Below the pieces are notes generated by a model, which was not told the DNA's origin, ran no database searches, and was given only the letters and a program-made list of their open reading frames with translations. Both the position numbers and the translations under genes were made by a program. A stretch of 64,000 nt of DNA from Blepharisma japonicum (taxonomy: Eukaryota; Ciliophora; Heterotrichea; Heterotrichida; Blepharismidae): NCBI GenBank assembly GCA_949751835.1, contig CATKHK010000013.1, positions 186,001 through 250,000 of the forward strand, in the 5' to 3' direction. Shown in pieces: positions 1 to 64,000 of the stretch (the first letter of the stretch is position 1; the number at the start of each line of letters is the position of its first letter).

Positions 1-345
1 AATAAGTGTGTCATTGTAAAGCAAAATTTTATAAGTTTCTGGCAAGTCTGGCTTTTTGTAGGTTTCTATCAGTTTGCTATATAATATGCAAGATAAGCTA
101 GATGTGTCAGTGTCTAGTTGAGAGCATAGAGTTAATAAATCTTGGGGTAATGGAGGTGGATCGATTCTTGGAAGCAAAATTCAACAGAGGAGGTAAACTA
201 CTGATTTAGAGAATTGAGCTTCAAACTCTTCAGGGAGGGAGTCATAGTCTTGAAAGACACATTCTATTACTTTTTCTAGAAAATCGAGTTTATTACCTTT
301 GTCTGAGCCTAGAACTTTTGATAATTTTTGATATGCTTTTTCCAT
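1..345 (-). CDS. Partial hypothetical protein, C-terminus beyond the window edge
   Basis: The minus strand is open from an ATG at 343-345 to the window edge, giving 115 residues without a TAA or TAG. A TGA at 181-183 is read as Trp, as elsewhere in this window. The visible part starts MEKAYQKLSKVLGSDKG and is followed by a proline patch (residues about 59-66) and a Ser/Leu-rich stretch. I recognise no domain. The first in-frame stop upstream is a TAA at 370-372, so ATG 345 is the only sensible start in an intact reading. The same frame looks protein-like further upstream but carries four TAA codons (see the next entry), so this could also be the tail of a larger, decayed gene. Confidence 0.5.
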
Positions 346-898
346 TTTATATGATAATAAAGTCAAAGCTTATGATCCTTTTTCCCTTTCAGTAACTTCA
401 GACACTTCTACCTTTTTCAAAGGCAAGAATACTTTAACTTTAGCCTTATTTAATCAAACTAAAAGAACTATCTGTCATTTATCAAAAAAAGCCAAAGCTC
501 TTATGTGGATTGAGGAGTTTTAGTATAATTATTCTAGATCTCACCTAATTTTTACATCAGGTTCAAGAAGGCATCATTTATCATGGGGATAAAACAATAT
601 TACTAATTTAGGAAGATTAGAGGATTTAGAGCAAATAAGTTTGCCTAATACCTGATTCAAGATAGCTGTATTAATGATGAGGATAGAAATAGCCAATAAA
701 TTTAGAAGATTGTTGGATAAAGTGTCTTGAGAATTCAATCAAATTTAACACAGAATGAGTGAAAGAAATAAATTATCTTGATAAATAAAAAATTACTAAT
801 AAAAATTATTCTTATTGATATGCAATATTTTACTATATAGGCTTTTAAATAAACATTTAAGATATAATTATTAACCAAAATATTTATTTAATATTTGT
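346..898. other. Gap with a possible gene remnant on the minus strand
   Basis: No intact gene is visible in these 553 bases. On the minus strand the frame of the downstream partial gene continues to about 757 and reads like protein, for example LVILFYPHDKWCLLEPDVKI near 550-610. It is interrupted by TAA at 370-372, 520-522, 529-531 and 745-747. No 15/16-nt GT-AG intron removes these stops. The stop density is close to what chance would give in AT-rich DNA, so a decayed 5' part of the edge gene is possible but not shown. Confidence 0.3.
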
Positions 899-1213
899 TT
901 ACTCGTTTTCTTCTTCTGAAAATGGCATGTACTCATTTCCATGCTCACTTGAAGTCGATTCAGACGAGACCTCATCTTCAAGCTCAGCAGCCTGACCATT
1001 TTCAAATCCATTCACAATTTCTTGCTTTGTATGAAGTAATAGCTCAAGTTTGCCTTTGATTTCATACAATGTGTTAATATTCCCAGTTCTATAAGTTAGT
1101 TTATTAAGCCCTTCATAATTTTCTTTTGTTGATGGATTAGGGCTCTCCAAAAATTGATTAAGCCACTCAATTGGGCTTTTTGATGGTAAAGTGCTGACTT
1201 TTTGTGTTTCCAT
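899..1213 (-). CDS. Small acidic hypothetical protein
   Basis: A 104-residue ORF starts at a true ATG (1211-1213) and ends in TAA (899-901). The N-terminal half is mixed, with a helical region around residues 45-65 (NINTLYEIKGKLELLLHTKQ). The last 30 residues are Ser/Glu-rich and strongly acidic, ending SEEENE. There is no signal peptide, membrane segment or recognisable domain. It is transcribed divergently from the HMG-CoA reductase gene, with 239 bases between the two starts. Function unknown; the composition and clean ends support it as a real gene. Confidence 0.55.
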   Translation of the reverse strand: METQKVSTLPSKSPIEWLNQFLESPNPSTKENYEGLNKLTYRTGNINTLYEIKGKLELLLHTKQEIVNGFENGQAAELEDEVSSESTSSEHGNEYMPFSEEENE

Positions 1214-1452
1214 TATATGTGCTTTGATATAGCTCTATTTATTAGTCTCATTTATATCTAATTTCACAAAAATTCATGAGAAAATAATGAATGAAAATAT
1301 TAGTTATTGGAAAATTCTAGAAGGAAATATCTGGAATTTTATATAGAATAATAAGCATTATTACTTCCTCTTAAACATTTTTAGAAATATTATTTTAAAA
1401 ATTTAATAATATAAATTGTGATAAATAATACAATACTGATTATTAGCACACT

Positions 1453-3711
1453 ATGTCTGAATCTCTCACACATATGTCTGGCTTCCATAAAAAGACCATC
1501 CAGGAGCGCCAAGAAATTATACGAGCTTTATTCCCACAGGTAAATGGATCTCTCTCTGACGGTGGCCTTGATTTAAAGACTGCAGACCTTATGATTGAAA
1601 ATTGTATAGGTCGCCTTTCTCTCCCTTTAGGACTAGGATTATACTTTCAAGTAAACAACAAAAATTATATTGTCCCTATGTGCACAGAAGAGCCTTCTAT
1701 AGTAGCTGCAGCTACGTCAGCTGCAAAATTAATCAAGCAGCACGGCGGGTTTAAATCAAATTCAACAGCTCCCATCATGACAGGCCAAATCCAGATTCTT
1801 GATATTGAGCCGACTGATGTTAAAGCAATCATTGAGTCACATAAGGAAAAACTTATAAAGAAAGCTAATCAAGAATATTGCCCAAGAATGGTTATTAGGG
1901 GTGGAGGAGTGATTGATATAGCATTTATTCAGCTTTCAGCTATAATGGGGATTGTTGAAATTTCTGTTAACGTCTGTGATGCGATGGGTGCAAACATTGT
2001 GAACTCATTATGTGAAAACTTAGCAAAAGACGTTGTAGCGCTAATCCCGAACTGTAGAATAGGTCTGAGAATTCTATCAAACTACTGCACACAAAGAAGA
2101 GTAATAACAGAGTTCAGAATCCCAATAGAAGACATGGCTTATAAAAGTTTACCAGGCTTAGACGTGTCAAAAAGAATGATAGAAGCTTTAGAGTTCGCAA
2201 GACTTAGCGTATATAGAGCTTGCACTCATAACAAAGGAATTTTAAATGGAATTGATGCAGTTGGCCTTGCTACAGGCCAAGATACTAGAGGAATAGAAGC
2301 AGCAGCCCATGCATGGTGTTGCAGAAATGGAAACTATCAGCCTCTGACCGAGTTTTGGACAGAAGGGAGCTTTTTTTATGGGAGGCTTGAAATCCCAATA
2401 GCAGTAGGCACACAAGGTGGAGCTTTAAAATCAAATTCTTTATATCAGACCACACAGTATATTCTTGGATTTCCTTCTGCCTTAGAACTAGCACAACTAA
2501 TGGCAAGTGTAGGGCTTGCTTGCAATTTTTCTAGTCTTAGAGCAATGGTGACTGAAGGAATACAGAGAGGACATATGGGCTTACATGCAAAAAATATTGC
2601 AATAGCTGCAGGAGTTCCTAGTGAGCTTGTAGATGAAGTAGTAGAATATATGAAACAGAGGAAGTCAATAACCCACCAAACAGCGCTTGAATATTTAGCA
2701 GCTCATCAGTTGCATACATTGGCTAAAAAACAAAAAGGACAACAAAACGCACTAAATACCTTTTACGTGGACCTCCCAGATGGAATCCCTCCTTTTAAGC
2801 TGAGTATTGCGTTTGATTGTCCTTCTTTGCATGGAATTCATATTGTTATTGATAATAAAGCTCAGCCATTTTCTACAGGGTTAGTCAAGGATATTCAGGA
2901 AAAGCTATTTGGGAGACACAAATATGAATGGATTATCAATTTTCTAGCAATGCTGGAATTTGTCAGATTTGAGCCAAAATTACCTCGAGCTAATTTAGAG
3001 CTTAGAAACAAAATGAAATTCCTATGTATTTGGCTTGATTTGCTTTCTATTAGTCTTCTTAACTGCTGGGATATTCATAAAGTAGGCCAAACTTTCTTAG
3101 CAATTACACAGAGAGATGATCATTCTTTAGGCCGCTTAGTAAAAGGAGCTGACTCATATATAGAATTCGCTGTTTACCTTGTCAGAGAGCTCTGGAATAT
3201 TTTTAACTACCACATTGATGGCTGGATCAGCCAAACTGTACAAAATTCCAATGTGCTAGCTGAAGAAATAAGAAGAGAAGCCAAAACTGTATTATTTTCA
3301 AATATTAGAGCTAAACAAGATGGCGACTTAAGCTTTGATGACTTTTTCGAATACAGAAAAAAACAAATGTGTGCGACCCTCATGTTTTTATGTGATTTAT
3401 TAGGAGAAACCAAAATTGATGTAGAGCTGATCAGAAAAATAACAGAAGTAGGAGATATATTGGAAACGATGAGCACGTCGATTAGAGACCTGAATAAGGT
3501 AAAAAAGAATGATATGACGAGGCCGAATTCGTATCTTTATTGACTAAAGTATTTCAAAGAGGAAGAAAAAACTGGAGAAGATAAGTACATTATGTATATT
3601 CAACAAAAAATCGACTCCAGGCAAGAGCATATGAGTAAATCACAACAGAAGATATTGAAAGTAGCTAGGAAATTTTTAAGTGCTTATTATAATCCAATTC
3701 CTAAGTTATAA
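1453..3711 (+). CDS. Class II HMG-CoA reductase with an extra C-terminal helical domain
   Basis: The 752-residue product reads through a TGA (Trp) at 3541-3543 and stops at TAA 3709-3711. Residues about 10-420 are a class II (bacterial-type) 3-hydroxy-3-methylglutaryl-CoA reductase, which makes or consumes mevalonate. The four catalytic residues of the family can be placed: Glu49 in ENCIG, Lys261 in NKGILNG, Asp277 in ATGQD and His378 in GHMGLHA. DAMGAN and GTQGG are also present. There is no membrane domain, unlike the usual eukaryotic class I enzyme. Residues about 430-752 are not part of the family. They are helical and contain DDHSLG (about 555), FFEYRKK (about 633) and RDLNKVKKND (about 678). 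The order and spacing resemble the metal-binding and Arg-sensor motifs of class I terpene synthases, but that reading is tentative. Likely acquired from bacteria (inference). Confidence 0.9.
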
Positions 3712-3720
3712 ATTGTCTTA

Positions 3721-4254
3721 GTAAAAGGAGCTGACTCATATATAGAATTCGCTGTTTACCTCGTCAGAGAGCTCTGGCTGGATCAGCCAACTGTACAAAA
3801 TTCCAATGTGCTAGCTGAAGAAATAAGAAGAGAAGCCAAAACTGTATTATTTTCAAATATTAGAGCTAAACAAGATGGCGACTTAAGCTTTGATGACTTT
3901 TTCGAATATAGAAAAAAACAAATATGCGCGACCCTCATGTTTTTATGTGATTTATTAGGAGAAACCAAAATTAATGTAGAGCTGATCAGAAAAATAACAG
4001 AAGTAGGAGATATATTGGAAACGATGAGCACGTCGATTAGAGACCTGAATAAGGTAAAAAGAATGATATGACGAGGCCGAATTCGTATCTTTATTGACTA
4101 AAGTATTTCAAAGAGGAAGAAAAAACTGGAGAAGATAAGTACATTATGTATATTCAACAAAAAATCGACTTCAGAAATAACAGAAGATATTGAAAGCAGC
4201 TAGGAAATTTTAAGTACTTATTATAACCCAATTTCTAAGTTATAAATTGTCTTA
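3721..4254 (+). pseudogene. Decayed tandem duplicate of the HMG-CoA reductase C-terminal domain
   Basis: This segment repeats 3139-3720, the last part of the preceding gene plus its 3' flank, directly after the original. Both start with GTAAAAGGAGCTGACTC, and CTTA at the junction is shared microhomology. The copy has lost about 27 bases near 3779, single bases near 3790 and in the A-run at 4057-4061, and a block near 4173. It therefore has no intact frame beyond 87 codons (3808-4071), and no start of its own. Nucleotide identity outside the deletions is very high, so the duplication looks recent. Confidence 0.85.
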
Positions 4255-4324
4255 TCTCGCATGCTTAATTTCATGAAAATTTTAATGATATTTCCTCAAA
4301 TTTCTCATACAAGATTCTTTCAAT

Positions 4325-4969
4325 ATGCTTCTAAAATTTATCAAAGATATTTTAAGACCTTTATTCAGTATAATTAACCAGTTAAGCGTTAAAAAAAGCT
4401 ATATTATATATTTATTTTCAAATGAGCATTATTCTGATAAACTAAATATGGACTATAAAGAAACCATAAATAACAAGAATGATATATTCACTCAAGTAAG
4501 TGAAATAGATTTGGATTTTTTACCAGACGTATCCATAACCCCCGAAACAGACAAAAATGATTTTTCAGTATCCTCAATAATACTATTTGACGCAAAAGAT
4601 AGTGAAAATGATGACACAATTACTATAATAAAACTGCAGCAAGAAGTTGCTGATTTAAAATATGAGCTTGAGGAGCAAGAAAAAATGTTCCAACTGCAGA
4701 ACGTCCAAATTAACTTTTTAAAAAATGAAGTTAAAAAAAATGAAATGGAGGAAGCTGTACGGAAGAAAATTTTAGAGGATAATGAAACTGTACAAATAAT
4801 AGTGAAATTGATTACAATGATACCAAAGCTGAATTCTGAAGGGGAAGAAATTATTTCAAAGATATTGAAAACTGTCAATATTTCTGACGTTGATTTAATT
4901 AAAATATTAAAATTCAGAAAGCCAAAGCATAACAGATCGAGAACCAGCTTATTTTGTAGATTCGCTTAA
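4325..4969 (+). CDS. Hypothetical coiled-coil protein
   Basis: A 214-residue ORF runs from ATG 4325 to TAA 4967-4969. The N-terminal 30 residues are hydrophobic and basic (MLLKFIKDILRPLFSIINQL). An acidic linker follows (about 45-100), then a strongly predicted coiled coil from about residue 100 to 155 (LQQEVADLKYELEEQEKMF and onward). The end is basic (KFRKPKHNRSRTS). No known family is recognised. ATG 4450 (MDYKETI) is an alternative start, since the first 40 residues are less protein-like. It lies just beyond the decayed HMG-CoA reductase duplicate and has no obvious link to it. Confidence 0.5.
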   Translation: MLLKFIKDILRPLFSIINQLSVKKSYIIYLFSNEHYSDKLNMDYKETINNKNDIFTQVSEIDLDFLPDVSITPETDKNDFSVSSIILFDAKDSENDDTITIIKLQQEVADLKYELEEQEKMFQLQNVQINFLKNEVKKNEMEEAVRKKILEDNETVQIIVKLITMIPKLNSEGEEIISKILKTVNISDVDLIKILKFRKPKHNRSRTSLFCRFA

Positions 4970-5197
4970 TGAGTTTTTTAATTCTAAATTATCATATATT
5001 TATAATTAAAAATCTATTCAAGTATAGTAACTCTATTATCTTAATATATTAGAGAAATTTTCAATAATAATTTCTTATTTTTCATAAGAAACCCTTCAGG
5101 GATATTCTTAAATTATTAAAGATTATTTCTTCCACTAATAGCTTATACATATATAATTTACTAAATATCAAGCAAAGTATTCTCAAAATGTGATTAT

Positions 5198-5560
5198 TTA
5201 ATGAGTAATAGCTGGCCTGTTAGGATAAAGCATTACTCTGACCAATTTTCCAATAGCTTGTGGTGGAAGATTATGGGCAAACTTTGCTCTGACCACACCA
5301 TTAGTTCCGTGAGCAGCAATTACTTTTCCTTGGATGCTTCTATACTTGGTGAGCTTGTTCTTCTTGGTTTGTGCTTTATGTGCTCTGTAAACGTAAGCAG
5401 CTCTCTTTCCAATATACCATTTGGCGTCTTCTTTTGTCTTTACACCTTCAATTCTGAGGAGAGCTTGGTTTTCATTTTGGAGAGTAATTCCTCTTCTGAA
5501 TCCAAGAAATACAGCTCTGCTATAAAGACGATCAAGCTTCTTTACCATATTTATAGCCAT
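5198..5560 (-). CDS. RPL35A: Large ribosomal subunit protein eL33 (L35a)
   Basis: The 120-residue product matches the whole length of eL33/L35a, a eukaryotic and archaeal protein of the 60S subunit. Family signatures are easy to see: RLYSRAVFLGFRRG, QNENQALLRIEGVKTKEDAKWYIGKR (in two parts), GKVIAAHGTNGVVRAKF and the C-terminal RVMLYPNRP. ATG 5558-5560 gives MAINMVKKLDRLY; the second Met (MVKK) would also fit the family start. The stop is TAA. There are no introns and no TGA codons. It is divergent to the IQ-motif gene, with 164 bases between starts that should hold both promoters. Confidence 0.97.
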   Translation of the reverse strand: MAINMVKKLDRLYSRAVFLGFRRGITLQNENQALLRIEGVKTKEDAKWYIGKRAAYVYRAHKAQTKKNKLTKYRSIQGKVIAAHGTNGVVRAKFAHNLPPQAIGKLVRVMLYPNRPAITH

Positions 5561-5724
5561 ACACGAAACTAAATGTGATCTAACGATATAATCAGCCTAA
5601 AAAGCAAAAATCGGCAGTTTATCTCAGCTAAAAATAGCCTGGGATCTAAAAAGTTGCTAATTAAAATAATTTTTAAAATTAAACTTAAAATCAAACAAGG
5701 TGGAATAATTTGAAATAAGAATTA

Positions 5725-7560
5725 ATGAATAAATATTCAGACATAGAATCTCGTTTATGCAGAAGCACAACTCCAGACTGTGGCAAAGAATCATCCAGAC
5801 CTCATACTACTGCATCATTCTCTTCAAGACTATTTAACACTGAGCTTCGAAAACAGTTATCATGACGCTACATCCATTCAACTCCTATTGACAAGAAAAA
5901 CACTAAATCTTCTTCACCGAGCAATAGCACTTATAAAATCAATTTGGCAGCCTTAGAAAAGTTAGCTCCAGGAGAAATCAGCTCTTTAACAGACAGAGAA
6001 AATTTTAGAGCAGGGAGTAGTTATCAAGATTTCAGTGCATCTACACAGAGATTACCTGAAAAACAGTCAATATTTAAAGGGATTCAGAGAAAAACAAATA
6101 ATGATTATATAAGAATCATTGACAGGCTTGATAAAATTGTGTCAAATCAAGGGTTTTCTGGCAGAAGAATTTGTTTAACAGATGAAAAATCTATTGAAGG
6201 AATTTTGGACACTGGGGAAGCCCAGCATTTTTACGTCCCTGTTAGAGGAGAAAGATGCCCATTAAGGGTAAAAATATCTCAAAGAGGAAAAATTGCAGCT
6301 TATGTGTCAAGAACCACGCCTGAGCCATGTGCAGAGCTTTGTGAAAAAGAATTCAGGACAGAAGAATTCCAATTTGCAGAGCAAGGGATGAAATTTAATT
6401 GTGAAAATGTTTATATGTCTCTTTTTGCAGTCGTCAATACTAAGTATATAATTAGAGTAGCATTTGGACAGCAAAAAGAGTCCCCAATAAAAAGAAGGTC
6501 TATGAGTATAAAAAACATTGCAAAATCTCGGAGTGTTTTATCATTAGAGCAGATTAAAAATGATGTCGAATTAAGGCATGATTTTTTAAATAAAGTTAAC
6601 ACTTTACTAGAAAAAAGAAAACGAGAAATGTATGAAACTGGGCACAATAAAAATTTCGTAAAACTCAACCTAAAAGTCATAGATAATGAGGTTAGAGCAG
6701 ACACCTTAAGGTCCAGTACTGAAAAACGAGATAGGAGGCATGAAGAAGCAACTGAAAGAAAACATAATTATGAAGCCTATAAAAAACAAAGAACAATTGA
6801 CTCTATTAATAGACATATGACAAGAAAAGAAAAAGAAGAGCTGGAAAGGCAAATTTTAGAAAAGAAGTCCAGCATATTGAAATGCCATAAATTTTGGTTC
6901 AGCTTGATTGATCTATGCATAAGCATACAAACAATTACTGATCTCATTGCAAAAAGACGAGAGATGAAAGTGAAAAAATTAATGAGGAATTTTTCTGCAT
7001 GAAAAATACAGAGGGCATATAGAAATTGAGTAGAAAGAAGGTTCAAAGGTATGCAAACCCAAAAGCTGAGAGCTAGAAATATCCTGCTTCTCACTGGTTT
7101 TGTAGGGAAATTATTTATAAAACCAAAAGCTGACAGTCAGCTGATTTTGTGCATGAAAGCGAGTAAAACAAATTATATGGTAAGAGACAGCTTTGGGGAT
7201 TTTTTCAAAAAAATTGTATTAATACAGACAACTTGGAGAAATTACCAAGAAACTAAAAAAAATAGATATGGAGAGCTTGTGAAGCTATGGAATTCAGTTG
7301 TTGGGAAAATTATTAAGGATATTCAAAAGAAATCGAAGAGAAAAAGGAAAGTGACAAATGACACTGACAAATATTTTTCAATTAGTAAAGAAGTCCAATC
7401 TTTTGTAATAACTGAATATTTGACTGATAAGTATAATCAAGCTTGCGAAAGTTTAAAGAACACCACAGGAAGAATCATTGTAAACTTCATCCCATCTCTT
7501 AAAGAAATGAGGTGGCTTATAGACAGGGCTGCAAATATACAGCTAAGCTTGACATCTTAA
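5725..7560 (+). CDS. IQ-motif protein, probably ciliary or cytoskeletal
   Basis: The 611-residue reading starts at ATG 5725 and ends at TAA 7558-7560. It includes TGA=Trp codons at three places, two of them inside an IQ-like calmodulin-binding motif (residues about 426-440: WKIQRAYRNWVERRFKG). A second IQ-like motif is VLIQTTWRNYQETKK near residue 500. A folded region lies at about 170-240 (RCPLRVKISQRGKIAAYVSR, TPEPC). This resembles a domain common in uncharacterised ciliate and flagellate proteins, but I cannot name it. A charged, probably helical region (about 285-400) joins it to the IQ part. An axoneme or cortex role under calmodulin is inference. The gene is followed after 24 bases by CWC2. 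Confidence 0.75.
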
Positions 7561-7584
7561 TTAAAATTTTACTATAAAATAAAT

Positions 7585-8991
7585 ATGACCGAAATCAGAG
7601 TCAAAGAAGGTGATGGCAAAATTTTACTCACAATGCCAACAGATAGAAACACCACAGTAAACGACATAGTTGTAGCGATCCACGAACAAAAACAAATTCC
7701 CCTTGACAAAATCTCATTGTTACTTCCTAATGATTTACCATTAGAGCTCAATAAAAAGCTTCATCACTATAATAACCCTACAGATATATTTCTTGCTACA
7801 GAAGTTTGGCTTTCTTATTACTCAGAAGAGCATCAGAAAACTTACTATTATGACCCTTATGAAAAAGAAACCAAATGAGAACTTCCAATCTGGGCCAAAG
7901 CTGCCCCAGGCCCAGAAGGAGAAAATGTAGAGCTTCTTGACCTTTTCCAGCCTAAAGACAAGCATGCTAAATATTCTCATTTAATTCGGCCTTCTGATTG
8001 GCTAGAGGGCAAAAACTATTTAAAAAGACCAGCAAGAAAACAAATAGAAAAGCCTTACAATAAAGATTATGCCTATAAACAAGGAGATGACGAATATAAT
8101 ATTTGGTACGACAAATATTTCAACGACAGAGGAGTCAAAGAAAGAGCGCCTGCATCTACCCGATGTGATCCTATTAAAGATATTGGCTACTGCAAAGCTG
8201 ATATATACGAGCCAGAAACTGCTTATTTGTGTTTGCACTTTATTAGAGGCTGTTGCAGTGAAGGTGCAAACTGTCGGTTTTTCCACCATATGCCTAGCTT
8301 AGAAGAATGCAAAAAAATCCAGCCAATTAAAGACATTTTTGGGAGAACTAGACATGCAAATCACAGAGATGACATGCAAGGAATCGGCTGTTTTCAAAAG
8401 GAATCAAGAACTCTCTACGTGTCTGATATCAGGCTACCACCTGGAGATGACCCAGTTCAGCAGGTAAATGAGATGTTATGAAGGCATTTTTCTATATGAG
8501 GAAGAGTTGAAGACGTGACGTTTATTCCTCAAAAATGCATTGCTTTTATAAAATATTATCATAGATGTTATGCAGAAATTGCTAAAGAAGCCATGACAAA
8601 TCAAGCTTTAGACTATGAGGAAATGCTAAGCATTAAATGGGCAAATGATGACCAAAATCCTGCAAGGGAAAGCCAGTATTCAGAGTTATGACATAAACAG
8701 CAGATTGAAAAGGAAAGGGAAGATAAGGGGAAAAAGAATAGTGAAAAGAAAAAGGGGAAAGAAAAGGTGGAAAAAGATAATAAGGTAGAATTTGATTTGC
8801 CGAAAAAACTACCACCGCCTGTAGATGTGACAGAGCTGGAAAGGCAGCTGAAGGAAGAAGATGAAGAAAAACAGAAAATTGATGAAAGGATGAAGAAGAT
8901 GAATAATATTTTGGATAGGATTAAGGTAGAGCAGCCTGAAACACTTGCTGAAATTATTTTTCCAGCTGGAATTGACCCTACTCTTCCATAA
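7585..8991 (+). CDS. CWC2: Pre-mRNA splicing factor CWC2/RBM22-like, with N-terminal WW domain
   Basis: The 468-residue product has, in order, a ubiquitin-like N-terminus (about 1-70), a WW domain (about 74-101, with two Trp and the final ELP), the torus region with a Cys motif (CDPIKDIGYCKAD), a CCCH zinc finger (CLHFIRGCCSEGANCRFFHH), the FGR...RDDMQGIGCF linker, and an RRM (TLYVSDIRLPP to SIKWANDDQNP). A charged helical tail follows. CWC2/RBM22 joins the spliceosome with the NineTeen complex and contacts U6 snRNA and the intron. TGA codons at conserved places read as Trp (KETKWELP, LWRHFSIWGR). The WW domain is not part of yeast Cwc2 or human RBM22. No introns. Stop TAA. Confidence 0.93.
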
Positions 8992-9129
8992 ATTAAGCAT
9001 GTTTTAATTTAATTATAAAGCTTTTGCCATCTAGATACTTAATTATCTATTTATTTAAATAGCACAGATTTATTTGAATAATTATGTAACGCAAGTTAAT
9101 AATTAACCTTTTAATATAAATTGGCAGAT

Positions 9130-11352
9130 TTACCAAACATTTTTATTCCCTAACGTCCCTGGTGCTTGTATCATACTCTTCACCAGCTCAGCAGCTTCAT
9201 TTGGCAGCATTATTTTTTGAGGCAATTTTGATATTTTACCAGCAAGATTTTCATGGCTTACAGACACTTTCATCCCAGGTTCAAAAGGGCTTGCTCTTTT
9301 TTTACTAGTGCTTGAAGCTCTTGAAGATAGAGGAGGGCGTTTAATAGTCCCTGATCCTTTAGAAAGTAAAATGCATTTTACCTCAGTGCTCGTTCTGGTT
9401 TCTTTTCTTTTGAATTCTTGGATAAAATTCTCTGACTTTGGAGTTGCTGAAGATGACCTTGACTTCATTAAGAGATCAGGTCGTGAAAACAGGTCACAAG
9501 AGCTTCTTTCTGGAAGATTCATCATTTGAGCATATTTTTTCTGAAATCGGGCTTCTCTATAGTCAGAAAAACTGGGGGTTGATGAACGGATTTCACTTAT
9601 CCCAGATATATCTGAGCTATCAAAATTTTTAGCTATGATTGGCTTATTGCTTGGCGTTGACACATTAGACTGTATTTCTTTTGAAGCCAGATGCTCAATC
9701 AGCTGCCTTTTCATAAAATTAATTTCATTTTGCATTGACGCAATTATTTTGTCTTTATATTCACTCTCCACCTGCAATTCTTCAGCTTTTTCTTTATTTC
9801 TTAAATTTTCGTTATAAAGATCCATTTTTTCTCTTTTCAGCCCTCTTAAAGAAATTTGTAGCTTAATAATTTCCCTTTGTTTTTCATCTTTTATTGTATC
9901 CATTTCTTTCTGTAACGACTGCTTCTTTTTTAGATTATTTATAATTTCTTGCTTGATTTCAGTTTTTCTTTCTTTGCATTCTCTGATTTCTTGGCCTATT
10001 TCTAAAATTTCCTTTTCTATGTTTTCTTTGTCACATTGATCGAGTTCTATGTTTTCTTGTGTGAGCTCGTTGATAAGCTGCATTAATTTTTCTTTGCTTT
10101 GTTTTTTATCAGATTTGATTTCTTTGAGGTCATTTTGACACTCCCAATACTCTTTGAGATTGGCGTTTAATTGTTTTTGAAGAGAGTCGTAGAGTGACTC
10201 ATCTACAGGCTCAATTGTGGGGGAGATTTTGGTTGGGGCATTTTTCAATTGATTTTTTAAATTTTCAATCTCAATATTGAGATTTTTTATGATATCTTTA
10301 TAATCTCCTGTGCAAAGATCTTTCATAGTTTTTGTAAGCTTCGTTGTAATCATTGATGCCCTTTGGGCATATCTTAATGTGTTTAATGTTTCTTCATAAG
10401 CTGTAAATGATTTTGATATACAAGCGATCATAATTGTCCTTGTATTTCCTCCTAAAGAATCTTTAAGAAGTCTTGTAAGCTTTGAGTCTCTATAAGGCAC
10501 ATGGCATGCTCTCTTCTTTTCTCCACTCAATATATTAATGCAATTCCCTAATGCAAGCAAAGATCTATTTATATTGGCCCCTTCTACCATTCTTTGGCTA
10601 TTATTTTCACTTGCAGAGCCTCTTTCGCTCCCTGCAAGATCAATTAAGCTTAATTTTGATGATAAAACTTCTCCAGAACTTATTTTTTGTTCTAAAGTAA
10701 ACTGCAGTATAGCATGTGACCGAGTTGACAATTCATTAGCAGAGGTCGGTGCTTTTACTCGTTTTTGATTTCCTTCTATAACTAAATTATAAGCATCCTT
10801 TAAATTTACAATTTCAAACTCGCTCAGTCCTGGGACTTGGATTCCTTTTTGGAAATCTTCAATTATCATTAAATTTCTTGGGTCTCCAGCTGACAATAAG
10901 TCAGCAACTTTTTCATTATAAATTTCTAAATAACTCAGCTTTAGCTTGCTATTTTCGTTATTTTGTATAAGCTCCAAACATTCTTTTAGAGCATGAATGA
11001 CATTTCCAGGTTCATTGTCTTTTGAATTCATATGTCCGAACATTGTATGTGTTTTTCCAGAACCTGTGCATCCATATGCAAAACAAGTAGAATTGTAGCC
11101 TTCTGTTATGAATTGGACTAATTTTTTTACTGTAAGTGTGTAGACTTGGAGATTTGTGATGTTTTCTGGGAATACGCCGTTAAATGTGTATTTTTTGAAC
11201 TGGACAGTCCCAGGCTCTTTAAATAAGATTTCGTTTGAAGAAGGGTCTTGTTTCAGATATTGGCTTAGATCATTGGAGGAGTTATTGATTTCTTTGTCAG
11301 TTAAGGGTCTGATTCTTACATAAACTTCAAAAGGTGATACTAGCTGGTTCAT
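9130..11352 (-). CDS. Kinesin-8-like motor protein
   Basis: A 740-residue N-terminal-motor kinesin, ATG 11350-11352 to TAA 9130-9132. The motor domain spans about 8-340, with P-loop GCTGSGKT (94-101), switch I ELSTRSH, switch II LIDLAGSERG, and NRSLLALGNCINILSG and YRDSKLTRLLKDSLGGNTRT. The LALGNCI wording and the YEETLNTLRYAQRA end are typical of kinesin-8 (KIF18/19), which walks to plus ends and shortens microtubules. Kinesin-8 is common in ciliates, where it can limit cilium length. A coiled coil (about 355-560) and a Ser/Lys-rich tail (560-740) follow. The family call rests on motifs only. Confidence 0.9.
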   Translation of the reverse strand: MNQLVSPFEVYVRIRPLTDKEINNSSNDLSQYLKQDPSSNEILFKEPGTVQFKKYTFNGVFPENITNLQVYTLTVKKLVQFITEGYNSTCFAYGCTGSGKTHTMFGHMNSKDNEPGNVIHALKECLELIQNNENSKLKLSYLEIYNEKVADLLSAGDPRNLMIIEDFQKGIQVPGLSEFEIVNLKDAYNLVIEGNQKRVKAPTSANELSTRSHAILQFTLEQKISSGEVLSSKLSLIDLAGSERGSASENNSQRMVEGANINRSLLALGNCINILSGEKKRACHVPYRDSKLTRLLKDSLGGNTRTIMIACISKSFTAYEETLNTLRYAQRASMITTKLTKTMKDLCTGDYKDIIKNLNIEIENLKNQLKNAPTKISPTIEPVDESLYDSLQKQLNANLKEYWECQNDLKEIKSDKKQSKEKLMQLINELTQENIELDQCDKENIEKEILEIGQEIRECKERKTEIKQEIINNLKKKQSLQKEMDTIKDEKQREIIKLQISLRGLKREKMDLYNENLRNKEKAEELQVESEYKDKIIASMQNEINFMKRQLIEHLASKEIQSNVSTPSNKPIIAKNFDSSDISGISEIRSSTPSFSDYREARFQKKYAQMMNLPERSSCDLFSRPDLLMKSRSSSATPKSENFIQEFKRKETRTSTEVKCILLSKGSGTIKRPPLSSRASSTSKKRASPFEPGMKVSVSHENLAGKISKLPQKIMLPNEAAELVKSMIQAPGTLGNKNVW

Positions 11353-11884
11353 AATATTTAAAAATGGATTTCGAATACCGCTATTAAAGAGAAACCTTTG
11401 CTCTTATATTATTAAATAGCTTTTCCTATTAAATTTGTTAATCATTACAATTTTTTTTTATTGATTGAGATTCATTGTAAATCAAACTCACAGTCCCCAA
11501 AGAAAAATTTATCATTATAAATTTAGCTTAGCTCATCTTATTTATTATATAAAATATACAATAAGGCATTATTGCAGGCTCAATAAAATATTATCCTTCT
11601 TTTAGTATTTTTTCGGGCCTAATCTTTAATTATGAAGATTAATTCCTATGAGATTTTTCAAAAAAATTATAGAATAAACTAAACAAAATTTTTAAAAAGA
11701 AAATGGCTCTTAATTAAATTGATAGTTAAGCTTCCTTAGCTGTTTATTATGATAAATCATTCACTTTTGAAATCTCCTCAAAGATGATCCAATGTAATAG
11801 CATTTTTTAATTCGAAGCCACAAATAATCTTTTGTATCTTTTTAATCCCAATAATTCTAAAAATATTAAAATGAAATAATATAA
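11353..11884. other. Intergenic, no gene seen
   Basis: AT-rich spacer between the kinesin start and the start of the small secreted protein. Both genes are transcribed away from it, so it should contain two promoters. No open frame, repeat or RNA gene was recognised. Confidence 0.6.
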
Positions 11885-12382
11885 ATGAAGAGTTTTGCTT
11901 TATTTATGCTTCTAACACTACTAATCAAGGTAAATGGGAGAATTTCTTCAAAATTCATTGTGGAAGAGCATCATTTAATTATTGTAAGTGATAAAACTAC
12001 CTTGGTGAAGAAAGGGAGCACATGAGTCAATTCAGTCCCAATGGATTATTACAAAAATGTAGATTGGGTGTCTAAAGGATATGTAGTTTGGGATGGGAGT
12101 GATGGTGCTTCAGGCACAATTTTGTTCATAAAAACCTTTAATGTTCCAGGAAATCCTATTTCATGCTTAATTAAAGCTTGAGTTGATGATACAGCTAAAT
12201 TATATCTAAATGACGTGCATTTTGGTGATTGTACAGCCAATACTTTTATATATCAGAATTTAGAGTTTGATTTTGATCTTTCTGCAAAGATTATCCCAGG
12301 GATGAATACTTTGAAAATTGAAGCAACAAGTAATATTCTACCTGCAGGAGTATTATTTTACATGGATATTAAATATAATTAA
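11885..12382 (+). CDS. Small secreted beta-sandwich-like protein
   Basis: A 165-residue product appears only when TGA is read as Trp (GSTWVNSV, IKAWVDDTAKL). ATG 11885 is followed by a classic signal peptide (MKSFALFMLLTLLIKVNG). The mature part is rich in alternating beta-type sequence: GYVVWDGSDG, ILFIKTFNVPG, WVDDTAKLYLNDVHFGDC, GMNTLKIEATS. This pattern resembles galactose-binding-like or lectin beta-sandwich domains that carry an Asp-rich loop and an NTLKIEA strand. The resemblance is to fold style, not to a named family. Probably secreted or on the cell surface. The stop is TAA 12380-12382. Confidence 0.75.
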
Positions 12383-12645
12383 AGATATTAGAATTAAACG
12401 CCATTATGGGGATATATATTGATTTATTTCTGATTAATTTTAATTAAACATAGAGCTTTAAATTTAATTTTCATAAAATAAAAGCATTATAAAATTATTG
12501 AATAGCAATCAATTAGCATTATTTGCACTTTTATAATTTATTATGCTTTCTAATGCCATATAATCGCTAAAGTAATGCAACTTATTGCACCATTCATTAT
12601 TATAGATCTACAGGCTTATAATGTTTGAAATGCAATAGCATATAA

Positions 12646-13944
12646 ATGAAAGCAAAGTTTGATGCCAACACTTTTAAAATACGCTATGATGATTTCAACC
12701 GAAGCTATTTAATTGAAACCAAAACCAAAGAGAAAAAAAACGAAGCAAACTATTGTGTCTGCTCCATTCGAACTTATAGGATCTTGTCTAAACCTTTGAT
12801 CAAACCAATAGAAGGCCCGTTGCCTAAGCTTTATCCGTGCTTTATAGGATCACCTCTTTATTACTCAATGCTTAGAGCTTATTATTCTTATGTTCCTAAA
12901 TCGTATTGATTTAAAACTAAATCGTTTGCAGTTAAAATAAAGCCGCTGGTAAATATAGAAATATCAAAAGATGACAATGCAATTAGCTTAAATAACACTT
13001 CTAACATCACACCTGGCATTATGCCCACATGTGACAATACACTGACATCCAACAATATTGTTGTGGTTAAAACAGAATTTTTTCCCTTAATAAAGCCTCA
13101 AATTTCTTTAAATGTTGATCTTTCTTTTTATGCATCGCTAAAATTGACTATAAATTCTCAATTTTCTGATAAAAGTATTGAATGAATTACAGGAGAGTCA
13201 TCAGGAAGAAAAATAATGAAAAAGTTTAAAGCAAAGACTGGCCATTCTAAGGCCAGAATTAGTCAAATAGATGATCATTTTATATGTTTTATTTGTAAAG
13301 AAATTGTAAAAAGACCTAAAGAATGTGCTAATTGTGAGCATTTATTTTGCGAATATTGTTCGACTAATATAAAAGAATGCCCATATGGGTGTAATGAATT
13401 GGTTTTTCGAGATCCTTCTGCTTATGTTTTAAGGATTTATAACAAATTTAAGCTTAAATGTTCACACTTTGAATCTGGATGCTCTTTTATAGGGTCTTTT
13501 AAAGAGCTGGATTTGCATAGAATTAATTGCTTATATAAAACTGTGAAATGCGATGCTGGACTTTGCAACAATTTTTTCATAAGAAAAAATAAATGACAAA
13601 ACTCAGATACCTGCAGTGAGATATGCAGCTATACAAGTGAATTTAAAAATATGTTGGATGAAAGCTCGAGAAATAATATTTTAAAGTCCTTTTCAAATTT
13701 TATAGAAAAAGTTCATGAAAGCAGCAATAAGGCTTCCAAAGAACAAATAAAAAAACTTGAAATGGAAAAGCGTTCAAAAATAAGAAGACTTGAATTGATG
13801 AAAATGAGAAGAGAAGATCTTCTCTCTGAGCTAGAAATGACACAAAAGCTATACCACCCAGGAAAATGGAGAATCAACGCCAAGTGTTGGACTTGCTGCT
13901 ATTCCACAAATAAGCAAGGCCATGGATGCAAAAGAATTAATTAA
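12646..13944 (+). CDS. RING finger and TRAF-type zinc-finger protein, probable E3 ubiquitin ligase
   Basis: The 432-residue reading contains in-frame TGA=Trp codons (KSYWFKTK, IEWITGE, KNKWQNS) and ends in TAA 13942-13944. Residues 1-200 have no known domain. Residues about 211-245 form a RING finger (CFICKEIVKRPKECANCEHL, then FCEYCS and CPYGC). Residues 265-315 look like a TRAF-type zinc finger (LKCSHFESGCSFIGSF, HRINC, VKCDAGLC). A coiled coil follows (about 340-405). The C-terminus has four Cys (KCWTCCYSTNKQGHGC). RING plus TRAF-type fingers is the layout of TRAF-like E3 ligases. Partners are unknown. It converges with the ZC2HC1-like gene 43 bases downstream. Confidence 0.8.
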
Positions 13945-13987
13945 TTTGTAAATGCAATTCTTTTTATTTTATAAGTGATTACACTAA

Positions 13988-14914
13988 TTAACTTGACTTA
14001 AAACTTTGTTTAGTACCGCACATACTGCAGAAATTAGCACCTACAGATAAAAAAGAATTGCATTGTGCACAAAGAATGTGTTTTACTGTGTATCTTTTTT
14101 TAATGGAATCTTTTATTTTTTCTTCCATTGTCAATTTCTGAATCATAGATTTAAAATCTTCTGATTCAGGAGAAATCTTCCTTGTCTTGGGAGAGTTGAA
14201 GATAGAAATCTTGCTTGAACTGTTTAGAGACCCTGATTCATTGTCGTTATTTCTGTTATAAGAAAAGTAAATATTTGGGAGACTAATTTTATCCTTCAAC
14301 ACTATTCTCAAAGGTTTAGGCTTATTTATAATATCCTTGCATTTCGGAATATGCCTCTCAGCTGGAATAGGTGCAAACCTTCTTCCACAATGTGGGCATT
14401 GTGTATAGGCATCCTCCAAACTTGTTGGCGAATTAATTGCGAAATCCCTGACATTTTCTTCAACAATTGTGCTAATATCGAGAATTTTGATTTTATTAAT
14501 AAAATCCTGATGCTTTTTATATCAATTTTTATCTTTATATTCTTTTAAAGGAGATCTCCTGCGTTTTTGCAGTTTTTCTTCTCTCCTTTCTATTTGAGGT
14601 AGGATTTTTTCTAGAATTTTAAATTTAGGTCTGCTTTTTTGGACCTGGAAGCAGGCTTGCTGGTGTTTGTCAATTCGGTCTGAAAAGAACTTTCTTCCAC
14701 AGGACTGACATTTTACTCGCAAATCTTCATTAAAAAAGTCATTTGAAGAGACCCTGGACTTAATTTGTTCGGATTCTGATAGTGGGCTTAAATTGGAATT
14801 ATCAAGCATTGTCATGTTTTTGTACTCATCTAGGCTATTGGAGGAGAAATAACTAGGCGATGAAGCCAATGAGAGACTCTGAGCTTTAGGAGTCATTTGT
14901 AAGCTTTGGTACAT
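13988..14914 (-). CDS. ZC2HC1-like zinc-finger protein
   Basis: The 308-residue product is continuous across a TGA=Trp codon at 14522-14524. Two C2HC fingers of the ZC2HC1/FAM164 type are visible: VKCQSCGRKFFSDRIDKHQQ-AC (residues about 68-90) and QCPHCGRRFAPIPAERHIPKC (about 172-192). A zinc-ribbon-like pair ends the protein (CAQCN and CSMCG, with GANF between). The linker is Ser-rich and charged. Similar multi-C2HC proteins are widespread in ciliates and flagellates; their biochemical role is not established. ATG 14912-14914, stop TAA. Confidence 0.85.
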
Positions 14915-15380
14915 TATCTATTATGGTTGATTGATTAAAATTGTTTATGTTATTATTCATCGGTTTCGCGAATTATATTTAAATTCAAAACTAATTGTTT
15001 ATTTATAGAAAGAGAGGACAGGGATTAAATGAAATATAATGTTAGTTTAGTGGCTATTAAAGTGACCAATTAGTAAAAGTTGAGAAAATTAACTGTTTTA
15101 AGGAGGATTATTTTCTATTAAAAATTTTATTAAAAAGTAGCTACAAAGGCAAAATTTGGCTCATTAAATTAATTTTGTTTTTTGATTTGTTTTATTAATT
15201 TTTCTTTTAGTTTAAATTTAAGGTCAAAGAGTATGATTCAGTTTTCTCTATATAAAATGAGTTTAAATTAATTTAAACTCAATTATCATACTCAGAGAGT
15301 TCAGCATTTCATTATAGCTATTTATACTAGCAATCAAATAGAAGCAATATCGAAATCGCTTCTTATGAGTCTAGCCTAAA
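14915..15380. other. Intergenic, promoter region for two divergent genes
   Basis: This 466-base AT-rich gap separates the start of the ZC2HC1-like gene from the start of the carbonic-anhydrase-like gene. Apart from the nested inverted repeat at 15229-15293 I see no feature in it. Confidence 0.6.
15229..15293. repeat. Nested inverted repeat upstream of the carbonic-anhydrase-like gene
   Basis: Outer arms are GAGTATGAT (15229-15237) and ATCATACTC (15285-15293). Inside them lies a perfect 24-bp palindrome (15258-15281) that begins TGAGTTTAAATT and reads the same on both strands. The structure lies 88 bases before the ATG at 15381. It could be a protein-binding site, a cruciform, or the footprint of a small element; nothing decides between these. 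Confidence 0.7.
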
Positions 15381-16214
15381 ATGTATATAATAAAAACCAT
15401 TATGCTTTTATTTGAACTTTTATGTTTGCTGAGCATTGGAAGTGGAGAAAATTATATAAAAAGTGGCAATGACTGGGATGGACTCTGCAAGACTGGTCAC
15501 ATTCAGTCCCCAATAAACTTGAAATCTTCTGACGCAGATTTCATCGAAAAGGATTCAGCCATCTCATCCTCAATATCTCTAGAATTTCTCCTTGCAGCAT
15601 CTACTGGCTTATTTACAAATACGTCTTATCAACTACTTGGAAACTTCGGTGGCATTATACTTGACACAGGTAAAAATGATGAAATCAAGCTATTTTCATC
15701 AAAAATTGAGCTCCATTCTCCTTCAGAGCACTACATTCAAGATAAGCAATTTGACTTGGAAATTCAAATTTTCTTAAGCGATGGTGAAACAGATGAATTT
15801 TCTTATATTTTATCAGTCTTCTACCAAGAATCAAATCAAACAAGTAAATTTCTTAAAGACGCAATTGATTCAGAAGGCAAAACACTGAAAATTGATGTAG
15901 GAACCGCCTTTGGAGGAATTGAAAAAATTTACAATTTTTATTTTTACGAAGGCTCATATACAGTACCACCATGCACTGAAGATATTGGTTGGATTATCTG
16001 GCCTCAAATCCAAAAAATGGACAAACCTCAGCATGAATTTTTTTTAAGTCAATGGCAAAATAATACAGATTTCGCCGAAGGAAAAGGGAATAACCGTGAA
16101 ATTCAAGCACCTGGGAGTAGAATCATCATCTACTTTGATGGAATAGACAAATTATCATCATCCTCACTCTTTTTCCTGCTGCCTTCCAGTTTCTATTTCA
16201 TACTATATTTTTAA
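15381..16214 (+). CDS. Secreted alpha-carbonic-anhydrase-like protein lacking zinc ligands
   Basis: The 277-residue product has an N-terminal signal peptide (to about residue 22) and a C-terminal hydrophobic tail after a Ser run (SSSSLFFLLPSSFYF). That tail looks like a GPI-anchor signal. The body is an alpha-carbonic anhydrase fold: HIQSPINL (40-47), LHSPSEHYIQDKQFDLE (111-127) and SYTVPPCTEDIGWIIWP (about 193). Two of the three zinc-binding His are replaced: the FHFH position reads IELH (Glu110, His112) and the ELH position reads EIQ (Gln129). The protein therefore probably does not hydrate CO2 and may be a binding or structural relative, like carbonic anhydrase-related proteins. ATG 15381; stop TAA. 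Confidence 0.85.
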   Translation: MYIIKTIMLLFELLCLLSIGSGENYIKSGNDWDGLCKTGHIQSPINLKSSDADFIEKDSAISSSISLEFLLAASTGLFTNTSYQLLGNFGGIILDTGKNDEIKLFSSKIELHSPSEHYIQDKQFDLEIQIFLSDGETDEFSYILSVFYQESNQTSKFLKDAIDSEGKTLKIDVGTAFGGIEKIYNFYFYEGSYTVPPCTEDIGWIIWPQIQKMDKPQHEFFLSQWQNNTDFAEGKGNNREIQAPGSRIIIYFDGIDKLSSSSLFFLLPSSFYFILYF

Positions 16215-16234
16215 TAAATAAATCCTACCTAAAT

Positions 16235-17647
16235 ATGCAATCCGACTACATCGCCATCCCTACAAAAGTAAAGCGAAAATCGTGGAGGACTCATTATTCA
16301 TTCCTCATTCTCTTTTATTTCAACGTATTTACAGCTGGCGTCTCTTTTGCATTGGTCCTTCCTTCAATATGGCTTTATATACAGGATAACGAAGGCGAGC
16401 ACTCTTTCTTGGCTATTGTCTTGTCAATTTATTCAGTCGGAGAAGTTATTGGGTCTATGTTTTTTGGGATTTTATCTGATTATTTAGGAACAAAAGTTTC
16501 CTTGATATCGGCTTTGGCATTCGGACTGCTAGGAAGCATCATGTATTTTTCAGCTGATTATTTATCTGGAAATGTAGTTTTATATATCATTATGCTGGCA
16601 AGAATGATGCAGGGTATTTGAAGTGGAGGCCAGCAGGCTTCACAGCAAGCATATATATCAGAAGTAGTTTCTGCTACCTCAAAGCTAAAAGCTTTAAGCG
16701 AGCTCGGGATTGCAAATATTTGTGGGTATATACTAGGCCCAGTTTTTGGGATGATTGTGAATTTCATAGACATTTCGATTTTCTTTGACGTACAGGTGGA
16801 TTCTTATACATATCCAGGATATTTCCAAGCATTTGTGTCACTGATTATGATTATCATAAATTATTTCCTTTTTGAAGAGCTTCCTTCTTCAGAAAGACCT
16901 GAGCGTGGGCAACTTCCGGCTACAAATTATTCAAAGCCAGATAGAGTTGGGGTGATTTACTGCTGTGTAGCTTGCTTTGTTATTTTTTATGGATTTACAG
17001 TACAAGAAACTATTACATCTCCACTAGTCACTGACCACAAAAATGTAAAAATTAAATAGAAATTCACTGAGTCCTTCGGCTGAAGTTTGTTTTTAACTTA
17101 TTTATTATTTGCAGGGGCTGGGTTAATAAGCATTTTATCGCTCGCTTTGGTGAATTGGCTTGATAATAAGCTTAGTGACCGCGGAATATTTTTGCTGTCC
17201 TTAGTTTTAGGGATTCTTGGATGGGCTATGATGATTGATTTTAATGATAGGCATATCCCAATAGGGCTGTTTTTGATTGGGTTTGGGTTAATTTCTTGTC
17301 ATTTTGCAATGGCGAGAAACGTTTTATTCAGCATTTATTCGAAAATTATAGGGCCACATCCAGCTGGGATGTATATGGGCATGACCTTAGCTTCAGGCTT
17401 GCTCTCTAGGACAATCAGCCCTTTTTCAGCTATTAAATCATTAGAAGTTTCTGTAAAGCTGGTCATGCTAATTAACGTAGGGCTGCTTTCAGCAATTTGT
17501 GTAGCACTTTTGGTGTATTGGGAGCATCTGTCTCCACATATAGACAACACGAAATCTGATTTAATACTGTTTATAGATAAGAAAAAGAAAAAGAGAAAAA
17601 ATAAACTTTCATATATGGGCGTTAATATGCCTATCACATCTCTCTAG
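16235..17647 (+). CDS. MFS carrier, MFSD8/CLN7-like (one 15-nt intron)
   Basis: Spliced over a 15-nt intron (17045-17059), the product is 465 residues with about 11-12 membrane segments. A TGA=Trp codon (GIWSGGQQ) joins its first two blocks. The N-half carries the MFS loop motif after TM2 (FFGILSDYLGTKVSL). The region GIANICGYILGPVFG matches the MFSD8 pattern, as does the N-terminal ALVLPSIWLYIQ. MFSD8/CLN7 is a lysosomal membrane protein reported to carry chloride; the cargo here is unknown. The end is polybasic (KKKKKRKNK). ATG 16235 lies only 20 bases after the preceding stop. The stop is TAG. Confidence 0.85.
17045..17059 (+). other. 15-nt spliceosomal intron
   Basis: GTAAAAATTAAATAG, phase 0. 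Removing it joins TDHKN to KFTESFGWSLF and restores one MFS frame. Retention would put the terminal TAG in frame as a stop. Confidence 0.9.
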
Positions 17648-17694
17648 GATTTAAACAACAATTTAAATAGAATTAATTCTTGTGTAATAATGGT

Positions 17695-18225
17695 TTAATC
17701 TGTCCTAGGTCTTCTAAAAAATGACGTAATCTTGTCAAAGCTGATATTTCCAAGCGCAAAATTTTTAGTTGTAGATAAAACAGCATCAAGGATTAAAGCT
17801 CCACAACATAATGTGCCGATGTATCGATAAGATAAACTCTTAGATTCAGCAAAATTCAGCTTTCGAATATAGTCTAATTAGACTTTACATTGAAAAGCTC
17901 CAAATATTGGCATACAGATCCCAGCTGAAATTGTATGAGACATATAAAAATTGTCGATTCCAATATTCTTTAACTGAGTTGTGATTATTTCATTTGCACA
18001 AAAATAAATTGGAGATATTGCTAAAGCTCCAAATGAATATTTGCCTACATAAAATGCAGTCTCAGAATATGTAAGCTCACTAATCAAAGCTGTCATTAAC
18101 GCAAAATTCCCTGAACAAAACACTATTTTACCATTACCACTCAGCGAAGTCCCAGCCATGATCCTCAGCTCTGCATTTTCCCTGCAAAAAATCCCTTTGC
18201 GATTTCTCTGGACTTCTTTCATCAT
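17695..18225 (-). CDS. Small multi-span membrane protein (one 15-nt intron)
   Basis: Two exons (18225-17889 and 17873-17695) join over a 15-nt intron to give 171 residues, ending in TAA. Without splicing the frame stops at residue 115. The product has several hydrophobic stretches rich in Gly/Ala (KIVFCSGNFALMTALI, FGALAISPIYF, YIGTLCCGALILDAVL) and a basic C-terminus (RRPRTD). The pattern suggests a Tim17/Tim22-like or similar small multi-span mitochondrial or peroxisomal membrane protein, but no diagnostic motif was confirmed. It converges tail to tail with the MFS gene, 47 bases apart. Confidence 0.75.
17874..17888 (-). other. 15-nt spliceosomal intron
   Basis: On the minus strand it reads GTAAAGTCTAATTAG, phase 1 (after the T of codon CAA T..). 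Splicing joins FGAFQ to YYIRKLNFAES. The total coding length of the two exons (516 nt) is a multiple of three. Confidence 0.85.
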
Positions 18226-18261
18226 TTTTATAAAAATTATTAGAAAACTTGTTCAATTTAT

Positions 18262-19335
18262 TTATATTTTCACAAATGACTCATTAAACGGGCTTTTACT
18301 ACCTCCTGTGCTTTCAATGTCGCTTGGCATACTTTTTAGAGTGCTATCATTATTTTCAAGAAGGTTTTTTAGATCAAGCTCTGCGCATTCGTGATTTTCA
18401 TAGTCTTCTACCCTTATATGCCTTTCAAGTGAGCAGGCTCTTTCTAATTCTTCCTTTGTAACATTAATTCCTGCTTTTTTCAGCTGATTTTCTATATATT
18501 TTGATATAGGTCTGCTGTCTGTCAATAGCAAAGTTTCTTCATACTTATAGCTTAAATCTATCCCAACCTGTTCAACAAGATATGCAATACATTCATAATA
18601 CGCTTTTAATGGCATCTTCTTGCTTGCAGCTGCACAAATTTGTATTGCGCCTTCATTCTTTTTATTCAGGGCTTTAAAATTCGCATCACATGTTTCATGC
18701 AAAAATTTGATCATCGCATAATGTCCGATTCTGCATGCAATTAAGGCACAATTTTCGCCTGTTTTTTCGTCTTGATGCTCAATATCAAGCTCTACTGGGT
18801 AGTTTTTCAAGTCTTTAAAATAGTTATAAATATAAGAAACTATACTTATATGGCCCTTTTCACAAGCAATATGTAGTGGGGTATATGTGGAGCCATCATT
18901 GAATTCTATTAATTGTGGCTTATCAAACTCGACTGTCAAGCTTTCTACTGTTTTTTGAGTCGGCTTGGTTTGGTAGTTTTTTAAATAAATAGGAAGATAA
19001 TACTCTAATAGGTCTATTGTCCCATGTTTACATATAATCTCCATCCCACTTGTGTGTTGGCTTTCAAACAAATTTTCCATAATAACCACATCTGCTTTAT
19101 GAATTTTGTGCAAAGCTATAAAGATCTCAGTTTTACCTAAATATAAGGCATAGCCTAAAGCATTCACAAAAATTCCTTTAATAATAGCAACCCGATCATT
19201 TAGAGTGCCTTTCTCTTTTAAAATTTTGGCGAGCTTATGAACGTTTTTTGTGTGATTTCTGTCGATATAGTCTTTCATTTTCATGTTATATTTGGAAAGA
19301 CCCATGGATCTCTCATGAGCAGCACAGCAACCCAT
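18262..19335 (-). CDS. Membrane-anchored ankyrin-repeat protein
   Basis: A 357-residue protein, ATG 19333-19335, stop TAA. It begins MGCCAAHE, a strong N-myristoylation plus palmitoylation signal, so it is probably tethered to a membrane. Ankyrin-type repeats are visible at about 143-175 (STYTPLHIACEKGHISIVSY) and 188-220 (GENCALIACRIGHYAMIKFL), with more degenerate ones before and after. The C-terminal 80 residues are acidic and Ser-rich. It probably acts as a scaffold; ligand unknown. No TGA codons occur in frame. Confidence 0.8.
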   Translation of the reverse strand: MGCCAAHERSMGLSKYNMKMKDYIDRNHTKNVHKLAKILKEKGTLNDRVAIIKGIFVNALGYALYLGKTEIFIALHKIHKADVVIMENLFESQHTSGMEIICKHGTIDLLEYYLPIYLKNYQTKPTQKTVESLTVEFDKPQLIEFNDGSTYTPLHIACEKGHISIVSYIYNYFKDLKNYPVELDIEHQDEKTGENCALIACRIGHYAMIKFLHETCDANFKALNKKNEGAIQICAAASKKMPLKAYYECIAYLVEQVGIDLSYKYEETLLLTDSRPISKYIENQLKKAGINVTKEELERACSLERHIRVEDYENHECAELDLKNLLENNDSTLKSMPSDIESTGGSKSPFNESFVKI

Positions 19336-19377
19336 TTGCAGTTTTATTAAAATGACATCATTTAATATAAAAGTATT

Positions 19378-21093
19378 TTACATAAAGGATTTATTTGCAA
19401 AATTCGAGTCCTGCTTGCGTTTTCTACATCTTGTAGCAGGGAGTAATCTTATAGGTTTGGGGAAAGATTTTGTAGGGGATTGATCGTCGGTTAGGTATGT
19501 GTTTCTGAATTTCCCATGGGAAGTTTTGTAAGGACTGATAGAAATGTCTTCTGGGACCTCAGTTTCAAACATGGTATAGTATGAGCTATCTCCTGGATCG
19601 TAGTCCAAGTAATGTTTATGATATTTAGAAGGAGAATCGAATGAAATGTCAGCGGCAGGTTTTGGAGACTTCTGGTGAAAAATTCTTGGCAGAGGCTTAG
19701 CAGTAGAAATGCATGCTTCATAAGGCTTATAAGTCACCCTTGGTGTATGACTTCGCTTCGGAGACTCAGTATCAGGCCTTATTTTATTGTTCGGAGTAAA
19801 AGCCATTACATCTTTAAACCCTTCCATGTCATGCAGCTCATCAATCCTTCTTTCAGCCCAAGTCTTAAATATCTCACTACTTTCCTCCAAATATTTCATA
19901 GTTTCTGGGTGTGAAACCCTCTTACTAAAATCCTTTTCAGAAATGACGAATAATTCTCCATCATTTGAAATACATGTACATGTATATTCCCTTGTATCTT
20001 TATGCTGTAAAATTTCTTCAAATCCAAACATTTGGCCTCTTTGTTTTATTACAATTTGTAGTTCTTTGGTTCTGTATAAATGATTTTGTTTTCTAAGCTT
20101 ATTAAAAGAATTGTTAGATCTTGAGGAGTTTATAGGAAGATCATAAGGGTTAAAAGCAGTAGATAAAGGAAGTTGGAATTTTTTTGTATATTTAAACTCG
20201 CCTTCTTTTATTATGTAAACTTCGTTTACAGGGCTGCCTTCTTTGTAAACTGCTTGTCCGCGCTTGAAATTTACTGTTTTGAAATAGTAGCAGAGCTTAA
20301 ATAAAGAAACTTTTGTCCAGTTAGCGAATTGAGGCAAAGATCGTAATAAATCAATTTTTTCGTTCATAGTTTTTTCGTGGACTGAGCCAGCTATCTGATA
20401 ATCTTCTTTACTAAGTGCAGCTAAAACTGTTTTTTCTAAACACTGGACTGTAGCGTTTCTCGGCTTGTCATTAATTAAAGCCATTTCTCCAAAGGACTGT
20501 CCAGCTCCAATCCTCTCAATTTCTATAAGTCCATCGTCTACCTCACTTTCTTCAGTTGATACTATATTTAATATATCTATGCTGTCCTTTCTGTCTTTAA
20601 TTTTATTTGGTGTTATAGGAGAGTTCGGCTCTTTATTTACAATCCTTGTAGTTACAGCTCTTGGCCTAAATGGAATTATGTCTAGCTGGCTCTTTCTCGG
20701 TATATCAAGTTGGCTTCTTCTTGGTATATCAAGCTGGCTTTTTCTAGGCTGATCAATCAACTTTTTCTCACTTTCATTCCTAACAGGCTTTTTCCTATCT
20801 TTTGGAAGTAAAATCCTAACTTGGCCTTTCAAAATAAAATACAAACAGTCTCCAGGGTCCCCTTTTCTAAAAATATACTCATCAGCTTCATATTCTGCAT
20901 ATGTGAGGACCTTGCAGCAGGCCATGTGAACTTTATTTGACTGCTCTCTTTCTGTTATTTCTTGGAAAAATTTAATTCCTGACGTCGCTCTCATAAGAAT
21001 TTCTATATCTTTTTGTGTTCGTTTGTGAGGAGGATTATGTAAAATTGTTCTCGGAGAATAAATAGTTTGGCTTTTCCTTCTTTCTGTACTCAT
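19378..21093 (-). CDS. Protein with two cyclic-nucleotide-binding domains
   Basis: A 571-residue protein, ATG 21091-21093, stop TAA. The first cNMP-binding domain spans about 50-240: YIFRKGDPGDCLYFILKGQV, then after a long inserted loop GAGQSFGEMALINDKPRNAT, which carries the phosphate-binding FGEMAL...PRNAT cassette. The second (about 250-400) has FKRGQAVYKEGSPVNEVYII and GQMFGFEEIL, but lacks the PR(N/T)A motif, so its ligand binding is doubtful. There is no kinase or channel domain. The inserted loop holds three 8-residue repeats (RKSQLDIP). The C-terminal 150 residues are basic and Ser/Pro-rich. Similar cNMP-binding proteins occur in ciliate axonemes; a role in cAMP/cGMP signalling is inferred. 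Confidence 0.85.
   Translation of the reverse strand: MSTERRKSQTIYSPRTILHNPPHKRTQKDIEILMRATSGIKFFQEITEREQSNKVHMACCKVLTYAEYEADEYIFRKGDPGDCLYFILKGQVRILLPKDRKKPVRNESEKKLIDQPRKSQLDIPRRSQLDIPRKSQLDIIPFRPRAVTTRIVNKEPNSPITPNKIKDRKDSIDILNIVSTEESEVDDGLIEIERIGAGQSFGEMALINDKPRNATVQCLEKTVLAALSKEDYQIAGSVHEKTMNEKIDLLRSLPQFANWTKVSLFKLCYYFKTVNFKRGQAVYKEGSPVNEVYIIKEGEFKYTKKFQLPLSTAFNPYDLPINSSRSNNSFNKLRKQNHLYRTKELQIVIKQRGQMFGFEEILQHKDTREYTCTCISNDGELFVISEKDFSKRVSHPETMKYLEESSEIFKTWAERRIDELHDMEGFKDVMAFTPNNKIRPDTESPKRSHTPRVTYKPYEACISTAKPLPRIFHQKSPKPAADISFDSPSKYHKHYLDYDPGDSSYYTMFETEVPEDISISPYKTSHGKFRNTYLTDDQSPTKSFPKPIRLLPATRCRKRKQDSNFANKSFM
20681..20752 (-). repeat. Three 24-bp tandem repeats inside the cNMP-binding protein gene
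   Basis: Units at 20681-20704, 20705-20728 and 20729-20752 encode (R/P)(K/R)SQLDIP-type octapeptides, each with RKS or RRS, possible kinase A-type phosphorylation sites. They fall in the loop inserted within the first cNMP-binding domain. Confidence 0.8.
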
Positions 21094-21138
21094 TATTTAA
21101 AAGGAATTGTTATTAAAATATGTAATGGATTAATAATG

Positions 21139-22365
21139 CTATTTTTTCTCTCGTTTTAAAATCACCATAGTCTTATTTTTGGTAGTATTGATACCCCGGA
21201 GAGCCCCATTTGAGTTTGATCTGGGAAGAGTAGGAGAAGATGCGCCAAATTTTGGGGTTGGGACAGTTAGGAATGATTTTGTTTTTAATGTGGTGCGTAA
21301 AAATGGAGCTTTGGTTTCAGTGTTGAGGGACTGGATTTTCTTTGGTGGAGAGAATTCTTCTTCCTCTTCACTCATTTCGGGTTTAGGAGTGTGAGGCAAG
21401 TGCTGGAGTAGCTCTTTGTATTTTTCGGATATGTCAGGAGCCTGCTGCTGGAGGATTCCTGAGAGAATTAAGCATTCCATTATGATTGTTTTCATTTTCA
21501 GCTTATCGTGATAATTCCTGACGTCTTCTAAATGTGTTTTCGGTATAACTGAATTCTTTCGAGTAATTCAAGGATGGTTCAGCGCCAGTTCAGCTGTATA
21601 ACGCTCATATGGGTTTATAGCAGTACAGCGCAAAAATAAATCCTTTGCTAAAGGTGGAAAATCATCAGGAAAATGCCATTCAATATTTTTCAGTTTTCAA
21701 GTATAAGAACTTATATCATCATCTGGCTCATAAAGAGGATGGTTTCCTACTATAAGCATGTATAATATCATTCCACAGCTCCAAATGTCAACTTGTTCAC
21801 CGTAAAAGTTTGATAAAACTTGTTCAGGGGCCATATATATCATTGTTCCAGTTTTAGTATCTAAAAGAGAGTCGTAGCTGTAATTTGAGCTAAGGCCAAA
21901 GTCAGTAATTTTAAGTGAACTAATTACGTTTGGCTCTGCAAACAAAATATTCTCAGGCTTTAGATCCCTATGAACTATTTTTCTCTCATGAAAATAAGCT
22001 ACCCCTTCAAACACTCCTTTCATAATTTCAGAAGCCTCCTGGTCAGTTAGCTTCCTGCTTCTAATTAAGCTCATAAGTGTCCCACCTCTCAATAATTCCA
22101 TTTCCAGAAAAAAAGCGCTTTCACAATACTTGATCCCTTCAAACTTAACAATCTTAGGATGGTTCATGCTTTCCAAAATTTCAACTTCTTGAACAGACAA
22201 AGCGATTTCTTTTTCGCTCATTTGAGCCTTTGGCAATACTTTGACGGCAACCTCTTTTTTTGTTTTCAGAGAAGAACAGTGGTATACAGACGCATAAGCA
22301 CCCTCGCCAAGCATGTTTATCACATTAAAATGCTCTGAAATATCCCGAGCAATACTTTCGTCCAT
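21139..22365 (-). CDS. CAMK-type serine/threonine kinase
   Basis: The 408-residue product is continuous through TGA=Trp codons (SYTWKLKN, NHPWITRKN). The kinase domain spans about 14-272: Gly-loop LGEGAYASV, VAVKVL lysine, HRDLKPEN, DFGLSS, MAPE and DIWSCG. The last helix reads NPYERYTAELALNHPWI, the usual CAMK/CDPK ending. After it come a helical segment (residues about 280-320) and a Ser/Pro/Thr-rich tail. No EF-hands are present, so it is not a CDPK; it may be calmodulin-regulated or constitutive. ATG 22363-22365 and TAA stop. All catalytic residues are present. Confidence 0.9.
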
Positions 22366-22416
22366 TTATGATGTCTTTTGTAAATCATTGCAGCATTTTA
22401 ATTAGCTTCAAATAAT

Positions 22417-22806
22417 ATGGTCTTCGAAAACTTTAGGAAAGAATTCGCTAAATACAAACTTATAAAAAGTGTCATTTTGACTTATCCAGGCACAAATCCA
22501 GACGAGCAAAGACTTATGAGGAACCTTAAAGACCAGTTTGAAGATCATACCAAAAGTATTGTGTCGCCAACAAAAATCTGCTGTGGACTTATTTTCTTTG
22601 CGGGAGCATTACCTTACTTGAGGAAAAAAAAGAATTATCTTGGAATAAAACATTTCATTGGAATGACCTTTATTCTCTTTACGCTACCTGCTATAGGTGG
22701 CAAAATGGCGGAGAGAGTGGCTGGCTTTACAAAAACAGATTATTTTTATGAAGAATTGGTGAAATCATCTCAGCCTATTTCAGAATTCATTAAAGATAAA
22801 ATATAA
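22417..22806 (+). CDS. Small membrane protein of unknown function
   Basis: A 129-residue ORF, ATG 22417, stop TAA, divergent from the kinase gene 51 bases away. It has two adjacent hydrophobic segments (ICCGLIFFAGALPYL and FIGMTFILFTLPAIGG) separated by a basic loop (RKKKNYLGIKH). That hairpin layout is common in small mitochondrial or ER membrane proteins. No family recognised. Confidence 0.6.
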   Translation: MVFENFRKEFAKYKLIKSVILTYPGTNPDEQRLMRNLKDQFEDHTKSIVSPTKICCGLIFFAGALPYLRKKKNYLGIKHFIGMTFILFTLPAIGGKMAERVAGFTKTDYFYEELVKSSQPISEFIKDKI

Positions 22807-22879
22807 AGCAAAATTGAACACAAAAGCTAATTAATATTACGTTTAGTAGCATTCTAAAGGAATAAAATGGCTATGTGTA

Positions 22880-23820
<941 letters not shown>

Positions 23821-24403
23821 TTTTTTTTAATTTATAAAAACTATGCATTTTTAAAAGGATATTAAGATTCATACTTTAACTCGAATATTAGAAATTGAGT
23901 AAGACAGCTATTCTTTTTATAGAAGAGAGAGAATAAGATTAGGTTTTAAATGCTTGAGTACTTAATACCCTGAATTTCGTTTTCCGTTATTATCGAAAAT
24001 CTCAGACAGCTCCATTATATCTATCAAACACTCAAATAAGGAATATCCTCTATAAAGTAAATAAATAAACTCAAGAACAAAATTTACAGAATTTGATGAA
24101 TAAAATTAAAATTTTTTATCTTTAAATTAAAATAGCCAATTATTTTTGAGATAATAATTTATTTTATTAGTACTTGCTTTGCAAAATTTTGTCTACTTTA
24201 GAATTTATGTGAAGCAGCTATTTATGATGCTTTTGATAAAATATTTGCTTTTCTTTCAAATTACAAATCTCAATATCTTAAGCTGCATTTTTTCTAATGT
24301 ATAGAATCGCATCATTTCATATCTTCTGGGCAAGCTTAACAAAATAATCATTAAGTTTGGCAGCACTTTTTCCTTAGTAGAACATCTAATCCGAAGAATC
24401 AAA
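23821..24403. other. Intergenic, no gene seen
   Basis: 583 bases of AT-rich sequence between the macrodomain start and the end of the next minus-strand gene. No frame longer than about 40 codons looks coding, and no repeat or RNA gene was recognised. Confidence 0.55.
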
Positions 24404-25036
24404 CTAAAAACAGCTCATAAACTTCGCACTACAAATAGATTTTCTCTTATTACTCCCTTTTGCATCCAAAACTCATTTTGAATCTTGGCATTTTGTATTT
24501 GGCGATATCTTAGCCAGCGCTTTTTTAAAAAACTCAGGAGTTTTTAGCCTAATATTTTCTATATCACTATTAATATACCTTGATTTTGTATTACTTGGGG
24601 TTTTTGATCTGTATTCATCATGCAAATATATCTTATTTTGGTTCTTCAGCTTTCTTAGATAAGATATTTTTTTTCTTTTAAATGGCATCAATCTGATTTC
24701 TTCAGTTGGCGATTTGCTGCATTCTTGAGGGTTTATTGAAATTGAGTTATTTCTGGACCAGCATATAAGAGTTGGGTTTTGAAAATCAGCCACATTATTC
24801 TCATCAAATTTATCGTCACGGTTTGAATTCACCAAAATGTCGCTTGGGCAGTCACTTTTTATTTTTCTTTTTATGTATCGAATTCCAACCGAAAACGAAG
24901 GGATGTTATCTCCAAGTCTTGAATTTTCAGAGTTTGGGAAGATATTCATAGGAGGAGGCACTAAGCTTTGTCTTGAAGATGGGCGACGATGGTTGTTTGT
25001 TAATATTTGGCCATCCTTCAGCAGTAAATTTATCAT
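24404..25036 (-). CDS. Hypothetical basic, Ser/Asn-rich protein
   Basis: Reading TGA at 24473-24475 as Trp extends the frame to TAG 24404-24406, giving 210 residues from ATG 25034-25036. The sequence is polar, basic and low in hydrophobic residues (RRPSSRQS, RKKISYLRKLKNQNK, TPSNTKSRY, RLKTPEFFKKALAKISP), so it is probably largely unfolded. TP and SP sites suggest phosphorylation. No domain recognised. The frame stays open upstream to 25132 with similar Ser/Arg/Lys composition but without an ATG there, so the true start is uncertain. Confidence 0.5.
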
Positions 25037-25602
25037 TTTATCTTGGTTATATGAAATTCGAGTCAGCAGTTTTGAATTTTTCAGCTGGCTCCTTGAAGTC
25101 TTCAGCCTTGATATTGGCGAGTATGAAATTTTTTAATGCTACTTAATTAACGGATGAGCAATAAGCATTTTTTAAGTTAAGTTAATAATTCAGTAGTCAA
25201 TAAAATAAAATCTAATGATTTTTTGCTATAATTTTAAGAATTGTCAGACAAATTGATAAACTAACGCATTAATTATTATTGGCAACATTTGAGCATTATT
25301 AATCATTATATTAGCTCCACTCAGATATCAATAGAATTTAATTTATAAACAAGCTGTGCTTCAAACTTTTAAGAAAAATCATGAAGAGGAAGGCTCTTAG
25401 CCGCATAATTTAGACTAATACTTAATAAGGAGTTCAAAAATTTTTTAATTCTAACTTGAGTCTTTATATGCTTTGAATGTATTTTCTTTTATAGCATAAA
25501 GTTACTGGATTGCTCAGAGTTATTTTTTTGGCTAGAAGAGCAAAAATAAAATTTCTGCAACTCAAAAGAGTCCCAATTTAAGAGGAGTTGCTTTAAAATA
25601 AA
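25037..25602. other. Intergenic
   Basis: Apart from the open minus-strand stretch 25037-25132, which may belong to the preceding gene, this gap between two divergent genes is AT-rich and without recognisable features. Confidence 0.5.
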
Positions 25603-25974
25603 ATGGAGACTTCAAGGTGCATTGAGCCTGAATGTGAAAATAAGCCTGATTTTGTGTGCCAATGCACAAACCCTGAAACCAGTATTTGCCGACATCACAT
25701 TGCAGATCATACAAGAGATAACCCAGAAGGCCACCCTTTTTCCGCAATCACAGAAACTCTCTCTGCAAGTGTCCCAGTAATTCTTGACTCATTTGACTGG
25801 AAACTTGGCCTTCCTCTCAGCAATAACTACGAGATCTCAAACCTGCCTGAAGCTGAGCTAAAAATCAAGCTTTCAGACGAAAGCACTTGCTCTTTCTCCT
25901 ACACTCGAGATCAGCTACACGAATTCTTCATGAACTTAGAAATCATACAGTCCCAAATTGACAGCTTAATCTAA
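25603..25974 (+). CDS. COMM-domain protein with an N-terminal B-box-like zinc finger
   Basis: A 123-residue protein, ATG 25603, TAA stop. Residues 5-45 carry a Cys/His pattern like a B-box or AN1-type finger (CIEPECENKPDFVCQC, then CRHHIADH). Residues about 58-123 look like a COMM domain: the opening LDSFDWKLGLPL, then ELKIKLSD, a Phe/Tyr strand, and the closing helix LHEFFMNLEIIQSQIDSL. COMMD proteins form the Commander complex that recycles membrane cargo from endosomes and regulates ubiquitin ligases. A zinc finger fused to COMM is not the usual COMMD layout. The COMM call is by pattern only. Confidence 0.65.
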   Translation: METSRCIEPECENKPDFVCQCTNPETSICRHHIADHTRDNPEGHPFSAITETLSASVPVILDSFDWKLGLPLSNNYEISNLPEAELKIKLSDESTCSFSYTRDQLHEFFMNLEIIQSQIDSLI

Positions 25975-26034
25975 AATTCTTTTAATTTTAATAGCTAATT
26001 CCCCTTTCACACATAATATTAACAAGTTTCTCAT

Positions 26035-27063
26035 ATGGAAAACAGCTTTCAGCAGAATTACCAAACCGAAATCGAGATCTTATCAAGAGACTACTCCCCT
26101 CTCAGGACCTCCCACAAATGAAAATCCACAAAAGTCCCATCCGCCCAGTTAGACTCAGATGCGGTTTCACTATTAAACCAAAAAGAAAAATTCACCGTTC
26201 AAAGAGCAGGGTCTGAGACAACTGACATATATTCCTTATTCCAGTTCAATAAAAGAATGCAAATTAAAAGAAGCGAAAAACTGCTGAAGAGTGCATTTAG
26301 CTTTTGAAGGCTGGTTAACCCGTCGCAGCTTAGGTCAATTTCTAAGCCAGTTTATATCAAGGTGTTTGAGAATATATATAAAGATATTTTAGACCCAAAT
26401 AATACGGCTTATGCAAAGGAATATGCAATTAGTGATGCAGAAGTTGATTTTAATGGGAATTTTGGACTGACTTTTTGTGAATTTTATGACTCGTTTTTTG
26501 AATTTTTGGATACTATGACTAAAAGTGTGCTAATTGGGGAGTATTTGAGGTTTATTAAAGCTGTATATTCGAATATTCAAGAAGCGGCTTGGTTTACAGC
26601 ACTTAATTTGCATAATAAATTGCATTTAAGTGAAGCTCCAAGGCCGGTTTTTCAGAGCTGGATGGTGAAATCGTTTAGAGAGTCAAGGCAAACTATGGTA
26701 GAAAATACATCACAGTCGCCGCCTAAAGCAGCATCAGTTAAAATTGACTTGGATAATCTCCAAAGAAAAAACAGAAAGGTCATTAGAGAAGCAAACCAAG
26801 TCCAGCGGAAGATAGAAATTTTGAAAAGACAAATAAGATCTTCTCAAAGCAGAGTCAGGTCCAGGTCAACTCTTGATGGACGCTATAACTGGACAGCAGA
26901 TATAGACAAAAAAGATAGAGACTGGAGCACAATCAAGAAAGACAGCTATTTAGACAAATTCAACCCACTTTCGATCAAACCTCTAAGAGGTGGGCGGGAC
27001 TCGAATTTCCTTGAAGAAATCATTCAGCTGAGAAAAGGCAAAACAATAGAAATGTTAAATTAA
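26035..27063 (+). CDS. Hypothetical protein, Arg/Lys-rich C-terminus
   Basis: The 342-residue reading begins at ATG 26035 and uses TGA=Trp at two places (SHKWKST, FSFWRLV). It ends in TAA 27061-27063. The centre (about residues 100-205) is folded and contains a possible EF-hand-like region (SDAEVDFNGNFGLTFCEFYD), where the loop DVD-like acids are only partly present. The C-terminal half has a coiled coil (about 245-285) with SRVRSRS. Comparable proteins are frequent in ciliates but unnamed. It ends just 7 bases before the next ATG, one of the tightest spacings in this window. Confidence 0.65.
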
Positions 27064-27070
27064 GTAAAAT

Positions 27071-28993
27071 ATGGCACTAATACTTCTTTTTGCCGTAGCA
27101 TGTGCAGCATTTTTTACAGACAGTCCCTATATCAAAACTATCAGCAAGTCTGAAATAGCTAAGCATATAAGGGACCCTGACTATTTAACAGGAATAGTAA
27201 TTTATGAAAGAGAAGGTGAAAGGTCTCAAGCATTTGCAGAAATCGTCGATTCAATATTAGATTCATATCACAATTATATACAATTTTTAGCTTATGATTG
27301 TACAGAAGACGAAATCCTGTGCCCTCAAGAAACAAAATCAATGCTTCCAATGTTTGAAATTCATGTTCCAAATGGATACAACCCCTATTCTGGAAAACCT
27401 ATTGTGGAGCTAAAAAAATACTCTGGCCCAGGCGCCATACAAAACATTACTGATTATTTACTTGAAAATATTCCATATCTAGGCCTTTTTCTCAATAGAG
27501 AGACAGAAGAATATCTATATGACCCTGATATAAATTCTGTGATTTTATTTACCAAAAAAAATTTTGTACCTTTAATGTACCAAGGGCTCTCTTCACTATA
27601 TAGAGGACGGCTGAATTTTTATGTTTCTTGGGCTAATCTTACTGAATATTCTAGAAGGTATCAAATTTATAATTTCCCTGCTGTTGTTGTAAAGACAAAT
27701 AAAGATATTATTAAATATACAGGGAAAATTGCGTACGATGATATTGCTGAATTTCTTAAAAATTATGCAGTTCAGTCAAAACAAGTTGAAAAATTAGTTA
27801 CACAGGCTGAAAAAACTATTCCTAAGCTGAGGATTCCTGATTTTATCCCTATAAGGCTAACTGCAGATAATTTTTACACAAGGCTTGACAAAGAAAAAGT
27901 AAACTTTGTCCAGTTTTACAAAGAAAAAATGATAAATGACTGAGATAGGCTATTAAAGGAATATGCTGGTGTAGTCACATTTATTTTATTAAATTGCACT
28001 GATGCTGCAGAATATGAAATCGCTCTTGACGAGCACGTTAAATCATTTCCATCTCTTTACTTATATCCTCCAGACAATCCTAATGGTTACCCTCTATATT
28101 TGACTGATTTTCCAAGTATTGAGATTGAAATCGCCAAACATATAAAATTTGAAATGACTCAATTATCAGACTACAAACTTCACGATTTTATATATAAGCC
28201 AGGACGTGACAAAAGAATGGGGCTAATTTTCCTTACTGAAGACCAAACCCCTATTCATTACAAAGCACTTGCAGCTGACCCAGCTTTTAACCATTTAGTA
28301 AGATTTTCTATATTTAAATCAGGTAGACAACAATTATCTGATATTTTTAATCCTAAAAAAATACCAACTATGATAAGTATTATTAGAGCAAACGAAACTG
28401 GGGAATTAAAAATTATTGAATATTCAGGAGAAGTAAATGACTATAAAATCATGTTTTATTTTGTCGACCAAATGTCCTTGCCGATGTTTTATAGAGAAGA
28501 CAAGAAAAAAGTGAAAACTGAAAATGAAGTAAAACCATGGGACAAAAATAGGTGAAGAGATGAATGTATTGGCGGAGTCTGCGTTGTAGGGTTTTTTAAT
28601 GGAGATGCTGTAAGAAATATTTAGGAAAATTTCCCAAATGAGCTTTCTGTGCTCAAAAAAGCAAGCGCACTGATGGAAAATAGAAATCTCCCTTATCATT
28701 TTGGATGAGTAGATGGAGTATGCTATTCTGGGCTCAGAGAAATTTTTGATATTCATGAACACAATTTGCCTGGACTAGGAGCATATTTACCGGCGAAGAA
28801 AAAGATTGCGAGACTTTATGGAGAATTTAATAGTGAAGATGCAATTGATTTTCTTGAAAATGTGCTGAGGAATAAATTTATGGGCGAAGAAAGAGACAAG
28901 CTATATTTTCCTGATGTGCATTGTAAAACGATGGAGCAAAAATCGAAACAAAGAAAAAAAGCAAAAAAACAAATAGATAGCGAAGATCTTTAA
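27071..28993 (+). CDS. ER thioredoxin-fold (PDI-like) protein, one 15-nt intron
   Basis: Exons 27071-28609 and 28625-28993 give 635 residues. The N-terminus is a signal peptide (MALILLFAVACAAFF). The C-terminus ends DSEDL, which resembles ER-retrieval (KDEL-type) signals. Several thioredoxin-like segments follow one another (IVIYEREGERS, YIQFLAYDCTEDE, VNFVQFYKEKM, VTFILLNCTDA, VCVVGFFNG). The usual CxxC is absent in the middle domains; a Cys pair occurs as CIGGVC near residue 500. That suggests a PDI-like or DNAJC16-like protein without classic oxidoreductase activity in most domains. TGA=Trp occurs at MINDWDRL, DKNRWRDE and HFGWVDG. Stop TAA. Confidence 0.75.
28610..28624 (+). other. 15-nt spliceosomal intron
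   Basis: GTAAGAAATATTTAG, phase 0. Splicing joins FFNGDA to ENFPNELSVLKKA. If kept, its last three bases are an in-frame TAG. Confidence 0.9.
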
Positions 28994-29099
28994 ATTTTTA
29001 ATAAAAAATATATGAGATTGAGCATTTATTATTCATTTAGCTATATTTTTTGAGTATTGATGCAAATAGAATTTAATTATTATTTAAATAAATTAATAA

Positions 29100-30104
29100 A
29101 TGGATAATCCAGATCCAGATGGTATCAATCCCAATATGCCTTCATTCATCGCTCAAGCTCCATGATATATAAAAGGTGAATCAGGTTCCCTTAATCATCA
29201 AAAATCTCAAAAATCCAAGCCAAAATCTACCATTGACACTTGATACTCAAAAGGGACAACATCTAATATTTCCAAAAAATTCCAAAAAGGCGCATGTGCT
29301 AATTGCGGAGCCCCTTCTCATTCTGCCAAAGACTGTGTAGAGAGGCCTCGAAAAGTCGGGGCAAAGTATTCAAACAGAGACTTTAGACCTGAAGAAAACA
29401 TACAAAAAATTGATCTCGATTATGACGGCAAACGTGATAGATGGAACGGCTACCAGCCAGACATGTATAAAAAGGTCATAGAAGAGTATGAACAAATAGA
29501 AACCGAAAAGAAAAAGCGCAAAATCGAAAATAATGAAGAGCCAATAATTGACCCTGAATCAGTAGTAGAAATCAATGATGAAGCCAAAAACCAAACTTAT
29601 GCTTATAGTGAGATGGTAAATAATGTTGACCCAAGAACCAAAACAATAACTAGCAATAATCGTGTGAGAGATGATACTGCCTGCTATTTGTGAAATTTAG
29701 ACCATACTAATGCAAATTATGATGGAAAATCAAGGTCAATGAATGAACTTGAGGTAGGAAAAGGCAATGACTCAGAAGAAGACCAAATGTATAGAGACTC
29801 TTGGATGAAAATTTCAGGAGATATGGTCCCGATGATTGAACAAGAAGAATATGTACAAAAATTGTATGAAAGAGGACATGATTTGCATCCTTTAGCTAAT
29901 CCTTCACAGAGCGAGTTGGTTTATAAGTGGTATAAGGAAGAAAGCAAAAAGAGAATTACGAAGAAAAAGAAGAAACTGCTGGATTTGTATGGGGATCAAG
30001 ATGAATACTCAGAAGAAGAAGCTTTGGGGAAAGATAGCAAAAATCAGAACGAAAATGGCACAAGTGAAATTGCAGAAAGCCAGCCAAAAGATATAAAAAA
30101 TTAA
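29100..30104 (+). CDS. SLU7: Pre-mRNA splicing factor SLU7
   Basis: A 334-residue product from ATG 29100 to TAA, with TGA=Trp at the conserved APWYIK, DTWYSK and CYLWNLD. Family signatures: the CCHC zinc knuckle (CANCGAPSHSAKDCVERPRK), then VGAKYSNRDF, DYDGKRDRWNGYQP, and RVRDDTACYLWNLD...SRSMNE. SLU7 acts in the second catalytic step, holding the free 5' exon and influencing 3' splice-site choice. The length is shorter than the human protein (about 586 residues) because much of the variable C-terminal half is missing; a Lys-rich stretch and acidic tail end it. The spliceosome of this genome must handle 15-nt introns. Confidence 0.95.
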
Positions 30105-30252
30105 TTTCGCTGTAATTTTATATGAATATTGCTTTTCCTAAAATAATCAACTACTTGAATTTTCCAATTATCTTTAATGAATTTTATTTGTATGCAATAA
30201 TCATACTTCATCATTGACAATAAATCTAATTCGAGTAAATTATTTTAATAAA

Positions 30253-30456
30253 ATGGAGCCAACAAGAACTCCTATCAGGTCAATACATCCTACTAAACCT
30301 ATTAAAAGACCAAAACTGAAGCCTTTATGAAGACATCACATTCTCTATTTTTTGCAGTATTTTCGAGAACCTCCTAAAAGTGAATTTTTGCCTATACAAA
30401 AACAAGATTTTTGGAGTGTATCTTTTGATTGGAGCATTAAGCTAAACAATACTTAA
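30253..30456 (+). CDS. Small basic protein, 67 residues
   Basis: This ORF runs from ATG 30253 to TAA 30454-30456 and contains one TGA=Trp (KPLWRHH). It starts MEPTRTPIRSIHPTKPIKRP, is basic and Pro-rich, and ends FWSVSFDWSIKLNNT with several aromatics. It sits in the correct position for a gene, between SLU7 and the convergent EF-hand gene. No homologue recognised. Short length makes it uncertain, but the codon use and aromatic content look coding. Confidence 0.5.
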
Positions 30457-30482
30457 ATTAACCATACAATCACATGCAATTT

Positions 30483-31748
30483 TTAATTTGAATTAAGAAC
30501 ATTTGTAATCTCCTTATGAAGATGAATAAAGAAAGGCAAATATCTAAGAAATCTTGAGAAATCAACAGTCTGAGATTCAATAATAGGCTCAATTTTGAGC
30601 AGATGCTCATTATTCTGCAAGTTTTCAATGATTTTTCTTAATACTTGATTCTCTATTTTATGTCCAAGTGAATAACAAGAAAAAAGCTCCTTTAGCTCAA
30701 TAAGCTGTTTTCTCAGTTGTAAAAATCTTTTTTCGTCTAAATTATTGAAGTAATCAAAATCATCGTCTCTATTGTGCTCTATAACTGAGCACATTGATAA
30801 AAAATCCGATTTTGAGATCCTTGACTTATTGCAGACAATGCTGATTGCACCTCAAAAACTTTCACAAATTTTTTGATTATTTTCATTTGCCTTGCTCTCT
30901 ACAAATTTGCAGACATCACTATAAGTAAAAAAGCCATTTGAATTTGTATCAATAGCTAAAAACACCTTATTATAGCTCTTCATAATAAAATTCTGAAAAT
31001 TAATTTGGACTGCAGTTAAATCATGTCAAGATTTATTGTATTTTGGACTATTAATAGTTTGAAATGCCTGGGATCCTTTAACAGAAAATTCTAAGCTTTT
31101 AGTATTTATTTCTTTGTCTTTTAGTATTTCAGCATTCTCATCTTGAATATCTAGACTTCTTAATTGAGCAGAGCACTCATTTGCAACAGGCCTTGGTGAC
31201 CGTTTTGGAGAGATAATTGGTGATCTCATTTTTTCATACACTGTAATCCCTAAAGGAGATTTTAGTGGTTTTTTATATAAAATTTCGTTATGCTCAAGAC
31301 AGCTTTTGTTCAATCTTGACGGTTTTGTAAATCTACTCTGCCTTGTTTCTAATTCTTCAAATCTCATTTCGTCTGATAGCTGTTTTCAATTATAAATATC
31401 AGTAGAAGTCACCTCTAAAGCTTTTGGTTTATTTTTCATATAGTGGTGAGATCTCAATAATGATTTTGACCTTTTCGTCTCTTTTACCAATCTTTTCACT
31501 TTTTTTTCATTTCTCTTGATTCTCTTAGTTCTCAAAGAAAGCAGTGGCAATTTTGGTATAAACAGCTCTCTATTAAACCCCTTCGGCTGCTCCACATTTT
31601 TTACTTCTAGTTTATTGTACTTTAATATTGCTTTCGAACTTATCGCTTCCAGCTTACTCGGCAGATTTTCTTCAATACTTTGCACTGAGCTCAGTGTTGA
31701 AATTTTTCCAACTAGCTCTGGATTAATGCAATGCCTATAAGAAAACAT
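30483..31748 (-). CDS. EF-hand protein with long basic N-terminus
   Basis: Three blocks joined by TGA=Trp codons (YNWKQLSDEM, NKSWHDLTAV, SFWGAIS) make one 421-residue frame, ATG 31746-31748 to TAA 30483-30485. Residues 1-230 are basic, Ser-rich and probably unfolded, with many SP sites (KSPLG, RSPII, SPKRSP). Residues about 250-345 form an EF-hand module; its clearest loop is DTNSNGFFTYSDV, which keeps Asp1, Asn3, Asn5 and Gly6 and has Asp at position 12 where Glu is usual. It probably binds calcium. The second hand is degenerate. The end is helical. Function unknown. Confidence 0.75.
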
Positions 31749-31786
31749 TTTTATATGAAATTAAGACTTATCCTAAAAGGCTTAAA

Positions 31787-32761
31787 TTACTTGCCTATGA
31801 AGAAGTTTGAAGGATGCTGTCTCATCCAGCCAAATGATCTCTTCAGCTTATAGAATCTGTTGAAGTACTTATATTTGCGATATCCATCAGATACGTTATA
31901 CAGTTCTATTCTCATACTGAGCATTGCAGTTCTTGCAATTTTGAATCTGAAATAGCAGAATGGGAACGAAATAACTATCATCATAAAGAATTTCAGCCAA
32001 GCAATCCTATACTCCAAACTGTCCTTTGCAGCCATAAAGTGGCAAAATTCTGCAACGTCATAAGCCATTTGTGGGGTGGAAGCTGGGGTGCCGTCATCAT
32101 ATTCCATCATACCGTCGTATAGAGGTCTTGGCATTCCAATAATCATATGTTTAAAATAAGGGTTAAAATGTTTCCCTTCAGGCACGTCAATTCCAAATGG
32201 TGGCTCATAATGGTAGCCAGTCATGATATTGTATACATAAGCTGGGCCGCCTGGCTTGGAAATCCCAATTCTGCTTAAATCGCTTGGGAAGAGGCCTCCA
32301 TTTGCACTTCTAGCGTGGTCAGGGGAAATGTAAGGTGAAAACATGTAATCTGAAATTTTCTTTGGCCTGTCCATCCACTCATGTCTGAACCACCCTTTGA
32401 TGTACCAATGCCCTGGGTTCACAGGAGCCAGTTCTTTGACGATGTCAGTTAGTTCTCCTTGTCTAAAAGCTTTTTTGATCAAGAAATCATACTTGTTTTG
32501 CGTCATTGCGTGGCAGGTGTTGCAAGAACGAGTGAAGACTTTGAAGCCACGTCGCAGCACCAAGGCACTGTATGAACCAAAATAGCGCTCGTGAGGCCAG
32601 TGGAATTTGTTAATCATGGCTTGTTCTTCGTAACCTTTGATACCTTGTCTCTGGCCTATATCATCACGATAAATAAAACATTCAGGATTCTTCTTGTTTG
32701 CCCAGAGCAAGTAGACTCCAGATGCCCATAAGAGAGTGGGAGTTGATAATAAGGATACCAT
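31787..32761 (-). CDS. CYT1: Cytochrome c1, complex III haem subunit
   Basis: A 324-residue nuclear-encoded cytochrome c1. It has the haem-binding CNTCH (in FTRSCNTCHAMTQNKY), the SANGGLFPSDLS motif downstream, and the MPRPLYDGMMEYDDGTPAST region that supplies the axial Met. One transmembrane segment near the C-terminus (WLKFFMMIVISFPFCYF) anchors it in the inner mitochondrial membrane, with the haem domain in the intermembrane space. It passes electrons from the Rieske protein to cytochrome c. The N-terminal hydrophobic stretch may serve for targeting. The C-terminus after the membrane segment is longer and more basic than in yeast or mammals. ATG 32759-32761, stop TAA. Confidence 0.95.
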   Translation of the reverse strand: MVSLLSTPTLLWASGVYLLWANKKNPECFIYRDDIGQRQGIKGYEEQAMINKFHWPHERYFGSYSALVLRRGFKVFTRSCNTCHAMTQNKYDFLIKKAFRQGELTDIVKELAPVNPGHWYIKGWFRHEWMDRPKKISDYMFSPYISPDHARSANGGLFPSDLSRIGISKPGGPAYVYNIMTGYHYEPPFGIDVPEGKHFNPYFKHMIIGMPRPLYDGMMEYDDGTPASTPQMAYDVAEFCHFMAAKDSLEYRIAWLKFFMMIVISFPFCYFRFKIARTAMLSMRIELYNVSDGYRKYKYFNRFYKLKRSFGWMRQHPSNFFIGK

Positions 32762-32852
32762 TTTAATGGATTATTATCCAAGATTTTTCTTTGTTTTAGC
32801 AAGACATTTATGAAAATCTATTTATGAAGGCAAATGAAAAATACAAATTAAA

Positions 32853-34478
32853 TTATTCAATTAGTGGAACTTTTGAGGAATCACCATATTGGTCGTTGTA
32901 GCCTTTCACGATTTCAACAAAGCTGACCTCACTAATTTCCTTTTTGCGGCGCTCCCCCGAAGTTCTTCTAGGGAGAGAACTATTGCAGCACATATCAGTA
33001 AAATTTTTTAGCTTAGACTGACGAGGGTCCACAAAAGAAGCAGCTAGTTGTTTTATATCGTCGTCTTCAGCGACTTTTGACTTGGAAAACCTTTCATTCG
33101 TAGTCATATTTTTACAGAAGTTCTGATAGTGCACTGCTACTAAAAAACTGACAGGGAGAATGCATACAAATCCAAATATGCATAAGAGCCCAGCCAGAAT
33201 TTTGAAAAATAAATAAGGGATGTCGACTAATTCTAAGTCAATTTCTTGGCTTGCTAGAGCAATTATATTAATAACTACAGTTGAGGCTAAGGTAAGCCAA
33301 ATCAAATTAATAAAAGCAAAAAACCATCCTAAATTGCGAGCTCCTACACAGTTGTTAATTCAAGGACAATGGTGGTCAAATTTTGATACACATTTATAAC
33401 AAACTTGGCAATGTCTAGATCTGGCAGGTCTATATATCATGCAATCAGAGCATACTAAATGAGGCTCATATGTTTCGTATAGTTTAAGCATAGTCATTCC
33501 AGGCTCTGGTTTTAAATATCCTGGATCTCTGGAGCATACTATTACAAAAACTGCAAAAGTTATTACAACAAGAAATGCATATATAACTCGTGGAATATCT
33601 GGGATATATTGAGAAGTAAAAAGAATTGTAGCATAAGTCCCCCCTCCAAAACACAAAATAAATGATATTAAAGAGACATAAGAAGTTTGAGGAGGCCGCA
33701 GCGGAGGCTTCATTCCACATTCTGATAGTCAAGTAGGCTCTTTAAGCATAGCTATGAGAGATTCATGATTGTTTTCTTTGGCAACATCAATTGGAAGTCT
33801 TCCTTTTTTGTCTTTTATGTTTCTTTTAGCTCCTTTTAGAAGGAGATTTCTGACAATTCTGGAATTTCCTGCGATTGTTGCAAGATGCAAAGGAGTGTTT
33901 CCGTCTTCATCTTGGATGTTATTTTTAGCATTCCAAGCTAAGAGAACACCTGAAGCCATTTCGCAACCCATATATGAAGACCAATGAAGGGCAGATCCTC
34001 CTTTTTCGTCCTTTTTTTCAATATCTAGTCCTAGTTCTTTAAAATAAGCCAAAATTAAGGGTTGATCTCCTTGGGCAGCAACATGAACCATTCCTAATCC
34101 TTGGTTATTTACTTTGTGTATATCTGAGCCAATTTCAACTAATTTTTCACATATTTTCTAAGTAAGATTTACATAATGGCCTTTAAAGCTTGCTAAGTGC
34201 AAGGCAATAAACCCTTCTTCTGTAGGGATGTTTGATCATTGAGTCAAAATTTTTAGTGTATTCTCTTTATATGTTTGTCGTATCTTAATAAAAATTACAT
34301 AGTCAATCAAAAACTCGACAAGTCCTAAATTCCCATTTAAGCTCCCTATGTGAAGTGCAGTATAGCCTTTAACATCTTTACAGCTGAAGGGCTCAACCGA
34401 TGTGCGACGGAGAATTCTGTAGACATCAGAGACGTCTCCTTTGTAAACTGCTGAAATAAAGAGTTGCTGCTCTGACAT
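32853..34478 (-). CDS. Ankyrin-repeat DHHC palmitoyltransferase, ZDHHC17/HIP14-like (one 15-nt intron)
   Basis: Exons 34478-34173 and 34157-32853 give 536 residues, with TGA=Trp at four places. Five or six ankyrin repeats come first ([63 protein letters not shown]). Then come two membrane segments, the zinc-binding cysteine-rich domain with RPARSRHC and the catalytic DHHC ([16 protein letters not shown]), two more membrane segments and a cytosolic tail. This is the ZDHHC17/13 architecture: S-acylation of proteins at Golgi or plasma membrane, the ankyrin part choosing substrates. The conserved Trp in DHHCPW is encoded by TGA. ATG 34476-34478, stop TAA. Confidence 0.95.
34158..34172 (-). other. 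15-nt spliceosomal intron
   Basis: Minus-strand GTAAATCTTACTTAG, phase 0. Removal joins FKGHY to [12 protein letters not shown] and keeps the ankyrin repeat spacing. Confidence 0.9.
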
Positions 34479-35706
34479 TTTAAGAATTAATTAAATAAAT
34501 AACAAAATGGATTATAAGGTAGAATATTTAATGAATGCGAAACTAAATCCTATAAAACTATAGCATAGTGATTAGTAAACGCATTCTTCAAGCTTATTGC
34601 TAGTGCTTATGCCCTTATCTTAAATTTTTCTTAGCAAGCCTAAATGAGTATGTTTTCAATCTAAATTTTAACATTTCTAAGAAATTTAAATTACTTTCAT
34701 AACACAAAAAACATTAACGCCTGCTCAATTTACCAAAGCCAACCACTAATATACAGGAAATACATTTGAGAATTTATCATTATCTATGCGTTTTCATTAT
34801 AAAATCAAACATCACGATAACTTTCTTCTACTTTTGCACCAAAGCACAATTTTGTGTGGATGATTATAAAATTTAAAAAACTTTATAACCCTCCCTCCAT
34901 AAGCAAGTAAAATTATTTTCCCACTATGGATGTTGAAGAGTAATCAATTTTCATTATCAGAGAAGATTAATAAAATACAAAGTCAAACAATTTTTTTCTT
35001 ATATATTTTTGATCACCTTATGCACTTAAAATATCAAGAAAGAGTGAAACATAATTATTTCAGCATTCAATCTGGTAGTTAGGATCCTTTCTCCGAATTC
35101 TGTTTTATATTCATCTCCTAAATTCAAAAAATAGATATTAGCTCTATATGAATCTACTTTATAAAGATTACTTGACTTGAAGTTCACGTTAAAATGCATT
35201 CCAGATGCCAATTCTGTATGAAAGACTTTTATTTTGTTTAAATTTTTGTACCTGAAAAAATTCAGACTTATTGAGAAATCTAATTGGATTGATCCCAGAT
35301 TTATTAAATGTGTGTTTTTGATAATAAAATATGCTGTATAAAACTCCTTTCAAATCTTCTATAAAGTAATCTCTGATAAGTTTGTTGAACTTTGAGGAAG
35401 TTTTGAAATAAATTTATTAAAATAATTTTTTAAGCAGTCAGAATCACTGGGTTATATATTATCTTGAGAATTTGTTTTTGCATAAGATTAAATCAATTTT
35501 TAAATTTGATTTAAGATGATCTTGTTTAGCAATAGCAATTTTTTTAGACCAAATTGTCTTCCTCTATTTCTTAATTTCACATTACATTTTTACTATTAAC
35601 ATATTTTAAATGTTATGATAATTAAATCATATTTTATCTGCATATTAATAATATCAAATGCAAGAATTTAAAATATTAGAAGTAAAAAAAATGAATTATC
35701 TATATC
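34479..35706. other. Long gap with one weak open frame
   Basis: About 1.2 kb upstream of the DHHC gene and downstream of the first cyclase copy. A minus-strand frame from 35361 to 35026 is open for 111 codons (for example NFKSSNLYKVDSYRANIYFL near 35120-35190). It has an ATG only at 35197-35199 and no recognisable family, and other frames nearby also look weakly protein-like. It may be the remains of a gene. 35560-35706 is homologous to the 3' flank of the second cyclase copy. Confidence 0.35.
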
Positions 35707-36452
35707 TTAATTATTATCAACTATAGCGATAACTCTTGCACTCAACTCTTGGGCACGGTCAATTAAAAGAGGCACAGCTATCATTGTAAACCCACTCTCT
35801 GGAAGATCTTCCAAGTACAGATTTTCGATCTGATATTTATCATTCCCAAGAATTACATTATGAACTGCAAAATCTGTTGATTTTCCAGGATCTAGCGATA
35901 GCGTATGATTCCAACTGCATTGATGTTCCTTTGACTGCACAAAAACTCAGCTGCTTCTTTTGAAAATCCAGGGAATCTCATAACACCTCCAGAATATAAT
36001 GGGTGCTTTGCTGAATCGTCATGATTTTTATACTCTTCTGGATTACCGAATTTTGCTCCCCAACCAGTTCTCATCAAAACAATTGACCCGTCAGAGATTC
36101 TTCCATGCTTATTTTCCCATTCAATTAGGTCAGCGACAGCTAATTCGTAATCATTTTCCTTGCGACATTTTTCTTTTACGTCTATCAGGACTCCTTTTGA
36201 AACAAGTTCTTTTGGCTGAAGATCAGAAATTGTTTTTTTACCCTCAAAGAAAAGAGCTGGGGAGTCAATATGCGTACCAGTTCCACTTGCCAGGGTGTAA
36301 ATTTCATTTGAAAAGCTACTACTATCATAAGTGTTTAATTGATAGCGGACCATTGGAGGATTCATAGGCCACTGGGGAATTTGTTCATTGATTAGATGGG
36401 TGCAATCTATAACTCGTGCACGTGAAATAGATTCCACTAATGCTTTTAACAT
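35707..36452 (-). pseudogene. Broken copy of the cyclase-family gene
   Basis: This is a tandem duplicate of the intact gene at 37056-37796, with roughly nine out of ten bases identical. It has ATG 36450-36452 and the same layout. Near 35908 one base is missing relative to the other copy, so after NINAVGI the frame shifts and stops after 186 residues; the rest (LSLDPGKSTDFAVHN and onward) continues in another frame to TAA 35707-35712. One zinc-site residue is also lost: SPALFF instead of SPAHFF. Both changes indicate that this copy is not functional. Confidence 0.85.
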
Positions 36453-37055
36453 TTTATTAAAATAACCTCTCCATTTTTATGGCCTATTTTAAAATAACGC
36501 TTTTCAGAAAAAATTCTTGTAAGAAATTTAATAAGTAAGTTATTCCAAATTTACTGAGGTAAATTTTTTTCAATATCCTTTATATAATGATTTGAGTTTA
36601 ACTATAAAGTATGAAAAATATAAGTTTTTATAACTCATTAATTTTTGTGTCTTTAAATAATATTGAATAAAATAGCTTTTTGCACTTGATCTTAGATAAA
36701 ATTGCTTATCATTCTCTATAGACTTTTTGGCTTTAAATAGCGCATCATTGCATCATCAGCATCTTTTCCAAATTTCTATACCCTTGATGATGTGATAAAA
36801 TAAAATATGGAGTGAAAGCAAAATGAATATAATAAAGCCATTATATTTTATGCTTTAAGACTTATCTTTCATAAATATAAAAGACTTTTGAAAATCAAAT
36901 TTTTTACCAATAATTGTTATTCTATTTCTTAATTTTACACTACAACTGCATTTTTATTATTAGCGAAAATTTATTGTAATTATGATGATTAAAAAATCTT
37001 TTATCTGTATATAAATAATATTGGAAGCGATATTTTAAAAATATTAGACGTTGAA
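36453..37055. other. Spacer between the tandem cyclase copies
   Basis: No gene. The spacer is the 5' flank of copy one followed by the 3' flank of copy two. Most of it recurs at 37797-38270, including a long shared tract around 36640-36900 and 37925-38190, so it belongs to the duplicated unit (period about 1.3 kb). Confidence 0.75.
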
Positions 37056-37796
37056 TTAATCTACTATAGCAATAACTCTTGCAACCAACTCAGGGGCATG
37101 GTCAATTAAAAGAGGCAAAGCTATCATTGTAAACCCACTCTCTGGAAGATCTTCCAAGTACAGATTTTCGATCTGATACTTATCATTCCCAAGAATTACA
37201 TTATGAACTGCAAAATCAGTCGATTTTCCAGGGTCTAACGAAAGCGTATCAATTCCAATCGCATTGATGTTCCTTTGACTGCATAAAAATTCAGCTGCTT
37301 CTTTTGAAAATCCAGGGAATCTCATAACCCCTCCAGAATAGTATGGATGCTTTGCTGAATCGTCATGATTTTTATACTCTTCTGGATTACCGAATTTTGC
37401 TCCCCAACCAGTTCTCATCAAAACAATTGACCCGTCAGAGATTCTTCCATGCTTATTTTCCCATTCAATTAAGTCAGCGACAGCTAATTCGTAATCATTA
37501 TCCTCGCGACATTTTTCTTTTACGTCTATCAGGACCCCTTTTGAAACAAGTTCTTTTGGCTGAAGATCAGAAATTGTTTTTTTACCCTCAAAGAAATGGG
37601 CTGGGGAATCAATATGCGTGCCAGTTCCGCTTGCCAAGGTGTAAATTTCATTTGAAAAGCCACTTCTTTCATAAGTGTTAAATGGGCAGCGGACCATTGA
37701 AGGATTCCGAGGCCACAGGGGAATTTGTTCATTGATTAGATGGGTGCACTCTACAACTCGTGAATGCGAAATAGATTCCACTAATGCTTCAGACAT
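37056..37796 (-). CDS. Cyclase-family metal-dependent hydrolase (kynurenine-formamidase-like)
   Basis: A 246-residue protein, ATG 37794-37796, stop TAA. It is of the cyclase family (PF04199): the metal site GTGTHIDSPAHFFEGKKTI keeps the HxGTHxDxPxHF pattern in the form TGTHIDSPAHF. VLMRTGWGAKFGN and NINAIGIDTLSLDPGKS follow, with the HNVILGN motif near the C-terminus. Members hydrolyse N-formylkynurenine, isatin or related amides, or are polyketide cyclases. The exact substrate cannot be read from sequence. It is cytosolic by appearance, without a signal peptide. This is the only intact copy of a local tandem set. Such enzymes are more common in bacteria, so transfer is possible. Confidence 0.9.
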   Translation of the reverse strand: MSEALVESISHSRVVECTHLINEQIPLWPRNPSMVRCPFNTYERSGFSNEIYTLASGTGTHIDSPAHFFEGKKTISDLQPKELVSKGVLIDVKEKCREDNDYELAVADLIEWENKHGRISDGSIVLMRTGWGAKFGNPEEYKNHDDSAKHPYYSGGVMRFPGFSKEAAEFLCSQRNINAIGIDTLSLDPGKSTDFAVHNVILGNDKYQIENLYLEDLPESGFTMIALPLLIDHAPELVARVIAIVD

Positions 37797-38848
37797 TTTA
37801 TTAAAATAAGCTTACAATCTGTTATATAGCTTTCTCTATTTATATGGCCTATAAAAAAAAACGCTTATCGGAAAGAATTCTTATAAGAAATTTATTAAAT
37901 AACTATATAACTTTTTATAACTCATTAATTTTTGTGTCTTAAAATTATATTGAACAAAATAGCTTTTCGCACTTGACCTTAGATAAAATTACTTTAGCAT
38001 TCTTTATAGCCTTATGGGCTTTAAATAGCGCATCATTGCATCATCATCATCTTTTCCAAATTTCTATGCCCTTGATGATGTAATAAAATAAAATATGGAG
38101 CGAAAACAATATGAATATAATAAAGCCATTATATTTTATGCTTTAAGACTTATCTTTCATAAATATAAAAGACTTTTGAAAATCAAATTTTTTCCCAATA
38201 ATTGTTATCCTTTCTTAATTTTACACTACAACTGCATTTTCATTATTAGCAAAAATTTATTGTAATTATGATGATTAATCTGATACTTATCATTCTCAAG
38301 CATTACATTATGAACTGCAAAATCAGTCGATTTCTCATTGACCTATGTATTTTTTAAAACTAATGTCTACAAATCTTCTCTTAATACTTATGAATTTTAC
38401 AGCGCTTTAAAGTGAAGAGAAAGAGAAAACAAGGTAAATGCAATAAGGCAAGATATATTATGCTTTATGACTTATCCTTCATTTTATAAAAGACTCTTGT
38501 AAACCAATATTTTTATTAAAAGGATTTTTTGTAAGAATATGGCACTTTAATCAGATATACCTATACTGAAGTTAAATCTATGTGTTATATTTGCTTTCAA
38601 ACAACTATATCAAGTATGATAATAATATATAAAGTATAATTACACAAATTTTTATATTTTTCTTTTTGTGTAAAATAAAATTAATAATTAACCTTTTATA
38701 ATAAATAATTCTATTAGATCAAAAGTGTGATAAAATTTATCTGAGTTCAATATATCACTCACCAATTCTTAACTAATAAACCTAGCTGAGTATTAGCCAT
38801 TAGATATTACATCTGTTTTCATAAACTAAAATATAAATATATAATTAT
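37797..38848. other. Gap with duplicated flank and a cyclase-gene remnant
   Basis: 37797-38270 repeats the 5' flank of copy one and the 3' flank of the cyclase unit. 38278-38335 is a short gene remnant (separate entry). 38340-38848 is AT-rich, without recognisable genes or repeats. Confidence 0.65.
38278..38335 (-). pseudogene. 58-bp remnant of a third cyclase copy
   Basis: The stretch (ATCTGATACTTATCATTCTC ... TCAGTCGATTT) matches 37171-37228 in the intact gene, differing at a few bases. It lies directly after a copy of the unit's 3' flank, but without the rest of the gene. It marks a third tandem unit of which almost all has been deleted. Confidence 0.8.
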
Positions 38849-40090
38849 TTACCTTCTTTTCCCTCTCCTTCTTATTTTTCTTGGCCTTGGAGGGGCTTGA
38901 ATAAATCCTCCAAATCCTATACCTCCAAACCCTCCAAAAATACCCGGTTGTTGCGGTTGCTGATTTCCTTTCCATCTCGGCTTGCAATCATGAGGTGCAT
39001 GATCTCCAGCTAGCTTGATTCCACAATCATAGCAGAAATAAGTTCTTCCTTGACACTGAGGTGAAGAGCAAACCATATATTGGCATCCAGAAATTCTTTG
39101 TACTGCAGCTCCACATTCTGGGCATTTAAGCATCCCTTCTTGCTCTATTAGCTCATCAAATAGTTTATCAGCTTCCGAATTTTCTTTTTTTCATTGTTTA
39201 TATTCCTCACATGTGCTTCCTTTATGAGTGTCTTCTTTACAAGAAGGGCAGCATTTAAACTTGCACCTGGGACACTCAAACTCTGTTTCTCCTTTTTCAA
39301 CAATACAAATATATTCACAATCAGCACCTAAGCAATGAAAAATCATACCATTTTCATCATTATCGTCCAATCTCAGACCTCTGAGCTTAAATTTCTCATA
39401 TTTTTCAAAAAGTTCTGGCCCAACAATTTCTTCTATTTCATACACACTTATCGGTTGAGGACAATTCGGGCATTTTAATTTTTCATCACTCACTTGTGCA
39501 GAGTCAATAAGCATTTCTATCTGCATCTTAATGCAATTAATGCAAAACCTATGATCACAGTCAAGTGTTATCCCTTCTTCTATATCATATTCCCCAAAAC
39601 AGATTTGGCATGTAAATTTTGGTTTCATTTTCGCCTTGGTTTCATCATCAAGTAGCATATTTAAAGCTCTATCACAGGCATCATTTTGTAGCTGCTGAAT
39701 TCTTCCTTGGAACGCTTCATTTATTACATCATAAGCAATAGTTTTTCTGCATCCTGGACATCTTACGAATTCAAGCTCCAGTAATGTATTATTTGTGCAC
39801 ATCAATGCATGCCTCTTAAGGCACTCAGCTCCACAAAAGAAATGCTCTAGCGGGCTACAAGGCAATGGAATCGCTTGCTTTAAATTTTCTAGCTTGATGT
39901 ACATCCCACAATGCAAACAATTTTTCCCAAGGACTTTTAAGTCGATTCTCAGTTTCAGATTATTGTGTTGAAGAAGCTGGGATAATAAAGTCAAAAAAGT
40001 ATTTATATTTTGTGATTGCAAGGCTACTGATTTCCTGTTTAAAGAGTCTGAAAAATATTCAATTGCTGTATTTAATGCGTTGCTTTGCAT
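38849..40090 (-). CDS. RBR (RING-IBR-RING) E3 ubiquitin ligase
   Basis: The 413-residue product is continuous through a TGA=Trp at 39191-39193 (EEYKQWKKE). Order: a Cys-rich N-terminal region (CLHCG, FFCGAECLKRH, RCPGC), RING1 (CQICFGEYDIEE, CDHRFCINC, KCPNC; residues about 160-210), IBR (HCLGADCEYIC, CPRCKFKCCPSC) and RING2 (KCPECGAAVQRISGCQYMVC, CYDCG). RBR ligases pass ubiquitin through a Cys in RING2, here the Cys of ISGCQYM. The end is Gly/Phe-rich then basic (IRRRGKRR). Substrates are unknown. ATG 40088-40090, TAA stop. It lies 64 bases from the kinesin end. Confidence 0.92.
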
Positions 40091-40154
40091 ATTTTTATGA
40101 AAAATATGATGGAAATGAACAGAAAAAATTGGGAAGATTTACATTCAAGTTAGA

Positions 40155-43100
40155 TTATAAATTAAATTTTTGTCTGGAAGAGCTACGCACTTTGGGCATT
40201 TCTGAGGGTGATAGAAGTTCACCAGGCTTTATTGAAGATGCATTCAGTAATGCATGATATTGGGCAATTGGACTTTTATAAGCTGGCTTATTTATGTGAG
40301 AGGTTCCAAATGGCTCATGCCTACTATGGTCTTCGTGACGAAGGCCTCTTTGAGATAAATTTAATTCTCTTTGCTTTTCTTGTAAAGTCTCGTAGATCCC
40401 TGCTATTGCTTTTATAGTACTTTCTACTATATTAGTTTCTTCAGGGTTAGAATTTACAATTGGCAAAGAAAAAACAAAATCTGTAATTCTTGCCAGTCCT
40501 TCAGTAAGGTTCTGGATTTCTTCTTGCTGCCCAGCCTTAAGATTATTAGGGTCTGATATTTTTTTGGATAAGTCGATAAACTTCTTTTGGAGGTTTTCAA
40601 CCTGCTCCCCTTTAAGTTTTAACTCTTCTGTTAACCTTTGGTTGATTTTTATTAAAGAAATCCCATCTTTTCCAATCCCTCTTCCTTTTAAGCTGCTTTC
40701 CCCATTTCCAAGCAGCCTATCATTTTCTTTATTTAAAATTTCTATATCCCTCATAAGCCTATTTTTCTCTTCTCTAGTCTGTGACAGTGAATTTCTCAAT
40801 TCTTCATTTTCTTTGAAATTTTTATATTCTTCACTTCTTAGTCTTTTAATTTCTTCTAGCATTGTTTCTCTATCCTGTAAGCTTGCTTTTAAATCCTCTT
40901 TTGTCTTTTTCACATCTGAAATAGCTCCATTATACTTTTTAGTCAGCGCTTCAATTTCTTTTCTTTGGATTTCCATCGCTTCATCAGCTTGTGAATAATA
41001 TTCCTGTCCTTTTTCTTTTTGTTCTTTTAGCTCTTTATCCTTGAGTTGGGCTTTTTGTTTCCAGTATTTAATTTCATTTTCGTCTGTAAGATTGTCATAT
41101 GACACATCAGACGCTTTCATTTGGAAAGAATTGAGCTGTTTATAGTTTCCTTCTTCTCGTCGCCTTATTTCGAGTCTTAAATCTTGAATTGTTTGGTTTT
41201 TTTCGTCAATGCACTTTTTCCACATATTGATTTCGTTTCTTGTGGATAGGATATTTTTGTTGGTACTTTTAAGAATTTCCATTTTTGTGCGGTTTTCTTC
41301 TTTTAGGGTGGCGATTTCTTCTCGAGCAGCTTGAAGTTCGTATTCGAGGGATTCTAAAATTTCTTTTGGAGAGTCTCGAAGTTTGGAGATTTCTGAGGTA
41401 AATTCAGCATTTTTTTGGGACAGGCTAATACTTAGCTGCTGATAATGGTTTGCGTTTGCTTGGGCAACTGTAAACTCTTCGCTTAAAACTTCGATTTTTT
41501 CTAATAAAGCTTCTCTATTTTTTTCTTCTTGGAAGAGCTCTGACTCTAAATGCTTGATTTCATTAGTTAAATCATCGACTCTTGATTCTTTTTCTTCTCT
41601 GAGTTTCATAACTTGTCTGCTTAGTTCTACGACCTGTTGGCTTAGTTTATCATTTTCTTCTTTAGAACTTATATAATTTGTTTCAAAATTTACTTTTTCT
41701 TTATTCACAAAAGATTTTTCTTGGGTCAATTCTTCATTTTCTTCAGATATTCTTCTATATTCTTCTTTATAATATTTTAATTTTTCTTTTTTTGCATTAA
41801 TTTTTTCTTCTAGTCCAGATATTTCTTTTTTCATAGTTGTGATATATTTCTGCTGCTCATGCATAGCTTGTTTTGAAGCATCCTCTTGCTTTTTCAGCTC
41901 TATATGAGAATTTTTTAATTCCTGCATTTGTAGGCTAGCTTCAGTGAACATCCTGGAAATTGAGTCTTTTTCTTGCTCAAGCTCGAAAATTCTGTTTTTC
42001 AAAGGCTCAATTTCGCTGACAGATTCTGATGGATCTTTATTAGATTTAAAAGAAGATATAAGCTGGTCTTGATTTTCTCTAAACGCTTCAAGTCTTGATA
42101 TATCTTGCTTAAGTTCTGCTATTTTGGCATCTTTACTTGCAATAGTTTTTTTATTTTCTTCAATATTTGCTTTGAGGTATTCAAAAGACTCTCCTAAATT
42201 TTCAATATCTTGCAAAGCATTTTTTAATTCATTTTCTTTTTCTTCACGTTTAGCCTTTTCAAATAGTAGCTCTTGTTCAAGAATCCCTAATCTTTGTGCA
42301 GCTTCAGCTGTAGATCTTAGTTCTCCAAGCTCACTTTTTAGATTATTTATTTCAACGCTTATCCCTTCTCTTTCTTCTACAAGTGTACCAATTGCTTCTC
42401 TTTCAGTCTGATCCTTCTCTATTTTCTTTTTCAAGACTTCACATTCACTTTCTAACTCTTCTTTGATTTTTTTAATTTTTTCTACTTCTTCTTTTAGATG
42501 TCCTTCACTTTCAACTCTTTGCAGGTATTCAGCTTGCAGTGACATTTGCTGCTCATTAACAGTCTTCAAAATTTCATCAATTTGTGAAGCTGAAGCTACT
42601 AAGTCTTCGTCGACTTTTTCTTTTGAATTTATTCTTAAAGTGTCGAGCTCTCTTTGAAGTTCAGCAATTTTGATTTCTAATAGGATGTTTTTATCTTTAA
42701 GCTCCAGCATTTCTTTGCTTTTAACAGATTTTGCTTCAAGAAGCTGCTCATTAAGCTCGCTGATTTTTTCTCCATATTCTAATTTTACTTTGGTAATTTC
42801 ATCTTCATTGTTGAGGCTTGGGCTGATTGTGTAGGCCATTCTTTCTTCATCAATACTTCTTCTTTTAGGAGTATATAGGTTTTCGTCATCTATACTTCGC
42901 TTGTGGGCGGTATTTAAAAACTCTTCGTCGATACTTTTCTTATGAGAAGATATTAATATGTCTTCTTCTGTGTTTTTTATTTGTAAAAATCCTTGCTTTT
43001 CAGCACTTTTTTTGGGGACTAAATTTTCTTTAGTTTTTGCTTGTAAGTCTGCTATTATAGTTTTGAGATTTTCTTTTTCAAGTGTGCTTTCTTTTAGAGC

Positions 43101-44750
43101 TTCTCTTAATTCTTGTGTGAATTTCGCTTCTTCTTCAAGTCTCATTGAAATTGATGAAGGGCCACTTGCAAGCTCTTGTTTAAGATTGTCATTTTCTTTT
43201 TGCAATATATCATTTTCCACAAAGAGTCTTGCTGCTATTGGATTAGACTCAATTTGTTCTCTAAGCATTTCGTTTTCTCTTTTAAGATTTTCCAATTCAG
43301 AATCTTCTCCTGTCACTGGTTGCCCTTGTAGTCTTGAAATTGTTGAGTCTCTAAATTTCAGCACCATCTTATCATTGGTGATTTTTCTTTCATATTTGGA
43401 AATGGCTATATTCAAGGACTGAATTTGTTTATCTTTTTCATTTACTTGTTTTTCTAGCTCTGATACATTTTCTTGCCTTAATCTGATATTGTGCTCCAAT
43501 AATAATTCAAGCTGAGAAATTCTTTCATTAGGAGTGATACCTTTAAGACCAGGCACAAAATCTTTATTAGCACATCTTGGGCAGTTTATGACAGCTTGTT
43601 CAGCTATATTTTTAGCCTGGACAAGGTCTTCTTTAAGTCTTTTTATTTCTTCTCGTAATAAAACCAGTGATCCGCTTGTATCTTCATTTACAACTGCAGT
43701 ATTTTTTATCTGTTTCGCTCTCTGGGCGAATTTTAAAGTGGATAAAGTTTCCGCAAATGCTCCTGCTGCAGGGCTGATATTTGCCACTATATAAGTTTTC
43801 GAGTTCCCACCTAATGAATCTTTTAATAAAAAAGTCAGTTTCGAATCTCTATAGTGGACATGTCGAGACTTCCCTTCCGAAATATCAACAAGTGAATTAA
43901 TGACATTTCCTAAAGCTGACAAAGATTTATTGATCATTCCTGCTTCTTTTAGCCTATCTCCAGCTGCATCTGTCGCTTTTTGTCTTTCACTGCCTGCAAG
44001 ATCAATTAAATGAAACCTACTTGATCGAAAATTAACTAACCCGTCTACACTATGTTTGCTTTCAATTAGCAACGTAAACACTGAATGAGATCTTGAGCTT
44101 TCTTTATTCATAGAAGTAGACCCTACATGGCGGTTTTGTGTTCCTACTCTTAAAAGTTCATAAGTTTCAAAAGCATTGATTACAGTTTCTTCAATAAGAC
44201 CTTCGACATAAACTCCTCGTTTCATGTCTTCTCTTATCTGTAAACTTTCAAAACTAGGATCAAGTAAATCATTAATCTGCTCTTGATAAATCTCTAAATA
44301 AGAACATTTGATTAAATACTCACAATTAGAATTCTTCATTTCTTGGTTCACTTCGTGGAATATAAATTCAAAACATCTTGGCAAAAGACCTCGAAAATTG
44401 TACATTTCATGCTTCTCAAAATCAGAAGAAAATTCTTCAATTCCTAAACCTTGGATTGTGAAAGTCTTCCCAGCCCCAGTTTGTCCATATGCAAAGATAG
44501 TTCCATTATAACCTGAAAGACTGGACTTAGCAATTGGCTTGCCGACAGCATCAAAAATTTGTTCTTGGGTCACATATTCGTCAGCTACGTAATCATATGT
44601 AAATATTTTCGGCTCTGGGCGAGTTTCTAATGAAATAGAATTTTGAAATTCGTGGACAGTTACGCATTTTTTCCCGCTTTCTTGCTGCTCTCTGTTATTA
44701 AGCGGCCTTATTCTTAGGGCAACTTTTACATTGTCTTTTAAGTCTGCCAT
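40155..44750 (-). CDS. Kinesin-12-like (KIF15-type) motor protein
   Basis: A 1531-residue kinesin in one open frame, ATG 44748-44750, stop TAA. N-terminal motor (about 7-350): VKVALRIRPL, P-loop GQTGAGKT (89-96), SSRSHSVF, LIDLAGSERQ, KSLSALGNVINSL and RDSKLTFLLKDSLGGNSKT. RLKEAGMINKSL and the neck AQRAKQIKNTAVVNED are typical of kinesin-12/KIF15. The rest is an almost unbroken coiled coil to about 1450, as in KIF15, then a Ser/Arg-rich end. Kinesin-12 crosslinks and slides microtubules. It is the longest gene in the window and has no intron and no TGA codon. Confidence 0.93.
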   Translation of the reverse strand: MADLKDNVKVALRIRPLNNREQQESGKKCVTVHEFQNSISLETRPEPKIFTYDYVADEYVTQEQIFDAVGKPIAKSSLSGYNGTIFAYGQTGAGKTFTIQGLGIEEFSSDFEKHEMYNFRGLLPRCFEFIFHEVNQEMKNSNCEYLIKCSYLEIYQEQINDLLDPSFESLQIREDMKRGVYVEGLIEETVINAFETYELLRVGTQNRHVGSTSMNKESSRSHSVFTLLIESKHSVDGLVNFRSSRFHLIDLAGSERQKATDAAGDRLKEAGMINKSLSALGNVINSLVDISEGKSRHVHYRDSKLTFLLKDSLGGNSKTYIVANISPAAGAFAETLSTLKFAQRAKQIKNTAVVNEDTSGSLVLLREEIKRLKEDLVQAKNIAEQAVINCPRCANKDFVPGLKGITPNERISQLELLLEHNIRLRQENVSELEKQVNEKDKQIQSLNIAISKYERKITNDKMVLKFRDSTISRLQGQPVTGEDSELENLKRENEMLREQIESNPIAARLFVENDILQKENDNLKQELASGPSSISMRLEEEAKFTQELREALKESTLEKENLKTIIADLQAKTKENLVPKKSAEKQGFLQIKNTEEDILISSHKKSIDEEFLNTAHKRSIDDENLYTPKRRSIDEERMAYTISPSLNNEDEITKVKLEYGEKISELNEQLLEAKSVKSKEMLELKDKNILLEIKIAELQRELDTLRINSKEKVDEDLVASASQIDEILKTVNEQQMSLQAEYLQRVESEGHLKEEVEKIKKIKEELESECEVLKKKIEKDQTEREAIGTLVEEREGISVEINNLKSELGELRSTAEAAQRLGILEQELLFEKAKREEKENELKNALQDIENLGESFEYLKANIEENKKTIASKDAKIAELKQDISRLEAFRENQDQLISSFKSNKDPSESVSEIEPLKNRIFELEQEKDSISRMFTEASLQMQELKNSHIELKKQEDASKQAMHEQQKYITTMKKEISGLEEKINAKKEKLKYYKEEYRRISEENEELTQEKSFVNKEKVNFETNYISSKEENDKLSQQVVELSRQVMKLREEKESRVDDLTNEIKHLESELFQEEKNREALLEKIEVLSEEFTVAQANANHYQQLSISLSQKNAEFTSEISKLRDSPKEILESLEYELQAAREEIATLKEENRTKMEILKSTNKNILSTRNEINMWKKCIDEKNQTIQDLRLEIRRREEGNYKQLNSFQMKASDVSYDNLTDENEIKYWKQKAQLKDKELKEQKEKGQEYYSQADEAMEIQRKEIEALTKKYNGAISDVKKTKEDLKASLQDRETMLEEIKRLRSEEYKNFKENEELRNSLSQTREEKNRLMRDIEILNKENDRLLGNGESSLKGRGIGKDGISLIKINQRLTEELKLKGEQVENLQKKFIDLSKKISDPNNLKAGQQEEIQNLTEGLARITDFVFSLPIVNSNPEETNIVESTIKAIAGIYETLQEKQRELNLSQRGLRHEDHSRHEPFGTSHINKPAYKSPIAQYHALLNASSIKPGELLSPSEMPKVRSSSRQKFNL

Positions 44751-44881
44751 TTAAATTATGAAATTCTATGAGCAAGTTGTCAGTAAAAACAATTAGTAAT
44801 AGCTGAATTATAGAAAAGCCGAATGCAATTAAAATATTAAAAAAGATTAAAAAGCGATCAATATTTCATTTTTATATAAAA

Positions 44882-45631
44882 ATGCTAAAAAGTCCTTTGG
44901 TTTTTGTATTTAATATCTTGGAATCCCAGCACAGCTTATACAGAACAATCCTTTACGATCATATAAAAGATATTTTTGCCCAGGATAATCAGCCAATTAT
45001 TTTCCTCCCAGTTCGCAATCCTGCAACAACAAATCTTGTCCAGAGGGCTGGATATATCCATTCAAGGCTCTCAGATCTTAAAAAGCCTCACGTTGTAGCG
45101 TTTTCAGTGGCTGGCTTAGACTGCAGACATGCAATGTGCAAATTTGGGACAAAAATTGAGAGTCTTACTACCATCAGTTCTCCTCATCATGGAAGCAGAT
45201 TTTCTGATTGGACTCACACACCTCAATATGAAGAAGGCCGTCTAGACCCAGTTGTAAGATTTCTAGGGATCACTAAAAGAGCTTTAGACGAAATCGACAC
45301 TAAAAGTATAGCAAGGCTCAATGCTTCACTGCCTCCAAGAAATGATGTAAAACAATATTCCATTTCTTCATGGAGACCTTCTGAAACAATGACATTCGCG
45401 CTTTCAGATTTAGGTAAAAAATTAGAAGATTATGTTCCCTTCCATAAGAGGACTTGCGATGGGGTGTTCTTTAGCTATGAAGCAGAATGGGGAGATCATT
45501 TAGCAACATTTGATATGGACCACACAGAACTGATTGGGAGTAATCTAAAAAACAACTGCGCACCAGTTTATAGGCTGGTTTTAGACAACTTGGTAAGACA
45601 TGAAAAGGTTAAGGCAAATTTAGCACTTTAG
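44882..45631 (+). CDS. Lipase, alpha/beta-hydrolase fold
   Basis: A 249-residue protein, ATG 44882, stop TAA, divergent from the kinesin with 131 bases between. It resembles bacterial and fungal triacylglycerol lipases: VVAFSVAGLDCRHAM corresponds to the HSMGGLDxRY nucleophile elbow (the Ser of SVAG being catalytic), and TISSPHHGSRFSDW follows as usual. An Asp/His pair late in the chain (EWGDHLATFDMDHTELIG) can complete the triad. The first Gly of GxSxG is replaced by Phe. No signal peptide, so it probably acts inside the cell or in mitochondria. Confidence 0.8.
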   Translation: MLKSPLVFVFNILESQHSLYRTILYDHIKDIFAQDNQPIIFLPVRNPATTNLVQRAGYIHSRLSDLKKPHVVAFSVAGLDCRHAMCKFGTKIESLTTISSPHHGSRFSDWTHTPQYEEGRLDPVVRFLGITKRALDEIDTKSIARLNASLPPRNDVKQYSISSWRPSETMTFALSDLGKKLEDYVPFHKRTCDGVFFSYEAEWGDHLATFDMDHTELIGSNLKNNCAPVYRLVLDNLVRHEKVKANLAL

Positions 45632-45656
45632 ATTAACCGTAATAATTTCAAGTAAA

Positions 45657-46499
45657 ATGGAAATTCAAAACACCGAAGAGGAGGAGGCGCTTATAAGCAT
45701 TTTATATGAAAAACTACAAGAACACTTCTCAGACTCGATTTCATTTAAAAAAGCAAGGCATTTTCTTCACAAAAAACGTAACTTGTCGCTATCTTCAGTC
45801 GAAAATATTTTTACATTTAGTAATCATCCTCAAGATACTCATATAAGTCTTGAAGAATTTTCAAGGAATTTTATTGACTATTTTAAAAGCATTAATGTTA
45901 AGCTAGCTTTAATGAAGGAAGACTATCAAGAGAAAAAAGAAGTTTATAATGCAGGAATAGAGCCAATAAGACTGGCAAAAGAAAATATTGAAATTAACCA
46001 ATATGGGATCATGAAGGGAAGTGTTCTTAATATAGTTGTTATTAGTGCAACGGTTAAGAGAAATCCGTATGCAAACCCTTTCGTTATATTAAAATGTGAG
46101 ATGAATAATTTTATTACGAGTCAAGTTATGTACAATAACAGCCCAGAGTGAAATCAAAGCTTTAGTACAGAAATAGAGCATGGGATGCAAGATGTGGTGT
46201 GCACAGTTATGCATTATGATCCAGATGGAAGTCATGAGCTGATAGGCGATACTCACATTGCAATGGAAAATTTGAGAGATCAAGAGTATAAAGAAATTGA
46301 ATTTTCGATATTTTTACATAAGGAGAATGAAGTGCCAACAGGGTCGTTAAAGCTTGGACTTCAATGAATATGAGATGCTGCACAATATTATGATTCTTTA
46401 AGTGGCAAATGGAAAGATGAAACTGATAAATTTCAAAGAGAAATCCTGCTACTGGAGAATGAGTTAAAAGCAATTCAAGACTTCATAAATTCATTATAG
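45657..46499 (+). CDS. C2-domain protein with EF-hand-like N-terminus
   Basis: The 280-residue product uses TGA=Trp at 46149-46151 (SPEWNQSF, the conserved C2 Trp) and twice near 46365 (LQWIWDAAQ), and ends in TAG 46497-46499. Residues 1-90 look like a degenerate EF-hand pair (DTHISLEEFSRNFIDYF). Residues about 120-230 are a C2 domain (GSVLNIVVISATVKRN, NPFVILKCEM, NSPEWNQSFS, VVCTVMHYDPDG, ELIGDTHIAM). A Ca-binding Asp set is only partly kept, so lipid binding may be calcium-independent. A coiled coil ends it. The C2 Trp being TGA is good support for the code. Confidence 0.85.
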
Positions 46500-46556
46500 C
46501 CTATTAAAATAATCTTATAAATATTGTAATTCAACTTAATTACTCATAATATTTTT

Positions 46557-48221
46557 ATGGAGCCTAAAGGATACAAAAAAGAAATCCAAAGGAATATAGA
46601 TGCCCCTTCTTGTGGAATTTGCTTTGAGCACTATAACTCAGAAAACAAAATCCCTAAGCTTCTTGATTGTGCTCATACTATCTGCCAAGAATGTGTTACA
46701 ACATACACAAAGGCAAATTCTATATTATGTCCATTCTGCCAGCAGCCGACTAATTTACTTTTAACGCCCCTTAAAACAAATTTTGCTTTATTAGAGATTG
46801 CGCATGAAGAAAAAACCGCTATTCTTTGTGCAACCCATGGTGAGCAAGTTATTGCTTTTTGCGAATTGGAAAATTTATTGATATGCATTCAATGCATTAC
46901 TCAACATAGAGGACATGCATTTTTCCCTTTAACTGACCCTCAAACAGCTCTTTACCCAGGAAAAATACTTCAAAAGTTAGAAACCCATCAGCAGCAATTC
47001 CAAGAAGGCTTATCATGGTGCCAAGAAAAGAAAGCTTCAATACAAAATCTTATCAATACTCATATTGAAGGATATAAACAAGCAGAACAAAAATTGATTG
47101 AGCAAATTCAGAAGAGCACTAATGATTGCATAGCATTTTTGAGAGATTTTGGAAATATGGAGCATTTAGATAAAACTGAAGGTTTCATAGATAATGAGCT
47201 AAAAGAAATTCAAAAAAGCATTGATATAATTAAAAATGCCAAAAATGGGGCAAGCAATCTAACTGAATTAATATATTTAACAAGCTTACAAAAAAATTCA
47301 TATAAAGTACCAATTTATAAAGAAAATGAAGAGCAGTATAATGTATTGGAAAGCTATATTGATTATCATGAGAACATATTAGAAAACTGTAAGCTGAGCT
47401 CCAAAAAAAGTATAAAAGCTAATGGAAATAAAGATTTGCCTATTAATCCAAACTACTTAAAACTTTTTTCAACAAATACAAGATTGATAACCGTACACCT
47501 TAAAACATCCCAAAAATATGAAAACCCTGTGCTGCTTGACGGACATACACCTATTGCGTTAAGTGGATATGCCTGCATTGTTCCAATCCCAAATGATATG
47601 ATATTCTGCTTTGGAAACAACATCAGTGGGAAATTCACAGGAGACACATATATAATAAATCAAAATTTTTCTGCAAGAGCAGTTTTTAATGGTACTCCTT
47701 GTATTGGTGCCAATGGGGTTTATTTAAATGGATCTATCTATGTATTTGGAGGATACAATGGAAGATACATGAGCCTAGCAGAGAAATATGATCTAACACG
47801 AAATCAATGGGTTAAGCTAAATAATCTACCATTACCCTCAGGATACTGTCCAAGTGTGTGTCTATTTGATGGAGAAATAATTATTAGTGGGTATAAGCTT
47901 CAATGCGCTTATAAATACATTCCAGAGAATTCGACCTATGCGACACTTCCTCCACAACTTTGCCAAAACAGTGCTAAAGTTATATGCAGTGATAATAAAA
48001 AAGTATTTATTATTGATCCCTTAGGGCCATCATATGAAAGTGGAGATAATGATGTTTGAAGATGAACTTCTATAGGCCAAATAGCTTCTCCGCAAAAAGA
48101 CGCATTTTCATATAAAACAGTTTACCAAGATATGGTTTATTTCTTTTCTGAATATACTTTGGTAGCCTTTAACCTCAAAGAAAAGAAATTCCAATCCATA
48201 AAAAACGACATTAGGGTATAG
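46557..48221 (+). CDS. RING, B-box, coiled-coil and Kelch protein (TRIM-like)
   Basis: A 554-residue product, ATG 46557, with TGA=Trp codons at NDVWRWTS and stop TAG 48219-48221. RING finger: CGICFEHYNSENKIPKLLDC, HTICQEC, CPFCQQP (19-65). B-box: CATHGEQVIAFCELENLLIC to HRGH (90-122). A coiled coil (130-230) follows, and then Kelch repeats (about 340-540: SGYACIVPIPNDMIFCFGNN, GSIYVFGGYNGRYMSLAEKY). This is the TRIM (RBCC) layout with a Kelch propeller in place of the usual SPRY or NHL end. Probably a ubiquitin ligase whose Kelch part chooses the substrate. Confidence 0.9.
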
Positions 48222-48252
48222 TAAACAAAAATCATTTATTAGTAATTCACTC

Positions 48253-49377
48253 TTAAATTGCATCTTTAAATTTTTCATGACTCAAACTATCACTTTCTTG
48301 GGTTGATTTCGTCGTAGGAGCGCTATGAGCTCTTTTATATTCTTTTTGAATTTGTATTCATTCTTCATCATATTCATCCATTGCTTTCCTTGTAATTGTA
48401 ATTGTATTTGGAACAGTTATTTCTTCTTTTCCTGATCCTTCCTCTTGATCTTTTATGAAAGATAAAATACTTGCCATTATTCTTCCATTTGAGCTATTTT
48501 TACAATGCAAATTAGAGCAAAAAAATCGAGCAACTTTGTCTATAAAACTTAAAGGTCTTGGGGTATTATGATTTCCATCAACTAAATAGAGTTGTTTTGC
48601 TCCTGCATATTTTTTATATAAGGATTTTGTATGATGCACAGGCACGAAATCATCATCTTTTCCTGTAACAAAGATTGAGGGAGATCTGCAAGTTAAAACC
48701 CTTTCGATTGGATTTAACTCGTCAATATCAAAATTCACTTTTTCTTTTATTGTGTTTTTGATCCTATTTAACGCAAATTTGATCAAAAAATTAGGCACCC
48801 CTGCAGCTTTTTCACCTATTTCAGTAGCTAATTTTCGTAGTGACGAAAATGGGCTATCCAAAACAAGTCCAGCTATAGGGAAATTTTGGCTTGCATAATA
48901 AATTGCTGCAACTGCGCCCATACTTCTCCCCCAAAGCCCAATAGAGCTTACTCTTCTATTTTTTAGCAAATAATTAGCTAAAATTTCCAAATCATATCTT
49001 TCATATCAGCCTAAAGTGACGTATTCTCCTTCTGATAAACCACACCCTGCTCAGTCAAAACAAACTACTGTCATATTATAGGGCAACAACATAGGAACAG
49101 TATCAAGGCCTTCTATTCTAGAACCACAATTTCCGTGTAAATATATTACACAAGGCATAATTTCTTCAGGTCTTGAAGCTTCGATTGGCTCAAAGTGAGA
49201 GCATTGGATTCTGCAGCCATTGCTACTTACTATTGAAAAATCTGTTCGCTGATATGTCCTATCATCAACTAATGTAAACATTCGGTCACCAAGATCATAG
49301 ATAGTGTAATTTTCTCTTTCTGGCCTTATAAAGGACTTCCAGAGCATTTCATAGCCTTTAGTTATTGAGGAAAACAT
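48253..49377 (-). CDS. ABHD17-like alpha/beta hydrolase
   Basis: The 374-residue frame is joined by TGA=Trp codons (CFDWAGCGLSEG, TLGWYERYD, YDEEWIQIQ) and ends in TAA 48253-48255. Catalytic features: oxyanion loop YLHGNCGSR, nucleophile elbow LWGRSMGAVAA (Ser of GRSMG), acid region FVTGKDDDFVP and the His of DGNHNTPRP. This is the serine-hydrolase group with ABHD13/ABHD17 (depalmitoylases) and bacterial S33-like esterases. The C-terminal 90 residues are polar and extra to the fold. A DHHC palmitoyltransferase and MGC(C/N)-type lipid-anchored proteins are also encoded in this window, but a link is only a suggestion. Confidence 0.88.
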
Positions 49378-49641
49378 CCAATTGGATTACAATTTATTAA
49401 TGTCCATAAGGTATAGTCGTTTTTGTAAAATAAATTTCAAGAAATATATAATCCGACTTAATTTATATAATACTGCAATTTTTCCCTCTAAAAGAGTTAT
49501 TTTAAGGCTTATTTACCCTAGTTTTTTTTTCCTGAAAAGACAATTTCTGTTAATAAGTTAAAAAATTTGAGAAATTATTTATAATAGTTTTATATGAAAA
49601 CCGTTTATAATTAAAGTCATATTTATATCGTACTTTGAAAT
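49378..49641. other. Intergenic, no gene seen
   Basis: AT-rich spacer between the hydrolase start and the end of the first kinase of the array. Nothing recognisable. Confidence 0.6.
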
Positions 49642-50739
49642 TTAGTTTATAAACTTGAAAAATGAATTTTTTCTTCTCCTCGATTTTTGGTTATTTGGGT
49701 CTTCTTTTTCATTTTGTGGAGGAAGAGGAGGTGCCTCATTGAAAAAATACCCAATAAAAATATCTTGACAAATATCAGCCTTAACAGATATGCCATCATT
49801 TCAATCTTCAGATGCATGCTTGAGATTAAAGTTATCAGAATTGCTCGGCTGGAAGGTTGGGATAATTTCTTTTCTAAACAATTTGTCTCATTCCACATCA
49901 GCCAGCCATGGGTGATTTTTCACTTCTTCATACCCTCCATTGCCAAGCCTGTTCTGAGCTTTTCTTTGTATTAGATGATTCGCAAAATTTAACGCTTCTT
50001 GAGACCATGTTGAAGGAATTTCACTTCTTTTAAGTTGGACTTGCTTTGACAATATTTGATCTCTGATTTCTTTTCTATCTTTTCCAAGATAAGGTCTAAC
50101 CCCAGCTATCATTTCATAGAGTATAACTCCTACTGCATATCAATCAGCCACATATGAGTGGCTTTGTCTACACATTACTTCTGGAGCCATATACCCAGGG
50201 GTTCCTGAAGTATCCCCTGAGTTATCTTCCATCCAGATTCTTGCTATCCCAAAGTCAGTAATATGCAAGTATCCTAAGCTGTCGAAAACCAAATTTTCTG
50301 GTTTGATATCCCTATGCAAAATTTTATTTGAGTGCAAGTATTCTAGACCAGTGACTAAACAGGCAACTATGAATTTTGCTTGTTCTTCATTAAAAGCTTG
50401 CTTTGTTAATTGATATCTCAAATCTCCGCCGGCTTTGAGATCCATGGTGAGATAAAGGAAATCTCGGTCTTGAAAAGCGTGATGCATGTTTACAATAAAA
50501 GGGTGCTTTAGAATACTGAGCAGTCTTTTCTCGTTCATTACGGAGTGAACTGATCTCTTTGCAAGGACTCTTGATTTCAGCATCTCCTTTAAAGCATATG
50601 ATTGTTTGGTCTTCTTGTGTGTGACTTTTCATACTTTGCTGAAGCCTCCTTTACCAATAGGATTGTGGAATTCAAATTGGGTCGAGTCGATGCTTATTGT
50701 AGGGTCGAAGTTGTCAATATGTAGGCTGCAGTTTCCCAT
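49642..50739 (-). CDS. YANK/STK32-like AGC kinase, array member 1
   Basis: The 365-residue product uses TGA=Trp at several places (KVWKVTH, VADWYAVG, DVEWDKL, SEDWNDG). It starts MGNC, a myristoylation/acylation signal, at ATG 50737-50739. Kinase domain about 22-290: Gly-loop GKGGFSKV (29-36), Lys51 in YALKEM, HRD (142-144), DFG (162-164) and APE (185-187). GGDLRYQL and the tail DVEWDKLFRKEIIPTFQPSN closely resemble STK32/YANK (MNWDAVFKKALMPGF). After this come about 60 residues of Pro/Asn/Arg-rich tail. All catalytic residues are present. YANK substrates are poorly known. Stop TAA 49642-49644. Confidence 0.88.
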
Positions 50740-51183
50740 ATTAGAGCGAATACAAATTTAATAAAAGAAAATTAGAATGACCGCAAACTTCTTATTTTTG
50801 TAAAATTTAATGAGAGTTATTTATAGATTGATCGAGAAATTCATATAGAAGTGATTGTAGAAATAATAGTTCTACCATTATAATGCATGGTTGAGCTAAA
50901 AAAAATGATAATATATAAAATTAAATTTTTAATTAGGAATTTTATGATTTATAGAGCTGCACTACTGTTTTAAATTAGAAATAATTAAATAAGCATCACT
51001 AGGTAGTTATAAGGTATAGAAAATTTGTTTGCAAGATATTGAATAACACCAAAAAGTATGAAAGATTATAACTCTAACTTTTAAATATAGGTAGCAGGCT
51101 GCAGTTAGAAAGAATTGTTAATTTTCTTATATATTGAATTATTTCTCCAATTAGACCAATTAATCATTATTAAAGTCATAATC
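50740..51183. other. Intergenic between array members 1 and 2
   Basis: 444 bases, AT-rich, containing the promoter of member 1 and the 3' end of member 2. No further feature seen. Confidence 0.6.
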
Positions 51184-52287
51184 TTAAGATTGCTGTTTTT
51201 TATTCATAGTCTGGCGCATATATTTTTTCCCTTCACTTTCGCACTTAAGATAATTTGGATCTACCTTATTATTTTGTGGAGTTTCGTTATAGAAGTAGCC
51301 TAGAAATATTTCTTGGCTGAAATCACTATTTGTGATAACTTCATCTTTTCAATCCTCATTTACATATTTTTGATTGAAATTTTTTGCTTTTGGTGGCTTA
51401 AAACTCGGCTTAATTTCTTTTCTAAACAATTTCTCCCATTCCACATTTCTTACCCATGGGTGATCTTTCACATCATTAATTCCATTAAACCCAAGTCTAT
51501 TTTGAGGTCTTCTCTGTATTAATTGATTTACAAAATCCACACATTCCTCTGACCACTCCCCTAACAAATTGTTTGCTTTTAACTGGACTTGTCTATCTAA
51601 TACCTGTTCTCGTATTTTATTTCTGTTTTCTCCCAAATAAGGTCTTAACCCAGTAATAATTTCATATAATATAACTCCCAATGCATACCAATCTACAGCA
51701 TACGTATGATTTTGTTTACAAAGAACTTCAGGAGCCATATACCCAGGAGTTCCTGATACTTCATGTGAATTGTCTTCGATCCAAGCCCTGGCTATACCGA
51801 AATCTGTTATATGCATATATCCTTCTCCATCAAATATTAAATTTTCAGGCTTTAAATCTCTATGAATAATTTTATTTGAATGTAAATATTCTAATGCGAG
51901 AATGATGCATGAAGTCAAAAATTTGGTATTTTCCTCAGTAAATGTATGTTTCTGGAAATGATACCGTAAATCCCCTCCTGTTTTCAAGTCTATAGTAAGG
52001 TAAAGATAGTCGCGATCTTGAAATGCATGATGCATATTAACGATAAAAGGGTGTTTTAAAATGCTGAGAAGCCTTTTTTCATTGATTACAGAGTGTACGT
52101 GCCTTTTTGCGATGACTCTTGATTTCAAAATTTCTTTTAAAGCGTAACTTTCCTTTGTGTTTTTGTGAGTAACTTTCCAAACTCTGCTAAAACCTCCTCT
52201 ACCAATTAGATAATGGAACTCAAATTGGTGAGAATTTAAGTAGACAGTCGGATCGTAATCGTCAGATCTCATGCTGCAGTTTCCCAT
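51184..52287 (-). CDS. YANK/STK32-like AGC kinase, array member 2
   Basis: 367 residues; I chose the ATG at 52285-52287, which gives MGNCSMRSDD as in its relatives, over an ATG 30 bases upstream. TGA=Trp occurs at NEDWKDE. Gly-loop GRGGFSRV, YALKEI lysine, HRDLKPEN, DFGIAR and GTPGYMAPE are all intact. The end RNVEWEKLFRKEIKPSFKPP is the family tail. It is closest to member 7 in the activation segment ([20 protein letters not shown]). The C-terminus is basic and lacks Ser-rich repeats. Stop TAA 51184-51186. Confidence 0.9.
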
Positions 52288-53043
52288 TTTGAGTGTTGAT
52301 GTAATTTTTATTGGCATATAGAATAGAGCCAGGTGAAATCAAAAGTCAGTTGTGCTATTGCCATGAGATTAAATCATTAGAAAGAAGCACTTGAGCAAGT
52401 TAGATATATTAAGCTTTATTAATTTTTAAGCATAAATAAACTTAAAACAATCGAGTAAACTCTTTATGGGTGCTAATATATGCAATAACATTGAAGGGAA
52501 TTGTGATAATTATATTTAAGGAATATATAAATTAAAGAATCTAATTATTATAATATCCAATAAATTTTTGCAATTTACCTTATTTTCACAACTGGATTAA
52601 AGTTAAAAAATAGCTATTTATGCAAAAAGTATCATAAGGAGCTCAATTGTGATAAGTGTATTGGGGACATTATTTTTCAAAGCCTAAAGAGAATGAGAAA
52701 TCTTAATACATAATAATTATCTACAATTATTTATAAAAAAATTTCAATTTAGAGAGTTTTAAAATTTAATTGATAGAAAAAGTTTATATTAAGAAAAGCG
52801 GAATAATTATAAATGATAAGTCTCAGTAATAATTATAGGCATTATGCTAATAAATTTATTTGGTGAATGAATTAACCACTTTTTCAACAATTATTTCATT
52901 TTCTTTTTAAACTAAAATGGCTGCTAGATGAATTTTAACATATGGAAATAAAATGAATATTGTTTATTTTTCAAAAAATAACTTTTTGGAAATGATCATA
53001 ACTTTGAAAATATATTTACATTAAAGATTTAAGTTTAAATTTT
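52288..53043. other. Intergenic; start of the duplicated module
   Basis: 756 bases without a gene. From about 52515 on, the sequence is repeated at 59080-59729 (for example the tracts around AATATATAAATTAAAGAAT and TTGCAATTTACCTTATTTTC), so 52515 marks the left end of the duplicated kinase module. Confidence 0.7.
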
Positions 53044-54183
53044 TTATGAACGTACAGAGCTTTTCCCTCTTGGCTTTTGATTACTCGAACCTCCATTTTG
53101 AGCATGAGGCTGGCCAAAAGAGCTTTTTTTCCTAATAAGTGTGTTCTTGTTATTATCTACATTCTGAAAGTCAGGCATCTCCACATAGAAGTAGCCTGCA
53201 AACATCTCTTGTTTAAAATCGCATTTTGGTTTAATCCCATCGCTCCAGTCTTCATTTACATACGCTCTATTAAAATTGCTTCCCCTCTTGGGTGCAAATC
53301 TAGGATTAACTTTTTTTTTCAGCACTTTATCCCATTCTACATCTTTGAGCCATGAGTGATTCTTTATTTCTTCAATCCCTCTAAACCCTAGTCTATTTTC
53401 AGGGTTGGTTTGGATTAATTGATTTACAAAATCTTCACATGTTTTAGACCAAGAAGTGGATAGAGTGTCTACATTTAATTGCACTTGACTTTCTAAGATC
53501 TTTTCTTTGACTTCTTTCAAGTTTTTTCCTGGGAAAGGTCTGGATCCAGTGATGATTTCATGCAAGATAACACCTACTGCAAACCAATCCGCAGGATAAG
53601 AATGATTTTGCTGACAAAGAACTTCTGGAGCCATGTATCCAGGAGTTCCCGATACATCATTTGAGTTCTCTTGGGACCATGTTTTTGCTTCCCCGAAATC
53701 TGATAAGTATACATACCCTTTTTCATCAAAAAGCAAATTTTCTGGCTTCAAGTCCCTATGGATGATTTGTTTGGAATGAACATATTCCAAGCCAATGACA
53801 ACGCATGAAATGATGAATTTGGCTTCTTCCTCAACAAATTTATGTTTTAGAAGTTGGTACCGCAAGTCGCCTCCATGCTTGAAGTCCATAGTAAGATAAA
53901 GATGACTATGGCTTTGGAAGGCATGGTGCATATTAGTGATAAATGGATGACGTAGAGCACTTAGCATTTCTTTTTCATTAAGAGCAGAATTGACGTGTCT
54001 TTGTGCCACTACTCTTGATTTTAGGATTTCCTTCAAAGCGTAAACTTGCTTCGAATTTTTATGAGTGACTTTTCATACTTTGCTAAAAGAGCTCCTACCA
54101 ATCGGATAATGGAAATCAAATTGGTTAGGATTCAAGCAAATTGTTGTGTCGCAATCGTCAGTTTTCAGAATGCAGTTTCCCAT
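53044..54183 (-). CDS. YANK/STK32-like AGC kinase, array member 3
   Basis: 379 residues, ATG 54181-54183 (MGNCILKTDDCDTT), stop TAA 53044-53046. TGA=Trp at KVWKVTH. Gly-loop is GRSSFSKV (the usual second Gly is Ser). HRDLKPEN, DFGEAK, GTPGYMAPE and [20 protein letters not shown] follow. The DFGEAK form and the C-terminal tail (KSSFGQPHAQNGGSSNQKPR) are shared with member 5, its duplicate at 59730-60869. VEWDKVLKKKVNPRFAP is the YANK tail. All catalytic residues are intact. Confidence 0.9.
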
Positions 54184-54961
54184 GTCAGGTCGGATGTTTA
54201 TGTTTATAAATGTGGCAATAAATCTCCAGGTATATGGCTAATCGATTCAAAATAAATTTTAACTTAAAAATTAGTTAAAGTGGCAATTAAGCTTAAAAAT
54301 ATAAAACAAAGCTTTATTTGCATTTAATATCCAATTTATAGCCTCTAAGCTAGCTTCTTCACAAAATCTAGTTTCAGGTAACTCGATCAAAACATTTATT
54401 ATTGGTTTTGAAACAGATTGTTTGGAAAATATGGGTTTTCGAAATTATGTTAGGAAATATTTTCAGTTTAAGTTAAATAAAACAATTATTTGCATTTCCT
54501 AGTATTAAGAGCATCTTCTTCTTTTATATAATTCTAGTGGCCAGATTTTTTATTATGACCTTTTAATTTTTCCACAGTGCTTCAAGCTTATAATATTTAA
54601 TAAATATAACGTATTTGAAAATATATACTCTAAAGAAAAGCACTTTATTTGCAATTTTATCATTAACTTATAAATTTATTTTCATAGACTAAAAAAATTA
54701 TATCCAATTTTTATTACATTTTACATATTTTAAGCTAAGTTTAATTGCATAAGATATTTTATCATAATAAAAACTATAGAAATAACTAATAAGATAAATT
54801 GAAAATTTTATCTTTTAAAATTAATCACTTAATTTATCATTAAAATGTCTACTAAAAAGCTCTAAATGTAAAAATAAATGGTGACGTAGACTTATTTAGA
54901 AAATTTCCAGAAATGCTTTGAACTCGAGACAAATTTTTTACATTTAAATACATTAATCTAG
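54184..54961. other. Intergenic between array members 3 and 4
   Basis: 778 bases of AT-rich sequence, repeated with many changes at 60870-61630. No gene or RNA recognised. Confidence 0.65.
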
Positions 54962-56107
54962 TTATGAAGATCGAAATTCGCTTTTTCTTCGAGCATGAAT
55001 TTTTTGATTATTTGTATCTCCTGGATGATTTTGTGGCAAGCAAGAAGAATTTTTTCTTTTTGCATTTGTGTTTGTGTTAACGGATTCAATATTTTGAGGA
55101 AACTCTATATAAAAGTAGCCTAAAAATATATCTTGATTAAAATTACATTTTGGTGTAATTCCATCTTTCCAATCTTCATTTACATAGCGGGAATTAAAAT
55201 TTTTTCTTTTCATTGGCTTGAATCTTGGGATAATTTCTTTTCTATACAATCTATCCCATTCTATATACTTCAGTCATGGATGGTTTTTTATTTCGCCAAT
55301 TCCCTTGAACCCAAGTCTGTTTTGTGGGTTTACTTGAATTAATTTATTTACAAAATCTTCACATTCCTTTGACCAAGAAGTCGATAAGTTCTCTACATTT
55401 AATTGCACTTGGCTTTCTAAAAATTTATCTCTAACTTCATTTAAAGTTTTGCCTGAATATGGTCTTGAGCCAGTAATAATTTCATATAAAATTACACCTA
55501 CCGCAAATCAGTCAGCGGTATATGAGTAATCCTGCTGGAAGGCTACTTCAGGTGCCATATAGCCAGGGGTTCCTGACATATCATGAGGCATCTCTTTATC
55601 CCATATTTTGGCTTCCCCAAAATCTGCTAAGTACACATATCCTTCCTCATCAAAAAGCAAATTTTCTGGTTTAACATCCCTATGAATTACCCTATGAGAA
55701 TGAATATATTCTAGCACAAGAGCAATGCATGAAACCAAAAATTTGGCTTCCTCTTCTACAAATTTATTTTTTATCATTTGGTAGCGTAAATCACCACCTG
55801 ATTTTCAGTCCATTGTTAGGAAAAGGTAATTTTCGTTTTGAAAAGCATGATGCATATTTATCATAAAAGGATGCCTTAACATACTTAGAACGTTTTTTTC
55901 GTTAAGAGCAGAATTAGCATGTCTTTGTGCTACTACCCTTGATTTAAGGGTTTCTTTCAAAGCATATACTTGCTTTGTTGTTTTATCGGTTACTTTTCAC
56001 ACCTTGCTGAAAGAACCTTTCCCAATGGGATAATGGAACTCAAATTGATTAGGATTTATACAAATTGTCGGGTCATAGTCGCTAGTTTTCAAACTGCAGT
56101 TTCCCAT
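54962..56107 (-). CDS. YANK/STK32-like AGC kinase, array member 4
   Basis: 381 residues, ATG 56105-56107 ([14 protein letters not shown]), stop TAA 54962-54964. TGA=Trp appears at [23 protein letters not shown] and NHPWLKY. Catalytic set intact: [13 protein letters not shown] lysine, [23 protein letters not shown]. The tail [20 protein letters not shown] matches the family, and the end is basic (RRKSEFRSS). It is the duplicate partner of member 6 (61631-62776), about nine residues in ten being identical. Confidence 0.9.
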
Positions 56108-56616
56108 TTCAAAGCTTATCAGATATTTATTAATGTGGTTCGAATGACCTCATATATGGCTGAGGGCAGAATTAAAAGATATGTTTTAAAAATTATTGAA
56201 GTTCAAAAATCAGAAATTAATGAGAATTAAATGCAGCTTTTAGAGTTAAATATATTTCTGAATTTCCCAAAAAATATTTTGTTAGATATTCTATTGATAA
56301 TTATTAGAGTTCGGAGCTTTTTTTCTTTTATTTGAAAGGGGTTCTGATAAATTAGCTTTCGAAAATATTTTTCTGATTTTTTGTTTAAAATTAAAGAAAT
56401 GATTTCTTTGATTTCTTTTTTGGTAGAACAGTTAAATTTTTTATTTAAATGAATTTGTTAGAAATCTTATTCAGATTTCTTGATTTTTTTTAAAACCTCT
56501 ATCCCATACTGATCAACCTATGTGGCCAAATAGAACGACAAGCTGAAGAGTTTAGGCTAAATAAAGGCTATTAAAAGACAATTTTTATCTGATTTCTAAA
56601 AGCGTTAACTTATAAT
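56108..56616. other. Intergenic, conserved in both modules
   Basis: The gap matches 62777-63286 closely. A stretch at about 56505-56590 (CCCATACTGATCAACCTATG to AAGGCTATTAAAAGACAATT) is almost identical to 63172-63257. This could be simply recent duplication or a conserved control element or small RNA. No protein frame is kept in both copies. Confidence 0.6.
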
Positions 56617-57285
56617 TTACTTATATTATTTACAAAGATTATATTTTCCTCTTTAGTGCAAATCATCATGATTTGACTTTATTTTTATCTTGAGATGTTT
56701 TATTATAAATATAACCTTTAAATGCCTCTTGTTTGCAGTCGCTTGTGGCAACAATTCCTTGGAAAAATATTTATTATTGAAATTATTAGTTTTGGTGATT
56801 TAAAGATCTGTGTGGATTTGCATTCAATAAATTAAAATTTTTATACATTTTCTGTTCAAATTTATATATTTTACTTTAAAATATTTTTTCTTAAAAATGC
56901 AATAATCTGACTATCTATTTACTAAAAAACCATAAAAACTGAAGTAATTTCTTTTCAGAGCAAACTTTCTCATTCTATATTCTTCAACCATTGATGATTT
57001 TTTACTTCAATTACTCCTTTAAAGCCAAGTCTGTTTTGAGGTTCTCTTTGGATCAGTTTATTTACAAAGTCAGCGCATTCCTTAGACCAAATCCCCTGAT
57101 AAATTTTCATGGTTTAGCTAGATTTATCTATCAAGATTTGGTCTTTTTATAAGGTCCATTTTTTTCAACGTAAGATCTTAACTCAGTGATGATTTCATAT
57201 AAAATCACATCTATAGAAACCAATCTTCAGTATAAGTATGATTCTGCTGACAAAGAATCTTAGGAGTAGCGTAGTCTGGTGTACC
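56617..57285 (-). pseudogene. Decayed, truncated YANK-like kinase (partner of member 7)
   Basis: The segment matches the C-terminal half of member 7 (63287-63840): the stop region, the stretch for the DYNQEAFKGYLYNE part, [14 protein letters not shown], and the activation loop near 57240-57285. About 130 unrelated bases interrupt it near 56805-56935, and many small changes break the frame. Homology ends abruptly at GGTGTACCG (57277-57285), where a TIR-ended segment starts. The N-terminal half of the kinase is absent. Confidence 0.85.
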
Positions 57286-59063
57286 GTTGTCTGACCAAGC
57301 AGGATTAGTACTTGGGATCCCACCATTATTACCCCCACCCCTGCCTTTTAAATTATGGGTTAATAATTAATATTAACTGCATTAGATTTAAGATAAGTTT
57401 ATTGTGCCATAAGTATACTCTTTGAGCATATTTAGTTTATATCTGATAATTATCACTTTATTAATGAATCATAATTTTTTAATTTATGTTTGATTAATTT
57501 ATGAAGTTAGCTTATGCAAGAAGTTTATTATAAGGAAAAATGGGATTCATTTATTATTTATCTATTTATGACTTCAAATATAGTGAAAGTGACCTAGATC
57601 TTTATATAATTGAGAGGCTATTGAAATATGAAAATTTTATATAGATATAATTTAGAATTGCTTACTATAAATGGAAAGTCCTAATCGATTAAAATTGATT
57701 AAACATAATGTTAATTTTAAAAAATACTTTTTAAACTGATGAGATAACTGCGCACGCAATAAAACTGCACTGGAGAATAAGTTTTGGTGCTCTAGGAAGG
57801 CTTAGAAGAAGCTCTACGTTAGAAAAGCATTGGGGGACGAGAAATTTGCTCTGTGAAAAAGAATTTGGCATTTGGGTTCTTTTAGTTTTCTAGGCAAAAA
57901 TTAAAATTAAAATGGCAGGTAAAATCAATTTGATTTAACCGTTTTAATTTGGCCTGCGAAACTATTTCATAAAACTAAAAAATATCAAAACACTTTCTAC
58001 TCGACAATTTTCACATCAAGGCTATTTCTGCGGGGTTTGACAATCTATATAAGTATACAGTTCACTTGAGCATTTTAAAAATAAATACAGTATTAATTAT
58101 AAAGACACACATCAAAATCATTGAAATATTAAAGCTTGGATACTCTAAATTCGTGTTGAGCTATACCTAAACTGCTTTATATTACTATATCATTAATATC
58201 TGTAGTAATAGAGATAGGCAATTAATATATTCGAATAAGGTTTATTATGTATTCATGTTGCTATTAAAAATGTTAGCGCATAAAGAAGTCTATATTATTT
58301 TAATTTAGTGTTATATGCATTTGCATTAAATAAAATTCATATTTAATACTTAATTAAAAAAAATTATCTAAGCTCTCAAAATGACTCTTTTAAAGGTAAA
58401 GATTTAATATGTTTTGCAATAAGACTTAATCTTTTAATAATAGTCATTCAGGCTAGAAAAATTTGCTAAATGATGATTTAATATTAATAATGAAAATGAT
58501 AACCTTAATTATTGAATTAAAATAAGCATCTTTTTTGACTGATAATAATGAGAGAATTGCAATTACTATTTTACTTTTGTATTTTATATAAATATGCTTA
58601 AATAAAGTATTTCTAAAGAAATGTTTCAGCTTACTGAAATATAATAATATTAATATTTAGAGGAATAAAAAATTTTTTAGGCATGATTGGATGAAGACTT
58701 TAAAAGATATAGATATTTCATTCATTAAAGCCTTTAAAGTTAGCTTAAATTGATTAAAAGCGTTTATAAACACTCTGCTAGAAAAAATTACTTAATATTT
58801 TTCATCCTTAACTTAAAAAGAACTTGCGCCAAAAATAATAATTATTATACTTTCTTCTCACTTTAATCAAAATATGAAAAACTAGTTGGTCAAGTATGAG
58901 ATCCCCCACCACTATTTAAATAGAAATATATTATAAATTAAATATTAAAATTTTTTATAATTGATTGGGAAGGGGATGAGAGTAGGCTGTGGGGTTTCTA
59001 TTTGTGTAAAAGGGTGGGGTGGGGCTGGTGTTTTTCTGTGTCTTGTTCCTGCTTGACCAGATA
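57286..59063. mobile_element. 1.8-kb insertion with imperfect terminal inverted repeats
   Basis: The left end TTGTCTGACCAAGCAGGA (57286-57303) matches the reverse complement of the right end, TTATCTGGTCAAGCAGGA (59063-59046), at 15 of 18 positions. Both ends continue into C-rich/G-rich stretches (57315-57341 ACCCCCACCCC; 59007-59036 GGGTGGGGTGGGG) that are also roughly inverted. It lies exactly between the two kinase modules and interrupts the decayed kinase. No transposase frame is visible, so it would be non-autonomous, or two nearby short elements. In Blepharisma such TIR elements are a source of eliminated germline sequences (IESs). The target-site duplication is not clear. Confidence 0.6.
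58885..59063. mobile_element. Small MITE-like element within the right part of the insertion
   Basis: A second, inner end at 58885-58898 (GTTGGTCAAGTATGA) resembles the inverted right end (TCTGGTCAAGCAGGA), sharing TGGTCAAG. Both are followed by C-rich sequence (58901-58910 ATCCCCCACC). This outlines a 179-bp unit rich in G on the plus strand (58968-59036), with four or more G-runs that could form a quadruplex. It may be a separate miniature element of the same family as the left end. Confidence 0.45.
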
Positions 59064-59729
59064 ACGATATTTTAAAAATATATAAATTAAAGAATTTAAT
59101 AATTATATTATCCAATAAATTTTCGCAATTTACCTTATTTTCACAACTTGTAACTATTTATGCAAAAAGTATCATAAAGGAGCTCAGTTTTGGCAAGGAT
59201 ATAGGTCATATTAATTTTAAGAGCCTAAATGGCTCTAACAGCTCTAAAGTTTAATTTATGGAAGAATTATATACTGTTATTTTTTAAAAATTATCAATTT
59301 AAAGGATTTAAATGTATTGATAGAAAAAGTTTTAAAAGCCAAATAATTAAAAATGATAAGTTTCTATAAATTATTTTGCTATCTAGAAGTATAATTCAAT
59401 TTTTGTTAAATCATTAATTGTGCAAAAGATCATTGTATAATAATTAATTGTATTAAAGATGTTAATGGAGCCTCCTCCATAATTTTAAAAATTTTGTCAT
59501 CTTTTATGATTTGAGTTAGTACTAAATTATAGACACAATACTAATAATTTTATTTGATGAATAAATTAATCACTTTTTCAACAAAGATTTCATTTTCTCT
59601 TTAAACTAAAATGGTTTCCAATTAAACTTTTACATAAAAAGAATACTGTTTATTTTTTAAAAAATAACTTTGTTAAAACGATTATAATTTTAGATAATGC
59701 ATTTGCATTAGAGATTAAGTTTAAATTTT
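59064..59729. other. Intergenic, duplicated 3' flank of the kinase module
   Basis: 666 bases that correspond to 52515-53043, with insertions and changes. No gene seen. Confidence 0.65.
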
Positions 59730-60869
59730 CTATGCATGCACAGGGATTCTCCCTCTTGGCTTTTGATTATTCAAAGCTCCATTTTGAGCATGAGGCTGGC
59801 CAATAGAGCTTTTTTTACTGATAAGTAAGTTTCGGCTATTATCTACATTTTGAAATTGAGGCAACTCCACATAGAAGTAGCCTGCAAACATCTCTTGTTT
59901 AAAATTGAATTTTGGTTTAATTCCATCATTCCAGTCTTTATTTACATACTTTCTATTGAAATTGCATCCATTCTTGGGTACAAATCTAGGATTAACTTCT
60001 TTTTTAAGCAGTTTATCCCATTCTACATCTTTGAGCCATGGGTGATTTTTTATTTCTTCAACCCCTTTAAACCCAAGTCTATTTTCAGGGTTGGTTTGGA
60101 TTAATTGATTTACAAAATCTTCACATGATTTAGACCAAGAAGCGGATATAGTATCTACATTTAATTGCACTTGGCTTTCTAAGGTCTTTTCTTTTATTTC
60201 TTTCAAGTTTTTTCCTGGGAAAGGTCTAGATCCAGTAATGATTTCATGTAAGATAACACCTACTGCAAACCAATCCGCAGGATAAGAATGGTTTTGTTGG
60301 CAAAGAACTTCTGGAGCCATATATCCAGGGGTTCCGGATACATCATTCGAGTTCTCTTGGGCCCATATTTTTGCTTCTCCAAAATCTGATAAGTATACAT
60401 ACCCTTTTTCATCAAAAAGCAAATTTTCTGGTTTCAAGTCTCTATGGATGACTTGCTTAGAATGGATATATTCTAAACTAATGACTATGCATGAAATGAT
60501 GAATTTGGCTTCTTCCTCAACAAATTTATGTTTTAGGAGTTGGTACCGTAAATCGCCTCCATTTTTAAAGTCCATAGTAAGATAAAGATGGCTATGGCTT
60601 TGGAAAGCATGGTGCATATTAGTAATAAACGGATGACGTAGAATTCTTAGAATTTCTTTTTCATTAAGAGCTGAACTAACGTGCCTTTTTGCTACTACTC
60701 TTGATTTTAGGATCTCCTTCAAAGCATAAACTTGCTTCGAATTTTTATGAGTAACTTTTCATACCTTACTAAATGAGCTCCTACCAATAGGATAATGGAA
60801 ATCGAATTGGTGAGGACTCAAACAAATCGTAGTATCACAGTCATCAGTTTTCAGTATACAGTTTCCCAT
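59730..60869 (-). CDS. YANK/STK32-like AGC kinase, array member 5
   Basis: 379 residues, ATG 60867-60869 (MGNCILKTDDCDTT), stop TAG 59730-59732. Duplicate of member 3, with the same length and about nine residues in ten identical. Gly-loop GRSSFSKV, HRDLKPEN, DFGEAK and MAPE are kept. TGA=Trp at KVWKVTH. Differences cluster in the C-terminal tail (KSSIGQPHAQNGALNNQKPR). The tail VEWDKLLKKEVNPRFVPKNG is family-typical. Both copies look functional, so selection keeps both or the duplication is young. Confidence 0.9.
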
Positions 60870-61630
60870 GACAGATAGAATTTTATAATTATAAATGTAG
60901 GCAATGAATCTTCAGTAAATGGCTAATCCATATACAGTAAATTTCAACTTAAAGCTATTTAAAGCGATTGATAAACTAAATCATATAAAATAAAGTTATA
61001 TTTGCTTTTAATATATAATTTATAGCTAGGTTCCTCACAAAATTTAGTTTCAAGTAAGTTATCAAAACATTTATATCATTTTTGAAACAGATTATTTGAA
61101 GAAAATGAGCTTTCAAAAATATTTAAGGATATATTTTCAGTTTAAGTTAAACAAAATATTTATTTATGTTTCCTAGTGTAGATGACGCTCTCCTTTTATA
61201 TATCTCTATTAGTCAGTATTTTTATTATGACATTTTAATTTTTAACAGCGCTCTAAGCTCATAACAATTACTAAATAAGGAGTATTTGAAAATATATACT
61301 CAAAAGAAAGCATTTTATTACAATTCTATCATTAACTTATAATTTTATTTTATAGATTAAAAAATTATATCAAATTTTTATTGCATTTTACATATTTTAA
61401 GCTAAGTTTACTAACAAAGAATTTTTATTATCACAATTAGTTTATAAACAACGATTAAGATATGTTGGAAGTTTATCTTTTAAGATTAATCTCTTAATTT
61501 ATCAGTAAAAATGTCTAAGAATGGTTTTAAATATAAAATAAATAGGGTGACGTAAACATAATTTAGACTCCTTACGAAGTTTTTCTTAACTATAAAAACA
61601 AATTTTTAACATTTAAATATATTAATCTAG
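60870..61630. other. Intergenic between array members 5 and 6
   Basis: 761 bases of AT-rich sequence, homologous to 54184-54961. No gene or RNA recognised. Confidence 0.65.
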
Positions 61631-62776
61631 TTATGAAGCGCGAAAATCGCTTTTTCTTCGATCATGAATTTTTTGACTAATTGCATCTCCTGGATGATTT
61701 TGCGGCATGCAAGAAGAATTTTTTCTTTTTGCATTGGCTTTTGTGCTAACTAATTCAGTATTTTGAGGAAACTCTATATAAAAGTAGCCTAAAAATATAT
61801 CTTGATTAAAATTACATTTTGGAGTAATTCCGTCTTTTCAGTCTTGATTTACATAGTGGGAATTAAAATTTTTTCTTTTCTTCGGCTTGAAGCTTGGGAC
61901 AATTTCTTTTCTATACAGCCTATCCCATTCTGCATACTTCAGTCATGGATGGTTTTTTATTTCGCCAATTCCTTTGAACCCTAGTCTGTTTTGCGGACTT
62001 ACTTGAATTAACTTATTTACAAAATCTTCACATTCTTTTGACCAAGGGGTTGATAAATTCTCCACGTTTAATTGTGCTTGGCTTTCTAAAAATTTATCTT
62101 TGACTTCGTTTAAGGTTTTACCTGAATATGGCCTCGAGCCTGTAATAATTTCATATAAAATTACACCTACCGCAAATCAGTCAGCGGTATATGAGTAATC
62201 TTGCTCGAAGACTACTTCTGGCGCTATATAGCCAGGGGTTCCTGACTTATCGTGAGGCATCTCTTTATCCCATATTTTGGCTTCTCCAAAATCTGCTAGA
62301 TAAACATATCCTTCCTCATCAAAAAGCAAATTTTCTGGTTTTACATCTCTATGAATTACATTATGAGAATGTATATATTCTAGCACAAGAACAATGCATG
62401 AAACCAAAAATTTGGCTTCCTCTTCTACAAATTTATTTTTTATCATTTGGTAGCGAAGATCACCACCTGATTTCCAGTCCATTGTGAGAAAAAGGTAATT
62501 TTCGTTTTGAAAAGCATGATGCATATTTATCATAAAAGGATGCCTTAACATACTTAAAATACTTTTTTCGTTAAGAGCAGAATTAGCATGCCTTTGTGCT
62601 ACTACCCTTGATTTAAGGATTTCTTTCAAAGCATATACTTGCTTTGTTGTTTTATCGGTGACTTTTCACACCTTGCTGAAAGAACCTTTCCCAATGGGAT
62701 AGTGGAACTCAAATTGATTAGGATTTATACAAATTGTCGGGTCGTAATCGCTAGTTTTCAAACTGCAGTTTCCCAT
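61631..62776 (-). CDS. YANK/STK32-like AGC kinase, array member 6
   Basis: 381 residues, ATG 62774-62776 ([14 protein letters not shown]), stop TAA 61631-61633. Duplicate of member 4. TGA=Trp at KVWKVTD, TADWFAVG, NHPWLKY and VNQDWKDG. Member 4 has TGA at TMDWKSGG where this copy has TGG, a silent exchange under this code. HRDVKPEN and DFGEAK are intact. The APE motif is GYIAPE (Met to Ile). The end is RRKSDFRAS. Other catalytic parts match member 4. Confidence 0.9.
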
Positions 62777-63286
62777 TTCGAAGCTTATCAGATATTTATT
62801 AATGTGGTGCAGAATGACCTCATATATGGCCGAGGGCAGAATTAAAAGATATGCTTCAAAAATTATTGGAGCTCAAAAATTAAAAAATTATGTGAATTAG
62901 ATGCAGCTTTTAAAGTTAAATATAGTTCTGAATTTCCCAAAAATATTTTGTTAGATATTCTATTGATAATTATTGGAGCTCTGAGCTTTTTTTCTTTATC
63001 TGAAAAGGGTTCTGATAAATTAGCTTTCGAAAATATTTTTCTGATTTTTTTGTTTAAAATTAAAGAAATAATTTCTTTTGATTTCTTTTTGGTAGAACAG
63101 TTAAATATTTTAGTTAAATATATTTATTAGAAATCTTATTCAAATTTCTTGATTTTTTTTAAAACCTCATACCCCATACTGATCAACCTATGTGGCCAAA
63201 TAGAACGACAAGCTGAAGAGTTTAGGCTAAATAAAGGCTATTAAAAGACAATTTTTACTAAATTACTAAAAGCGTTAGCTTATAAT
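62777..63286. other. Intergenic between array members 6 and 7
   Basis: Homologous to 56108-56616, including the nearly identical stretch at 63172-63257. No gene seen. Confidence 0.65.
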
Positions 63287-64000
63287 TTACTTCCATAATT
63301 GACAAAGATTATATTTTCTCTTTGAGTGCAAATCATGATGATTTGACTCTACTTTATCACCTTGAGACATTTCATTATACAAATAACCCTTAAATGCCTC
63401 TTGGTTGTAGTCGCTCGTGGCGACAATTCCATCTCTCCATTCCTCGGAAACATATTTATGATTGAAATTATTAGCTTTGGGTGGTTTAAAAACCGGAGCA
63501 ACTTCTTTTCTGAGCAGCCTTTCCCATTCTACATTCTTCACCCATGGATGGTTTTTTACTTCACTTACTCCTTTAAAACCAAGTCTGTTTTGAGGTTCTC
63601 TTTGGATCAGTTTATTTACGAAGTCAACACATTCCTTAGACCAATCCCCTGATAAATTTTCATGTTTTAGTTGTATTTGTCTATCAAGGATTTGATCTTT
63701 TATTTGGTTCATGTTTTTTCCTACGTAAGGTCTTAATCCAGTGATGATTTCGTATAAAATCACACCTATAGCAAACCAATCTGCAGTATAAGTATGATTC
63801 TGCTGACACAGAACCTCAGGCGCCATGTATCCTGGTGTACCGGACATCTCGCTGCAGGTTTCATTTTCAAGCTTTCGTGCGATGCCAAAGTCAGTTAAAC
63901 AGACGTAGCCATCTTCGTCCAAAAGTCAGTTTTCAGGCTTTAAGTCTCTGTGTATAATTTTGTTTGAATGCAAGTACTCCAACGTGAGTATCACACAAGA
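63287..64000 (-). CDS. YANK/STK32-like AGC kinase, array member 7 (5' end beyond the window)
   Basis: The C-terminal 237 residues of a kinase, read from the window edge to TAA 63287-63289. Visible: LEYLHSNKIIHRDLKPEN, then a TGA=Trp in ENWLLDEDG (other members have Leu at this place), [41 protein letters not shown] and VEWERLLRKEVAPVFKPPKA. The DFGIAR form groups it with members 1 and 2 rather than 3-6. The N-terminal lobe lies outside the window. It is the intact partner of the decayed kinase at 56617-57285. Confidence 0.9.

Follow-up and report, generated by a model that had tools for sequence, protein, structure and literature searches.

A class II HMG-CoA reductase with an orphan C-terminal extension in the ciliate Blepharisma japonicum

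The stretch of Blepharisma japonicum DNA analysed here, a window of 64,000 nucleotides, carries at 1453-3711 on its forward strand a gene that joins a complete class II HMG-CoA reductase (HMGR) to a C-terminal extension with no significant family match. The reading that we favour, with a probability of roughly 0.55, is that this is the sole detected HMGR of the organism, a class II enzyme that makes mevalonate, and that the extension is a non-catalytic appendage of about 330 residues that most likely controls or places the reductase. The finding is one of unusual architecture, in which the class II HMGR of a ciliate bears an orphan appendage, and does not establish a new enzyme; no paper on such an HMGR architecture was found among the matches listed from the open-licence literature.

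With Trp assigned to TGA, the frame at 1453-3711 stays open over 752 codons; under translation table 11 it would stop at 3541-3543, after 696 amino acids. That TGA (forward strand), the only one in frame, becomes Trp697, and the assignment is sound for the window because TGA and TGG interchange in the neighbouring kinase paralogues: in an alignment of six of these, five of the seven TGA-bearing columns hold only TGA or TGG, a sixth has four further codons beside TGA and TGG, and the seventh comes from a single row. UGA has likewise been reported to encode Trp in Blepharisma stoltei, whose draft macronuclear genome is given as 41 Mbp and AT-rich in the portion of that paper that was retrieved (PMC9942806). 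With TGA as Trp, the initial annotation was right to place some 330 extra residues in the same open frame as the reductase. The gene lies in ordinary company, with ribosomal protein L35Ae at 5198-5560 (reverse strand), a eukaryotic-type carbonic anhydrase at 15381-16214 (forward strand) and cytochrome c1 at 31787-32761 (reverse strand), and these neighbours suggest that the contig is nuclear DNA of the ciliate and not bacterial contamination.

Residues 1-420 (1453-2712, forward strand) make up the class II HMGR domain, as seen from family profiles, PDB matches and an alignment of seven sequences. Pfam HMG-CoA_red (PF00368) matches residues 16-379 at 4.2e-89 (299.6 bits, cut-off 27) and TIGR00532 matches residues 6-379 at 305.6 bits against a cut-off of 259.95, along positions 22-395 of the 395 in its profile; the family match spans residues 6-379 and likeness to relatives runs to about residue 415. 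The best PDB sequence matches of the reductase are class II HMGRs, the best at 2.9e-83. When the ciliate protein is aligned with six prokaryotic class II relatives, Glu79 and Glu80 of the EEPS motif (1687-1692), Lys261 in THNKG (2233-2235), Asp277 (2281-2283) and His374 in QRGHM of the C-terminal flap (2572-2574; all on the forward strand) fall in invariant columns, and we take their catalytic roles to be those of the corresponding residues in the HMGR of Pseudomonas mevalonii. Both profiles being over cut-off and these columns invariant, the complete bacterial-type class II HMGR proposed in the initial annotation, catalytic residues included, is confirmed. The ciliate protein has the whole reductase domain of the family with the catalytic Glu, Lys, Asp and His and is 38-47% identical to the prokaryotic members retrieved, but it differs from them in a gene that reads TGA as Trp, in its very long branch and in its 331 extra C-terminal residues.

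Only one HMGR-family match was found in the organism's own genome (45.2 Mb in 224 contigs), which also holds one HMG-CoA synthase match, GHMP-kinase N domains at four places, two strong and two weaker polyprenyl-synthase matches and one match to the SQS/PSY family. Although the family name of TIGR00532 says 'degradative', the ciliate enzyme most likely makes mevalonate, a direction that we infer because HMG-CoA synthase, GHMP kinases and prenyl-diphosphate synthases share the genome; its reductase activity is likewise predicted from the sequence. In the mechanism that we propose, this class II HMGR of prokaryotic type would supply mevalonate for the cell's own isoprenoids, and a ciliate so equipped, with a class II HMGR as the only one detected, would be expected to differ in its statin sensitivity and in the control of its mevalonate supply.

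In class II HMGRs the active site is closed by a C-terminal helical flap that bears the catalytic His, and in the predicted ciliate protein the appendage would directly follow this mobile flap and its His374. The extension would be a natural place for control because it adjoins the very element that closes the active site. Its role is most likely control or placement, either as an oligomer contact or by binding an effector or a partner that affects flap closure. A parallel may be seen in class I HMGRs, which carry an unrelated membrane and regulatory part.

The extension itself, residues 422-752 (2716-3708, forward strand), finds no significant match in Pfam, NCBIfam or PHROGs, and nothing among PDB sequences at E <= 10. 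Its only matches within the organism's own genome are itself and a tandem duplicate, now decayed, of the gene's 3' end. A search of viral_contigs with the extension gave no close relative and one of genome_contigs with the whole protein no relative, in collections that hold no eukaryotic genomes and with single-protein queries that reach close relatives only. The tandem copy, at 3717-4254 on the forward strand, was delimited by direct repeats (D1-D5) and by frame-by-frame translation; it is 92-99% identical in blocks to its source at about 3135-3716 (~582 bp) and, with its deletions and broken frames, resembles a fragment of a young pseudogene. By codon position the GC content of the extension is 0.42/0.29/0.31 against 0.47/0.29/0.25 in the neighbouring kinesin gene, a base composition compatible with coding sequence. 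The predicted extension may not be translated as annotated. AlphaFold run without relatives gave two models, with pLDDT 34.7 and 39.1, of which the latter, the model of the extension, shows short strands followed by a run of helices; the 'helical' character of the extension is thus a feature of low-confidence models only. With either of these poor models Foldseek returned no match at E <= 0.001. Several other candidate identities were set aside. As a membrane anchor the extension is borderline, its highest 19-residue Kyte-Doolittle mean being 1.59, and an EF-hand is represented by one weak EF-hand_7 match at the Arg635 stretch (E 0.07) in which loop position 1 is basic. The Pfam and PHROGs matches to DUF87 (0.26 and 0.035), UNC45-central (0.063), Holin_BhlA (2.6 and 0.4) and phrog_25399 (0.13) we regard as noise.

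The initial annotation had seen a terpene-synthase-like domain here. It gave the motif positions correctly, with DD at 555, FFEYR at 631 (hence Arg635) and RDL at 678, and the Arg635-to-RD678 spacing is indeed 43 residues, as compared to 46 in bacterial enzymes. Our reference set consisted of 14 bacterial terpene synthases at less than 60% identity, mostly myxobacterial and reached via Myxococcota loci; its profile matches 143 distinct solved sequences at E <= 0.001 (best 9.5e-93), and the 60 listed are terpene synthases or designed variants. All 14 share, without exception, the sensor Arg, the NSE motif N-D-x-x-S-x-x-x-E and the R of the RY pair, whose Y is nearly invariant. Arg635 in FFEYRKK (3355-3357, forward strand) is the putative diphosphate-sensor Arg of the extension, in the stretch that also gives the weak EF-hand_7 match. 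At the putative place of the NSE motif the extension reads RDLNKVKKN (3484-3510, forward strand), with N, S and E absent and at best the Arg and one Asp kept. Where a DDxxD/E motif would lie, some 80-90 residues before the sensor Arg, there is DDHS, 80 residues upstream and lacking the last acidic residue, and no RY pair is recognisable in the aligned tail of the extension, in an alignment with only 11-18% identity. A loose pattern, DD-(73..88)-R-(38..46)-[RN]D, which was chosen post hoc, is present in 2.9% of 5000 shuffled versions of the extension. PF19086, the family of the bacterial class I terpene synthases, has no match in the organism's own genome, and the search can find the family because 62 of the 145 genomes of a second set matched (with 0 of 14 among control genomes). 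The extension resembles these enzymes in its length and has a similar spacing from the putative sensor Arg to the NSE region, but it differs in lacking NSE, DDxxD and RY and in scores that are at chance or weakly above it.

Those scores came from several kinds of comparison. Against the terpene-synthase HMM with all filters off the extension scores -1.8 bits, a value reached by 32 of the 200 shuffles and by 12 of the 50 other window pieces (hmmsearch reported 108 of the shuffles and 29 of the window pieces, and the unreported ones were counted as lower); squalene/phytoene, polyprenyl and mevalonate kinase HMMs gave no reported match to it. With hhalign, the probability against terpene synthase is 0.36% and 0.26%, within the range of its shuffles. 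The mean global pairwise score to the 14 terpene synthases has z 2.87, as high a score being reached by 3 of 1000 full and 46 of 1000 block shuffles (an earlier run with 60 shuffles gave z 3.12, with 1 of 60 as high), and in the same test squalene/phytoene synthases give z -0.09 and polyprenyl synthases -1.11. The extension ranks second of 24 window segments in this pairwise comparison, behind an unrelated window gene at z 3.42. That gene is a 342-aa ORF at 26035-27063 (forward strand) with no Pfam match at E <= 0.001, which is highest of the 24 segments in the pairwise test and has a PSSM score of only 0.68; its pairwise score is most likely due to chance.

A terpene-synthase PSSM gave z 1.75 in a first run, a score reached in 16 of 300 full shuffles and in 38 of 300 block shuffles. 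In a second run the extension had z 1.94 on the terpene-synthase profile and 2.00 on the squalene/phytoene-synthase profile; it led the 24 segments on both, with the next decoys, at 1.66 and 1.95 respectively, barely behind. The method fails on families known to share the fold: on the terpene-synthase profile a sequence of the squalene/phytoene-synthase family reaches z 0.99 and the polyprenyl synthases of the ciliate itself reach -0.50 and -1.20, and the terpene- and squalene-family positives are members of their own profiles and so not independent. Because known same-fold families are not linked by it, the PSSM neither proves nor excludes a distant relation, and the lean towards terpene and squalene/phytoene synthase profiles is a weak one that does not amount to detection. 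Among 54 Foldseek matches to the extension model (pLDDT 39) a single selinadiene synthase chain stands at rank 8, with E 4.0 and TM 0.20, and no terpene synthase is among the 50 matches listed for the full-length model. With NSE, DDxxD and RY missing and the profile comparisons at chance or weakly above it, we do not retain the identification of the extension as a terpene synthase.

Additions at this end of a class II HMGR have a precedent of another kind. A search of genome_contigs with an alignment of the reductase part yielded at least 588 relatives, and 21 of the best 80 of these have more than 250 residues beyond QxGHM. Both GHMP kinase domains were matched in 20 of the 21 (L016, L017, L018, L025, L026, L030, L032, L033, L038, L041, L047, L048, L055, L056, L057, L059, L063, L066, L067 and L070); the other, L035, holds a masked stretch and was omitted from the 20-member kinase alignment. 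The mevalonate kinase equivalog is over cut-off in both of the two fused loci checked, and the count of fused loci is to be read as at least 20 of 80, since some loci stop at contig edges (L024, L051). The fused loci are titled Gammaproteobacteria, Rhodospirillaceae, Calditrichota, Melioribacteraceae, Wenzhouxiangella, Dyella and Rhodanobacter, among others. Mevalonate kinase is the next pathway enzyme after HMGR, and no paper on natural class II HMGR-mevalonate kinase fusions was found among the literature matches listed. With at least 20 of the 80 loci carrying GHMP kinase domains there, class II HMGRs tolerate natural fusion at this point. The tail of the ciliate protein occupies this junction too and is of similar length (364 residues against 345-361 in the 20 fused loci, counted to the end of the protein from 20 residues past the start of GIQxGHM), but the partner in the prokaryotic fusions is mevalonate kinase and the ciliate extension has no likeness to it. 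Pfam finds no GHMP kinase domain in the extension and the best blastp E is 2.7; hhalign gives 0.29-0.36% against the kinase, and the PSSM gives z -0.31, with 162 of 300 shuffles as high.

Whether the reductase came from such a fused gene is a separate question. In a tree of 50 rows, the ciliate and 17 others (16 of them kinase-fused, together with L024, which ends early at a contig edge) lie on one side of a branch with bootstrap 95 and SH-aLRT 81, and the end branch of the ciliate is ten times the median. These rows were drawn from 81 reductases, from the window and genome_contigs; six plasmid-collection sequences were omitted, L080 and L083 were left out for their long branches and L035 for its masked stretch, and the other rows were thinned by even locus number and a hand-picked list after a first tree had been seen. 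AU tests do not reject placement of the ciliate with Chloroflexota (p 0.384), with Myxococcota (0.116) or with the remaining rows (0.069), nor a grouping that unites the fused rows with Myxococcota and leaves the ciliate out (0.169), and in a quick tree of 87 rows the ciliate reductase lies elsewhere, beside a long branch. Because of the long branch, the unrejected groupings, the post-hoc thinning and the differing quick tree, we make no claim that the ciliate gene descends from a bacterial fusion. As to the bacterial origin suggested by the initial annotation, membership of class II is clear, and the AU tests admit more than one donor group.

How, then, should the extension be explained? An active terpene synthase or prenyltransferase, which would link mevalonate supply to a terpene step in one polypeptide, has in its favour only the spacing of three short motifs and is very unlikely because the metal-binding motifs are missing: RDLNKVKKN stands in place of NSE, DDHS is short of the last acidic residue, no RY is recognisable, and there is neither a Pfam or NCBIfam match nor a PF19086 match in the own genome. 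Another candidate is a degenerate domain of the isoprenoid-synthase fold that has lost its catalysis and would sense prenyl diphosphates, with feedback on the attached reductase. Its length and its order of strands then helices, as given by a low-confidence model, would suit the fold, as would the spacing of 43 against the bacterial 46, and the pairwise z of 2.87 (3 of 1000 full shuffles; second of 24 segments), the PSSM scores of 1.94 and 2.00 (top of 24) and the selinadiene synthase chain at rank 8 of 54 count in its favour. Several results stand against it: the pairwise score is equalled or passed in 46 of 1000 block shuffles, an unrelated window gene exceeds it at 3.42, and the same test gives -0.09 and -1.11 with squalene/phytoene and polyprenyl synthases; the PSSM score is reached by full shuffles (16 of 300) and by block shuffles (38 of 300), with decoys at 1.66 and 1.95; the HMM score of -1.8 bits is reached by shuffles and by other window pieces, and squalene/phytoene and polyprenyl HMMs have no reported match; the hhalign values of 0.36% and 0.26% lie within the shuffles; the selinadiene synthase match has E 4.0 and TM 0.20, to a model with pLDDT 39, and no terpene synthase is among the 50 full-length matches listed; and the Arg635 stretch also gives a poor EF-hand match. 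We consider such a sensor unlikely. The full scheme is an end-product sensor derived from an isoprenoid enzyme and independent of sterol-sensing domains: the sole HMGR would carry an isoprenoid-synthase-like domain, catalytically dead, whose binding of prenyl diphosphates would act back on the flap. This is improbable as a whole; if the fold of the extension proved isoprenoid-like it would be a new way of building feedback.

The 50-row tree raises the thought that the gene came from a bacterial HMGR-mevalonate kinase fusion, the extension being a kinase decayed beyond recognition. The shared junction, the 364 residues against 345-361 and the 50-row tree that joins the ciliate to 16 kinase-fused rows and L024 (95/81) are consistent with this, but there is no kinase signal by PSSM (z -0.31), hhalign (0.29-0.36%) or blastp (E 2.7), the AU tests leave four other groupings unrejected and the 87-row quick tree differs, and we regard this history as improbable too. 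It is also improbable that the extension is a recent addition with no selected role, arisen de novo or by read-through into what had been downstream DNA. Such an origin would agree with the lack of a relative in the own genome, genome_contigs and viral_contigs (at close-relative reach, the latter two being collections without eukaryotic genomes) and with an unstable 3' end that has undergone a tandem duplication of ~582 bp; against it are the absence of TAA and TAG from 331 codons of AT-rich DNA and GC values by codon position near those of the neighbouring kinesin gene. The explanation we prefer is the non-catalytic appendage that would control or place the reductase, against which stands the weak lean towards terpene and squalene/phytoene synthase profiles.

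Gene copies are also found elsewhere in the window. On the reverse strand, seven related protein kinase genes stand in tandem at 49642-63994, and the window end cuts the last of them; the six genes with a start hold MGNC near it, the one copy checked is Pkinase, and two stretches of the array recur at a spacing of ~6.7 kb with 87-91% identity. Two putative cyclase gene copies, at 35892-36452 and 37056-37796 (reverse strand), are 96% identical over 300 nt; PF04199 was tested on the second, and the ORF of the first is the shorter, at 186 against 246 aa.
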